Source: Sipunculus nudus
Lineage: Eukaryota > Annelida > Sipuncula > Golfingiida > Sipunculidae
DNA: 64,000 nucleotides
Assembly: GCA_026874595.1 (NCBI GenBank)
Contig: CM049317.1
Coordinates: 13,322,882 to 13,386,881 of the forward strand
Reading direction: 5' to 3'
Positions 1 to 64,000 of this stretch are shown here, piece by piece. The notes under the pieces were generated by a model. It did no database searches, was not told the origin of the DNA, and saw only the letters and a list, made by a program, of their open reading frames with translations. Numbering within the stretch: position 1 is the stretch's first letter; each line of letters starts with the position of its first letter. Made by a program: the position numbers and the translations under genes.

Positions 1-2100
1 ACGTACTAAGATTAAGAAAAAATGAATGATTAAGCAAACTATGTTGAGTTTTAATTTAGCTTTGATGAGATCAAAATCGTACTCCGGTACACGAAAATCT
101 TCCCCAAGGAAATAAATTGCAATGGAGTTTCATATGGAAAATATCCCAGAAGGGTATACATATTCACAGTGCCTTAAAAGTAAAAATAAATTCAGCATGC
201 TTTTCCCATCGAATCCGTGACACCTATTGGTGATGGATGACACTAAGTGTACGGGTCGATTGACAGTGAACGATCATATGTCTCATATTTCGGACGGTAA
301 AAGTAAACGACTCCTTATCTTTAACTGCTATTTCCGGTGCAAGAGGGCCTCTGTGTTGATTCTTATTTCACCTGCTAACCCCGGGTGCTAGTATGTTCGA
401 CCCAGATACAGCGAGGGTAATCTTAAGACCAAATGTTATGGACGTTGAATTAATAGTTGCCCCGGGTATAGAAATATAAATAAACGAAAGCCTAAATAAT
501 AAATATTTTCTATCAAACCGTTAACAACCTATATTCAATAATAGCAAGTAAGCAGATAATAAATGTTGTTGATATTATGTTCTGGATGATGGTTTTCACA
601 AGATTTCCACATAGCTTTATAGAGTGACGACATCTCAGTTTGCAGAAGGTTAATTGAAAAAAATGTATTTTGTAAGATAGTATTTTTGCTGTTTATTTAA
701 GTTGCTTTGGTGTTAAATACTTATCAAGATAAAACTTGAACTACATAAAAACTTAGGAACTCGGGCAGAAATAATATACGTTTTAATTGCGCTTGACGTC
801 AGTATTCCCGATGGTGGCAGAAATGACCTTTCACATTACAGAGGCGTATTAATGAATCATACGTGAGCCAAAGTTGCTCCCTAAATGTTTTGCGGTCAAC
901 TCAAATTTGTCATTACATTGTGTTAGCCAGGAAAACAAAAGGTGATTGGATTAACAGGTTCAGCGCCCACCTTGAGGGGCAGGCCCGGTTCAAATGAAAA
1001 GCAAGACAGGTAATTGGGAACAATACGATGAGTTGAGTATTTATGAGCTCTCTTGGTTTTTGTCACCGTAGACGTACCCCGAAGGCTAGAGGTAAATATT
1101 TATCTTTCCTGCCTGTGGCACTCAAGCTGCGGAACCGCCGGAATGCCCCTTAGATTTCCTCCAAAATCAATTAAGGGTGATATAGGACATTAACTAGGCG
1201 TATAAACCCTAGTTCCCGGTTTCCTGGCTACTGGCGCACGCGGAGTAATACAATGCGTGACAGTCACCGCGCAGTGGCACACGACAGGAAATGACTGCGT
1301 TCACGGGAAGAATTCCCCATAATTCAACCACTAATCAAATTCCTACTGTGTTCCTCGGGACAACGCGTCGCTGAAATGCACCCTGCCACGAGCTTGGCAA
1401 GTTAATTTGGCCTTTCAGCGTCGGGGCATTAGATTAATTGTGAAATTTGTCGCTATATTTCCGCATGCTAAGACTGTTTCCGTGAATACCCCTAGGAGCC
1501 TCCAGTAACCCGCCCTCTGTCACTCCAGAGCGCTTCGCATTCAACGCTAAAAGTCAGGGATGACACGTTTATCAGTATCATTTGGTCTACCCGTCGCCCG
1601 ACGTCTCCCCTGTTGTAATCACGCTCTGATATCAGATTTTAATATCTCCCTCAACAGAGGAAAATTTGAAATCATCTGCCCCTGCAAAAATTAATTCAAA
1701 GATTGTATATATTTTAACATTTTCTTTATTTTTTTTTATAATTTTTGCTGAATTGCTGATTTCAATAACCAAATATAAGTTGAAAACAAGGACAATGCCG
1801 CTTTCTTTTTTGCAAAGTAGGGACCAGTACCACAATGAATTTAGGAAATAAGTCAACCTACTTCTGTCGTCTTTTAAATACTATTATTTTGTTAAAAAGT
1901 TTAACAATTTTTTCATACTTTTCAAATACAATTACATTTTTTGTTTACTGATCCACAATTCTACATGCATAACACATACAATTCTACTTAAATTTACTCT
2001 GGGAAGTTTTGTTTTATCGAAGTTTCATTTTCCCCAGTCAGTAGCCAAAAACGAATAAATCTGAAAACCGAGGACCATCGATCATCACTGCCACGGCCTC
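1..2100. other. Gene-free stretch, left edge
   Basis: No convincing exon is seen. Roughly positions 1150-1620 look richer in G+C and CpG than most of the window and hold no ORF of 60 codons. A palindromic CRE 8-mer (TGACGTCA) lies at 794-801. The short overlapping ORFs at 1632-1856 sit in AT-rich DNA and have no recognisable features. Confidence 0.5.
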
Positions 2101-2112
2101 CCCTGAGGACTG

Positions 2113-2140
2113 TTTATAAGCATCACTTCCACTTCAGTAT
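2113..2140 (+). promoter_or_regulatory. Weak TATA-like site upstream of the FFamide exon
   Basis: TTTATAAG at 2113-2120 is followed by an initiator-like TTCAGTA near 2133-2139. It lies about 560 bases before the splice acceptor of the FFamide coding exon on the same strand, so it could drive a short 5' leader exon. The TATA to initiator spacing is shorter than usual and no strong donor follows (a GTAATA near 2241 is the best). Treat it as a guess. Confidence 0.2.
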
Positions 2141-2305
2141 TAGATTTTTTTCATTTCGTTGGCATTAAAATCCAGTGACAGCACTCACGTTAGCATTTTT
2201 TTCTGTATTTCACACAAGGAAATATCAGTGATTACCTCTGGTAATAACTTGCTTGCTGTTGCAGCTTCTGCTTTTTAGATGCCTTGACTGTGCGTCTATA
2301 TGAAC

Positions 2306-2332
2306 TATATATATATATATGTGTGTGTGTGT
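2306..2332. repeat. (AT)n(GT)n microsatellite
   Basis: An alternating AT run passes directly into a GT run, then degenerates into TG-rich sequence up to about 2350. Confidence 0.9.
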
Positions 2333-2353
2333 GAGTGTTTGTATGTGTGTACA

Positions 2354-2455
2354 CAGTGAAACCCGGCTTTGCGACCACCCCACAATTACGACCACGTTTT
2401 CTTCCCAAATATACCATTATAAAATAAAAAATTAAAAAAATAACGACCACTTCGG
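2354..2455 (+). repeat. Fragment with DNA-transposon-like terminal repeat (GACCAC type)
   Basis: The stretch starts CAGTGAAACCCGGCTTTGCG and carries GCGACCACC, ACGACCAC and ACGACCAC. This resembles the terminal repeats of pogo/Tigger-like DNA transposons, which often begin CAGT(G)NAACC. No transposase is present. Similar motifs recur after the FFamide exon (3098-3159, inverted, and 3366-3530). Confidence 0.4.
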
Positions 2456-2664
2456 CACGTCCATCGACATGTTTCCGTTATCATAGAATTGTATGCCTCC
2501 CTGCTATAGAGCGACGGAGTCTGGTAAAAACAGGACTGATTGCGTTCGGTACTATCATCCATGTGTTCCGGATTTTTACACAGTTTTATATGAGCGGAAG
2601 GAAAGAATTAACATGGTTCGGGCAAGAGATGAAAGAGATAAAGTCCTCTTGATTCTTGATTCTA

Positions 2665-2681
2665 TTTTTTCTCTATTTCAG
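2665..2681 (+). other. Splice acceptor of the FFamide coding exon
   Basis: A T-rich tract ends in CTATTTCAG at 2673-2681, just before ATATTACGAC and the ATG. It implies an upstream non-coding exon and explains why the ATG at 2698 is preferred. Confidence 0.65.
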
Positions 2682-2697
2682 ATATTACGACATCAAC

Positions 2698-2979
2698 ATG
2701 AAGTACCAAACCATCATCTTCGCTGTCGTCATGACAACCTGCCTGCTCCTGCACTGCGCAGTCGCACTGCCATTGGAAGACCAGATTCCTGAAGATACCG
2801 GTCTATTCTTCGGCAAACGTACCTCTCATAACCCCAACTTCAACAACCTTCTGTTTGGGCGTCGAAGCTACAGAGATTTGGCCGAAAAAAATTTGGGGGC
2901 TGCACAAGATTTCTGCACTGTGGTCGTCCGGACGTGTACTAAGTATGGTCTCCTGGACGGCGGAAAGAATAGAAAGTAA
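2698..2979 (+). CDS. FFamide / SIFamide-like neuropeptide precursor (coding exon, apparently complete)
   Basis: This 93-residue secreted precursor yields amidated neuropeptides for a G-protein-coupled receptor. Residues 1-23 form a signal peptide ending CAVA. Residues 24-38 end in GLFF followed by Gly-Lys-Arg, predicting an FFamide. Residues 42-53 are TSHNPNFNNLLF followed by Gly-Arg-Arg, predicting an LLFamide. The second peptide lines up with arthropod SIFamide (…PPFNGSIFamide). The tail carries Cys73 and Cys80 (C-X6-C), the same spacing I recall from SIFamide precursors. I start at the ATG at 2698 because a pyrimidine-rich acceptor (CTATTTCAG, ending at 2681) lies 16 bases upstream. The longer reading from 2656 would translate the intron end. 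Any 5' leader exon is not located. An AATAAA lies 107 bases after the stop. Inferred from motifs: the family call is strong, the exact subfamily name less so. Confidence 0.87.
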   Translation: MKYQTIIFAVVMTTCLLLHCAVALPLEDQIPEDTGLFFGKRTSHNPNFNNLLFGRRSYRDLAEKNLGAAQDFCTVVVRTCTKYGLLDGGKNRK

Positions 2980-3085
2980 AAATGCACCTGCAAAGGTAAA
3001 TGTAATTGAAAGTACAAAGGTTTCGTGCAATTACTCTTGGGACTATCCAAGAATGGTCTCAATTCTCAGACTGTCAGTTATAACC

Positions 3086-3091
3086 AATAAA
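3086..3091 (+). terminator. Polyadenylation signal of the FFamide gene
   Basis: AATAAA lies 107 bases downstream of the TAA on the same strand, a normal 3' UTR length for a small neuropeptide transcript. Confidence 0.6.
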
Positions 3092-3097
3092 AATGTT

Positions 3098-3159
3098 TTC
3101 GGTTGTGGTCTTAATAGATAGGTCTTATTGGATATATGGTCTTTAAACAGGTACCACTG
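3098..3159 (-). repeat. Inverted GACCAC-type terminal-repeat fragment
   Basis: Read on the minus strand it begins CAGTGGTACC at 3159 and contains AAGACCAT, AAGACCTA and AAGACCAC. That matches the style of the fragment at 2354, in the opposite orientation. It lies just past the poly(A) signal. Confidence 0.4.
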
Positions 3160-3384
3160 TAATCATTATAAAATACATTTCGTTTGAACCTTAAAATTAT
3201 GTGTCGGTAGTGAATAGTTTGAAAGTAATGATATATGAAGAAATGGTAACTTTGTCAGGTGAAATGATATACAAACCAGAAACTCTGACATAAACCTCAC
3301 CGTATTATGTAATGTGTAAATGTAAATGTCCGCATACATGTTTGTATGTGCTGGACAGAGGTATACTGTGAAATAGCGACTGAC

Positions 3385-3440
3385 GACCACCCGCTATCAC
3401 GACCACCCCGCTATCACGACCACCCCGCTAAGACGACCAC
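3385..3440 (+). repeat. Short tandem repeat, 16-17 bp unit (GACCACCCCGCTATCAC)
   Basis: GACCAC starts at 3385, 3401, 3418 and 3435. A partial inverted copy (CTGGTCTCGCAGTTAGTCGTGATAGCG region) follows at about 3515-3541, so the local structure is a small hairpin-like array related to the GACCAC terminal repeats. Confidence 0.7.
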
Positions 3441-3541
3441 TTTTTAGCTTCGGACTAATGCAACTCATCACGAAAACCTACTACTGACACCACCCGCTAA
3501 CCAGACCACTTTGGCTGGTCTCGCAGTTAGTCGTGATAGCG

Positions 3542-6500
3542 TTATTTTACTTATTTTTTTATTAAGCTTACGTTTACGGGCGCAATAGATGCGAAAAGTC
3601 TTTGAACCAATAATGTTCCCTTCTCCTTACTTGAACTGATCATTTCGTAGTGATCACTGCCTTAGAATATTTCACGTATACTAACAGATGAACGTTGATT
3701 TGAATAAAAATTACCTAAATTTTATATTCCAACTTCAAAGCTGCTATTTGTAGAATCATTATAAGTTGCCGTCTTTCATATCAGAAGTGACTAAGGTCTC
3801 TTCACCTCACCTACCCAGTAACCAACGTCTCTGAACTGTCCAAGATTTTGTTTATATATTCAGTTTTTCCTTAATCTTATTAACACTCGACATCGACATA
3901 AACACATTTTGAAAGCTGCTATTATTCTCAACAACCTGGCAACAAGACAACTTAGGGATTTTCCAAATCTGGCTGAAATTTTCAAGATTCAAAAACAATC
4001 CTTTAAGTTTTATATATTTAACTTTAGGTTAATATTTCTCAACCATTTATGATCCAAAACATTAAATTTTCTCTGGAGAAAGTTGTAACATATGTTCTGA
4101 AATGCGTATTTTTTAACTATCTTTAATAGGACGATCGTTATAGGTATATGGTCTAGATTCAAAACCTCAAATAAAAAAGAACCTATGTTTTATTATGATG
4201 TTTAAATGTATTCTGCAGGTGTAACAGCCATTTTTCAATCAAATGTCTAAAATTCATTAATTTTTTTTTAATCTTGATAAAGTCAACCAATGTCAGATAA
4301 CTCAAACTTTCTGTGCAACTTAATGTAGAACATATACTAAGCTTTTATAATATGTACATATATAGGAGTTCCATACAATATTAAGGAGAAACTGAAACAA
4401 TGTCTAAACAGTTCACAGACTGAACTCCCCAGAACAGGTCGCGTTATCGTTATTAAGACGTCTTGTTATCTTCTCTAATTAACTCGGTACTTCTGTCATT
4501 GCTAATCGTAGAGCAACTTGTGGAATTCATGTTTTAGAGCCCAGGCAAGGAAAACCCGAATGCTTTTAATCTTTTAAGTCAACAGACTCCAAAATAAACA
4601 AACATTTAGGACACGAAGACATAATAGACCCAAGTACAGACTGTAATTAGCAAAAGAAGAAACTGGAGGACGATCCCAATAATGACGCTCATTAACAAGG
4701 AATCAATGACCTAGGATTTGATCCGACAGTGAAACGCCCTGGGAAATGACAGAGTATGAAGGTGATCGATGTTGCAAGCATTATTATGTGAGCTAGTGTA
4801 TTAATAATTCATCACTAGACAACGACACATGAGTGGTCTCTTCTAAGGAATCCAATGATAAAAGCCGGAAGTAGGCGCCTGGGTCACACCATAACGTTAG
4901 CACTACCTGGCCTTAGTGCAGCTTATAAAGCTACGTTAAAGTTGTCATCGTCCCTTAAATTCCTCTTTGTTTGTTCCCCGAATTTTGGATTTCCCTGGGA
5001 ACTACGGCTTAAGTAGGTTTGTTGCAGCGTTTCCCTTGCTCTCTGGATTTCAAGAATTTCCGCTCAAATACTTTTTATATCTTAACTTGTTATCGTTTCA
5101 AACCCCGAAACAGTTACGTTGATGTTGTATTGGGAACTCTATTGGAGTCACTGCTTGAAAATTCTTATTGATCTGAAATTAAACGCATTTTCAGCATCAT
5201 TTTGGTGAGTTATGTACCTCAGGTAATCTCATCTTCTTTTTATATATGTTATTTAAGTGAAGACAAAGGTACACAGGTTATATAACCCTGATATAACCTT
5301 AAACCTCCGTCAATATAATAAACGGAACTCCCTTTTTTCTACAGATAAGGGATCTGCTTATTCAAAGTTTAATGTTATGTGTTTCTAAATTACTTATGTG
5401 GTTTTCCACTTAAGGGTTATTTAAAAAGACGTTTTATTAAAGCAAACACATACGTAATTGCTATTTCTAAAAATTTTTATCCAAGAACCACTGAGGCATT
5501 CCACTTTAAGAATGCGACACTTGGACTCCCAAAATTTAATATTGATAAGAGATGAGGTAGGGGCATCTTACAGCTTGGATTCTAAGAAAAATAAATTGAC
5601 AAGTTAAGGGATAACAGGATTAAGAACCTTAGAATAATTAGCATATACTTATAAGGTAAGAGATTAGAGTATTTAAAACTCTGAACCCCTCAAACATAAA
5701 CTTAGCGCCAGATCGGCCCTCTGACATTAGTGCCAGATCACTGCCTTGCCAGAGTGCCTGGACAACAAGGCCCCATGAAGATGCAAATATTTTCGTCATT
5801 TTTGACAACGCCTCATTGCTTACAAGTATCGTGTCACTTTAAATAAACCCACTAGACCTTTTGATAAGTTTCTTATCTCTCCAACGATACCTACCATGTG
5901 TGTGAAATATTCCGTTATAACCCAATATATTCGTATATTGTTCTGCATGTATGGGAGATTTCTGCCTGCGGTCTGCCTGCCGACTGTATGCGGAGATACG
6001 GTTATTAAGCGTGGCGCGGACTTGTAGGGCGGTTCTAAATTTGGCTTGTGTCACGACTCTGTAGGGGGTCCTAACTGAGTCGTGTTTGTCACGGCTAACA
6101 TAAACTGATTAAGAAAGGTTGTTAGAGGTTAAAACTTGAACTCTCAAATGCAATCATAATAACTGATAAAGTAAGAGATAAGTAGCTTCTTTATGATAAT
6201 TTCTCATGGAAATAAATCCCTGGGTAGATATCAAATGTTATTCTTTGTACATATATCCCGTATATATCGACTACAAACGGACCTGCAAATTAAGTCACGA
6301 TACCACCGTTATAGATATAATTGTTATATTTAGATGTGTAGATATCTTTAGATTGGCTTTATAGAAATGCTTTCAATTAATAACTTTGGTAGATTCAAAA
6401 CATTACAATCTGATTTAGTTCTTTTCTATGTAAATATCGATTTTAAAGTGACCCCCAAGTCTGGTCACAAAGTCATCGAGGGGAAAATCGTTAAATATGC

Positions 6501-7070
6501 ATCGCTCGATGTTTGGATATCTCAAATGGCGTCTAACTCAGCCTGAAGTGTGCTTTATAAGGAACATCATTAATCGTACACTAACTTATAACTATTTGGA
6601 TATATCAAGTTGCGTCTAAGAAGGATATTACATCTGGTTTATCCCATTTAGATTCGGGATATGCCACATCAAGTTCGCCAATAATCAAGTTGTTTAATTT
6701 GCTAATTGATCTAGAATACACGCCGGAGGTGTTGAATTCCTTTATTTGGCACGTCATGTACTCTCACATAATCCCTCCCTGAAAAGCAACCAACGCAACA
6801 GGTCATTGACTGGCATATCAAATGTTCTGTAAATCTGTTGACGCTTAGTAATATCTGCTAAGGAACGATTAAATGTCGACAAGCAGGACTTTAGTATTGG
6901 CGTTCATCCTATTTTATTACTTTAATTAGAAGAATATCAGAAGACATGAAAGAATATTTCAACCCTTATTTCTGTTTTATTAAGAAACCAAGCTGCGTGT
7001 TTCCTTGAAAAAAAACCAGAATTCTTGTCAAAACTATTTGTCAGTTATCAAACAGTTTTTTTCCAAGATT
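3542..7070. other. AT-rich stretch with no gene seen
   Basis: No ORF with a recognisable domain, no named repeat and no promoter cluster were found. The one ORF over 60 codons (5839-6054, minus) has no features. Confidence 0.5.
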
Positions 7071-7072
7071 TC

Positions 7073-7432
7073 GTGAGAGAGCGAGGGAGAGAGAAGGGAG
7101 GGGGAGGCAAATAAATTAAGAGAGAGATGCAGATAGACTGAGAGACAGATTGAGAGAGGCAGATAGACTGAGAGAGACAGATTGAGAGAGGCAGATAGAC
7201 TGAGAGACCAGAGTATAAGAAAGCCAGATAGACTGAGAGAGACAGAGTATGAGAGATGCATATAGACTGGGAGAGACAGAGTATGAGAGAGGCAGATACA
7301 CTGAGAGAGACAGAGTGAAAGAGGCAAATAGATAGACTGAAAGAAACAGAGTGAGAGAGGCAGATACACTGAGAGAGACAGAGTATGAGAGAGGCAGGCA
7401 AATAGATTGAGAGAGGGAGAAGCAGACAGACA
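7073..7432. repeat. GAGA-rich minisatellite
   Basis: About 360 bases of imperfect tandem units near 30 bp, built from GAGAGAGGCAGATAGACTGA and GAGAGACAGAGTATGAGAG variants. The reverse strand reads as long Leu/Ser-rich ORFs in several frames at once, which marks them as repeat artefacts. Confidence 0.9.
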
Positions 7433-7609
7433 GACTTTAAGAAAGTTTGTCAAAGCACCACCTTCAAGGTGTTTCCAGGTTAAATATAAGGCCATTATAT
7501 TCATATTATTTTATACGAGCAGCAAAAAGGAAATTGGTAATAAAAAAAAAAAGAAATAAAAATCCCCATTTTCTTATTTTTTTCTCACCTAAAATATACC
7601 CTTGTTGAT

Positions 7610-7617
7610 TGACGTCA
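7610..7617. promoter_or_regulatory. CRE palindrome (TGACGTCA)
   Basis: Perfect CREB/ATF palindrome. No TATA box or exon is seen beside it, so function is unsupported here. Confidence 0.25.
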
Positions 7618-7739
7618 TGGTATCCGGTAAGCGAATCCGAGTGATGTAATACATATCGAGTGGTCGAGTTCGAAATTTGCAACCCGTTTCAGCCATACTT
7701 TGCATGTGACATGGTTGATTATCTATGCTTTGACATACT

Positions 7740-8955
7740 TGTGTAATTAAAGAAGCCCGTTAAAGATATTAATCAAAGAAAATGTTTTTAATGTTTCTTC
7801 TTAATTATATGTTTACAGGTTTACAGAAGACGTGAAAGGAGATACTTGGACAATTTTGCGATGTGTTGAAACAGACTGATTATTCAGACACCAATTAACA
7901 CCTTTAGTAGAACACGATACAATTCCTGAACCGAACCAATGGAGGCATCCAGCGATCAATCCAGTACGATCTACACAAATATATATAAATCGTCCTATTT
8001 TTAAGCTTTTCCACTTTGCAAGCGGAGTTAGAATTTATTCCCCATATATGTACTTTATTTTTTAGCTGGGCACAAACTTTTATTTTTAACCTCCACAGCA
8101 TACCAGTTGTATCGGTGTTTCTTTAACGGATAATAAAATAGTGATTTGTGTTTCAAAGGGCTGCCACGTTCAATTAAATTTCCTATATTCTTATGGTTTG
8201 AATATTTCTTTTTGAATATAAATGATCATGTGATCGAATGAATGATAGTATGGGTGTATTGCATTCATATGTGTGTAAATATATATATACACATGTATAT
8301 GTGTGTTTTTCTGTGTGCTCATGGTACATGTAGGTACATAAAGGTACACATTAAGCATACCCTGCATATATATACATACATACATACCTGCATATCTGCA
8401 TGATTCCTTTTCGGTTACAGACGCGGTATCACACGCTTCCTCTCATTTTATATCCTGCTGTAAACCAGGCCCGGTGACTTCTGCACTTGCGGGTCCTGGT
8501 TGTGTAATCGTTCCCGTTAAGCCTTCTGAGGGCCCAACAATGGGTGTAGTCCCGTGCTCTATCTCTCGACCATGAAAACCGGTTTAAAAAATCAAGAACA
8601 TCCTTATAAGGTAAACTAAGATTCTACTAAGGACTTCACCCTATTATTTTCTTATTTCAGAACTTTGCACTGTTGCAGTGCTCCATCCGGTAGATGAATA
8701 AAAATCCCTCCCTAACATAGAACAAAATATAAATGAATCTCTATAACGAAACCTATTCACTCTCGTAATTACTACTCATGCACATCCCCCTATAGTAGAA
8801 ACTCCAACAGCAGAAAACCTAACCCTAAGGTAAAAACTTCATCTGCAGAAAACATCTTCAGTATAAACTGTTTATGGAGACACCCTATTTCCATAATAGA
8901 ACCTAATCTCGAAGTGAGAAATCACAACCGCAAAGCACCTAGTGAAAACAACCCT
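7740..8955. other. No gene seen; scattered simple repeats
   Basis: Contains a degenerate AT/GT tract near 8278-8308 and a TACA run near 8366-8388. The remainder is AT-rich unique sequence. Confidence 0.45.
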
Positions 8956-8959
8956 CTCT

Positions 8960-9125
8960 ATTTACAAGGCCGGTTTCAGACCAATTTTAGCGTCCTGACC
9001 CCCTCCCCAACCCCCCCCCCCACCCCGTCCGCCCCTTTCCTGATCTTGGACCTTTTTTGTTTTTTTTTATTAGTCCTCCTGGGTTTGAACCCTTCTTTTC
9101 CTGAATCCCGGATCCGCCGTTGAGA
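8960..9125 (+). mobile_element. Poly-C MITE-like element, copy 1
   Basis: Carries GGTTTCAGACCAATTTTAGC, a C tract, TTGGACCTTTTTTGT, GTCCTCCTGGGTTTGAACCC and CCCGGATCCGCC. The same order of blocks recurs at about 52603-52820, which establishes a dispersed family with GGATCC-type ends. It has no coding capacity. Confidence 0.6.
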
Positions 9126-9954
9126 TAGATTCTCAACTGGACGCTTTCCCTGTGAATACTTTCGTGGCGCTTCCCGGCGCCATTATATAGAAACCTGACG
9201 GGTTTCTTTCTCCCAGTTTCTGGAGACCGCTCTTACGGCTGCCATTTTGAGTACACACACAATTCGGGTCACGAAAATCAAAATGCAAGAGTAGCATACA
9301 AATCGCAGCAAACCTCATCCTGCAATGGAAAGTACATGTATAGAAAACCTGTCACTACAGGAAAAATAGACCCATAGAGAAAACACCATCTCCACCAATC
9401 CAGAATAATAATTATGTCTATACCCAAAATCAGCACATACTAGTTTGAAGGTTGAAATTACACGATCCTTGATCCTAATAGAAAAATATGTTGTACATTC
9501 AACCAATAAAGGACAATTTGTCCTTTCCCTAAATATTAAATTATTTTAACAGGACTCTTCTCAAAGCTGAAAGTCATAAACTGTAAAAAGGATTCCAAGA
9601 CCGCGTGCATATCTCCGCCATATTAGAACTTGACTGGGAAGCCTGGAGGTTTGTGTGTCATGGTTCTAGAAAAAAGACTTTTGCCCGACACTGAGATAAG
9701 AAATAACCCTCCACATAACTAAACCAGAATCCAATTAAAACTTTTCAGGAAAGTTGTACATTTTGAACAAAGAAGTAAGAAACGATAAAAAATATAATAC
9801 TCGCCGCTTTGAGGAGGTATGTCTTGAATAATTCAATAGAGTAAACACTTATTCGTAAGAAAATCCGTCAACTGTCAAAAGTAAATATGCTTACACTCTG
9901 GTATCTTCATAAAAAATTATGCAAGACAAACTAATCAAAACTAGGAATATGAGT

Positions 9955-10322
9955 TCTTAGGAATGCATGCCTCCGTCATGTGGGTGGTTCTTAATGTAGG
10001 GTACTCCTCACCCGTGTTTCCATTTACTTACTAACCTAATGTTCACAGGTTCATTGGTGCATAAGTTCCCGCAAAAAATGGTTGCATTAACTTATTTGGC
10101 CCATAATATTCCCATATTCATCCCTTCATATATGTGACTGCACATTTGTGAATATTCCTAGAAGTCCTTCCTGGATCCGGATCATAAGCCGTACTCACAC
10201 AAAAATCTATTCGATTCTTTATTGGTCCATTCCTGAGGTGCCCTGAAAATTTCATGGGCTTCCGTTCATGAGTGCGTGAGATATGTTGTGAACAAACACA
10301 CACACATACACACACATACAAT
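9955..10322 (+). mobile_element. Non-LTR retrotransposon 3' tail, copy 1
   Basis: Ends CCTGAAAATTTCATGGGCTT, CGTTCATGAGTGCGTGAG, then an (ACAC)n tail. The block GGATCCGGATCA…CCTGAAAATTTCAT followed by a simple-repeat tail is typical of RTE-type LINE 3' ends and the SINEs that borrow them. A second diverged copy lies at 17826-18105. No reverse transcriptase is attached. Confidence 0.55.
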
Positions 10323-10329
10323 GGAGGCA

Positions 10330-10450
10330 AAAAAAAACACTAACACTCACCAGCTTACAAAATACTTCGGAAAATGAAGAAATTCTCATGCCAGGATTTG
10401 AACCCAGAAACAACCCAAATAGCTGAAACGACAGTGAGGGGTTGAGAGAG
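10330..10450 (-). mobile_element. tRNA-derived SINE-like remnant
   Basis: On the minus strand GGGTTCAAATCCTGGC is a good tRNA B box (about 10391-10406), preceded by a poor A-box region. It abuts the simple-repeat tail of the LINE fragment to its left. The A box is too decayed for a functional tRNA. Confidence 0.35.
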
Positions 10451-11186
10451 GCCATCAAACTGACAAACTATTCTAGCATATGCACATTCGGGAACATAAT
10501 TGTTTTCTAATTGGAAAGCCTATCCTCCCATTAACAGTTAAAACTATTTCAGTTTACCTTGTTATATTGTTTTATCACGAACTTCTGTTCACAAGTTTTG
10601 GGTATTTTTTTTTAGTTTACTTTTTTTGTATAATTTTGTAGTAAACTTCTCATGGGATTGACAAGCTAATGTCGCATTAAAGAATTGTTAATTGTATTAA
10701 TATTAATTTCTTTCTTAAGTCTTTTCCTGTGATCTGGTAGATCGAATGTTTTCTGAGTAGACATATTTGTTTAGCTGGTTATTTTTTTAACATATGGGTT
10801 TCTTAATCGGTAGCTGTTCAATGTAGCTGTTGTCATGGGACCAATGACATTCACTGCTGTAAGTAGGGATGAAATGTTATACTCTGATTTTGTTAATGAT
10901 GGTGTATAATATGTTACATTATAACGTGTTATAGATTCTTATTCAGGGTTTCCCTCTCAACGATGAATGTTTAAATCTGTTAAATCCTATATTCCCCACT
11001 CGGCCTTAAACAGGTAGTCAGGATTTATTAAAACAGCATTACAGGTACACCGATATCATATACAGGTAACACGTATACAAGGAGAAAAACTACTCTATCT
11101 AGTGTTCCTATCCTCGGTCCCATATCTAAAATTGCTCTGCGGAGTTGAGTATACAACTGTCTGTTTAAATATACATACACACACGT

Positions 11187-11213
11187 ATATATATATATAT
11201 ACACACATGTATT

Positions 11214-11279
<66 letters not shown>
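11187..11279. repeat. (TA)n microsatellite
   Basis: A broken, then uninterrupted TA run. Both strands read as Tyr/Ile repeats, an artefact. Confidence 0.95.
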
Positions 11280-11281
<2 letters not shown>

Positions 11282-11661
11282 TGGGTGTATTTATAATTTT
11301 TTTCGTACAGAAAAAAAGTACATTAAATGAAAAGTTTAAAACAACAAAAGAAATAAATACAGTTGGTATAAGGATATAAGTATATAATCGTTCAGTTGTG
11401 AGTTGAGTGAACAAAAAGTTAATGAAACCTTTGTTTAGATTGGATATGTCATTTATACCATCTGTTAAGTTCACCAGGTCAGAGACGATGCTTCCTGTAG
11501 CCTGTGCCTTATGCTTTACACACAGACAACCTAGATAATTACATGTGTCAACAGTCTAGTCAAATCATAACTTAAATTACTTCCATATTACAGACTCTCA
11601 TTAAGTTATCAGAATTCTTCCTCAGACAGTTACACATTATAAGGCGCAAGCAGGGTATGTG

Positions 11662-11720
11662 TGACGTCATAATCGGAATGAAACGTCATCCGTTGCAGCC
11701 GGAAAGGAAAAGTCTATAAA
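11662..11720 (+). promoter_or_regulatory. Candidate CRE + TATA promoter
   Basis: TGACGTCA at 11662-11669, a second CRE half (ACGTCA) near 11683 and CTATAAAG at 11714-11721 suggest a start site near 11745. A consensus-like donor (TCT|GTAAGT at 12013/12014) follows, then a short signal-peptide-like ORF at 12458 on the same strand. Each element is visible. Joining them into one gene is inference. Confidence 0.3.
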
Positions 11721-11954
11721 GTATGTGGGCGTGACAGCTTGTGGGCGTGAATTGGATGATAATATTATTCTAATTTACCTAGGACTTGACGCCCAGACGC
11801 CTCAGCTAAAGCAGCCAACCACGTTCCCCGTGTCAGTCTGACTCTAAAAAAAGACACCAGTCGTTGGCCAAGTGATGTGGTGCACCTGACACCCCCATAA
11901 TAAAAATGAGACATGTCCAGAAAAATAAGGCCAATAGCCCCGGCGTCGGGTTGT

Positions 11955-11980
11955 GACCATAATAGGGGGGGGGGGGGGGG
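11955..11980. repeat. Poly-G tract
   Basis: A run of about 17 G, a likely sequencing and assembly weak point. Confidence 0.8.
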
Positions 11981-12457
11981 TCACACTCACTATATAAATC
12001 TAATATTCTGTCTGTAAGTACCAAGTCCTAGATCAGAGGAATAGGAATAACCCATACTTTAGGAGTTCACCTCATAACAAAAAGGGTTGTGCAAATCGAT
12101 GTCTTCAGCGAAAGGTTGGAAATATAAATGTTACACCTTGCATTGTCCATTTTCCTTGATTTATGATTTTTCCCTAGTTTATTCATAAATATTAGATTAT
12201 AAAGTGAATTCAGTATACATTTCTTTCCCTTGAAATATACATGTATACAGCTGCTGCATATCGTCCGTGAAATTGCACAGCCATAATACATTCAATATAT
12301 TGCTAAGTCATCTATACCGTTATATCATCAACTGAATCAGCATTATCGACACATTTATTTCTTGGATTTAATTGGTAAACGTCATCTCTTTATGATCGGA
12401 TGTATTGGTAAATAACTGTTTTTAGAAGTTGATTTTAGAATCAGATGTGTCCTGTGA

Positions 12458-12613
12458 ATGAACGTACAAATATTTACTGTACATATAATGGTACTGATGT
12501 TTACACTTTTGTCTAGCTACTGCTACTGCAGTTACGGAGAGAACATAAATAAAACATCACTGGTGAAAAAGACGAGTCAAAAGTATGAAAACGGAGGGAA
12601 AACGTCAGATAAA
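12458..12613 (+). CDS. Possible first coding exon of a small secreted peptide (unrecognised)
   Basis: The ATG at 12458 sits directly after an in-frame TGA, so the start is fixed if this is coding. The first 26 or so residues look like a signal peptide (a hydrophobic run with VLMFTLLSSYCYC), followed by a polar Lys/Asn/Ser-rich segment with one KK. A possible donor (AAAG|GTATAT) lies at 12613/12614, and reading through it ends within 14 codons at 12655. A T-rich acceptor (GATTTTAG) ends at 12438. An earlier out-of-frame ATG at 12445 weakens the case. No family is recognised and no second exon was found. It could be chance. Confidence 0.22.
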
Positions 12614-13476
12614 GGTATATTAAAGCTACAAATGTATCAAACGTATCATTTTTGATAAATGAATATGTAATCCGACAGTTATATTACATGGAACATTTTA
12701 TGAACAATTATGAAAAAATTTAATAATTTTTTAACCAAAATAAATCGGTTAAATCATAAAGCATTCCATGTAAAAGTTATATGTGGACATTTATGTATTG
12801 TAACAATACAGTTACCTTTTTGCTCTGTTCCCTGTACTCTAATTGCTCTTTTTATGGGACTGACATCACAAGGTATTCGAAATATATTTATTATCTCAGG
12901 CGCAATTTTAGTTCAAGACATCTGTTACAAAATAAGTAGGAAAAATTTTTTTTTTCTTAAGAGAAATTAAGAAAATAAAGAATAAAGCAATATAGGAAAG
13001 GTAGCACCGTCACGCAGGCTGAGTGACCAATTTTAACACAGGCTGCACAGGCCCTAATTGCCTGCATATATTTAAATGCAGAAGACACTAAATGAAAAGT
13101 ATTCGGCAGAGCGCAGATATAACGGAAAAGTTAGGTTCTCGTCAAAGACAGGAGGAAAAAATCATTAATTGTACGACTTATCTGTGGTACACAGACTTGT
13201 GTAGGGTAAGAGCTCTGGAGGCGGAAGAGTTAATTGAGACGCATGAACACTGCAGTCTCAGATGGCGCCACTGTCGATCCTCCACCTTTGCTACTTCTTG
13301 TATCTGAACAATATTCCATTGGTGTACTAGCTGCATGACTTCGGTTAACAAATAACGTTTACTGAGTTAATAAACGGGCTGTCCAAAATGCTAAATTAAT
13401 TCTCTGTAGGGGAAAAATCTTAAAATGAGCATGCATGGAGAACAAGACACCAAGACCAGGACCAAGAGATCATCTG

Positions 13477-13477
<1 letters not shown>

Positions 13478-13511
<34 letters not shown>
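13478..13511. repeat. (AT)n microsatellite
   Basis: Uninterrupted AT run. Confidence 0.95.
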
Positions 13512-13516
<5 letters not shown>

Positions 13517-13734
13517 AAGCAATATTATTTTGGGACGGATCGGTAAATTGAAATTTACAGCTCTCTGATGGTAAATCGGTACAACATCTCCTTATGTCAC
13601 TGATTCCAAACTGAATTAAATGACTTCTTACTTTTGCTTATTTTCGGCTCTCCCACAAAAGTTCATAAGATTTGATATAAGACCTTTCTGAGTTATTTTG
13701 TGGACAAACAAGATAGGAGCCGCGTTCGTGGTTA

Positions 13735-13803
13735 TGACGTCATAATGATAAAATAGTGGAGCCATCATGTGACCTTGATGACGTAATAGGAATGGATATA
13801 AAA
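13735..13803 (+). promoter_or_regulatory. Candidate double-CRE + TATA promoter
   Basis: TGACGTCA at 13735-13742, TGACGTAA at 13779-13786 and TATAAAA at 13797-13803. The predicted start is near 13827. The first ATG downstream (13892) opens a 39-codon ORF ending at 14011 with no recognisable features. The motif cluster is real, but a transcript is not shown. Confidence 0.3.
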
Positions 13804-14094
13804 TAGGACAACCTCTACTGGATAGGGTTTCCTTATTTTAGTACACGCAAATCAGGCCATCTGGTCCTCAAGAGAAAAACAAATAAAAATAATGGAAAAA
13901 ATACAAATTGTCAGAAATCGACGAGCGTTGCGTCTGTTTGTCTCAAACGTTTCTGTTAATTTTAATGAAATTTTGAGGGCGACAAATCCAGATTTGAGAA
14001 TAAGTTACTGACTTTTCGGGAAATAATCAAGATGATAAATTACATCGATGAAGATCAGTTACAGCATTTTAACAATGACGAAGTCGTGTCAACA

Positions 14095-14890
14095 ACATGA
14101 GAGTCCGAGTGCAAGTCCGAGTCAGGTCACCTGAGTCGAAGTCCGAGTCACTGAGAGTCGAGCTAAGTTTCCTTTCTTCAAGTCCGAGTAATTCAGAACA
14201 AGAGTCAAAGTCCGAGTCTCAGTCCAATACAAATTGCCTTATAAAAAGACATTTGAAACAGAAATTTTAGATTGTTATGTGTAATCTATATAAGTTTATT
14301 TATGTTTGTTTGTTTGTTTGGCTTTTATTTCCTCCAAAAATGAAGATTATACAAAATATACAAGATATCAATATTAGAACAATCATTGGTTACAGTGTTT
14401 ATGAAACTTTTCAAAGTATTATTATTAGTACTACCATCATCAGCACCATAACCATAATAACACTATCATTAATAATAACAATAATAATAACAACAATAAT
14501 AATAACAACAATAATAATAATTATAATAATAAATATCTTAATGAAATAAAAGCAATACTAACAACATCAAGACAGCATTATATATACAAACAAGAGTCAA
14601 CGTCCGAGTCTCAGTCCAATACAAATTGTCTTATAAAAAGACATTTGAAACAGAAATTTTAGATTGTCGTGTGTAATCTATATTAGTTTATATATGCTAT
14701 TTACTTGTATGTTTAATTACATTAAGCTCCCGATGTCCTCTTGATGGTCCCTGGGATTTTAGTAATCAGGACGTGAGAACTATGAAAGATAACTCGAGTC
14801 CTGAACTCGGTGTCCGAGTACAAGTTCGAGTCCAGAACCCTCGAGTTCAAGTCCCAGTCCCTAAAAAGTGGACTCAAGTCCTATATCAAT
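14095..14890. repeat. GAGTCC/GGACTC repeat element with internal 100-bp direct duplication
   Basis: Blocks rich in GTCCGAGTC and GAGTCGAAG occur at 14098-14220 and 14590-14625, with further copies at 14795-14885. A block of about 100 bp (from CAGTCCAATACAAATTG to GTGTAATCTAT) is present twice, at about 14187-14297 and 14592-14700, nearly identical. An AAT/ACA triplet tract (14452-14533) lies between. Related elements occur at 51245-51625 and 61010-61450. Confidence 0.75.
14452..14533. repeat. (AAT/ACA)n triplet tract
   Basis: Imperfect AATAATAACAAC array between the two copies of the 100-bp duplication. Confidence 0.85.
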
Positions 14891-15639
14891 GGTGCTCTCT
14901 GCTGTGTGAATGTTGTTCTGGGGGAAATCGTTCGTGAAATGATTTTTGAATACCTGCGTCGACTGAGTTTCCTGAAGACCAAGTACGGAATACCTGTTAT
15001 ATATAAACATCTCAACCATGGTCACGTGGTTACCAGGGCTGCTACGGGAGATCACTTATATATTGATTATCGTTTTATTGAAGTTATTGATGAGTGATAT
15101 GATATTGATCTTTTTAAAATTAACTATACATTAAATTCGCCATATAATTTTTAACAATTTGTAATTTTATATAGTTCACAAGTTTACATATGTAAATCAA
15201 TATTTCTCAGCCATTCAGATTTCTAAAACTATCTTAATACAAAATACGGAGTTGCAAATATTAAATGATGGTAGGTTTTTAACTGGGTTACCGAGTGCTT
15301 TGATCCATTATGGCACACGCTATGCTGCTCATCTTTGTCATTACATTTGCAATGGGAACATTTATCTAGCGACTAGTGGTTTTGCACTAAACTTTTTAAT
15401 CTTATGTTCAGGGATATACGCATATCCAAACTGAGATATATCGGCTCAACTAAAAGAGGCTCCCCTGCATTTCCTATAAGGACTAAACTCTTTCGGTCCC
15501 CTAAATCATTTTGAATGTTAACAGAATAAACTAGAATGGCTTTGTATTTGCAGCGCTAAAACAGATATATGTCTCCCCCTATGGGCCATCCCAAAACATT
15601 AGGGGTAAAAAAAGCACTATCTCAAAACAATAATTCTAG

Positions 15640-16205
15640 TTTCAGCAGATTTGACCTTGAAATTCACGGTCACTACTTTTCGAACTCCGATTTGAACTGG
15701 TGTGTCAAATTTGAGGACAAAATGTGAAATACTTATATAGTTATGGGGTTCAAATCAATTTCAAATTTCGGCAGATTTGACCTTGAAGATGAAGGTCAAG
15801 GTTTAGCATTCCTTTCTGAGATTTCATTGGGAACAATGAGTGTTTAAAAGAGTGTATGCAGCCCTTAAAAAATTATCGCGTTCACATGAAATAACTATTA
15901 TTCGACCGATTTGACCTTGAAGATCATGGTCGAGGTCACCGGCTTTCAAACTCCTCCTGGTAAAAACAATTGGTGTACCAAATTTGAGGACAAAATAATA
16001 AATACTTCAAAAGTTATGAGGTTCACAAAACTTCACATTTCGGCAGATTTGACCTTGAAGATGAAGGTCAAGGTCACCAGGTTTTGAACTCGTCCAAAAT
16101 TTTTGGATGAACAATGAATGTTTAAAACTTTGGAGGAAATTATGCAATTCTTCAAAAGTTATCGCGTTCACAAGATATCCTACAGACGACGACGACAGAC
16201 GATGG
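15640..16205 (+). repeat. Tandem array of TTTGACCTTGAAGATGAAGGTC units
   Basis: GATTTGACCTTGAA starts at 15648, 15774, 15908 and 16046, a spacing of 126-138 bases. Units 1 and 3 resemble each other (CCAAATTTGAGGACAAAAT), as do units 2 and 4 (AACAATGARTGTTTAAAA, TTATCGCGTTCAC). The true unit is therefore a dimer of about 260-270 bp. The array ends in a GACGACGACGACAGACG tail, as in dispersed invertebrate repeats. Short ORFs over it are artefacts. Confidence 0.8.
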
Positions 16206-17825
16206 CACTGAAAACAACATGTCTTTCCTCGAAGGGGGGATATGAAAAGCAATACGTCTATATGAAGACAAAGAAAGCGCCCTTTTTTTGCCCATACAAA
16301 CGTTGTTTTAACAGTGTGTTCCAGGGTATATTTTGACGTGTAGTAGATCCTTATTTGTTTAGTTGTAATGAAATACGTGCCATTGTAATTCTATATTTGT
16401 GTGGTTTTCAAATGTAATTTCTCAACCATGAAAAAATAATCGAAATTCATCTATCGTATCAAGGCAAACACAGCATTTAATTGGCTCTGGTATGAGTTTG
16501 AAAACATTCTATTATCTTTCTGTAATGATTATATATATTTCGTCATATTTTCATTCATAAGTCATAATCATCATATTATATAAATGAGTTATATATAGAA
16601 ACTCGAGAACAAATAGTAATGATTTAGCCTTAAAATTAAAATGCCACTGCCTGTAATGATCATGGTCGATTGGACTTCAACTGTTTTTTAAGTGGGCCCT
16701 TTAGGTCGTGTTTTATGCTGACGGAGAAGGCATGAGTTTATGAAGTTCTAAATTTCCTCTCTAACTTGTGTAAATCACGTTGTATGGAGCTTATAATCCC
16801 ACCCAGTTTCACAAGTAGACTTGGGACCAAATTGTACTATCTTAGTCTATAGCTATAATTATAGTCACCCAGCAACACAGGTATCCTTGACAATACCGTG
16901 ATCTCTGTATCATATGGTGGTAATTGACGAACCATGTTCGTGAAGATGAGAGTAAACACGGCCTCAACTCTCTGCCATCAATCTCGGTCAATTATACTGC
17001 ATGCCCGCTCCTTTCTGTCCCGTATATGACACCTATGTTATGGTCGCTGCGCAGACTCGGACTCACAAGAGAACGACGCTGCTGTTTAAGGTTTTTGGGC
17101 TCACAATCTGAGCCCCACAATGCAAGGCGCGGCCGCTACATAAAAAGATGGCGCAGGTATAAATATGGGGAAGGGGGTAATATAGTTCGTTACAATACAG
17201 TGGATAAGAATTGTTTCAAGGCAAATTACATAATTATGAATGTTTTGTGGTAAGGACTTCACGGAATAAGCAATTAATAGTTTGCAAGCATTCGCATGTG
17301 AATTGTAAACAGAAGGTGTTCCTCGAAATGTAACAAATTAAATTGTACAGTTTGATAAATGAGACAAGTAGTTTCGGCCGTCCAACAAGGCCTAACAGGA
17401 GGAGATTCGTTTTGAGTAGAAACGATCTCTGGCGGAAGGATGATGTTATGGTAGTGTGTCTGCCATGGATATCACAGTTACTCCAATGTCAACAGAAACC
17501 TATAAGATAAGATACCACCAGAAGATACAAGAGAAAGATAACACCCCTCAGGGATTAATTAAGTTTTGTTCTAACAAGCAATCAGATCATTACATAAACC
17601 AACATTCTTTCCGGACGATGCTTGACCTTTTTATGAATTATTTTAATTTAGAATTTCCTCACATTTATCTTACTTTTGGATATTTTATTCTGATATTTTG
17701 GGACGATCATTGACGCCGAGTTCATTAAAAATGAAATGGTTCCTAATGAAAGAAAGCTTGGATGCGCTTAGCCGGAACATGCCGGACACTTGCAGTTTGA
17801 ACTACACAAATAAACTAAAAATCTG

Positions 17826-18105
17826 CATCCAAAGAATGCGAGCCTCCGCCATGCGAGGGTTCACATTGTGGGATACGCCTCAAACCATGTTTGCATTCAC
17901 TTATTCAGCCCATATTCCCAGATTAATTCGTGCAAAAGTGACTATATATTTGATGACGTTCCTGAAAACGGATCATGCAGCGCCTCCACACCAAAATCTA
18001 GTCAATTCTGCTTTAGCTCATTCCCAAAATGCCTGATAATCATGAAATTCCATTCATGATTGCGTGAGTGATGTTGTCATCAACACAATCACACACACAC
18101 AAACT
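17826..18105 (+). mobile_element. Non-LTR retrotransposon 3' tail, copy 2
   Basis: Matches the element at 9955-10322 in order: GAATGCGAGCCTCCGCCATG, CTTATTCAGCCCATATTCCC, ATTCATGATTGCGTGAG and an (ACAC)n tail. It is diverged and has small indels. The ORFs crossing it are not genes. Confidence 0.55.
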
Positions 18106-18794
18106 AACGGGCATGGACGCATACCCGCCTGATGACACTATTAATAGTAAAGGGGGCTACGGCCTTATCATAAGTCAACAGGCCATTTGTTAAAGGGGTA
18201 CTGTTTGGACAACAATTTCGAGGTAAACAGAATGAAAAGGAGAGCACTTCGGCAGGAATAACAGGATTTGCGGATGTCCTGGATGTATATGTATCTCAGT
18301 TATCATTTGTTGGTCTGTCATATGAGACAAAAAAGGTGAAGGGGATTTAGTACACATCACCAGTAACAAAAAAAAAATATTTTTTTTAATAGGCTCAGTC
18401 ATATAACAGACCTGGCCCTATCAGTTGCTGCCCTCTTGAATCCCAACGGTTTACTAATTTAATACGTTTTTGTTAAATCACACTGATACACGGGGAGATT
18501 TTGGCATAAGTTACCACCGAGAAATGAGTATAAACTGTGTACATGTATACCTTGTCATGGCATCGCTATGCCCCATTTATGAATTATACGTACGTATTGT
18601 ATACGAAGTAGTGTTATGACTTTTGAAATGTGCATCAGGTAATGAGATGGAATTAAACGGTTATTTACATACCTACATTTTATTTCCGTGTCACTGCGGG
18701 TGAGCGAAAATAGGAGAGCGTAAATACAGTGAAACTGAAGTTGGAATCTATAATATAGTAAACACGGTATACATACTGTTGTGCTGAATGATTA

Positions 18795-18965
18795 CTAGTC
18801 CAGTGGTTAAGCGCCTATATTTGGAAGAATGGTGCAAAAAATAAAAGAAGCATAAGAATTTGGTTAAAGTTTTCTTTGGAGGTAAATGATTAATTTCAGA
18901 AATTGGACCAAGCTGAAAATATACTATCTTGGCCAAAATCCAAGGAAGCGGCTGAGTGACCACCA
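18795..18965 (+). repeat. Dispersed repeat, copy A of an adjacent pair
   Basis: Begins with a tRNA A-box-like AGTGGTTAAGCG, then GATTAATTTCAGAAATTGGACCAAG, CTTGGCCAAAATCCAAGGAAG and ending GTGACCACC. It matches copy B at about 19115-19290 block for block at low identity. Confidence 0.5.
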
Positions 18966-19114
18966 GATTAAAAGATGTTTATACCTTCAGTTACAATGTC
19001 CTTAAAAACAAGTACTCTTATTTCTATGTTTTATGGGCTAAGAAATTCTTTTGTTTTGTTCAAACTCTCTACAGGCACTCATTAGCTGTTTTTAGCAGAA
19101 TTTTTGCAATAATC

Positions 19115-19290
19115 CCATTAATCAAGCGGTTACACTGATATCTAGAGGAATTATGCAAAAGATGACAGAAGAATGAATCTTGTCAAAATAATTGTCCAGA
19201 CCATCATCAATATTTTCAAATATGGGGCCAAGCAGAATTCACCTTGTCTTGGTCAGAATCGAAGAAGACGACTTAGATGGCCGCCGAATA
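19115..19290 (+). repeat. Dispersed repeat, copy B of an adjacent pair
   Basis: CAAGCGGTTACACTG, CAATATTTTCAAATATGGGG, CTTGGTCAGAATCGAAGAAG and ATGGCCGCC follow the same order as copy A. Both are decayed and head in the same direction. Confidence 0.5.
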
Positions 19291-19568
19291 TAAGAATAAC
19301 ATCAAATCTGGTAATATGTGTCCAAGAATGCAGTGCAAGTGCACTATTTCTTTATTTTGGGGGGTCGAGAAATCCATTTATAAGGGTTTAAAGTCTGTAG
19401 ATTGACTCCGTGAATGAAATCTGGTTTCATTGGTATTGAAATGTGCTAAAATTGCCGTTTTACCAGCGCATCGAACGACAAACTTATATTTTGATACTTT
19501 GCTGAAATGATTATTTATGTTAATTTTAAGTATTTGAACATTATGTCTCTTTCAATATAATGAAAAGG

Positions 19569-19735
19569 ACAGCCAAGTGGTAAATCGCCCGGCTCTCTCC
19601 ACTGGAGACTAAGGTTCTATCTCCGGTTTTTGCTTTGAAAGTAGGCTGTAGTGGCCCGCAAAAGGTCGGTGGTATTCTCCATATCATCTGATTCCGACCA
19701 CCCCTACCGAACGCCGCCATCTGAACCATGGAGAG
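19569..19735 (+). mobile_element. tRNA-derived SINE with a central domain
   Basis: The head has AGCCAAGTGGTAAATCGCCC (A-box region) and GGTTCTATCTCC (B box). The body, AGTGGCCCGCAAAAGGTCGG followed by TGGTATTCTCC, recurs inverted at about 22010-22105. Sharing a body with a second copy supports a SINE family rather than a degraded tRNA gene. Confidence 0.55.
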
Positions 19736-20109
19736 TGGCTTGTATAAGTAATTATAATGGTTGTAAAATAAAATTTGTTTATAATTTTTATATTAGAATG
19801 AATGCGTGCATGGCAGGATACACCCACGTAGAGGCTCACACCTGTCACATTTATAGATTCAATTACTCTTTTGCCTTGAGGCACTGTTGCAGCTTTCAGA
19901 CTCTTTGCTTGCATAACGACAGAATCACTACATATTTAAAGGCTCATAACATTACGCCGTATGATATATTTTCTTATTAAAGGATAGGTTTAGGCCTGTT
20001 GGTATTTTATTGGATTTATAAGATTTTCCATACGGTAAAGAAGATATGTTATTAGAAAGAAGTCATAACCTTTCGTTAAGACATTAGAGCAAATCTTTTT
20101 GTTTCTGGT

Positions 20110-20212
20110 GAGATTTCACCATTATGCCATTGAGACATAGACGGATTTCGAACTGGGGACTTACAAATGTGAGGTCCAATGCCTTAACCACTAGGGTACG
20201 TCCTACCCTTGT
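20110..20212 (-). mobile_element. tRNA-derived SINE-like element
   Basis: On the minus strand TAGTGGTTAAGG (A box, about 20193-20182) and AGTTCGAAATCC (B box, about 20154-20143) have tRNA-like spacing. The downstream sequence does not close an acceptor stem, so this is read as a SINE head, not a tRNA gene. Confidence 0.5.
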
Positions 20213-21319
20213 ATATGCTATTTTTGTACTGTACTGATGGTACCTGACAGAATCAGAACACTTGTAGACACTTGTGTAGTTTGTAGTTTACCTGCTACTT
20301 GGTAAAATAAAACATGATCCTTACCAATAAGCTGACATTGATTTTAATTTCCCGTGGTCTTAAAATACTTTCTTTTCTTACATAATGCACACGTTTTATA
20401 AGTGTAGTACTTATATAGTTACTACATTAATTTGAAATGATTTATCAACATGTGCACAAGATGCAACATTAGAGATCTAAATGAGTCTTCCACATAAGAT
20501 ATTTATTTAGTTGGAATTGATTGTGTTTTACCAGAAGAAAAACGCTCTTGTCCTGCAAAACGCAAAAGAAAATATTCAGGCATAGTTAATTAAACAATTT
20601 GCTGGCAATATTACAAAATTTGATGTAATAAAATGTCTTATTCAGTAATAATATTATTCAGTAATAATATTCAGAAATAGTATATTCTCATTAATTTATG
20701 TTTACTTGATGAAGCGAGTTGTATATGAAATACACGTTTCCCAAACATTCGGCAGTGGGAGATGAAGCTGACACAAAGAAAAAACTTAACTGTGAAAAGG
20801 TTGCCAGAGCACAGATGCTGTAAGCACAGAAAAGTTAGAATCACCAATCAATTAATTATAACTCAAACCAGCTTTGTACTGAATTTTGATGTAATCAAGA
20901 TGATGAAGATAGAATGCATGTCTAGAACCAGAGTGTGTATTATTTATATTTTTTTAACCGTGTGGTGTGAATTTGACTTCCGCCTTGCTCTTCCATTCTC
21001 TTAGCATACATCTAGGAAAGATAAGCTAGCGCGAACATTAGCAGCACGGACTCCTGAAGTTGGATATAATGAAAGTATTTTACTGACACCAAATCATGCA
21101 AAGTGAATGCCAACTCGTTGGTAATGTTCCAGTTTCATATAACAAAAATAGCATCACAGCAAAATAAAACCGTATCCACATGGGTGCTAATCATGGGATG
21201 CATTCATATCCATAGTACAAAGGTGGCATACAGCAACATGTTGTGCGCCTCTAGAGTTGTGTTGATTCCGTTTTCATGCTAGCATACGATCTAAAAACTG
21301 CACCATATACCTCATGACC

Positions 21320-21660
21320 AAATACGCCTAGAATCCATACAGCAAACAGGTGTGAGCTTCCACATATGTGCGTCCCCTGTCAAGCACGTATGTAGTCTAA
21401 ATGAATTATGAAAACAGCTTTGGTGTTCAAATACATGTAACTAGTACAGGTATATTAAATTTTATAACAGCTATGTATTTGATATTCCCAAATAACACTA
21501 ACAAAGGTTTACCTGAATGTAAAGTGGATCATAAAATTTAATATATTGATTTTAGATATCTCTCTCCTCTTCACGGTTATATCAAGCTCCTGATTTGATA
21601 CCAGATGAGTTTCTTTCACCCATCACCTCTACAAAGCAGTTAATCCATTAGTTTAATGCA
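21320..21660 (+). repeat. Duplicated segment, copy A
   Basis: Blocks AGAATCCATACAGC, GGTGTGAGCTTCCACATATG, TTTGATATTCCCAAATAACA, TATATCAAGCTCCTGATTTG and TCACCCATCACCTCTACAAA recur in the same order in copy B (21820-22430). Confidence 0.6.
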
Positions 21661-21819
21661 ATGAAAGGAGAATAAGAAAAATTATTACAATTAAACATAG
21701 CCCATCAAATGACACTTTCTTTTGAAAGTGCAGTATTCATCAAGGTTTGCCACGTTTTACCGTTGCGGTGTTGTTGAAAAAGGCACTTTTAGCACAATTT
21801 AAATGCGTACACAGAAGAC

Positions 21820-22430
21820 ATAGAATCTATACAGCTGACAGATGCGAGCTTTTGACATATGTCAGTATCCTGCCACGCACGCAATTCAGTCTGATATAAA
21901 TATAATAAGCAAGAAAAACTTAACTAGCTTGTTCAATTTATTTTAATTAATCTGTAAATTTATATTGATTGTACAATTAAATATAATTTACCATTGCAAG
22001 CCACTCTTCTTGGCTCGGATGGTGATGTTTGGTAGTGTATAGGGGTGGAGGAAATCATAGGACACTGAGAAAACCACCGAACTTGGGCAGGCCACTATGA
22101 CCCACTCTAATATGACTGATGTTAATCAGTCTTGAAAGCTGAGTGCTTTTTCCATTCGACTGTCAATTTCATTTCATTGAAACAGTACTTAAAATTAACA
22201 CGTACCGGTATATTAAATATCAGCATAGTTGGATTTATGCTTTTGATATTTCCCAACTGCAAGAACAGGTTTACTTAAGGTTAAGTTGATAGTAAAATGT
22301 AATTACATGTAGGTATATTTTAAATATCCTAATGATAAGTGTTTACAGACATATCAAGTTCCTAATTTTGACAGACAAGTTTCTTGCACTCACCACCTAT
22401 TCAAAACAATTACATTTGTTAGCATGTTAG
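21820..22430 (+). repeat. Duplicated segment, copy B, split by an insertion
   Basis: Same block order as copy A at lower identity, but interrupted by about 285 bases (roughly 21905-22190) that contain an inverted SINE body. The insertion therefore post-dates the duplication. Confidence 0.55.
22000..22115 (-). mobile_element. SINE fragment (same body as the element at 19569)
   Basis: On the plus strand GGGGTGGAGGAAATCATAGG, GAGAAAACCACCGAACTTGG and GCAGGCCACT form the reverse complement of the body seen at 19640-19720. The tRNA head is not evident. Confidence 0.5.
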
Positions 22431-22662
22431 AACCCGGATCACGAAATATTTCGTAACATGGACTATGCCGCCTAGTTGCACTTGCACCGGTTGTCTTTGA
22501 ATGTTTTGAAAGTATTGTCCTTAACAGGCGACTACCTGCTGTTTCTCCATTTATGAATAACTTAGAGTTTGCTTACAGAAAGAACAGTAGTGAAGAGTAT
22601 GTCACTTTGACGGTTCAAAATAACATAAATACCAACATTTAGGCAAAAAAAAAATTACGTTT

Positions 22663-22955
22663 GGTTCTCAGACACTTTTTTTCATAGATCAATGCGGGCG
22701 GGCGGTTTTTTTTATATTTAATTTTTGTGTATGTTTCGATAAATATGTCAGATGATAAGGGAAAAGCATGAAAATAACAGATTTATAATGCTAAACAAGT
22801 AAAAGCACTACATAACAAAGGAAATTGTATGATTTTATCTTCTTGAAAGAAATGTCCGCCAGCTGCAGCTCAAAATTGGTAAGTTTCTATTTAAAATCAA
22901 AATAAAAATTTTTGATGCGGGGGTTTAAAATTGATGCGGACGGTGCCTGAGAACC
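22663..22955. mobile_element. Short inverted-repeat (MITE-like) element
   Basis: GGTTCTCAGACAC at the left end pairs with GTGCCTGAGAACC at the right end, and GATCAATGCGGGCG pairs with the internal TTGATGCGGAC. The interior has GTCCGCC…AGCTCAAAATTGGTAAGTTT, a block that recurs near 32345-32430. No clear target duplication and no ORF. Confidence 0.6.
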
Positions 22956-23029
22956 ATATCTTTTATTTATTTATTTTTTTTTTGGCCTTACATAAAACTG
23001 GGACTTACGTAAGGGCTCTCTTTTGCAGA

Positions 23030-23940
23030 TTTCAGTTCAACAAAACACAATTTTACAAGGTCTGCTTGTTGTTAAACCAGAATACATGGGCGTTCCAGCT
23101 CAACTATACCACTGGATTTCAGACTTTTTCCTAAGGGAGAAAACAAACAGGTGTGTGTGACTAGTAAGGACAGAACGGTATATTTTGATATATTAACACT
23201 TAATACAAGAGTCCTTTGAGGCTGAGTTCCCAGCTTTGTTTACAATTTACACCAATAGTTTTGACAGCTGTATAACTGTAAATATGCTGATGACACTGTG
23301 CTCTCGGGTCTTAGTTCAAATGATGAAAAATTCATATTAATATAGACATAAAATTGTGCATATGGCCGAATTGTACAAGGCTTATAATCTTTTGCTAAAT
23401 GTTGACAAAACGGAAGAAGTTGTGTCTGATTTAAGAAAGAGATACAATGTGCTTTACCAGGTCTGCATTGACAATATTAAAGGTCTGGCAATTGTAAACA
23501 GCAACAACTATTTATGCACTATCATCAGAGATATATAAACATTAGTTTTTATTTAAAATAAATCAAGGAAGCTGAGATAGCTCCATGTTCCATGTTGACA
23601 ATATACTCCTGAAGATGTTTAATACCTCAGTAATTGAAAATGTGGCTTTGTTCAGTTTTATTGTCTGATACAACAGTGCATCCTCCTGTTAGCATTGACT
23701 GTTAGCCGAGTTAGAAAAATTTAAGAAAAATAAAGACTTATAGATTTGCCGGTCAACAACTTCGATGGCATTTAAAAAAAGTTCTCGGTAAAGTGATGTC
23801 AGTCATCCATTGAATGTGCTACATAAGCTGCTGCCATCTGGTAAGAGACCGAGGAACCAAGCATGCAAAACAGAGAGGCATGCCGCATCCTTTGCGCAAA
23901 CTTCCATATTGTTGTGCAATAGCGTTCTCATGAATGTCAT
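23030..23940 (+). pseudogene. Decayed non-LTR retrotransposon reverse transcriptase
   Basis: Fragments of a LINE reverse transcriptase can be read in order but in different frames. Around 23089-23140 is a GVP..L..WISDFF block. At 23283-23297 is the catalytic-type YADDT. At about 23395-23430 is LNVDKTEEVV. Near 23600-23660 is a LLKMF.TSVIENV…F-like block. Near 23805-23870 is HPLN…LLPSGKR, typical of the C-terminal end of CR1/Rex-like ORF2 proteins. YADDT and LNVDKTEEVV are out of frame with each other and several stops intervene, so the copy is dead. The upstream endonuclease half was not found. The clade is uncertain. Confidence 0.75.
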
Positions 23941-24577
23941 TGCGTCATTAGTGCAATAACTTGTGTGTATATTCATTGTCTATAGTCATTGATGCATGTT
24001 CTAGTCATTATCCTTTAGTCTTAGTGTATGGCGTTTCAGAAATTTTAAGCTTATTCTTGTTCATCATTAAGTTGAATGACAGTGTCAGGCATGAGGGTAG
24101 TATGTCACAGGCCGTGTCTCGTATGTCATGGAAATTGAGATCTGAAATAATTACCAAGAGTAATGTCTCGTCAGTCGGAATTTGAGGAGCAGCTATGTAT
24201 TGATATATCGGTAAACTGATACAGCCCTAGCACCCACTGTGTAGAGCTTGCAGGATGTGAATCCGGATCGAAGACACCTGCCCTTCTAAAAATCACTGAA
24301 ACTTCTCTCAAGGTTTAGAGCCAGCCGAAGGTCCAGTTTTCTTCTTTTGACAATGTCTAGGGCGGCTTTTATCGGGCAGCTGCACATAACACATATGATT
24401 ATTTTATAAACAATATACAGTAAAACCTCCCAATTACAGACACTGACGGGACCAGACATGTTGCCCGCAATAAGGAAGTGCAATTAGTAGAGAGGTTAAA
24501 ATTTTCGGGACATACTTTCAAGGAAGTACCCGTAAGTTGCCGTAAATATGAGGTGCCCGTAAGGACAGGTTCAATTG

Positions 24578-24586
<9 letters not shown>

Positions 24587-24626
<40 letters not shown>

Positions 24627-24638
24627 ATATATATATAT
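24587..24638. repeat. (AT)n microsatellite
   Basis: AT run broken once by TTTAT. It directly borders the LTR-like element that follows. Confidence 0.95.
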
Positions 24639-25373
24639 TGTTACGGTCCTTTTTCACACCCAAACAACTCAGGCCGAACCGTAACACATATGCTCAGACA
24701 CGTTCTCTTCAAATGAATACGTAACCAAAATATGGGTGCAAAAACAGTACTATATTACTATATTACAATATTTACAATCGTACACAAATAATATAATAGT
24801 CAATACATAACGTAATTCATAACCAAGTCTCTGAAGAAAAACTGAGTCTCTAAATAACGGACTGTAACGAAATACTTAACTGAATCCGGTATACGAGAAA
24901 CTGAAGTCCATCATCAACACATAATTTGGGCACACACAAAATTGAAGTCCTGTATTAATCCATGTGGCACCAAACAAACATAAAGTCTCTCCTCTTCCTA
25001 AATAATAAAGTTCATGGCGTGTTTCATGGCATTCCGTGGGCTTGGGGACCAAGAGCCCACGGTCACGGTCCCCGGGGATAACAGCAATGTGGCGTATCAA
25101 AGTCAATAGTCCCGCTTCGTACTGCAGGCGAGTTCGTTTTATAGGTTTTCAACAATGGGTGAAAACCGCAGAAGTTTGTGGTTTTGCTTGAGAGAAACGA
25201 TAGCGCCGGCTGAACTGCAAAACCAGTACTGAATGGTCCAAGAATAGTTTTTATGTTTCTAAAAGCGCGTCAGTAGTCACTGATAGCGGGGTGGATCCAT
25301 AAGCGTGGAAACGGGGGCGGCCACACCACTTCGTGGCGCCATCCTCCGATGTCCGGGTGACGTCCATGCAACA
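24639..25373. mobile_element. Possible solo LTR (about 735 bp)
   Basis: The segment starts TGTTACGGTCC and ends CCATGCAACA, the TGTT…AACA form of LTR ends, and is flanked by ATATAT on both sides. It differs sharply in composition from the AT run it interrupts and carries an internal AATAAA at about 25004. No primer-binding site, polypurine tract or gag-pol sequence is attached. Because the flanks are themselves an AT repeat, the target duplication is not informative. Confidence 0.35.
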
Positions 25374-26069
25374 ATATATTTGGAACAGTGGGATATTTCA
25401 ATATCCGTACAGGTTGAAAAAAAAAGTTATCCAACCAACCGCTATGAATCTCCCTACCCTTAAAGATAAATTGAACTGAACATCCGTGTGTTCAGGCATA
25501 TGCCCAATGGGTCGGGATAGTTCATACACAACAAGGGTCAATTTTAAAAATGTCTCTCCATTTTTCAACAAATAAAATGCAAAATTCACATTTCGCAAAG
25601 TAGCAGTACTTAATTCTAAAAAAAGTTTGTTGTTGAGTATGTTATGTAAGGGTGACAATTTATGTCTAAAAGGCTGAGGTAGCCGCCCCAATAATGGGTG
25701 ACTAGAGTTATGGAGATCATTTAAAAAGTGTATATATTGATATTTTTAGTGATATGGATGTAGAGTATTACTGAACAGAGATGGTCCGTTTCTCCATCAG
25801 CTCTTGATATCCCCATGAGAGAACTACGAATATGTCATTCTTGTACCTGTAAAATTTCTTGAAAGAGATTGTAGAGTTCATCAAAAAGTTGACACCGTGT
25901 AATTTCCATACTTTATAGCATTTACTACCATATAAATATATATGGGCTGCCATCTCTTATTGTGTGGTTTTCTTTTTCACTGAATTAAAGTCAAGAATAC
26001 TTATTAGAACAGCTTTATCTGTATGCCCTCTTTATCAATCGTGCCGAGATTTCACAGAACAAAGGAATA

Positions 26070-26070
<1 letters not shown>
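25374..26070. other. No gene seen
   Basis: Several 60-97 codon ORFs occur on both strands, with no signal peptide, domain or splice context. Confidence 0.4.

Positions 26071-26071
<1 letters not shown>

Positions 26072-26114
<43 letters not shown>
26072..26114. repeat. (TC)n microsatellite
   Basis: Uninterrupted TC run followed by a CAT/ATC-rich tract to about 26150. Confidence 0.95.
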
Positions 26115-26120
<6 letters not shown>

Positions 26121-26159
26121 ATCATCTTCATCATCACCATCATCTTGGGCTTAACTTCA

Positions 26160-27355
26160 TCAGATAAAATGACGAAATGTTATATCTTATCCACAGAGCC
26201 TTGGATTTGGCACCTGGCATGTTTTGCCGAAATGACTCCAACGGATAAATTTCTGTTACCTCTACCTTTCCAAGTAAACTTATTTTTTCCTTTAGTTAGT
26301 CCCATTCTTTTTCAACTTTTATTAAATGTGTAAGGAATAAATTAGTTAAATTAATTCACTTCTATAACCACTTTTAGTTAAAGAAAATAAAGCTATGCTG
26401 AGAGGAATTTAGTAAGTTTGCGTCCTCTGGTGGTGATGTGGTGCACTAATTTTAGTTTTGCTACAGTCTTTTCAATAGTGTGTCCAATGAAATTTGGAAA
26501 TATTTTTATAACAAGACAGACAAGCTGCAAACTTCAAGCTACAGTGAGGGAATAAGGTATAGGCCATATTACTTAGGATGGAATCAGAACCATACCTTAT
26601 AAATATATTTTAAAATGCAGTTATTCTCAAGATATGATAGACCAGCGAATTATCACAACATCTCATTACCAATTGATGAAGGTAAAGGTCACTGGTCACA
26701 TGCACACAAAACTGCATTTAACAGCAGCTAATTGGTTGTTAATTGTCATAAATATTCTAAAAAAATGCGAATAATAAGGTGATGCTGCCAACCCTTGGCA
26801 GACAACATATCACTTGAAAATAATATCTAAAAAAAACCGGTAGGTTGTAAACTATAAATATTGGTTACCGTCATGAAGTTTCCCATCTAATAATAAAGCT
26901 TTTAGTCCCCCGCCCACTTAAAACCTTTGTGTTGAGGCATAGGTTTAAGACAATAATTGGGAAATGAAAATGGAGTCACGGTCAATTTCACCCACTAACC
27001 AAGAGCCACAGTTATAGAGTGATGATGAGGCCAACCTTAAACATGACGGATTAGAATGGTGACCTGCTTAAATTCCCATCAAGATGGCCTCCGAGGTGTC
27101 GTCTGCTGTCACCACCGAAACATTGGTCACACCCTTGCCCCTTATGATATGATTAGTCTTGGATTTCTGGGAGACTGTATGCCAGGCGTAAAGTGCTTTG
27201 TGCACGGGGATCATCTCTGTACACACAATATTATGAGACCACAATGTTTCCTTCCTCTGATATTTTTTAGACTTTTAAGTAAGTGGTATATTCAGTTTTA
27301 TCATTGTTTTACTCCAGCTACCTTTTATAACCATTATTAAGAAATAATAAATGGT
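26160..27355. other. No gene seen
   Basis: AT-rich unique sequence. ORFs at 26118-26333 and 27056-27340 show no recognised domains. Confidence 0.4.
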
Positions 27356-27364
27356 ATAGATAAT

Positions 27365-28400
27365 TTATAAGGTAGTAGCGGTAGCAGTATTAGTAAAAAT
27401 AGAAATTGTAGTAGTAGTTGTAGTAGTAGTAGAAGTGGTAGTAGAAATAGTAAAAGTAGTAGTTGAAGTAGTTGTAGTAGCAGTAGAATAAGAAGAAGCT
27501 GTAGAAGTAGTAGTAGTAGTGGAAGAAATAGTAGTGGAAGTAGTGGTTGTAGTAGTAGTAGTCGGGGGAAAAGTAGTAGTAGTAGTTTTAGTAGTAGTAG
27601 TAGTTTTAGTAGTAGTTTCAGTAGTAGTTTTAGTAGTAGTAGTAGTAGTAGTAGTTTTAGTAGTAGTTTTAGTAGTAGTAGTAGTAGTAGTTTTAGTAGT
27701 AGTTTTAGTAGTAGTAGTAGTAGTAGTAGTAGTTTTAGTAGTAGTAGTAGTTTTAGTAGTAGTAGTAGTCGGGGGAAAAGTAGTAGTAGTAGTTTTAGTA
27801 GTAGTAGTAGTTTAAGTAGTAGTTTTAGTAGTAGTTTTAGTAGTAGTAGTAGTTATAGTAGTAGTAGTAGTCGGGGGAAAAGTAGTAGTAGTAGTGGTAG
27901 TAGAAGTAGTAGTAGTAGTAGTAGTAGTTTTAGTAGTTTTAGTAGTGGTAGTAGTAGTAGTAGTAGTAGTAGTTTTAGTAGTTTTAGTAGTTTTAGTAGT
28001 AGTACTAGTAGTAGTAGTTCGAGTAGTAGAGGTGGAAGTAGTAGCAAAAGTAAAAGTAGTCGAAGTAGCAGGTGAGGTAATAGGAATAGTAGCAGCAGCA
28101 GCAGCAAAACAGTAGTAGTAGTGGTAGAAATATTAGAATTGATAGGCCTATCCAAAGTAGTAGCAGGCAGAGTGGTAGTGGTAGCAGAAGCTTTCAAAGT
28201 AGTAGTAACAGCAGAAGTAATAGTGAAGATAGTATCAGCAGCAGTAGAAGTGGTGCTGTTAGTTGCAGTAGACCGAACAGTAGAAGTGGTAGCAGTGGTA
28301 TTAACATAAATAAGTGGCACAAGAAGGATAAGTATTAGTGGTAGCAGTAGTAGTTGTTGAATTTTTAATAGCAGTAGTGTTATTATGAACAGTAGAATTG
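27365..28400. repeat. About 1-kb AGT-triplet array with higher-order spacers
   Basis: Long (AGT)n runs alternate with TTTAGT variants. The 12-base block TCGGGGGAAAAG interrupts them three times, starting at 27562, 27769 and 27871. After about 28020 the array decays into GTAGCAGAAG-type triplets. Long Val-rich (plus) and Leu/Thr-rich (minus) ORFs across it, including a 197-codon one, are triplet artefacts. Confidence 0.9.
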
Positions 28401-28449
28401 CCAAAAATATAGTGAGTTCTCCATTGGAGATAACAAAATCAGCCATCAG

Positions 28450-30960
28450 ATGAAAAATATCCCAAAAAACATTAACACCTATTTTTGAATAACATTGGAT
28501 AAAAATCAGAGCTATTATAAATATGACATGTTAATATTTGGATATTTTTCAGTTTTACTGAGTGTTAGGTTATTTCCAGGAACCAAGATGGTCTGAAAAG
28601 ACGTAACAATTCGGGGTGTTACTTAGAGGAGGATAATAGCCAATTACCAAATGTCATGACTGCATAGCATGCATGGCATCAATTATCAATATTGGTTTGG
28701 TGTTGGCTATAATCTAAGTGTCCGTTTCAAAAGGTGCATCCTAAGTATAATAACCTGACTCAGGCCGCACCCAGCTGGTTAAGGATACATGTTCTGAACT
28801 TGTTTATGTTAAAGTGATAGACGTGGTGTGTATCTGTACAGAGTGTATACAATATGGGCCTTTTTAGAAATGGACTAATGTTGACTGGTTCGCCCAGCTA
28901 CCAGTGATCAAGACGGAGAGCTCAATGCACTAATGGCTACTAATCCAATCTAAACAGGCTCTCATTTGGAATAAATGCCACATATATGATTTTCACATCT
29001 TGTATTCATGTGCGTCATTACAGGGGTGTGTGTATATTTATCCCCCGCATTTTGATAAGGTGTATTCACCCCCCACCCCCACCGCTCTTCAGAGGGTAAG
29101 ATATATATATATATATGTATGTGTGTTTGTGTGCGCGCATATGGCGTTTATGTGTGTATTATGTAGAATGGATTAAATTAAGTTTTTAGGCATTGTACTA
29201 TGAACAGCTATGTATATATTGACTTTGTACAACTGTGTACACATATATATATATGTGTGTGTGTGTGTGTGATGGAACGATCAGGATTTACAAAAACAAA
29301 GTTGTAAATTACCCTTTAAGTCATCGCCACCCCCCCCCCCCCCCCGCCCCCATCCCAAACCATCACGATAAATTGACGCCGCTGTATGTATTTGACGTGC
29401 TTTTCTGCGTTCAACAAACACGCCTGGTGAAGTGGTCCCTCTACCTTCGTTCAAAAATTCCTCCTACATTATCACTGCTTTCCTTTGCATTGTTGGCTGG
29501 GTATGTCCACGGAGGGATGTTGACACAAGGTAAAGGATCTTCTTATCGTTTGTAATTCCTATAGGTGGTGCTGAAATGTTTATTCTTAGGCTAGCACAGT
29601 TTTATTATCTTTATAAATAGGCTGTGTTATCAACATTGTACGTGTTTTGTGTTGCATTCATTTTTTCACTCATTGATGAGTGTGATTTGTATATGCATTT
29701 AATACAAAAATATGGAAACATCGTATGCCAATGGCTGTCTCGAACGTTTAAGAAAAAGGTGCAGTATTTTCTTTCCGTATTTTCCTTCTTCCGTTTATGC
29801 TTTAGAAATTCAGCTACCAGCGGTGGTTGGTTTAGGTGGTCGTTCTTTGCAGAAAGTTTAACTCTAGCAAAACAGCGCTGTTTGTTTTGGTAAGGTCTGT
29901 GTAGCCGAGATGGAATACCTGATGATCTAATAACCCTGAAGGTCCTGTCAACACACTCATATATAACTTATGTAAATAAAGTGTTATAGGGAGATTCGGT
30001 TCAGTAATTGCTTGCCTGTAAGAAGTAAAAACAGTCATATTTAGCAACTAGTTTCGATCCGAAGTATATATATATTATATATATATATAAATGTTTGATT
30101 TTATAGTCACATATCTTAATATCAAGAATAGAGTATACCGTTGTTTATTTCTTCTGTATACAGCTGGACAGTATCTTCTGATGTGATTAATATGCTGAAA
30201 CACTGTAACGCCTAACTGTTTATTGTATTTCGAATTATTTTACTTTTATACTACAAAGTTCATGACATGACCACGCATTCACAAACCTTGAATCCACGAC
30301 CCTTATGTCATATATTTCATGAATAATAAATATGACCACTTAACCAATCAAATGACTGCCGTACACTTGTTTTACGCGGATGTCTGGGGGAAAGTTTTGA
30401 TCACACGTTCAGCATTGCCGGGAAGGCGCCGGGAATCTAACCATTTCTGGTACATATGTTCTTTTTCAAACATTGTGTGAACGGTGTAGTGTTGTTAATA
30501 TGATATTCTATTGACTGGGGTTGATTGACAGTTGTGATTTCGGCCCGAACACTTGAAGTCTTGCTCATTATTCATGAAATAGATGCGAGAGAATGTCTCG
30601 AAGGTTTGTGAATGTGTGGCCATGTCACAGATTCGGTAGTATGAAGATGGATACTTTTTCTCCGACATAATTCAAGGCAAAGTAAGAACACAATCTTCAA
30701 CTGAGACATTCGGCAGAATACCACTCGCAACCGAGATGATTTGCATTTGTCATCCTGGCGTAGTTGCCTGAAACGTTATCCAAAAGATAACGTGAACACC
30801 AGTACTGACTATATAATATGTAACGTTGTTCGGTTAAGATTAAATAAACGTACATAAACATACAACATCACACCAACAATAAACCTGAGAATGACGTTAC
30901 TTCAAATCTTTAATAGAAAGTAACATTCGGTGGTCTGGTGTAGACAATCAGAGAAAACAG
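28450..30960. other. No supported gene; simple repeats
   Basis: Contains AT tracts near 29101 and 30066, an (AT)n(GT)n tract at 29243-29271 and a poly-C tract at 29329-29350. Two ORFs with hydrophobic segments (ending at 29555 and 29893) lack convincing starts or splice sites. Confidence 0.4.
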
Positions 30961-30972
30961 AGAACAGGCTCA

Positions 30973-31413
30973 TCACGTGAAAGGAGTCACGTGACCACGT
31001 CATAAACGATCACGTGATCAAGAAGTCTCGTATTTTCTAAGGAGAGAAATAAGTTCGTTAGTTTCAGATTCATAAATTGGTGACACTTTTTTCACACAAA
31101 TGTTGACATAATAAATATATACGTATTCTGTTCAATACAACATGCATATTACAGAACAGATAGAGACAAGGGGTTTTTCTTGCCCCCGGTATTTGAGCAC
31201 GTCCAGGTGAACGAATATTTCGCACATCTGGGGTTAAGCGGTGCAAGTAAGCACCTAAAGACGGCGTGTGCCTCAAAATATCACTGAGTCTGCAGTTTAT
31301 TTTTTTTCCTCGGAGAAAAAAAAAGATTTTCCGTAACATCGTGTTTCTGCGCATTTAACTCATAAAAAAATTATATGCATTGTCGAGATATTTGCAAGCT
31401 TCTTGTCACGTGA
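30973..31413. promoter_or_regulatory. Cluster of four TCACGTGA E-boxes
   Basis: The palindrome TCACGTGA occurs at 30973-30980, 30987-30994, 31010-31017 and 31406-31413. It is the E-box form bound by MITF/USF-type bHLH-zip factors in animals. The cluster lies around and beyond the 3' end of the luqin gene. Function is inferred from motif density only. Confidence 0.3.
31296..31301 (-). terminator. luqin: Polyadenylation signal candidate of luqin
   Basis: AATAAA on the minus strand, 188 bases after the luqin TGA, with a plausible 3' UTR between. Confidence 0.5.
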
Positions 31414-31489
31414 CATATTTTCGGTTCTCTGATAGGTCAGTGGAGACACCTATCGATCAAAGGCGAGAACACGGATAGGAATTCAGAGC

Positions 31490-31532
31490 TCACTTCCTCT
31501 TGATGTTGGTGGTGGCGTCATTGTTGGTCCAT
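31490..31532 (-). CDS. luqin: Luqin terminal coding exon
   Basis: A strong pyrimidine-rich acceptor (TCTCCGTTTCTGCAG) is followed by one base completing Arg88, 13 codons (WTNNDATTNIKRK) and TGA. It was found by extending from the phase-2 donor at 33042 and is too short to stand out alone. It is less certain than the first two exons, but phase, acceptor quality and a prompt stop agree. Confidence 0.78.
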
Positions 31533-34500
31533 CTGCAGAAACGGAGAGAAAATATATTGAATTTAGAGGCATATTAAAGAGCAAAATTCTAAGCCAAACA
31601 TTATTTCATCATAAAATACCATATCAAAAGGTACCATATACAGGGGCTTTACTTTAATTTTGATAGCGCTCCAGTGACGAGTATTTACTATAATATTACT
31701 CTGAAAATTACGATTTTTAAAAGGGCCCTCCGACTCCCTAAAGTTATAGGGGCCTATCCCAATATCTAACGGGCATTAGATAAAGATAATTCATTGCTAC
31801 TTGTAATAATCTTGGTAAGTGTATGTCACTGAAACCCTAGACCAAGTCGTTGAAGACCTAGCGATCTTAAAGTGTATTGTCTCAATGAACAAAACACAAG
31901 GTCACGACATGCAAAGTTCAGCATCAAATAACTATAACATGGTTTTAACTGGACAACACTCTAGGCCGATTGGAAAGTAAAAACCTTTTCAGACTGAATA
32001 GATTACATCCAGATGTGCATTTTGGGATTCTTGAGAAAATAACAGATAAATAAAGAAAATCAATTTTTCTTTTTTTTTTTAATTTAGTTCGATGATATGT
32101 TTGTCAGCTAAGACGTAAGCAGGATAAACACCTTTCTATTAAAATCTGTTATTCTTTGTTTAAAACACGCACTCAAGGTTTCATTAGGTAAAATGATTTT
32201 TAGGCCCCATTTTTCCATATATCAGTGCCGGGGGGGGGGGGGGCATTTGTTATACTTTTTTATTTTATGTTTTTCTTATATTGATTTGCTAGGTAGGTAA
32301 ATGCATAACATACAAAAAGGTTTTATCGGATATTTTAAATTTGTTTTTAATGTCCGACCACCGGGAGCTCAAAATCGGTAAATTTCGTAAGAAAACAAAT
32401 ATAAAAATGTCATGTGCGGGGGTGCTGGCGCTTTCTGAGTAAACAATCCTTTTCGGCCTTACAGCATAAATTCAAATCCTTTGTCTTGTTTCAGCCTGGG
32501 GGATGGGGGGGGGGGGGGCAGATTAACATGTTCCCCTCGCTCTTTCAGATTTTTTGTCCCTTCACATTTTAGGGAAATTATTCACACAATTTCCAAATAA
32601 TCAGTTTACAGTTTCGTCATGTCTTCCTTAATAATATTCCAGGTATACATCTCAAAATGTGACCCTTAAGGATTTTATGTCAAGTGACTCATTGAATTGT
32701 CTTAAAAGTAAGCCTGTTTTTATTAATGTTTAAATCAAAACTTATTTTCTGAATAATAAAGTGCTGTTATCATTTTTGTATGATGAAAATACACATACAT
32801 ATACATATACGTAATTCATATATGGTGGGAGTGCGCAAATTGACGATATTCAGGGAGAGAGATTTTGTCTTGTTTGTCATAAAGGCGGGGGTTATTGTTC
32901 GGTGATATTGACCAGAGGAGCTAGAGGTTCTATTCTGTTAGTATTCCTATCAATTGCCCCCCCCCCCCCTTTCACATTTCCTCAGCAAACTATCCCCATG
33001 ATTTACTTGAGTTTATACATGTACATATCATACCTCCGTACCTGAAACATCTGTAGAGTCCTGGGCGTGACACGTGGACGCACATTCCGTCATCTCCGGG
33101 CAGCTGGAACAAGGGCGTGTCTTCGAAGCTTACGGGGTGGTTCTCGTGTCCAGCATCACCTGAAAAAATATAGAAGGCATTCAATGGAGAGCAGATGCTC
33201 CCGGAAAGGCTGAAATTACACTCTCAAATACGAGATGGTAAAATCATGATCATGGAAAAATTAGGAAAATACTTAGAAAAAGTAATCCTGTATAGCGATT
33301 CATTCTTCAGTGGATTTCGTTGTTGGTGCTTCCGTTGTCTACTCTACCAAGAAGCTGTTATTATTAAAGGCGTGGTGGTGAAGTAATAATAAGAGAGGGG
33401 ACATGTGACCTAAAAGAAATGATACATGGTTGATATATCCCTCTATAAAATAATTCTAAAATTTAAAAAGTCCTTTTCAAAAATACCGAAAATAGAAGAA
33501 TAACAATAAAAGTTTAAATGTTCAAACAACAAAACATTCTCCAGTTGAGTAGAGCGTTGATTACCTGATTTATTAATTACAATATTTTATATAATATATT
33601 GCAATTTTAGTTCACTCCCCGACGTCACCATCGCATCTTAAATCATACCTATTCATTTTTCATTTTTACTGTAAGTCGGTTATGATAATTTATTTGTGTA
33701 ATATTAGCCCAGTTAAATATAAGGGCCGGGAGCGGTGTTTCCACAGTATATAGAGTGGGAACACCAGTTCTGGTTCCTTATAGGGTCCTTTTATGGTTTT
33801 CCTAATTGCTGTCTCGCGTAACCAGGTATTACAAACGAATCACCTAGCTACGTAAAGCAAACATAAACGAGTCTAGGACTTTTCAAAGCCAGATTCATTT
33901 TGTTTAAAAAATATTTTAAGTGTGGTACTCGGTTCTGTCGAGACTGTAACATTAGCATGTGTACAATACTATAAAAATTAAATCATTTTAAGTACAAGGA
34001 TACAACACCTATGGCCTGAATGGATTTACATCAGGGATATCAATATTGTTAATCGCGCGATACCGAAAATTTCGACATGCGACCTGAGGCATCCGTACGG
34101 TGGATGATTTAGGACACAGAAAAAAAATATTTATCTCGAGATCTCGAGATAACATCTTATCTTAAGATAACATCTCGAGATCTCGACATAGAATTTCGCA
34201 AAAAAAATTAGGAAGCAAAAACAAAATTTTAGTAAGATAAAAAAAAAAATTTTAGGAAGCAAATAAAAATTTGTAGGAAGCAAAAAAAATTACCTAGATT
34301 ATGTTTATGATTACCTTCACTTCTTTAATATGTATATGCAAAGTTAGCCTGTATTAAAAAGGTTCTATAAATAAGACAGGTGAATAGCGACTTTAAGACC
34401 AAAGCAGAGCATTTTGCTGAAGAAAAATCATGATGAGAGATGATCGAAATATTTAAACCTTTTATTTATGAATATAAAACATTTATGAAGATAGGTTGAC

Positions 34501-37500
34501 TAAAGGTAATCTGAGCTAAAGTTATAGCTATAGTGGATCAAGACTTGGGCTTTAGGGGCTGAAGCACCCCCCCCCCCCCCACCCACCCCTCCGCCCAGCG
34601 TACCTTTCCGAAAACACAGTAATAATTTTTAGCATATTTTAATTTATGATGGTCTAATACATGTTCCGTAAATCAACACACCATTTCAATAAAAACAAAA
34701 GCTGAAAAAAATTGTACAAAAAGCGTGTTTCTATAAGAAGCCCATATTTGTTTGTATTCTAAAAAGTATAAGGTACCCACAATGCATGCATGCAGACCTA
34801 AACATTTCTATTTGAGTGATTTAACAGCCATTACTGCGAACCCGCCGTTCAGGTAGAATGTTTCAGTTTCTTTAGGCTTTGACATCTTCCTTACGGATAT
34901 GAATAATTACATATTGAATTTATATTGAACTTTTCTTCAACTCGCCTTATCTTAGGGGATGTACAAACTTGATTGATTTTAAATTAATTATATTGTTTTA
35001 CCGTTCAGTTAAATTAAGTGTACATGGTCTTTGTTTATAATTGCAATAGTTAGCACTCTTAACGTATACTGTCCCCATAACGTTGTTTTGCTTTATGTCA
35101 ATTTAGCTTCGAATACAAGTGTGACATTTTATCTGGAGATCTCGAAATATATATATTTTTTGCTTCCTAAATTTTTTTTCGTGTCCTAAAATTTTTTTTG
35201 TTTCTAAAAATTTTTTTTTTTTTGCTTCGTATTATTATCTTTCTGCTTCGTAAATTTTTTTTTTTTGCTTTCTTAAATTTTTTTTTTTTTTTGCTTCCTA
35301 TAATTTTTTTTTTTTCTTCCTAAAATTTTCTTTCTGCTTCCTAAAATTTTTTTTTTTACTTCCTAAAATTTTTTTTTGCAAAATCCTATGTCGATATCTC
35401 GAGATGTTATCTCGAGATCTCGAGATAAATTTTTTTTTTTTTTCTGTGTCCTAAATCAGCCACCGTACATCCGGGTTTTAGTGTGTACGCAAAAATCTAA
35501 GCCCACAGAGAAACTGGAGGAAAAAACCCTGACAAGGGGATGCAACACGAAAATAGTTTGAGGACAGCGTCCACTGGTGGATCTATCAGCGGAGAGATTT
35601 TGGTGGCAAGGGGGCAAGTATCGGCAGAGGTTAAAAGGGAATATCACTTTTTTATACCACGCCCGAATACATGACATTGCATTTAAACCACTGTTGTAAC
35701 CCCAGATGCTCACAACCGTGCAAAATCTGTCTTTATGGGTACTTATTTATATTATCAGGCTTTATTTCTTGAAAATGAACGTAAAATTAATAAACACTTA
35801 TTGAATATGGTTACCATTTATTTTTCATAATCTACGTCGGGACACACTGTTATAAGCGGAATCAATCATAAAACCTAAACAGAACAGGCTCTCACGGTGC
35901 AATCAATATGGTATTCATTACAACGAGGTCGGAATTGGGATTGGCTGGCGCAATCGAGTATGACAAGATGCGATTTATCTGCACTCGGTCAGGTTGCATA
36001 ACTAGGGTTTCCGGTCAAATTAACTGTGTCTTATTCCAAGATTCATTTCAATTTATCGATGACGGATATATATAACATATAGCTACATGGTAGGATTCAG
36101 CAATTACTTGGAACGGGTATGACCAAAATCAGATATGATTTTCGAGGAATTCAGGCCATCTCCTCGCACTAATATATAGCATTGCACGTTATCCTGACAG
36201 GCTTAATATATTCGTTAGTGAAACGGACACATTTGAACCCTGACGTCACGTCGACTATGACGCCTCACCTCATCAGACCAATCACAAAGCTGGAAAAAGG
36301 AGGCCCATCATGTACATTGCACTGCTTCATATCATGTCTGCCTAGGTTACCTGGTGCATTCCGGAAACTAAATATCTGACAAGTGCTTGAGTTTGAATGA
36401 AAATGAAAAAAAAAATCAATAATTCTAGAAAATAACACCCTCTTTTTAGCTTTACAATCCCAGAAAAGAGACACTTCCTTAACTTCAGAACAACAAGAAA
36501 TCTTTGCTCTTCTTTCGTGTATCCTTTATTTGACCGAAAATGATGTAGAATTTAGAAATTTATTAGTCAAGCGATTTTTAAGGAGAAATGTATTTGAATT
36601 TTAACCTCAGTAAATGTAGGAAAATTGTCAGATTTCCAATGCCTGGTGAAATCTGATATTTGTCATTGATATAAGGTATTTGTTTTTGAGTGAATAAGCC
36701 ATCGGATACGTGATGAATAATACATGGGAAGGATTAGGTTAATATCTAAAAGCAATGACAGTATGGCATACGAACATAACTTGATATGTATTTTGATTCG
36801 TTTTATTTATGGATGCTAATACCGTAAAAACGTCGCCTCAGGGTCGTGCTTAATGTATTAGGATAGGGGCACCTGCCTGGGGGCTCCAAGGGTATAGAGT
36901 TACCAATGCACGCAAATGACCATTAAATTTTGAAATGTGGAATTACAAAAGAATCCCTAAACGGGCAATTCGTCACTTATAGGTTAGAATGGTAAAAATA
37001 TTTTTCGCATTAGCTATTTATACATAAAGCGCTACCCGGCAAGAGAAGTTTCTCCCGAGTTCTATAGCCATAGCTGCTGTCTTGTTGTTCCCTGCGCTAA
37101 GCTGCGCTGTCCGACAAAAAAATCGTTAATTTTAAAATAGAGACATTCCAATCACCGATAAAATTGCAATACCTCGGTCAAAAAGTGTAGAATGAACCCA
37201 AGAATATGGACCGAAAAATGAAAGCAAACAAGGTTTTTGGAGCACCCCACAATAGGGAGGCTTGTTTTCCTGAGAATGCAGATGTATAGTTGTTAATGTA
37301 ATTTAACATTAGAAACATTTGGATTATAGACAACTGAATTATTCTGGGCAGGAGGTAAGGTCGGGTCACGCATTAGTTGGTTTATGTTGCACTAAATAAC
37401 AATATCCCTAAACGTTTTTCGGATTGCTCATCTACGAAACTTCTTTCATCAATAAATTTACGCATTGTCCTTGTTTCAGAGGACTGGGTAGGAGGGCGAC

Positions 37501-38426
37501 ATGTCCCGCTCATTTTTTTTTTTTTTTGTTTTCGAGTAGGGAACAAGGTAAAGGGGGGTTATTTAATCAAACAATGTTGAAAGAAACATCAATTATTTTC
37601 CTATAAAACCAAAACGTACATTCCTAATATACAGTGGGAGGGAAGAACATTATTACATTCTGGGAGGACCCTTTCGTTCTTTCTGTAATGAGATGGTTGT
37701 TGTCCATTGGGATTTTAAGTATGGAGTCCTTATTACGCGGTCTGCCTGCATGGGTGGATCTTCAAGGCCCATGAATTTAAGATGAAATAATGAATATATC
37801 AAACAAAATGTTAACAAGATGTAAGTAATCGATTGGGGGCGAAAACCTAAAACCTGAAGCCCAACACACCTCCCCTGTACCCCAAACCAAGCCAATTCCT
37901 AAGCGATAATGGGGAAACATCCATGGCGTGTACGACCTTGAGAAAAAGACAAGGCCAAAAATAAACATTAGGAGCAAACATTTCATCTAGAAGTAATATC
38001 GTGCTCAAAATTCCGACATACTGGAGATTTAACGCAAAAAAAAAAATGGCGGAAGAAAGAAAACAAAGTGAGATCGATTGTTTTGCACACGGGGGTGGGG
38101 GACCGAAGTAAGTCCATATACATAAATAATTTACCGAAATATGAGTAAAGACATAAATTCATTTACCCATAAAAGCCTCTCTTTTCATTTTAAAAGATAA
38201 TGACAAATTTAAATGCGAATTTCAAATTAAAACAAAAATAATGTAAATATAATAAGAAGTTTAGAATTTAGAAAGACAAACCTGCTGCGAGTGTGTGCAC
38301 TGCATCCTTGACCCCCATACGTTTGCCAAATCGTCCCTGTGGGCGCCAGTACCCGAATGCAACGCCATCCAGTGACAAGGCGAACACCAAAATCACAGCC
38401 AGAACACAGTTGCTTCCCGTTGCCAT
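31490..38426 (-). CDS. luqin: Luqin neuropeptide precursor, three coding exons (38426-38282, 33159-33042, 31532-31490)
   Basis: The spliced product is 101 residues. Residues 1-23 form a signal peptide ending GVA. Residues 24-33 are FGYWRPQGRF followed by Gly34-Lys-Arg, giving an amidated peptide with the WRPQGRFamide core of molluscan luqin. Cys75 and Cys86 form the C-X10-C pair conserved in luqin/RYamide precursors. The chain ends NIKRK before TGA. Junction phases agree: 48 codons plus 1 base, then 118 bases, then 43 bases including the stop. All four splice sites are strong: CAG|GTTTGT, TTTTTTCAG, CAG|GTACGG and TCTCCGTTTCTGCAG. The introns are 5122 and 1509 bases. Luqin peptides act on G-protein-coupled receptors related to arthropod RYamide receptors and affect feeding and cardiac physiology in gastropods. 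The N-terminal FGY differs from the classical APQ of Aplysia and Lymnaea. The signal cleavage point is predicted. Confidence 0.93.
31533..33041 (-). other. luqin: Luqin second coding intron
   Basis: 1509 bases with G/C homopolymers at 32229-32242, about 32507-32518 and 32956-32970. About 32345-32430 (GTCCGACC…AGCTCAAAATCGGTAAATTT, GCGGGGGTG, TTTCTGAG) is a relative of the MITE at 22663-22955. Confidence 0.75.
32200..32445. mobile_element. MITE-like relative of the element at 22663
   Basis: Shares AATGTCCG, GAGCTCAAAATCGGTAAATT, the A-rich block and GCGGGGGT with the 22663-22955 element, but the ends are poorly kept. It lies inside a luqin intron. Confidence 0.4.
33042..33159 (-). CDS. luqin: Luqin exon with the conserved cysteine pair
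   Basis: 118 bases between TATTTTTTCAG and the donor CAG|GTACGG. It encodes residues 49-87 plus two bases of residue 88, including CVHVSRPGLYRC. The linker before the cysteines is acidic and has no dibasic site, so it is probably a spacer. Confidence 0.92.
34095..35468. mobile_element. Non-autonomous inverted-repeat (foldback-like) DNA transposon, 1374 bp
   Basis: The left end starts GTACGGTGGATGATTTAGGA and the right end is its inverse, TCCTAAATCAGCCACCGTAC, with one mismatch. ATCC flanks both sides (34091-34094 and 35469-35472), a 4-bp target duplication. Inside each end lie perfect palindromes built on ATCTCGAGAT (34131-34191 and 35385-35428). Next come reiterated AAAATTTTAGGAAGCAAAAA-type units, about three on the left and about nine on the right. 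The centre is unique AT-rich DNA without a transposase. It lies wholly within the luqin intron. Confidence 0.8.
36241..36285. promoter_or_regulatory. CRE + CCAAT motif pair inside the luqin intron
   Basis: TGACGTCACGTC at 36241-36252 and ACCAATCA near 36278-36285. No TATA box or exon follows on the plus strand. It could be an intronic enhancer of luqin or chance. Confidence 0.2.
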
Positions 38427-38441
38427 AGCGACACTTGTGCT
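38282..38441 (-). CDS. luqin: Luqin exon with start codon, signal peptide and active peptide (CDS 38426-38282)
   Basis: The acceptor TTCGTTACAG lies just before 38441, followed by 15 untranslated bases, then ATG at 38426. It encodes residues 1-48 plus one base of residue 49. The whole active peptide and its GKR site lie here. Donor CAG|GTTTGT follows 38282. The acceptor means at least one upstream non-coding exon exists. Confidence 0.92.
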
Positions 38442-40421
38442 CTGTAACGAAAAACCAATATTGTGCGTAATTTAAAGCAAACAAATCATTTCGCTGATCT
38501 TGTAAGGCATTTAATTGCTAAATGACAGCTCTATAATAAACAGATAATGCCATTTATAATTCTGGAATTGCATACAACCGTTTAGAATTTAAAATTTAAT
38601 GATGATCGATTTATCTGCTGCGAGCGGTTTCATTAATGACACATTGTGATAAAACACTTAATGTGTCTCCATATTTTGTCTATTGCAAGACAATTTTAAA
38701 ACTATATAACTTTGAATCAGAAAGATTGTCACGAAGTTTTGGAAATTATCCAGGTCATACGTTACCGTATAGGCAAGGCCGCATAAACATCACTTCTCGT
38801 TTTTTTTAACTGTCTGCAAAAAAGAAACTAGTAAAAACCCTCCATTGTCTATCAGAAACCTGAATGTCTTAACATTTTTGTTAATTCGCGCATGAAACCA
38901 AACTCCATAACACATCTGCTTTATTATCTTATCTGCCTGCGATAGGTGAGTACATAACACTGTAGATTACGCCTAGGAGCAAACACCTGGCATGATATGG
39001 CTTTATTCTCACGATCTGGCGAAAAACATTACATGAATCTGTGATTATACAAAGAAAGACGTATACTTTTACTTTTTCTTTTGGGTTAGATCTCTCTACA
39101 GAATCGAATGTTGCTCAATAAAAGACTCTTAGCAATTTCAGACACAATTTTAAAATGTACCGATATGCCAGTTTGTATCCTGTAACATATGATGCCAGCG
39201 TATTTCCAGATAATGTTCAGACTCTGCCCTGTGTGACTTTCTTTTTCTATTCATGTACAATATATTTAAGTCATGTATAGCAGTTTACATATTGTAATGA
39301 AAACTTTTCATAGGCTAATGTGCTACAAGTACGATTCATTGAATTTTCGACGAACCATGTTCGTGTCATGTGACCCAGTATGGCTGATTTTGTCAAGTTA
39401 AACCAGATACGTGATAAGGTCTCGAACAGAAACCTAGCGTTCAACGCAGTTCCTTATTATATTTTTATCATTTGAAATATAAACAAATAAAGTGGGAATA
39501 AAATATGCCCAAACACCTATTGTCATTCGCTGTCATCAAAGGTCGCTAGTGTGATGGAAATAATCTGGTAGAATTAATATATAAGAATATATATCAGAAA
39601 AAGTATTGGCGTCCTAATTTTCTTATAAATGACAAGTTTCTTATTTATACAGTTATCATAGGCTAAACAGTACCATAAAATGCAGAAACTGTAATGACCC
39701 TTTACATGAATTACAACAACTTTAACCAACGTGATAACTCGTGAAAACTTTGCTATTTAATGTTAATCATCATAAACATGCTTCATTAAGCGTATTAAGT
39801 ATGCTACAGCATAATATATTTTAATATAAAATTTACCGGTACAGAAATTTATAACTGTATTGAACGTTTTAGCAAAAATCACGATTAGTTAGGATAAATT
39901 AAAAATAAGAAAACCTTAGCTGAAAAAAATAACAAATGAATCCGATAAATGATCACCGACTTCATTGAGTCCATTTTACTTAAGAGACTGGTGTAACAGA
40001 TGAGGGATGATCTATGTTCACCTGTCAAAGAGTACTGAGACTTTTGCAATCTCGGTGAATAAGGCGCCATCTGGGGGGTCAAGACCCTATTTACGCCTTT
40101 AGTGCACTCCAAAGACTTCATAAACCTGTGTAACCAACACAGACTGCGGAATATGAAAATCTGTCAACTGACAGATACGTGAATTTGTAGTTCGTCTTTC
40201 ATTTTCTGATTTAATTTGAAGAGTCTTAGTGAGGAGTTCCACCATGTCGATATTCCAGGAGGGCCCCAAGCAATATCTGCGAGAGGTTTCAGTCCTACTC
40301 AATGAGCAACACATTCTCTTCATGAGCCGCCATATCGCGTCTGGTATGACAACCAGGCCCATTTACGCACTTCGTGCCCAGGCGGTTATCATAACGCCAG
40401 GGCACTATATTTCAATAAAGC

Positions 40422-40434
40422 TGACGTCACGTCA
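40422..40434. promoter_or_regulatory. Overlapping CRE motifs (TGACGTCACGTCA)
   Basis: A full CRE palindrome overlapping a second half-site. It lies 2.0 kb upstream of the luqin start codon and just inside the intron that follows the proposed luqin leader exon, a plausible regulatory position. Confidence 0.3.
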
Positions 40435-40774
40435 TTAATATTCATCTTTCCCCTTCTAAGTCATGTTTGGTGTGTTCAATAATTTACGGTATCGATTTCT
40501 GGTTCCTGTTTGCACAGACCTCGGGGTGGAATGGTCTCCATGCATTTGTTGGTCATCGCGGAATATATAAAATAGTCCAAAAAATACCCGTCGCAACACA
40601 ACAAGCACAGCCATGTAGTTGTCAAGCTATTAAAATTATAAAATGCTTACCAACCAGTGTCATATGGTTATTTTCATATCCAATTCAAAGGAAAAGTTTT
40701 CCTATAAACCATATTTCAACCCTCCAAGCAGGTTTTATAGTTTTATCTTTAGGATATTATCCTTTAACAGAAGG

Positions 40775-40782
40775 CTATAAAA
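40775..40782 (+). promoter_or_regulatory. Isolated strong TATA box (GGCTATAAAAGGG)
   Basis: Textbook TATA on the plus strand, but no exon follows and it points opposite to luqin. It overlaps the region just inside the proposed luqin leader donor. Likely chance unless antisense transcription exists. Confidence 0.15.
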
Positions 40783-40797
40783 GGGAGCATACTTTAC

Positions 40798-40970
40798 CTG
40801 GAAACTGACGGCACAGTCTGTGTGGTAAACACGAGAGATCGCGGACGAGTGGCCCAGGAGGGAAAAGGAGCAATGTATTAACCAGACTCAGAGGTCGGAG
40901 GCCCAAATTAGTCTAAAGACATTACTTGTCTCCCTGATTAGACGATTAGTGACCGCCACAGCCAGCAGGG
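40798..40970 (-). other. luqin: Candidate non-coding 5' leader exon of luqin
   Basis: On the minus strand TTCCAG|GTAAAGTATG is a near-consensus donor ending an exon at 40798, 2.36 kb upstream of the acceptor at 38441. The preceding sequence is less AT-rich than its surroundings. The 5' boundary (40970) is arbitrary and no TATA box is clear. Needed because the coding exon begins at an acceptor, but this specific exon is inference. Confidence 0.3.
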
Positions 40971-41049
40971 TGAGACTACCAAGAGTAAGATGACCAGACC
41001 AGTCGTTATAATGAGTGCTTAGCGCTTCTTGATGACTGATCCGGTTCAC

Positions 41050-42309
41050 TGTTTTAGGTTCAAACTAGAAAGACCTCAGAGACCGTGTACCGTCATTAAT
41101 AATCTGGATTATAAGATCCGGAATTTTACCAGAATCCTGAACTAAAACGCAATTCGTGGTACGGGAGCGAAGGAAATATGAGAAACAAAGTCGAGAGAAA
41201 TGCATGTCACCGATAACCAATTTGATTGTTTTATAAAGAACCACAATGAATACAAATATTATTCTGGTATCTTCTATTTCCTTCAGCTCTGGTTTCTTTA
41301 TTTGATATATGTTAAACAATTATCTATATCTATATCCTCTCTATTTTATTATATGTATGTTATATGTTCTTTTTTATATAATAATAGTATTGTTTCTTTG
41401 TGTGTCGTATGTTTTATCAATTATTCAGTTTTGAATAAAAAAAATCTTAGATTGGAATACCAATCAACCAATGCAACACCCATATCAATTACCTCAAGAT
41501 ATTTGAAAGAAGAGAGCCTCAGAATCCACCATCAACATACTTCATATTAATCTGATATTCCGAGGATCAGGATGACACAAATGACTTAGGATACAGGAGA
41601 GACCAACCTTTCTTGCAGCGCGGATAAAATATCTATCACCTCCAGACAGAAAAAAAATGCTGACGACAAAGGACCCAGCAATCATCTGTGGACAAGCAAG
41701 TGTCAATGACGATGCTACAGAGGCGTTGACAATCCGGGAGGCATAATGGACAAAATGTAACGCTACACTAAGTATATAACATTAGCCTGTATGGATGGCG
41801 CATTGTGCCATACATATCTTCCTATATAGCTAATCCTCAAAGAAACCTTTATATGCCCCAGAAATCGTGGCTGAAAATTTGGTATTTTTAATTTTTTTTT
41901 TTTATTTTTTATTAGATATTTATATTTATATTAATAATGATAACATTTCTTATTTATTATATTTTATCATAAATCTTAGGTTTCCTTCTTGTTCCGAAGA
42001 CACTTTCGTACACCCGCACTCAGTTTTGCATAAATAAAGTTTCCTAATTATTAATATATATGTCCTAAAATCCTAGATTTGTTGTGAAATAAATGTTTAT
42101 ACTAAATACTTTAATTATTCTAAAGGTTCGCCTGAACGACTTATATCATAAATAATCCTTTGCCATACAACATTTGTAAACCACCATTTCTAGGCGCATG
42201 CGCAATACGCGTTACGATCGTCTGCTGTGTTCATATAAAATAAGCTAAAACGTGTGGTTTTTTCTCGAGTGTTCTCATAATTAAACTAGAGACTTACAAC
42301 TAAAAAAAG

Positions 42310-42364
<55 letters not shown>

Positions 42365-43470
42365 TTATAATCATAGAGATCACAGAACAAGGATTAAATA
42401 ATGCTTTATCGGGTCTAATATTAATTTGAAACAACTTTATGATCGATTTTAGACATAGGGGTTTTTGGAAATAATATTACATTCAACGTTACAACTTTAT
42501 TCAAAGCATTGTAACACATAATAATCTATACTTAGGCAGGCTGAAAACATAAATGTAGAGTATTTCATAATGTAGTGTAAATATAAAGAATTCTAAACCA
42601 CTGTGAGACAGGCCACTGTGATCCGGCCATGACGTAGATAAACAAACATGAAAGTTTGATTAGATTCCTGGCGGAGGTTTAAGTGTAGTCTGAAACGACT
42701 TGTCTAGTTACTGTCTGGGAAACAATACGTTCTGCAACAGGGAATGGCAATTTTTTAAATCTCTTAAACACGACTCGAGATAACCTCGGTAAAAATGAAA
42801 ATAAAAAAGCTATTGCCAATTACCTTTTTGATCTTCAAAACCTTTAAGAATTTACAAACAGAGCATGATTTTGCTGCTAAGACTTCTAAGATATTTGCGC
42901 GAGCGGGTTTACTTCCCCTCATTAATATTAAACAGATATCCTCAAACGCTAGTAGTTGCAAAGGGTGTTAATGCTAATACATATGGCATTTTGGTCTTTA
43001 CACCGAAATTATTTGTAACCGAGACTAATGCAGCTAATTTAAGTGCAGTGGGAAATCTAACGGCACAGGGACTGTTTTCTTTTAAGCCTTTATTTTGAAA
43101 GAGTAAAATCTAAATGTTAGGCATATGGAAATTCATTAATATTAGGGAAAAAGAAAAACCGTTGGCGTAATGCTACATAAATCTTAGACTTTGACTGAAA
43201 TTTCTAACTGTACTTTTCGTTTCGAATAAGAATTAATGGGACTTATATTATAAATCAGTTTTTGGGTACCAGTACTATAGTCAAGTTCTCGTATGTACCA
43301 AGTCTGTGTCCTTTCTATTATCCTATATTTGTTAGGGCCTTGTATTGTAACCGGTTTGTATTTACAGAAGACACTCTGTTGTGAAGTGTTTGTCAGAATA
43401 TATGCCAAACTCATTCTGATAAACAGATACCTACGGTTTGTACAAGTAGCTCTACAGTATGTCCTACTGA
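41050..43470. other. No gene seen
   Basis: AT-rich. The ORFs at 41065-41550 and 42764-43098 lack features. An (AT)n tract lies at 42312-42362. Confidence 0.4.
42312..42362. repeat. (AT)n microsatellite
   Basis: Uninterrupted AT run. Confidence 0.95.
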
Positions 43471-43479
43471 CACACTGTG

Positions 43480-43850
43480 GCAGGCTTCATTTTCGCGGGG
43501 TTAAAATTTCAAGATTTTAATTCTTCCTTGTTTCGCGAGGATTCCAGAGAGTACAAGTAATATTATTAGAATTAATTGTATCAAATAGTTATTGCCAAAA
43601 AAAATCTTATAAACAAAAATATTTTTCGTTAACGGTAAATAATCGGAAAGATCTGATATCATGTGAAATATCAATCTTTGAACATACACGATCTATGTTT
43701 TTTCCATAATGACATCCTTTTCTTTTCACCTTTGCCTCCGACGATTGGGTCTCTTATTTACGAAGATTTAATTTTAGCGACAATTTTCTTTTCGCGAATA
43801 TAGCGAAGTGAAACGGTCGCGAACAAATAAACAAGTACAGTATATGGCCC
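43480..43850. repeat. TTCGCGA-type MITE-like repeat, copy 1
   Basis: CATTTTCGCGGGGTTAAAAT and TTTCGCGAGGATTCC on the left face TTTTCGCGAATATAGCG and GTCGCGAACAAATAAACA on the right. The same vocabulary recurs at 58650-59035. No coding potential. Confidence 0.5.
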
Positions 43851-43955
43851 TTTTCCCTCAGCGTAGGTCTAGTTTAATATAAACGACACTCAAGTTGGAA
43901 GACGGCAAATGTTAAACATATCCTGCGAACCAGTCTGGATGAAAACTGGAACGAT

Positions 43956-44324
43956 TCACGGAGTGTGCTCAGAATGACAATCATCCTCTTGTCTTGCAAA
44001 TAAATTGTATTTATTTACACTGATAATGTACACGCAAGCGGACATGGAGATGGTGGCGTCTTTACGGTAATTCAAAATGGCTGCCAGACGACATGAAGGA
44101 CCTGTTGAACGTATTAAACGTCTCACGTTGATGAAATAACAGAGCCAGATAACCGGGTTTTGTTTCTGGGTTCCGGTGCTCCAGTTTTGGACAAACATCT
44201 TTACAGGGCGTTTCTCCGTAGGTGCTCCGTGAATTCCGAACGTCATTTCGGCTTTGGTATACCGACACTCAGTACTTATCGAATACAAATATATTTTGGC
44301 GATATTTTTCTGGAAATCTTCCAC
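43956..44324 (-). other. Unrecognised ORF of 122 codons
   Basis: The longest minus-strand ORF in this area outside simple repeats. A second frame (44062-44268) is also open, and both encode basic, featureless sequence. The overlying DNA is somewhat richer in G+C than its surroundings and may be an old repeat. No domain, signal peptide or splice context. Not called as a gene. Confidence 0.15.
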
Positions 44325-44370
44325 TTTTAATCAATTATACAGACTGCGACTATATCATTTCATGCGGATT

Positions 44371-44522
44371 GTAATAATAATAATTAGTAATTAATTAAAA
44401 ATAACATTATTATTAGTAGTAGTTTTAGTAGTAGTGTAGCAATATTATTTTTAATAAGAATAAGAATAAGAATAATGATAATGATAATAACAATAACAAT
44501 TATTATTATTAATATTATCATG
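44371..44522. repeat. Mixed AAT/AGT/GAATAA triplet tract
   Basis: AATAAT, TTAGTAGTAG, AATAAGAATAAG and AATGATAATGAT runs in succession. Confidence 0.8.
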
Positions 44523-44529
44523 ACGAAAT

Positions 44530-46870
44530 CGTTAATGAAAGAGTTATTTTTAGCTTATTAATCAAAGTGCAAAGAACACTTAATTCTATCATCAGTAAAA
44601 GCTAAAATTAAAAAAGGGTTCCAAGGAGACTGAATGTTTTATAACTTTTACGTTTATAATCATATACGTTTTAATCATTGATTTTTAACATGTTGTTACA
44701 AAACTTTCCCGTCAAGCCCGAGTGCTTGTTCAGCAAACGTGACAAACAGAAAGATTAAAAAGGATAAGTAATGAGTCTCGAAGGGGAAATAAGAGCCGGG
44801 TAAGCGTCCTTAAACAAAGGGAATAAAAAATCACCGTCAGAGGTTAACTGTCATTAGTCACTCACGGTAAGGTTTATGCCAAGGATTTAACGTGTGTTTT
44901 ATTGTCTAATTTAGCGAAAAGAAACGTTTCGCTAATTACGGTACTGACAATTAAAAGGAATCAGGCCGCCAAATGTGATGGAAACTTTCTATTTTGGTTA
45001 ATGATTGACAGGTAATAGACACAAAATAAGTGTGACCCTAATGGGTAGGTTTTGTGTTTGATATAAGTGATACCAACCACTAATTTGATAACAGTGCTAC
45101 ATACATTTATTGACGATTGATTAATGAAAGAAATCATTAAAACAATTAGGTCTGGGGAACCATGCAGGTCAAAGAGACGTAAGTATTCCTGTGTCAACAA
45201 CATTTTTATCTCAAAATGTAAGTCATTTCTTCGAGTTACTTCACGAGATATCACTTTATAGAAATTGATATTGTTCTGAATAAATATAACAAAATAAACA
45301 ATTAAAACAATTGTTGTAGTTTCATCTGTCGGTTCAATCTAATTTTCAAGTTTAATCTCTAACTTCAGTATCATCGTTTTTTAGCAGTGTAAATAAATTT
45401 GCTGTCTATGCTTTGCATGGATGATTGCTTATATATACTGAGATAATGGACAAGGGTGGAGGGGACATAACTAAAGATCTTTTATATATGATTTTACAAT
45501 GTATGGTACAATTGTAAAAGCAATAAATTTATAGAAAGCCATAAAAAATGTGACTCCTTGCATAAAGAAACAAATATTTCGAGTCTCCCAACTCAACCAG
45601 CTAATTCCAGTGCACTTACATTTAACTTATATAGATTCGGTATTTGAATTTAAAATGTCCCTAACCGAATACACGAGCACACAAGCATGCGTTCTGTACG
45701 ACTGAGGTGTTCATTTAATGCAGATATACAGATACTGATATGCGATCACAAACATTTATATTAACTCATGTGTTAAAAAAAGCTGCCATTGCCGAATGAA
45801 ACTCCTCCGTCAGTAAACATCGTTGAACAACTCCGTAGTTTTACATAAGCCCCTATAAAAACTATACTATTTTTGGCTTAACACAATTATTTGTCGTATG
45901 ATTTATTAAATATCCCTTCAGCTTTTAGTATCCTGGACTCCTAAATCAACATTTATTTATCATATTTTGTCAAATCTGAGCTATCAAGCAGTAAATGTAA
46001 CGTACATTAGTTCGGGTTTGTGTTAAGTTTCTGAAAATATCCCACAAGGTTTTTTTCATTCTTGTTTCGTTACTGCAGTATAATAACCCTCGGTGGCTAG
46101 TGGATGCTTACTTGCACAGCACACCTAATACAAATTAATACAAGACTATCAAATGAACTTAATGCATAACAGATAGTAGCAATTTATACAATGAAGCGAC
46201 ATTAAGGTTAATGCAAAGTTTTCATATTAATAATGCCTTAAATACTCGAGTATAGGTCGTGCGGCCAGGTGCATCGATTTTCTACACGCTGTCGGGAATG
46301 GCATTCATTTACTCGGCCAAGAACGTGACAGGTCTTGAATTAGCTGCTAGACTAACAGCAAAAGAACAAGAGACGGACACCACAATGTCAAAGTCATACA
46401 CAGGGTCGTCCTATTGTTGGCAGCACCTCTGTGGCTGGTACAGTTATGCGCCGTGTCTATATAATGGATGCCTCGAAGTTAACAAATGTCTACTGAAGAA
46501 ATCATACCGTCCCATTGAGGTTTGACGTAAAGGAATAGATTGGTCCCGACCTGCATTGGAAGCCTTTATATGTAGACTGGTACTTTGAACATTATAAACT
46601 TTTGTGCTATATCCAATCAGATAAAGACGAACTGACCCGACATATGGTACAGAGGATTTTATTATTCTCTGATTTAACTACACGGCAATAGTCGAATGTG
46701 TACTCAATAAATTGGTCGTAGCGGGTTTGCCTGAACAAATTGCCTGGACAATCCTGTGTTTTAAGCTTCTAGACCGACCAGGCAGAGGACCTCTGTGGGA
46801 AAATCAGAGATGTATCCCCAGAACTTACACTTATAAAAGGGCACAAACTATTTAAAAAATGCAAGAATGT
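44530..46870. other. No supported gene
   Basis: AT-rich. The ORF at 46259-46525 (plus) has a Cys-rich middle but no signal peptide, and was not accepted. Confidence 0.4.
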
Positions 46871-46872
46871 AT

Positions 46873-46873
<1 letters not shown>

Positions 46874-46937
<64 letters not shown>
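46874..46937. repeat. (AT)n microsatellite
   Basis: Uninterrupted TA run. Confidence 0.95.
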
Positions 46938-46938
<1 letters not shown>

Positions 46939-46939
46939 G

Positions 46940-48510
46940 TATGCAGAACGAATCCATTAGTGCTCTCTTAGCGGGATGGTAAGAGCTTTTATAAAGTATT
47001 TATTACGAAAATGGTCAGTAAAATTGTTATAAGAAAATTACACATCAAAGCGTTTTCGTGCTATCGTCAGATGTGATCTGTTGATGTAGTTAATAAAATA
47101 TCTAAACTCATTTCAAAATGCAGGCATAATAATTACCAAACACTCCCATCTGACCGTGGCTGACCTTTTCCCTGGTGGTGATGCTATAAATTAATGGAAT
47201 ACAACATTTTAGCGTAAGCACTGTAGTAACGCTTAGGAACTTTGTTTGATAATTCTAGTCAAAGATTAACAACACAAAACGTGGCACTTACGTGAACGTA
47301 CTCTTTACATTCCTTTTACTGTCTTAACCGGCTCTGATTCTGGCTCATTGATGAATATTCAATTAAATTTGTCTCTTACTTCAAAGCATAGACATTGTAC
47401 AGCAGTGTAGAGACAAAGTTGATTGCTGATAAAAATCGGTTTCACGGAATAGTAAACGTCTGTTGCTTGTGATTATAAGTACCAATTACTTGACGAAATG
47501 GACACGAAATGCAACCTTTTTCGAACATTTAACTGTGTCACACATATATTGATGATGATAGGTTTTAAAAAATTTTCTTCATGGTCTGTTATTGAAAAAA
47601 TCGATTCGATCTTGCTCTATGACAGAAATCTATCAAACAGAAATTCGTCACAAAAACAAATGGACATAAATGTGAGAGACATGAAATGGTTTATTTAATT
47701 ATGAATAAAGAGCAATAAAGTACCTTTAAATCTCCAGTAATCATACTGTTAGGATTAAGAATAAGAGAATTTGGATTGGTCAATAGAACTCTACGAGCTT
47801 AACGGTGAACTAAGGACAAAATATGAGGATATAAAAACCATGGCGACCAATATATCTACTGCTGCACGTCATAATGGGCAGATAGTGATCAAATTCCTTT
47901 ACCGCAACGTCAGAGCAAATTCATTGAGAAAACAAACCAATGATTAAGAGTCCCCTCATACCGTGCGGGACTATTATCTCAGCAACAGTCACTTCCGGAG
48001 AGGATCATGGACTGAATGTTACAATGAGTCAGCAATTACACTACTAAACGGAGGTCAGCGGCGGCTTGGCAAACGTAGCTACACCGATATGTATATATTA
48101 GTATTGTGCCAAAGACATCGATGATTGGTCGTTTTCTGTCATAGCCGATTTGATCGATTGGGCCTTTGTATAATCGATCTTAAACGATTATGAATGCTAA
48201 TGCAATGAATATTATATTTTCTTGAAAAAAAAAAACTTAATCCTCTCAGAGATCTAAAGGCGAGACACAAGCGGCGAACAACATTAAACCTGTGATGGGC
48301 GGACAGATGAGAGCAACATGGCCTAGACCTTGTTCTTTAAGCGTGAGCATAGGCGTAAATTCTTCTACTAGTGCCGTCTTGAAATCGACCAACTCTCAGG
48401 AGTTGTTATTATACAAACTGTGAGATAATTCAATATCTGTATGATGGCTATGATCACTTTATTTACCGAGTATTTTTTAACTTTAAAAGCAAATTGCACG
48501 GACACGCAGG
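46940..48510. other. No gene seen
   Basis: AT-rich unique DNA with no recognised element. Confidence 0.4.

Positions 48511-48512
<2 letters not shown>

Positions 48513-48607
<95 letters not shown>
48513..48607. repeat. (AT)n microsatellite, longest in the window
   Basis: About 95 bases of AT with one TTT interruption. Confidence 0.95.
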
Positions 48608-48649
48608 GTATTGTCAAGTATGTTATACAGTGTTACATTAGTATTTGTC

Positions 48650-49985
48650 AACAGATATTAGGTGCATATCTTATATACAAAGAGAGGGAGAGAGCCCGAA
48701 CGGACGAGGCCCTGACCTAGAAAATTTAGGTGATCTGGAATGCGGTAGCGTCCTTTCCGGCTTCTCGGTACCAAACTTAAGGACGCATGCTTGGCTAAAA
48801 TTAAATTTTAAGAAAATGGGAAGATATGTTCAATTATCGGAATGTATGCTAAAATAAATGATAAAATGAAATTTTAATCGTAACTTTTGCCTAAATTATC
48901 GTAAAATTGATAATAGACAAACCAAACAACGAACCAAGAAACCAACCGGGATAAATACATTAAGAAACTCCAGGTAGAGATATAACAATATGACAGTGAA
49001 AAACAACATCGAAGCCTTTCGAAAGACACATCGGGTCATAACTAAATGAACACCAGTTTAATTATTTGCACCCATTCCATGTATCTTCTTGTTATTTACG
49101 ACGTCCGCCGTCGTCATGTTTTGCCGCTTTTATCATGTAACGCGCTTTCACATGGCTTTTATATGAAACTTGAAATGATTCAGACAAATGATTATGTCAG
49201 CTTCTCCCGTTTTGTGTGTCACATTGCAAGTCGTTCATCCTTGCGTTTGGTCAATACTTTTTACTGGTCTAATAAAGGATTTTTTTCTGTCACTGTTAAA
49301 GATAACAAATGTAACTGTTTGTTTGAGACCACGTGTGTTACATTATCCCCCTGCTAAAATATGCGATTTAAATTTAGAAAATTTAAGTCAGTGAGAGGGA
49401 CAATCCAGTTATACAGCATTTTAAAGGTACACTCGAGGGGAGATGGGTGCCCATTAACATACTTTCACATTTTAATGAGAAGACAGGATTATCATTCTAA
49501 CAAAGTATTCAAAATTTCAAATAAAGCTAATTTCTTAATTATTTCTCATTCGTCATGCACCTCTTAATAACTTATTATCTAAGTGAGGGTAGGTCCCAAG
49601 ATCCCTAAAACACTGGGTATAAATAATTTATAGGTCAATGCATCTCTTAACATGGCCCTCGTAATGTAATGTGTGACTGATTTATCCTTTTAAATCATTT
49701 AGAAACTATTTTTATGCAATCAATCAAAATATGTTATAAAGTCAGGTATTTTATTTAAGAGTGAAGCATAATTTGAAAGATTGTGAGAATGTTACTTTTA
49801 TAGGGAACCGCAGCATAAGTACGGTCATAATACCAACACTGAGGGGGGTGGAGAAAGAGACGGAAGGAGGTAGAGTGATTATAAACTTATTTTCAAATGG
49901 TTGAATGTCGATCAAAATTTTATAAAACATTATTTCGATGAAACCCTTGGCAAACAAGAACGTGCCTACTTCATCCTTACAAGCA
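48650..49985. other. No gene seen
   Basis: The ORF at 49046-49357 (103 codons, plus) has no signal peptide or domain. The remainder is AT-rich. Confidence 0.4.
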
Positions 49986-49990
49986 TAATG

Positions 49991-50010
49991 TGACGTCACT
50001 AGTATAAAAA
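49991..50010 (+). promoter_or_regulatory. Compact CRE-TATA promoter candidate
   Basis: TGACGTCA at 49991-49998 is followed after four bases by TATAAAAA at 50003-50010. The predicted start is near 50033. A possible donor AAAAG|GTAAAT lies at 50290/50291, and the only ORF in the leader is 16 codons from 50069. This is the tightest CRE-TATA arrangement in the window, but no coding exon was found downstream. Confidence 0.35.
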
Positions 50011-50299
50011 TTCAAGTGTCATCAACCACCGTATCTTACATAAAACACAATTATTGTTTCCAATCCCAATGGCGCATCAAACGATTAACCATATCCCTGT
50101 GCGCTACTTTATTCAATAAGCCTTCTAATGATGAAAATGGTTTTCACTTCCACCAAATGTTAGTCGATTGTTAACTAAAAATGTTCAAAGCCATAAAACT
50201 AATCAACGGCGGATAAGCCACGGCAACAGGTTGATAAGTCACGTGATCCGCTGTACTTTCAAACCTAAATAATCTCACTCCAAGTAAAAGGTAAATGCG

Positions 50300-51240
50300 T
50301 TCGTTTTTGTTGCGCATGATTATTCTTTAACTATATCCGTCACAAAGACGAATGCTTTTTCCAAAGGATGAAAGACTATCGATTCACGGATTGGTTCACT
50401 AAACAACTGGACTTGACTACCCATCTTTATTCACCTCCCCTTCACACTAAAATCTGGAAGGGCATGTCTTTTCAATGGCTTTGTATTTTTCTTCATTATC
50501 TTAATAACTTCTTTTCAACATGCTGGTAGCATAACAAACTCATTTTTCAGATGCAATGGAAGTGTTTTGTTAAGCTCCCTCGTGTGGGCTCCAGGGAGAA
50601 CGAGAACGAAAGTAAACTAAAGAGAAAAGCAAGGGTAGGTTTATAGATGGACTGCTCTGGGCCAAGACGATAAAAAATCATATTGCCGGCCCATGTATCC
50701 ACGACGGCGACAAAAAATGGCCAGAAAGAAAACATGAAGAAAAATGCAGTTTCTTTTTGTTTTGCAACTGTCTCATGTTTCTAAAATACGCATATATTTT
50801 CTTTATGAAAGGGAGCTGATCTTATAACAAGGGTTCACCTTAAAGGTAGTCTAGTGTTGCTACAAACGCAGATCAATACAAGGTCTTCTTGTTTCAACTT
50901 TTGGTCATTTATCGCCCTCTGATTTCACTGTGACATGAAAAAAAAGAACAGCTTCAGCGATCAGATGAATCAAAGACCAGAACAAATCCGTCACACTCGC
51001 AGTAATCTGTTATTTTTCATGCAACTGAATCTGTTATCAGACACGACTTAAAAAAAGAAAAGGACTTGTGTCTTAAGGTCAAACGCTCAGATAAATTAGA
51101 AGACATTTTCTTAAAGAATAGGTCCATGGCCTGATGGTGGTACTGTCTGTTGATGAGGATTAATGTAACCACACTGTAAGGATGGCATGATATCACTTAG
51201 CTATATGCATTTCAAATTTTTACTGCATGTAGTATAATTT
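50300..51240. other. No gene seen
   Basis: Searched as the possible body of a gene started at 50033. No signal-peptide exon or cysteine-rich ORF was recognised on the plus strand. Confidence 0.35.
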
Positions 51241-51244
51241 GTTC

Positions 51245-51625
51245 AGTGACGTAGGACTCGAGTCCGGGATCGGACTCGAGAAATCGGACAAGTCCATCTT
51301 CAGTCCAATGGAGAACACTCTGCCACACTTACAGAATATAACAAACGAATAATACTGTATATACACCAAGATTCAGTATTGGTAGCTATGGCTGTAATGA
51401 ACCATTTAAGTAAAAGTGTGTGTGAACTAACTTACCAATGTAAATAATAATCTGACATGTTCATTTTAAATTGCCTTTTACAGATATTTATATTGGACTC
51501 GGACCTGCACTTGTCGCAAATCACTTCAACTCGAATAAGTTTGACTTGGAATCGAACCTCAAGGACTCACACTTGGACGGGAGTGGTCTGGACTCGATCG
51601 GACTTCCACTCCGGACAACATCACT
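51245..51625. mobile_element. GAGTCC/GGACTC element, copy 2
   Basis: The left arm (51250-51310) has GGACTCGAGTCC, CGGACTCGAG and AAGTCC. A unique AT-rich centre follows, then a right arm (51495-51615) with GGACTCGGACC, AACTCGAATAAG, AAGGACTC and CTGGACTCGATCGGAC. The TTTAAATTGCCTTTT before the right arm also precedes the right arm of the copy at 61010-61450. The arms give it a foldback character. Confidence 0.6.
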
Positions 51626-51934
51626 GGCTTTGAATAACCCAATAGTCATAACCTTAAGTCAGGCCACTGTACAAAATGAGTCAAATTTTGTTTATATTTA
51701 TCGTTCATTCTACCGCCTTAGACAGTTCTTTAAATATGTGTGTGTCGAAATGCAATGATTTTTGTTGTACGGTCCCCCCAAAATACCTTGTTCTTGTGAT
51801 ATTAATATGTTTTTCAATCACAGTGTATTATATCCAGTTTAATTTTTCCTTGTACGATTCAATAAATCACTTCCAGGCGAAAATTGTATGTCTCATTGCA
51901 GAGAATTTCAGGCCAATAAGCTATAATGTTACGG

Positions 51935-52079
51935 GGTGACATAAAAGCGGACCGAACTGTCTCGCTAGTGAAGCTTGCTTTGCTAGCGAAGCGGTTTGAA
52001 CGCCGGACATGTGCGCAACCGACATGGGTTCGAATCCCGGATCGGCCCAATGTTTTCCCCTTTATCTTCGTAAAAAAAA
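51935..52079 (+). mobile_element. tRNA-derived SINE, copy 1 of a direct pair
   Basis: Starts GGTGACATAAAAGCGGACCG, has AGCGAAGCGGTTTGAACGCC (A-box/D-arm-like) and GGTTCGAATCCCGG (B box, from 52027), then GGCCCAATGTTTTC and a TCTTCGTAA tail. It carries an extra 24 bases (CTCGCTAGTGAAGC region) that the second copy lacks. Confidence 0.65.
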
Positions 52080-52204
52080 GTATGGGCTTGTTCAACGTGA
52101 CGGTAAACTTTGTGGCCCAGGGAATAAGCTCACCAAAGTGTGACTCCTGGGATAATTAGTCTTGTTCTGATAGCAGAACGCTCATAAGAAGGGGTGTGTT
52201 CCGT

Positions 52205-52328
52205 GGTGACATAAAAGCGGACCGAACTGCCAGCGAAGCGGTTGGAACGCCGGTCTTGTGCGCCACCGACATGGGTTCGACTCCCGGATCGGCCCAATGT
52301 TTTCTCCTGAACAATTTGTCTTCGTAAC
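52205..52328 (+). mobile_element. tRNA-derived SINE, copy 2 of a direct pair
   Basis: Same head, A-like and B boxes and tail as the copy 125 bases upstream, without the internal insertion. The minus-strand ORFs over both copies share the reading TLGRSG.RTHVG, a shadow of the repeat and not a protein. Confidence 0.65.
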
Positions 52329-52602
52329 AATATATTGCTACGAACTTTAGGGAATCATTCACAGGTCATGTTACAGTCCTTCGAAATATTCAGCATACTG
52401 TATAAAAAATGGCACTGTCCTATGAAATAGAGATTATGATATAATATTTTCTTCATACATATCATATAAAACATGGTGACGAGGTTTCCAAAATCTACCA
52501 TTGAACATACTCTCATGTTTAGTACCAAAATCTGCATTTTATACACAGCGTGTATTCGTTAACAAACCCTTGTCTAAGACCAGAATCCGGGACAAACCAG
52601 AA

Positions 52603-52820
52603 ACGGATCCAGTGGGGGGGGGGGGGGGTCTAGGGTCTCCGGACCCCCCCCCCCCCACACTCCGCAACCTTTTTTAAGGGATTCAGACCAATTTTGCGGC
52701 CTGGATCCCCCCCCCCCCCCCCCGCTTTTTTTCCGGACCTGTGGACTTTTTTAAGGCTTTGTCACTGGTCCGCCTGGGTTGGACCCCCCCCCCTTTCTAA
52801 ATCCTTGATCCGCCCCTACA
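52603..52820. mobile_element. Poly-C/poly-G MITE-like element, copy 2
   Basis: Begins CGGATCCAGTGGGGGGG and ends CCTTGATCCGCCCC, with ATTCAGACCAATTTTGCGGC, several C runs, and CTGGTCCGCCTGGGTTGGAC. These blocks match the element at 8960-9125. Homopolymers make the exact sequence doubtful. Confidence 0.6.
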
Positions 52821-52861
52821 AACAAAGGTGAAAAAAACTACGCAGTATTTTACGTTAATGG

Positions 52862-52964
52862 TTATTTGTACATTTGTATCCGTGGGAAGAATCCATCACA
52901 GGGACAAAGATGGTGACAGTTCTTGTCATGGAAGGGAGCCTCGCAGTCAATCCATGCTGGCACT
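52862..52964 (-). CDS. Probable terminal exon of a small cysteine-rich secreted peptide (unrecognised)
   Basis: On the minus strand a strong acceptor (TTACCTTTTTTCTTAG) is followed by one base, then 33 codons and TAA at 52864-52862. The reading contains WIDC, then CHHLCPC, giving C-X8-C-X3-C-X1-C, and ends FFPRIQMYK. Four cysteines in 17 residues, good codon composition and a clean acceptor argue for a real coding end, such as the tail of a neuropeptide or defence-peptide precursor. The exon begins with the last base of a split codon. No upstream exon with matching phase was found up to 64000, and no AATAAA follows closely. An alternative frame (36 codons) is also open. I do not recognise the family. 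Confidence 0.42.
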
Positions 52965-54271
52965 CTAAGAAAAAAGGTAAAATAATTGAAGAGGGCCTGA
53001 TGTGACGTATCTTGTGGCGGCATTCCCTGACTACCACTGATTACAACATATGGTGTTACCATTACCAAAAATATTGACGATATTTTTGTTTTCCTTGCCG
53101 TACCCTTCTCCTTGACCAAATACGGGGAATATAATCAACAGAACCATGTCACAGGTATAAAGTCAGTCGATCCAGTACTTTATTCAATTTTAACGGCATT
53201 CGATGATTTGCAAATCTCATCCGCCAAAATTAATTACATAGAGAAAATTGAGGGACTTGAAGCGAGATATTAGGGTTGAGACAAACATGACGAATAATTT
53301 CATCAGTGTGAAGCTACAACAAATAAACATGGAAACAACAACATTTCCTTGGGACAATAAATATTATATGCCAAAACCTACGCTATAGATTAGTTGACTT
53401 CCTGCTGTATAGTTAATCTTGAAGTGTGGGGGAGCTAGTTTTGTTGGAAACAATGAACACACTTACTAAATCAAAACTGCGTGACCAAAATGTCAGAAGA
53501 AATAAAAAAAATGACAACTCTTGGATGTATGAGTAGGACTTCTTTCATGATGCGCATTTTGGAAAAAGAAGGAGCAAACACGTCTACGTCAACAGAGGCG
53601 GTTTCAGTAGCTCATACAAAGTACCCCGAACCCTCTTCCTGTATCCTCTGTTAAATTATTTTATTTTAAAAGACAAATTAATGACTGCGAAAGCTGTAAA
53701 ATACATTTCCCCTCAAAAGGCTGTTACGGCTAAGTGACTTGCTGTTGGGTCCATATTTTGCCTAATTTAAGACCGTTGCTGATGCGGAATGCTGGAAATA
53801 GTCGTAATAAATGGCCCCTCAGGGGAAAGCTGTTCTATCATAAACCAACGCGAAGGATGTACTTCTATGATCTACTATTATCAAAAATCGTTCTTTTCTC
53901 GGCTGGTGATCTTGTCATATATTAATGGCCCCCTTGAGATGATGTTTCCCTACTAAGGTGTATAAATCCCACGGCTGTTAGCGCTTCGGTTCAACCATAT
54001 GTATTTCACAGTAATTAATTTGCCTGGAGGCGTTTGAGAAATATGTGGGGCGTTTAGTACATCGACTTAGCATTGCTGACAGGTTTAAATGTTCTGTTTC
54101 GTAAGTTATATAGGCGAACTTGACGGAGTTTTACTAGAATAAAAGAAAAGGGAAGTTTTTGTTTATGTGTTTTATAATGCTTTCATTTTGTATCACACCT
54201 CCTTCGAATGTGTTCAGTGTTATTTCAATTTCACTTATATCATCCTGTCTCTGTCTGTCTGTCTATCTCTC

Positions 54272-54275
<4 letters not shown>

Positions 54276-54322
<47 letters not shown>

Positions 54323-54346
54323 GATATATATATATATATATATATA
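54276..54346. repeat. (AT)n microsatellite, compound
   Basis: AT run interrupted once by ACACG, preceded by a CTGT/CTCT tract from about 54244. Confidence 0.95.
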
Positions 54347-55660
54347 CACATACACGGGTAAACATATATATGGGTACAAATTATATACATATACATATCG
54401 GCAGGAAGTTGAATTTAATGGAATTTTGACTTTCATAAATTTCAAATTCATTTTATTTTAAAGTTATATAATAACTCTCATCCCCATTTACTTTCTCTTA
54501 GTTTCCGAGATATAAGAGTTGACATTTATAATAATTTTTTTAATAGAATGCAAGTTTGAAGAAAACACAGTGAGCATTATCCATGTTGTGTTTGTCTTAG
54601 AATCGTCTTATACAATGTCATCATTTATTGTAATAGAAATCCGAGAAACAGAGTAGTACACGCTGAATGTAAGAATAACTCACGCTTAGCATTTTGCACA
54701 CGGCACTAATGCCACGTGTAACCGGAAGTGGACAGGGGTCACATGGAATAACTGCGCTATGACCCAGATAAATGTTAATATTATAAGTGACAATGATTAG
54801 GTTCGGGGCTAATGTTAATTATCGGTAGGTTTGGGGAAATAACATACGAGATGAGGTTACAATGGTATTACAGGCCAAGCAAACGTCATATAACACATTT
54901 GCCTATTAAATTATCAATCCAGATTTTGAATGAACTGAACCCATTTCCTGGCAGAAAAACTTTTTTTCTTCTTTATTGTTTGACAAAATACATGAGGTTG
55001 AGCTACCATGCCCCCTTATGACCACTTTCAACTGTGTAGTGACGCCAGCCACAGGGAAGCCACTCATGCGAAAAATGTTTGATTTCAACAAACTTAGCAT
55101 TATTGAGACGGTCAATCCCAAATTCGGGAATGAATGAAAACATAATGCATGGTTGAATGAAAGTTATTTCTAATTTTTGTCTAACATGTCACTACCCTCC
55201 AGCCAATCACATCAGGGTTCTGTCTCTCTTCTGGATACAATGTTTCAATCATATAATACATCAGCATGGGAATACGTTGACCTGAACTCAAGGGAGAAAA
55301 TTAGTCACATGATCGGGACACTAGCGTCTCACATTGGCAATCGTGTTGATGAAGAAACGGTCAGTTGATATAACTCAGAAATGTAAGTCACATCCAGTGG
55401 TGGTCAGCCGTGAATAGACCCTATCAGACTAATGAACTTGGCTAATTACTAATTATTCGTAATCATGATGGCAAATTTAAGACATTTAAACTCCCTTTGA
55501 TGTCCACCAAGAAGTGACGGGGTCACACAGTACACAGTCTGCTTCTTTTTCCTGCAACTGCCATGGACCAGCTGATTCTAACCTACGCTTGAGATTAGCG
55601 ATCCATTTTGAAGTTACATATTTATCTGAGTAGATTAACTAGATGATTTGTTCCTCTTTG

Positions 55661-55663
<3 letters not shown>

Positions 55664-55706
<43 letters not shown>
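55664..55706. repeat. (AT)n microsatellite
   Basis: Uninterrupted AT run. Confidence 0.95.
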
Positions 55707-55709
<3 letters not shown>

Positions 55710-57131
55710 GCAGAAAAAAAACATGTACAAGTGTGTGTGTTTGTGTATTTAACTAAAATTAATTATAATATATGTACAATTTTTATACAGTATATTTCGG
55801 TTTGAATCTATTCCAAAATTATCAATCGAGCAAAAGTTATCCTTCATATGTGGTGTGTCTTTATATAGTAAATGATGTAACAATTTGACAGCACTACTCA
55901 TTATAATCATATCTGTAAATAGATAACAATATCACTTATCAGTTTTTAATCAGGCGTATAGTGGCTTATCTTCATGATATGATACTGTTTTTTGGCATTT
56001 CTCAGTAGACCGATTTCTAAACGACTACTCTAGGGACATTGACAGAACGGGGCTGCGTGTAAACATACGAAATATTTGTCAATATTTATCTTCATGGCAG
56101 TGAATTAATAACATTGACAGTGGCGCCATCCAATTGCCCGGCACCTCACCGGGCCAGAAGATCCTTGACACTTACGGTGACCGGAACTTATCCGAAAACA
56201 TAGCACGGCCGCAGAAACGTGGTTGGTGCGCGTATTGTCACAATATAAACATATCATCCGCAATTTAACTCGGAACCAGGTAAATTATAACTAAACAATA
56301 ACAGGACCGTTCCTGTGTGGATGTCAAATATGATCTCTCAGCCGGTGACCGGGTTGTCTCTAAATATAGTCAACAAGGAGAAGATATTTTTTCCTGCAGA
56401 TGACATATAGGAGTATGTAAGAAAGTGTCGCATTTAAAGTTAGATTTCCTTGTACAATAACACAGAGGGAGTATGAGCTGGGGACAAAACTAAACGGGGG
56501 GATCAGGCAAAAAAAACAAGAGACAAATATGGCCAAACAAAGCAGTTAGATGGACAAATTAACACCTTTAGCAATTTTATTGTTACCTTATAGTCAACCA
56601 TCACTCATGATTTTCATTGATTTGTCCCTGTGATTGTCCAACGCTTTTCAGTGGTCACATCTGTTCGAGTTTGGAATCAAGCGTCTATTTATAGGAGCAT
56701 GAAAAATACAATCGCAGTTATAAAGCCAGTAAAAGGAAATCCAGTGACCCATAAATGACATTTATATCTCAACAGAAAATAGAAGGCCCTTAAATCCATT
56801 TTGTTCAATTGCCAGTTCTCGTTTATACTGGGGGTCGCTGATTGGTGGAAAGAAATGTATAAAAAGACACACTAGAGATTGGTTCATGTGATATATAACT
56901 GTATGATAACGGGCAAATCAACCCTCATACTTCTTTGACAAAGACTTCACGAACTTCTATGCATAACATGTATGTCTGAGTTACAATTCAAGTGTAAAAT
57001 AATTCAGCTTTTAGTTAAAAATACGCTTGTAAGGACAGAATAACTCGGAGGAAATCAATAGACAATCGCTGGTGTAATATAGAATCCCGACTTAATACAC
57101 TCGTCTCGATCTTCTATATTATTATTCAAAA

Positions 57132-57134
<3 letters not shown>

Positions 57135-57169
<35 letters not shown>
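57135..57169. repeat. (TTA)n microsatellite
   Basis: Uninterrupted TTA triplets. Confidence 0.95.
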
Positions 57170-58649
57170 AATTAATAAAAATTTTAGTTTGTTTATCGTA
57201 TCTTCGAAGCAGCAAACATGTTCCTGTTTGAAGATGGTTAAAAATCGACACGTCTACAGCATCTTCTATAAAAGTCATTTTATAATTAGACAATACAACA
57301 ATTATTGCATTTCACATTTCATAACCTTTAACACCGACAGAGTATTATCACCTGGGTCCAAATCAACACTTGAATTTTATCAATCAATTCAAGATATTTT
57401 ATGGCTTTTGGCCCATCTACAAAAACATTAAATTAAAATTCTTTGAGAACCTTGGCAGCTATTGTGTGGAAAAAAACAAGGAACACATGACGTCAACGGA
57501 AGGAAATTTGCCAAAGATATCCGATTTGTAATTCCCCCTGTTAACTAATGGACGAACATACAGTTGTAAAATTGAAGATAATCCATAGATCCACATGTAA
57601 TTAATCATCAGACTTGGTTAAATGTACAGATACACATAAATACTTTGAGAATAAACGAGTCTAAATATATTTAAACGGATTACATCGTAATCTCATCCCT
57701 TATTTAAAGCTAAATAGCATTAACAAAATTCTGGATTCTCAGATAATTTCCGGTCCGTTGATTACACAAACAATTAAGACAACATTTATCTAATACTAGA
57801 ATGTCAGAAAATAAAAGAACAGCTTCATTTTAAGGATATTCACACTCGGGCATTAGCAGCGTGGGCGTTTGAGTCAACTGACGGCTTAGTACCCGCATAT
57901 GGGCGTCAGTTATATCCGTTCGGTGGGAATGACAGACCGCAGCCAGTAACAGGGGCCAGTTTTTAAGCGAGCCGCTTTCTGCTGGTCGTTTTCTTGTCCT
58001 TATCTGCCCACAGGGGACCCAGTTGGGTGCAGACATTTTCAATTTAAGCTGTTTGTGTTAATCTATGGTAAGTGACGGGCGATGGCGCGGCCTCCTGTAG
58101 GAACCGTAAATGGGTCGTTACAACCTAATGACGACCTAATGTCGCAAAAAATTCCCCAAAACTCATGCTCTACCTGGCGAGGCGAGGTGCTTTTTTACCA
58201 TTCTTTGATTTTACTCTCAAGGTACTTGCTTTTTGCCGTGAGAACCTAAACGGATTTTGTCTAATGGTGCCGAACCCAACAATTGAGCACGAATTGGCGT
58301 TGAGGGGACAATACGTGGTCTCCGGCGAACGGTGTACTGGTAAAGGTTACTTATCTCTTTAAGATAAAGGGGTTAAAACAAAAAGACATAAAACCAGTGG
58401 AAGAAAACTTCGTTATCTTAAACGACTGCCACTTATTTTAGGTCCGGCTCCTTACAGGGCTTTTAACAGCGGACTGTTCTGAAGAAAAGTCCTTATAGTC
58501 TACATATTATACATAAATACATGAAGTTGATAACACCAAAGCAAGCCTAGCTGAGCAAAAGTATCTTAAAGAGAAATTTCATCAATGTTAATTATATTTC
58601 ATGAACACTTTCTTAGGATAAAAAAAATTAAATATGGAGATTGACAATC

Positions 58650-59035
58650 CAATCTGTTCGAACAATCTTTTTGTTCGAAAGGGTGTGAAATTCACGATTT
58701 TCGCAAAGGGGAAATAATCGCGAACTTTAAACCTTCGTGAATATGCCGAATCGTTTACACAGATGAATCGTCATTTATAATATATAATTTATAATATTTT
58801 ATATTACCTTCAAATCAAAGACGGACATTACCCGTAATATCATTTTATCTGCCTTATTCCTTCTTGTTTTCTGGATCCTCCTCAAACCGTTAAGATTGAG
58901 CTTGCATTTTAAATAATCGATGTGAGAATGAATATGCTATGTGTAGCTTGCTGCACGGTGAGATCACGAAAAGGTACGCTCGCGAAACCTTGATAAAGCG
59001 GATATCGCGAAATATTAGCCTTGCGAATATAACCA
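58650..59035. repeat. TTCGCGA-type MITE-like repeat, copy 2
   Basis: TTCGAAAGGGTGTGAAATTC, ACGATTTTCGCAAAGGGG and AATAATCGCGAACTTTAAAC on the left, then CACGAAAAGGTACGCTCGCG, ATATCGCGAAATATTAGCC and TTGCGAATATAACC on the right. Same style as the element at 43480-43850. Confidence 0.45.
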
Positions 59036-59289
59036 CATTACTTATCACTTCCTTGATTTCGTATTATTAAACTAACATACCTCACTCAGATAAAACTAAT
59101 ACAAAGACATACAGTGTTAATATTTGACAGAAGCTATATCATTATTGAGTATGGCGCTAAATCTTTGTCACACAACTCTCTGTACCCTCCACTGTGAAAT
59201 GCCCTAAGTGGGTTAAGTTTCCATATTTAACCGGCTTATGTGGCTGTGGGATGAGCGCTTTGCAGGCTTAATGGGGAGACTGTGCCAAA

Positions 59290-59430
59290 AAGGTCATGTT
59301 TCACTCAGAAATGAGCGCGCCTTTCGGTGGTTCCTCGGTGTTTTGACCCAGCAATGGGATGACACACACCCAGGACCCGCAGGAGTGATACACCGAGCCT
59401 GGTTGACACCAGGATAACCCGGAATAAGCC
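59290..59430. repeat. Short dispersed repeat shared with about 63480-63575
   Basis: CCCAGCAATGGGATGA, CCAGGACCCGCAGGAGTG and GGTTGACACCAGGATA match CCCAACAATTGGGATAA, CGAGGACCCGCACGTGCG and AGCTAACCAGGATA at the second site, in the same order. Nature unknown. Confidence 0.4.
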
Positions 59431-59439
59431 CCTGTCTGT

Positions 59440-60167
59440 TGGTATTCATAGTAATAGTTAAGCAAGCATTAACCTCAACCAAAAAATAAAATGTTTCCAA
59501 GTTTCCTCTTAATCCTGCGGAATGTAACAGTATTTGGGAAATTTCGAGAACGGTCTATCGTAGCAGACACTACGCTGGTGTATCAAACAAACTCTGCCCA
59601 TGCCAAACCCGTCCCGGGAAGAACCGAAGTCGCGCAAACCTTACCCAACGCATAAAGGGTGATCTGTTAGTAAATGTACTTAATGCTTGATAATAACTAA
59701 GGACTACATAATCAATGTTAACATATAAGGTTTTAATTATATATACCATGGTAAATTGATTGAGGCCTCCTAAAACAAAACCGGAAATATTTATTGTACA
59801 AGAAACCGCAGATACCTAGAAGCAACTCATCAAGATGCAGGCATTTATTAAGATGCCATTGACAAGTTTATCTTAAATCTTTCCGAGTGGTATATCTCAA
59901 TTGTGTTGAGGAAGTCCGGAACGTAAATCTGAGCAAAACTGCCTGCAGTTACGTAATGGTGCTCACAAAATGGTGCAATAAGGATAATTGTAAACTGGGA
60001 AGATTTAGAAGTAATACTTTAAAGGACATAACCACCATGAACATCCTATTTCCATTCTCGCTAATACCCCGATCACTGAAGCATCTATCCTCTTGTGTTG
60101 AAAACGTTCCACATGTCAGCTGATTTCCCCATCAAACACAAATCATGCCAAATCTCAGATCATTATT

Positions 60168-60214
<47 letters not shown>

Positions 60215-61000
60215 TAATATACCACTCACTTAAATCGCCACGTCAATCAGACAAACTGAATTTTACATGCCAAGTACCGCCAACGACAGCCGATAGCAAT
60301 AAGACCGTCACTGTGAAGACAAGTTTAAAGGTAAACGTATTACACGTAATCTATCGCGTACCGTTAATGATCTTCTACATTGGTTATGATTATAAAACTG
60401 GATGTGAGTGGAAAAGTAAATATAATATTAAAGTGCTAATTAAATAATTACCGCCGGGTATTGAAGATAAAATTAAGACTGGCTATTGCAAGAAATGATA
60501 CTATCGATCCGTGATGCAATCATTCAAATGCAAAACAGTGCTTAAGCAGAAAACACACTTGCGTCAAGCGTCGCATCGAATTTATTTACATTCCTTGAGT
60601 CTTACAAGCTGAAAAGCTGCATTTGCCCAGACGGTTTGTGGCCCATAAAAACAGAATACACAAGATTTTGTTTATCTGAAGAATTTAAGTTTGTTTTTAT
60701 ATATTTATTTAAGATACATAATTATGAATTCTGTTAATCTGATTGATATGACGGTTTCACTTTATACAAAAGAAAATTAAACTTCCAAACTTAAAATCCA
60801 AATTAAGTAAATGGTACACTAAGTTTTTTTTATAAAAAAACATGTTGAAAACCGATTGAGAAATTTCTTTATCCTTTTTTCTACATTTTCACAACATTGT
60901 ATAATACTTCGGAAATAATTCGACTAAGTCTACTCCGCATTTTTTATATAAAACAGGTCCAAATATGGGTCTTTTTATCCACAGGCCGAGTCATGTTAAG
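59440..61000. other. No gene seen
   Basis: AT-rich. (AT)n lies at 60170-60211. The ORF at 60145-60447 runs through that repeat. Confidence 0.4.
60170..60211. repeat. (AT)n microsatellite
   Basis: Uninterrupted AT run. Confidence 0.95.
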
Positions 61001-61009
61001 AGAAAAGGT

Positions 61010-61450
61010 TAACCTCACGAGGGATGAAGGACTCAAGCCCGGATTCGAACTCGATCTTGGGCAAAAACCCGGAAGCCAGGACTCGAGAAACCATGCAGAT
61101 GGAGACATGCTAGAGTGCAGCTCCAAAAAGCAAAAGGCACATATACATACTGAAAGACAGAGTGGCATAGATAGCACGGATACTGATAGATGTAACATGT
61201 AACTGTTGCAAAGTAAAAACAGACAAGTGTTCGATTTATAGGCCCACGACAATAAATTATATATTATCAGTGTGTTGTATTGCAATTCTAATTTACTGAC
61301 AACAGACAAATTAAACCTATTATAACGTGCGTATTAATTGCCTTTTTAAATGGACTCGGGCTAGAAAATCGTTTGAAGCAGGTGAACTTCAAGGACTTGG
61401 ACTTCAAGCTGAGCTCGAGTCCTCGGACTACGACTTGCACTCGGTCCTCA
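61010..61450. mobile_element. GAGTCC/GGACTC element, copy 3
   Basis: The left arm (about 61025-61090) has GGACTCAAGCCCGG, GAACTCGATC and AGGACTCGAG. The right arm (61345-61445) has TGGACTCGGG, CAAGGACTTGGACTTC, GAGCTCGAGTCC and ACTCGGTCC. The centre is AT-rich and, as in copy 2, TTGCCTTTT lies just before the right arm. Confidence 0.6.
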
Positions 61451-61459
61451 TTGTAGCTT

Positions 61460-62659
61460 CATTAGGCTTGGGCGGCTAGGCAAGCTTAATATCGAGCACT
61501 GTATACGTTTGTGATGAATGCTTAATGTATCACAAAGACATCGATTTTTTTTCATTTAATTGTTGTTTGTTGAAAGAAAATGTCTGGTTTCTTAATCCTG
61601 TTTGTAAAAGGAACCACAGAATAACAACGAAGAGTGCACCTGTCAGCCGATTAGTGTTGAACGATAAACAAAGACAATCGTACTTATTTACCATCTAATT
61701 AACGTATTGCAGATGAAAAATTTCAATATCTCCTCAAGCCGCGGTTGTTAGCAAAACGTAATTTTTGTCATGTTTTCAGTAATGATTTACAACTTGACAG
61801 GATTGAATTAAAATAAGACCTTAAATACCTTCCATCTGTTGCTGGCAGATTTGTTTTAAACAAAGAAATCCGTGGTTAAATTACTGCTACACAGGTTAAA
61901 CATGAATTCCCTGTAGTAACATTAACACAAGCATGAACCCTACTTCTATCATCCGAAAGATATCTGCCAAACACCGTCACAATCTCGCGCTTGGTTTATA
62001 CTGGGTTTCATAAATTGACTTAAACATGTAAGTGTTCCTTTTTTATTGTAAATGGACGCAACAGATTCGTAGATCAGATTATAAACCTTGGCGTAGGGAT
62101 AAATACCAATGATTTTAATGTTTTGAACAAGAAAATCATCTCGAGTTATCGGGAACATTTGGAGAAACAGATAGTGAACGACCGGTCCAAATTGGCCATG
62201 AAAGGCAGGATTTAATGGACCCTGCCTATAATAAACTTAACACCGGAAATTAAACGTATCACCCCAGAGCAAATATCCCATCAGGCACCGCTGTTGGCCT
62301 CCACAGACGATACACCACTTTCAAGAGCCATATTGACGGTTTATGACTGGTGACATAGCTACAAAAATATATTCTCTACAGACAGAACTGTCTCCTTTTT
62401 TCACATACAAGCTTTGGGTGAACGGTATTAATGTTGTTAATTATTAACTCTTTCAAAGAAATCATTATATGTTTCAATTTTGCAAATTTTCTTTTCACTT
62501 CAGATTGGCCAAAATTCATGTTTTTCCCCCTCTTAACTTAACGAAAAGTTAAAGGTCGACCGTTCTTTCTGCTGTTTTGTCCCATGGAGTGTAAAAAAAT
62601 GATTGATAAGTGTTGAATTATATGACTTTGCTCATTTAAATACAGGTATTTCACACACA

Positions 62660-62692
<33 letters not shown>

Positions 62693-63900
62693 TGTTATTA
62701 CTATTATTTCTCTTGTAATATTTATTGTATAATACTCTCTCACTATCCGCTGTTTGTTTTGTACAAAATGTATTTATTCTCATTTATCAAAGATCTTTTG
62801 TCTTCTAGGGGCATCAAATATATGCCACGAGTCTATATGTTTATTCCTTTAATTACAGTCGTCTGTCAGGTTCAAGTTATTAAGCACAATTCCTAGTCTT
62901 AGATACAAGAGTTATCAACTTCACTATGTGTTTAAAAGGAATTAAGCACTTAGTCAATTACCATTATGTAAGAAAGACATTGCTCTTCTTAGATGTAAGA
63001 AAGCACAAGACTTAGTCCCAGCATTTAGTCTTTATCTTCTGTTTAACGATGTATATTACCGTACATAACAGTACTAGCAATTACCAGCTCAATTTGAAGT
63101 CACATTCAGTATGTTTACGGTAAAGAATGCGATGGCGCTATCACTGAGGTCACGTGTGCTTCAGCGATAAAACCCGAGACTTTAGTGCCCCGTGTTTTCT
63201 GTGTTTCCATCAGATCAATAGCGTGTGACAAAGGCCTCTGATTCATTAGATAATAAACACCCCCAGGCCTGCAAGTCTCGGTAACACAGGAGCGTGGCTG
63301 CTCACGATTCCTTTGAAAGTTAAATGTAAATCTTTTTTTTCTTCTGACCGAATGATGTGGTGTAGCTGCAGAGCAGAGTTCAAATCTCAGCTGAGAGACG
63401 GTAAGACTTTTTTCACGACCACAGAAGGCCGTTCCCCAGGTCCTTGTTTTATTTACAAACGGGTGCGACTTTGCGAGTTCCTGGCTGTTATGGCCCAACA
63501 ATTGGGATAATTATAAACCGAGGACCCGCACGTGCGAAAGTCACCGGGAAAGTCACAGCTAACCAGGATATGAATTTGAGGAAGCGTGTGCTACCGCCCT
63601 GTCACACATTCTAAAATCGAAACGGGATTCTGCAGATTTATATACCTAATTTAAGACACCATTTGAAAACAACCTTAAATGTTTAAGATACTCTTTTACT
63701 CTGGACGTGAAAACATTCAGGGGAGATAGGGAGAGAATTAAAAAATGAAGCCGGATGATGGTTAGAATTTCGTGCTGTATTTGATAACATTTTAACCAAT
63801 CAATTCAAGTGAGGCTTTGTCCAAAGGAAACATTTCAGTTGGATGATCTTGATCGTTGTACGTGCGAGTGTGTGTGTCACGTGATATATAGAAATGTTTT
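61460..63900. other. No supported gene
   Basis: A (TTA)n tract lies at 62661-62708. The ORF at 63115-63501 (128 codons, minus) overlaps the short dispersed repeat and has no recognised domain. Confidence 0.4.
62661..62708. repeat. (ATT)n microsatellite
   Basis: ATT triplets with one ACTGTT interruption. Reverse-strand poly-Asn and plus-strand poly-Tyr readings are artefacts. Confidence 0.95.
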
Positions 63901-63911
63901 CTCGTGCGTTG

Positions 63912-63919
63912 TGACGTCA
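63912..63919. promoter_or_regulatory. CRE palindrome near the right edge
   Basis: TGACGTCA, with an E-box TCACGTGA near 63878-63885. If this is a plus-strand promoter, its gene lies outside the window. Confidence 0.2.
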
Positions 63920-64000
63920 CGGTGTTACATTGTTATGACCTGATTTGATCGATGGCGTGCTGACCCTTCAATGCATTGTGAATATGAACATTATTATTGA

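Follow-up and report, generated by a model that had tools for sequence, protein, structure and literature searches.

Three coding exons on the minus strand of the window (the whole 64,000-nt stretch of DNA analysed, which has an N count of 0) are predicted to encode a precursor of luqin, a small signaling peptide of most invertebrate animals. Coding exon 1 (38282..38426; 145 nt) holds the ATG, a 23-residue signal peptide, FGYWRPQGRF, a glycine as amide donor, a KR cleavage site, and the start of the C-terminal peptide, and it ends in phase 1. Coding exon 2 (33042..33159; 118 nt) continues the C-terminal peptide with its C-X10-C core, MCVHVSRPGLYRCF, and ends in phase 2. Coding exon 3 (31490..31532; 43 nt) completes an arginine split by intron 2, followed by WTNNDATTNIKRK and the stop codon. 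Intron 1 (33160..38281; 5,122 nt; phase 1) and intron 2 (31533..33041; 1,509 nt; phase 2) lie on the same strand, each bounded by GT..AG, and the joined exons amount to 306 nt, or 101 residues plus stop. An earlier note on this DNA had proposed such a three-exon precursor, and all of its junction coordinates hold, with consistent phases. It had added that ORF-based annotation would miss the gene; no single ORF does show it, although the same is expected for any spliced animal gene.

FGYWRPQGRF-G-KR directly follows a hydrophobic signal sequence, in which mean hydropathy over 11 residues reaches 3.4, and 23 residues precede FGY. The pattern WRPQGRF-G-(K/R)-(K/R) occurs once in the six frames of the window but in none of 60 shuffles that preserve dinucleotide composition, and a chance origin is rejected on this count. 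Signal cleavage was judged by the -3/-1 rule. By this rule, cleavage is acceptable after residue 23, and residues 25 and 21 also fit, the former yielding YWRPQGRFamide. The exact N-terminus of the mature peptide is uncertain, with FGYWRPQGRFamide predicted and YWRPQGRFamide also possible.

In the scallop Patinopecten yessoensis, a 23-residue signal peptide is likewise immediately followed by a decapeptide ending in WRPQGRFamide (PMC5996578). The residues ahead of this core differ, with APQ in bivalves (P. yessoensis, Crassostrea gigas, and Pinctada fucata) and FGY here. The earlier note regarded APQ as the classical start, a view that does not stand, since luqins described so far differ at these positions: (S)APS in Aplysia, TPH in Lymnaea, SGQS in Achatina, and APAPK in Idiosepius (PMC4208409 Table 4), and QFA in the annelid Capitella teleta (PMC7041311). 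FGY is a new spelling, but it is just one more variant within a variable region. The Capitella peptide, QFAWRPQGRF, comes near to it in sharing WRPQGRFamide and an aromatic residue toward the N-terminus, although its N-terminal residues are QFA rather than FGY.

The cysteine motif of exon 2, C-VHVSRPGLYR-C, is in phase with exon 1. A bare C-X10-C lacking stops occurs 64 times in the window versus a shuffle mean of 63.0; being at chance level, it carries no weight as stand-alone evidence, and the weight falls on phase, position, and the PGL core. The oyster luqin peptide, VCVESNVPGLFKCY, likewise has a PGL core within C-X10-C (PMC4200219) and is identical to the exon 2 core at 6 of 14 positions; this and the other luqin comparisons use short peptide strings printed in papers. 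For the Pacific oyster, the same survey reports high expression of the luqin gene in pediveliger larvae, and it did not detect luqin itself in neural tissue. The pattern CV-x4-PGL-[FY]-[KR]-C-[FY], written after inspection of exon 2 and the oyster peptide, matches once in the window and in 0 of 60 shuffles. A looser pattern, C-x5-PG-x3-C, also matches once, and this count was reached in 4 of 60 shuffles (mean 0.083). The 65-residue C-terminal peptide holds only four prolines, such that the description "proline-rich" hardly applies.

Base composition sets the exons apart from their surroundings. G+C is 0.559 in exon 1 versus 0.350 in intron 1, 0.576 in exon 2, and 0.488 in exon 3 versus 0.353 in intron 2, and GC3 of the luqin CDS is 0.627 versus a G+C of 0.364 for the window as a whole. 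Exons (49-58% G+C) that stand out from introns (35%) support the gene model. Splice sites were ranked by a crude consensus score. The splice sites had been called strong, which is true of the acceptors of exons 2 and 3 (ranked third and second among 359 AG sites in the region), but the donors are only moderate; both match 5 of 7 consensus positions, and 18 of 408 GT sites score at least as high, the two luqin donors counted in. Alternative donors for exon 1, acceptors and donors for exon 2, and acceptors for the last exon were compared, and none was judged better supported as a whole.

Exon 3 is the weakest part of the gene model; its support consists of splice-site quality, G+C, and a poly(A) signal. 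The 3' end could be mis-modeled if exon 2 extends into intron 2 (ending ...RCFRYGGMICTCINSSKSWG) or joins another downstream exon. Read-through of exon 2 remains open for ∼16 more codons before a stop, the donor at 33007 ties with that at 33042 in crude score, and intron 2 itself contains AATAAA at 32724 and 32264. There are also 12 candidate acceptors for the last exon that score at least 15, one of which, at 32495, outscores 31532. The higher-scoring site, however, is a C tract, and 31532 ranks second of all 359 in the region. The G+C of exon 3 exceeds that of intron 2, and an AATAAA poly(A) signal (31296..31301, minus strand) lies ∼190 nt past the stop, with no other AATAAA below 32264 within 30490-38900, the part inspected. 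We consider a different 3' end unlikely and retain the three-exon model.

At the other end of the gene, the luqin start ATG has G at both -3 and +4. Exon 1 may have an untranslated 5' end (38427..38441, minus strand) that follows an acceptor-like TTTTTCGTTACAG. This sequence hints at a further noncoding exon upstream, and its score of 14 is equal to that of another AG at 38530 (crude score).

The exon structure bears on whether the gene may produce more than one precursor. If exon 1 were joined directly to exon 3, the product would be an open 64-residue, frame-shifted reading that keeps FGYWRPQGRF-GKR and loses both cysteines of C-X10-C. A transcript of this kind has a precedent in Aplysia kidney, where an exon-skipped, frame-shifted luqin transcript occurs (PMC7041311 section 4; PMC4208409 section 6). 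The Aplysia gene, L5-67, is likewise multi-exon, with exons labeled E1-E5 as opposed to the three coding exons found here, and in its skipped form, too, the cysteine peptide is lost and the frame altered. In the locus described here, the architecture would allow such a skip. On the other hand, a frame shift follows from the skipping of any exon whose length cannot be divided by three, which holds for two in three by chance. We treat the existence of two isoforms, the full precursor and the exon 2-skipped form, as an unlikely possibility. A broader scenario is improbable: the host lineage would have exchanged the APQ printed for scallop and oysters for an aromatic FGY, or would trim the mature peptide to YWRPQGRFamide, with a receptor changed to match and the Aplysia-type exon 2-skip switch kept.

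Searches of the 1.43-Gb genome address copy number. With a 29-residue query from exon 1, the only match at E ≤ 0.001 is the luqin locus. With the exon 2 query and E values allowed up to 10, there were 13 matches, the luqin locus at 4.4e-22 and the other 12 starting from E 0.054. Seven of these 12 weak matches were read (L004-L010) and rejected as a second luqin copy, their resemblance being put down to chance; they look like one dispersed repeat with a frame like ...TFEQSPLFPVPGDSGQC.... No cysteine core of the PGL type was found within 3 kb of the seven, and their local DNA similarity to exon 2 is at shuffle level (scores of at most 12, a value that the top one of 100 L005 shuffles reached as well). 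The earlier note had left room for a better luqin copy elsewhere; as far as this was tested, exons 1 and 2 each give one strong match, the luqin locus, which is probably the only copy in the genome. The single strong matches, the undamaged reading frame, the retained introns, and the intact splice sites argue against the locus being a pseudogene or a silent copy of a working luqin gene located elsewhere, which we regard as highly improbable. The gene appears intact and is an ordinary member of a known family.

In Pfam, the precursor matches PF15172 (Prolactin_RP) and no other family, at E = 0.11, which might suggest a different RFamide gene such as one like prolactin-releasing peptide or NPFF. 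But at 12.6 bits, the match is far under the cut-off of 27 and spans 16 residues around the RF motif, whereas the WRPQGRF heptapeptide and the C-X10-C region are features of luqin and speak strongly against such a gene, which we consider very nearly out of the question.

A Pfam search of the window's reading frames, with stops as X, gave one sub-threshold match; it covered six frames of 19998-64000, four of six frames of 5001-19999, and one more of 1-14997, and small exons are easily missed in it. Scanning the window for Rfam families and for tRNA genes gave no matches. Two matches in PDB are at chance level (E 1.2 and 1.5), and 12 pattern matches in viral contigs include no relative. Among 42 pattern matches in prokaryote contigs, one of 24 residues and 58% in a proteobacterial bin (L001) was taken as chance. 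The assembly also includes bacterial contigs. The open frames of contig C123 read as bacterial genes, and this contig was rejected as a mitochondrial candidate. Molluscan hemocyanin (PF14830) has no match in the genome; control genomes likewise have none, which makes this result uninformative by itself.

Taken as sequence, the locus is very probably the animal's luqin precursor gene, and probably the only copy, with a spliced transcript that would encode a 101-residue prepropeptide. The open, phase-consistent reading predicts splicing of three coding exons. The signal peptide would be removed after residue 23, a prohormone convertase would cut at Lys35-Arg36, and a carboxypeptidase would then trim the basic residues. 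As suggested by Gly-Lys-Arg and by processing in Aplysia, the exposed glycine would become the C-terminal amide of FGYWRPQGRFamide. The 65-residue C-terminal peptide may be coreleased, likely with a disulfide between the cysteines ten residues apart. By homology with snails, the peptide is predicted to act on heart, muscle, egg-laying, or fluid balance, through a luqin receptor that would be G-protein-coupled and akin to the tachykinin receptors.

Luqin of Aplysia californica (L5-67) likewise has a single luqin after the signal peptide, a KR site, and a C-terminal peptide with C-X10-C, although its precursor has 112 residues and its C-terminal peptide 76, compared with 101 and 65 here. The ecdysozoan RYamides and ambulacrarian RWamides belong to the same bilaterian family by receptor and by C-terminal cysteine motif. 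They end in RYamide or RWamide rather than RFamide, and many ecdysozoan RYamide precursors carry at least two peptide copies, compared with the one luqin here. Knowledge of luqin signaling is unchanged by the new gene. What it provides is a full gene model for luqin, single-copy within the scope of the searches, that can serve genome annotation and be added to the search lists of mass spectrometry. It also shows that the three residues before WRPQGRF vary more widely than in the bivalve examples found in print.

In the window, the luqin precursor gene reads on the minus strand as three coding exons (38426–38282, 33159–33042, and 31532–31490), separated by introns with GT..AG ends, the first in phase 1 and the second in phase 2. 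Joined, the exons total 306 nt and encode a 101-residue protein with the layout MATGSNCVLAVILVFALSLDGVA / FGYWRPQGRF / G-KR / MGVKDAVHTLAAGDAGHENHPVSFEDTPLFQLPGDDGMCVHVSRPGLYRCFRWTNNDATTNIKRK. Upon re-reading of the sequence, the exon coordinates of the earlier note proved exact, and its claim that consistent phases join the exons into one precursor of this length is borne out. The ATG start codon of exon 1 has G at −3 and +4 and is preceded by in-frame stops. The gene may have an additional, non-coding first exon upstream, since an acceptor-like stretch ends at 38442. Downstream, an AATAAA is located ~190 nt past the stop codon, with no other below 32264 in the stretch examined.

A six-frame reading of the window has a single WRPQGRF-G-dibasic, whereas 60 dinucleotide-preserving shuffles have none. 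C-X10-C (two cysteines ten residues apart) by itself carries no weight because the window has 64 stop-free occurrences, similar to the shuffle mean of 63.0. Three features lend weight to the one in exon 2: it lies in phase with exon 1, occupies the correct end of the precursor, and is embedded in a longer core. This core, MCVHVSRPGLYRCF, is identical at 6 of 14 positions to the oyster luqin peptide printed as VCVESNVPGLFKCY (PMC4200219), and three of the non-identical positions exchange one aromatic or basic residue for another of its kind. The pattern CV-x4-PGL-[FY]-[KR]-C-[FY], composed after both peptides were known, has one occurrence in the window and is absent from all 60 shuffles; the looser C-x5-PG-x3-C likewise has one (shuffle mean of 0.083; attained in 4 of 60 shuffles). 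The G+C content of exons 1, 2, and 3 is 0.559, 0.576, and 0.488, versus 0.350 and 0.353 for the introns, and only 0.3–0.4% of same-length windows across the 64 kb are as G+C-rich as exons 1 and 2.

Splice sites were described as strong, which holds for the acceptors (ranked third and second among 359 AG sites of the region) but not for the donors, which match 5 of 7 consensus positions, a level attained by 18 of 408 GT sites; the scoring is a crude one against a consensus. The junction of exons 1 and 2 is almost certainly right. The model is weakest at exon 3 because read-through of exon 2 into intron 2 stays open for ~16 more codons, a C-run at 32495 outscores the chosen acceptor by the same crude score, and the last residues have no protein homology. 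We consider the exon 3 junction likely to be right.

Searches of the 1.43-Gb assembly (153 contigs; the window is at C12:13322882–13386881) with queries from exons 1 and 2 revealed no better luqin copy elsewhere, a prospect raised in the earlier note. The 29-residue exon 1 query matches one place, the luqin locus (E = 1.1e-13). The 38-residue exon 2 query matches the locus (E = 4.4e-22) and 12 other places weakly (E of at least 0.054). The seven of these 12 that were inspected are rejected as luqin copies; they look like one dispersed repeat that lacks the luqin core, with DNA similarity to exon 2 no better than that of shuffled sequence. The repeat (loci L004–L010 on several chromosomes: C1, C2, C7, and C8) has an open stretch like LTFEQSPLFPVPGDSGQCILVLLPVIHK, which resembles part of exon 2 at the protein level only. 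A divergent luqin paralogue may be present elsewhere in the genome.

The window looks gene-poor: six-frame Pfam searches of the scanned parts yielded no domain above threshold, though small exons could escape them, and Rfam and tRNA scans yielded no matches. A sub-threshold minus-strand match to PF06143 (Baculo_11_kDa) at 44444–44554 (E 0.0082; 16.2 bits vs. a cut-off of 28.4) is likely due to chance. Among its repeats are arrays of (TA)n and (GTA)n as well as an element bearing a tRNA-like promoter box. This element has two 81-nt copies, 91% identical (51981–52061 and 52228–52308), that hold GGTTCGA(A/C)TCCCGGATCGG, which we take to resemble the B box of a tRNA-derived SINE; neither ARAGORN nor Rfam identified a tRNA in them. 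On the minus strand, a Leu-rich ORF of 197 residues (27853–28446) overlaps a long degenerate (GTA)n-type array (27372–28044) and looks like an artefact of this repeat. Intron 1 has two oppositely oriented arrays (34200–34289 and 35156–35377), in which A-runs or T-runs are combined with GGAAGC- or GCTTCC-type units.

Elsewhere in the assembly, globin searches identified 14 places, of which three (L022, L023, and L027) were compared with solved structures. The best match of the L023 exon is "Nerve hemoglobin" 8oup (E = 7.6e-14); next come Hemoglobin II and III entries (2olp and 3pt7 among them), presumably from the clam Lucina pectinata. On L023 alone a bivalve affinity would be likely, but neither of the other two points to molluscs: the top matches of L027, themselves weak, are cytoglobins, and L022 resembles globins of plants and vertebrates, among others. 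L022, with N-terminal MGCGSS, and L026 are neighbouring genes (C6, ~66.4 Mb), each with its globin domain in one intronless open frame. Nerve hemoglobin is reported in the surf clam Spisula (PMC9690805), and 8oup may be that protein. A search for molluscan haemocyanin (PF14830), run without a positive control, yielded no match in the genome. The assembly also includes bacterial contigs. Eight of them carry nine bacterial-type, near-equal cytochrome oxidase I genes (577–578 aa): C60, C61, C62, C66, C72, C74, C75, and C89, the last with two (loci L011–L018 represent all but C75; L021 is C60). Another bacterial contig, C123 (L019 and L020), has its own COX1 match and, read by eye, a deoxynucleoside-catabolism cluster. 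These contigs may be symbionts or contaminants, of several strains; a search of a plasmid collection with a part of C60 gave no close match.

Reports of luqin precursors span the eight class-level taxa of molluscs (PMC6425005), and all mollusc luqins reportedly have WRPQGRFamide and two C-terminal cysteines in common (PMC5996578). As WRPQGRF is also reported from annelids, brachiopods, and nemerteans (PMC7041311), it marks spiralian rather than mollusc luqins. In the scallop precursor, a 23-residue signal peptide is reported to lead directly into APQWRPQGRFamide (PMC5996578); the simplest cleavage point in the S. nudus precursor likewise follows residue 23. The start FGY, proposed as a possible lineage-specific variant of a classical APQ, is unreported insofar as neither FGYWRPQGRF nor GYWRPQGRF appears in the main texts of the literature searched. 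However, the start is already variable and APQ is one of several: reported residues preceding WRPQGRF include SGQS, SAPS, TPH, APQ, APAPK, and DGAPQ (PMC4208409, Table 4), and QFA in Capitella (PMC7041311). Given this variability, FGY is, as far as one literature search goes, an unreported spelling in the variable part of the peptide and not a new kind of luqin.

Following removal of the signal peptide, the precursor would be cut at Lys-Arg and the glycine converted to an amide, giving FGYWRPQGRFamide, or YWRPQGRFamide if signal peptidase cleaves two residues later. A 65-residue C-terminal peptide would be released, its two cysteines probably paired. Skipping of exon 2 would join exon 1 to exon 3 and yield a 64-residue precursor with luqin still present but neither of the core cysteines, the same outcome as reported for the kidney luqin transcript of Aplysia (PMC7041311; PMC4208409). 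The likeness to that isoform is suggestive at most because exon skipping changes the frame for two of every three possible lengths. Target and effect of the peptide can be predicted only from snail luqin, reported to be cardioexcitatory and to act on muscle and egg-laying cells via the luqin receptor (PMC7041311), and from the Pacific oyster, in which luqin transcripts are reported to be more abundant in the mature spawning stage (PMC8398477). The original observation is correct and well made, and the gene adds one more ordinary member to a well-known family of neuropeptides.
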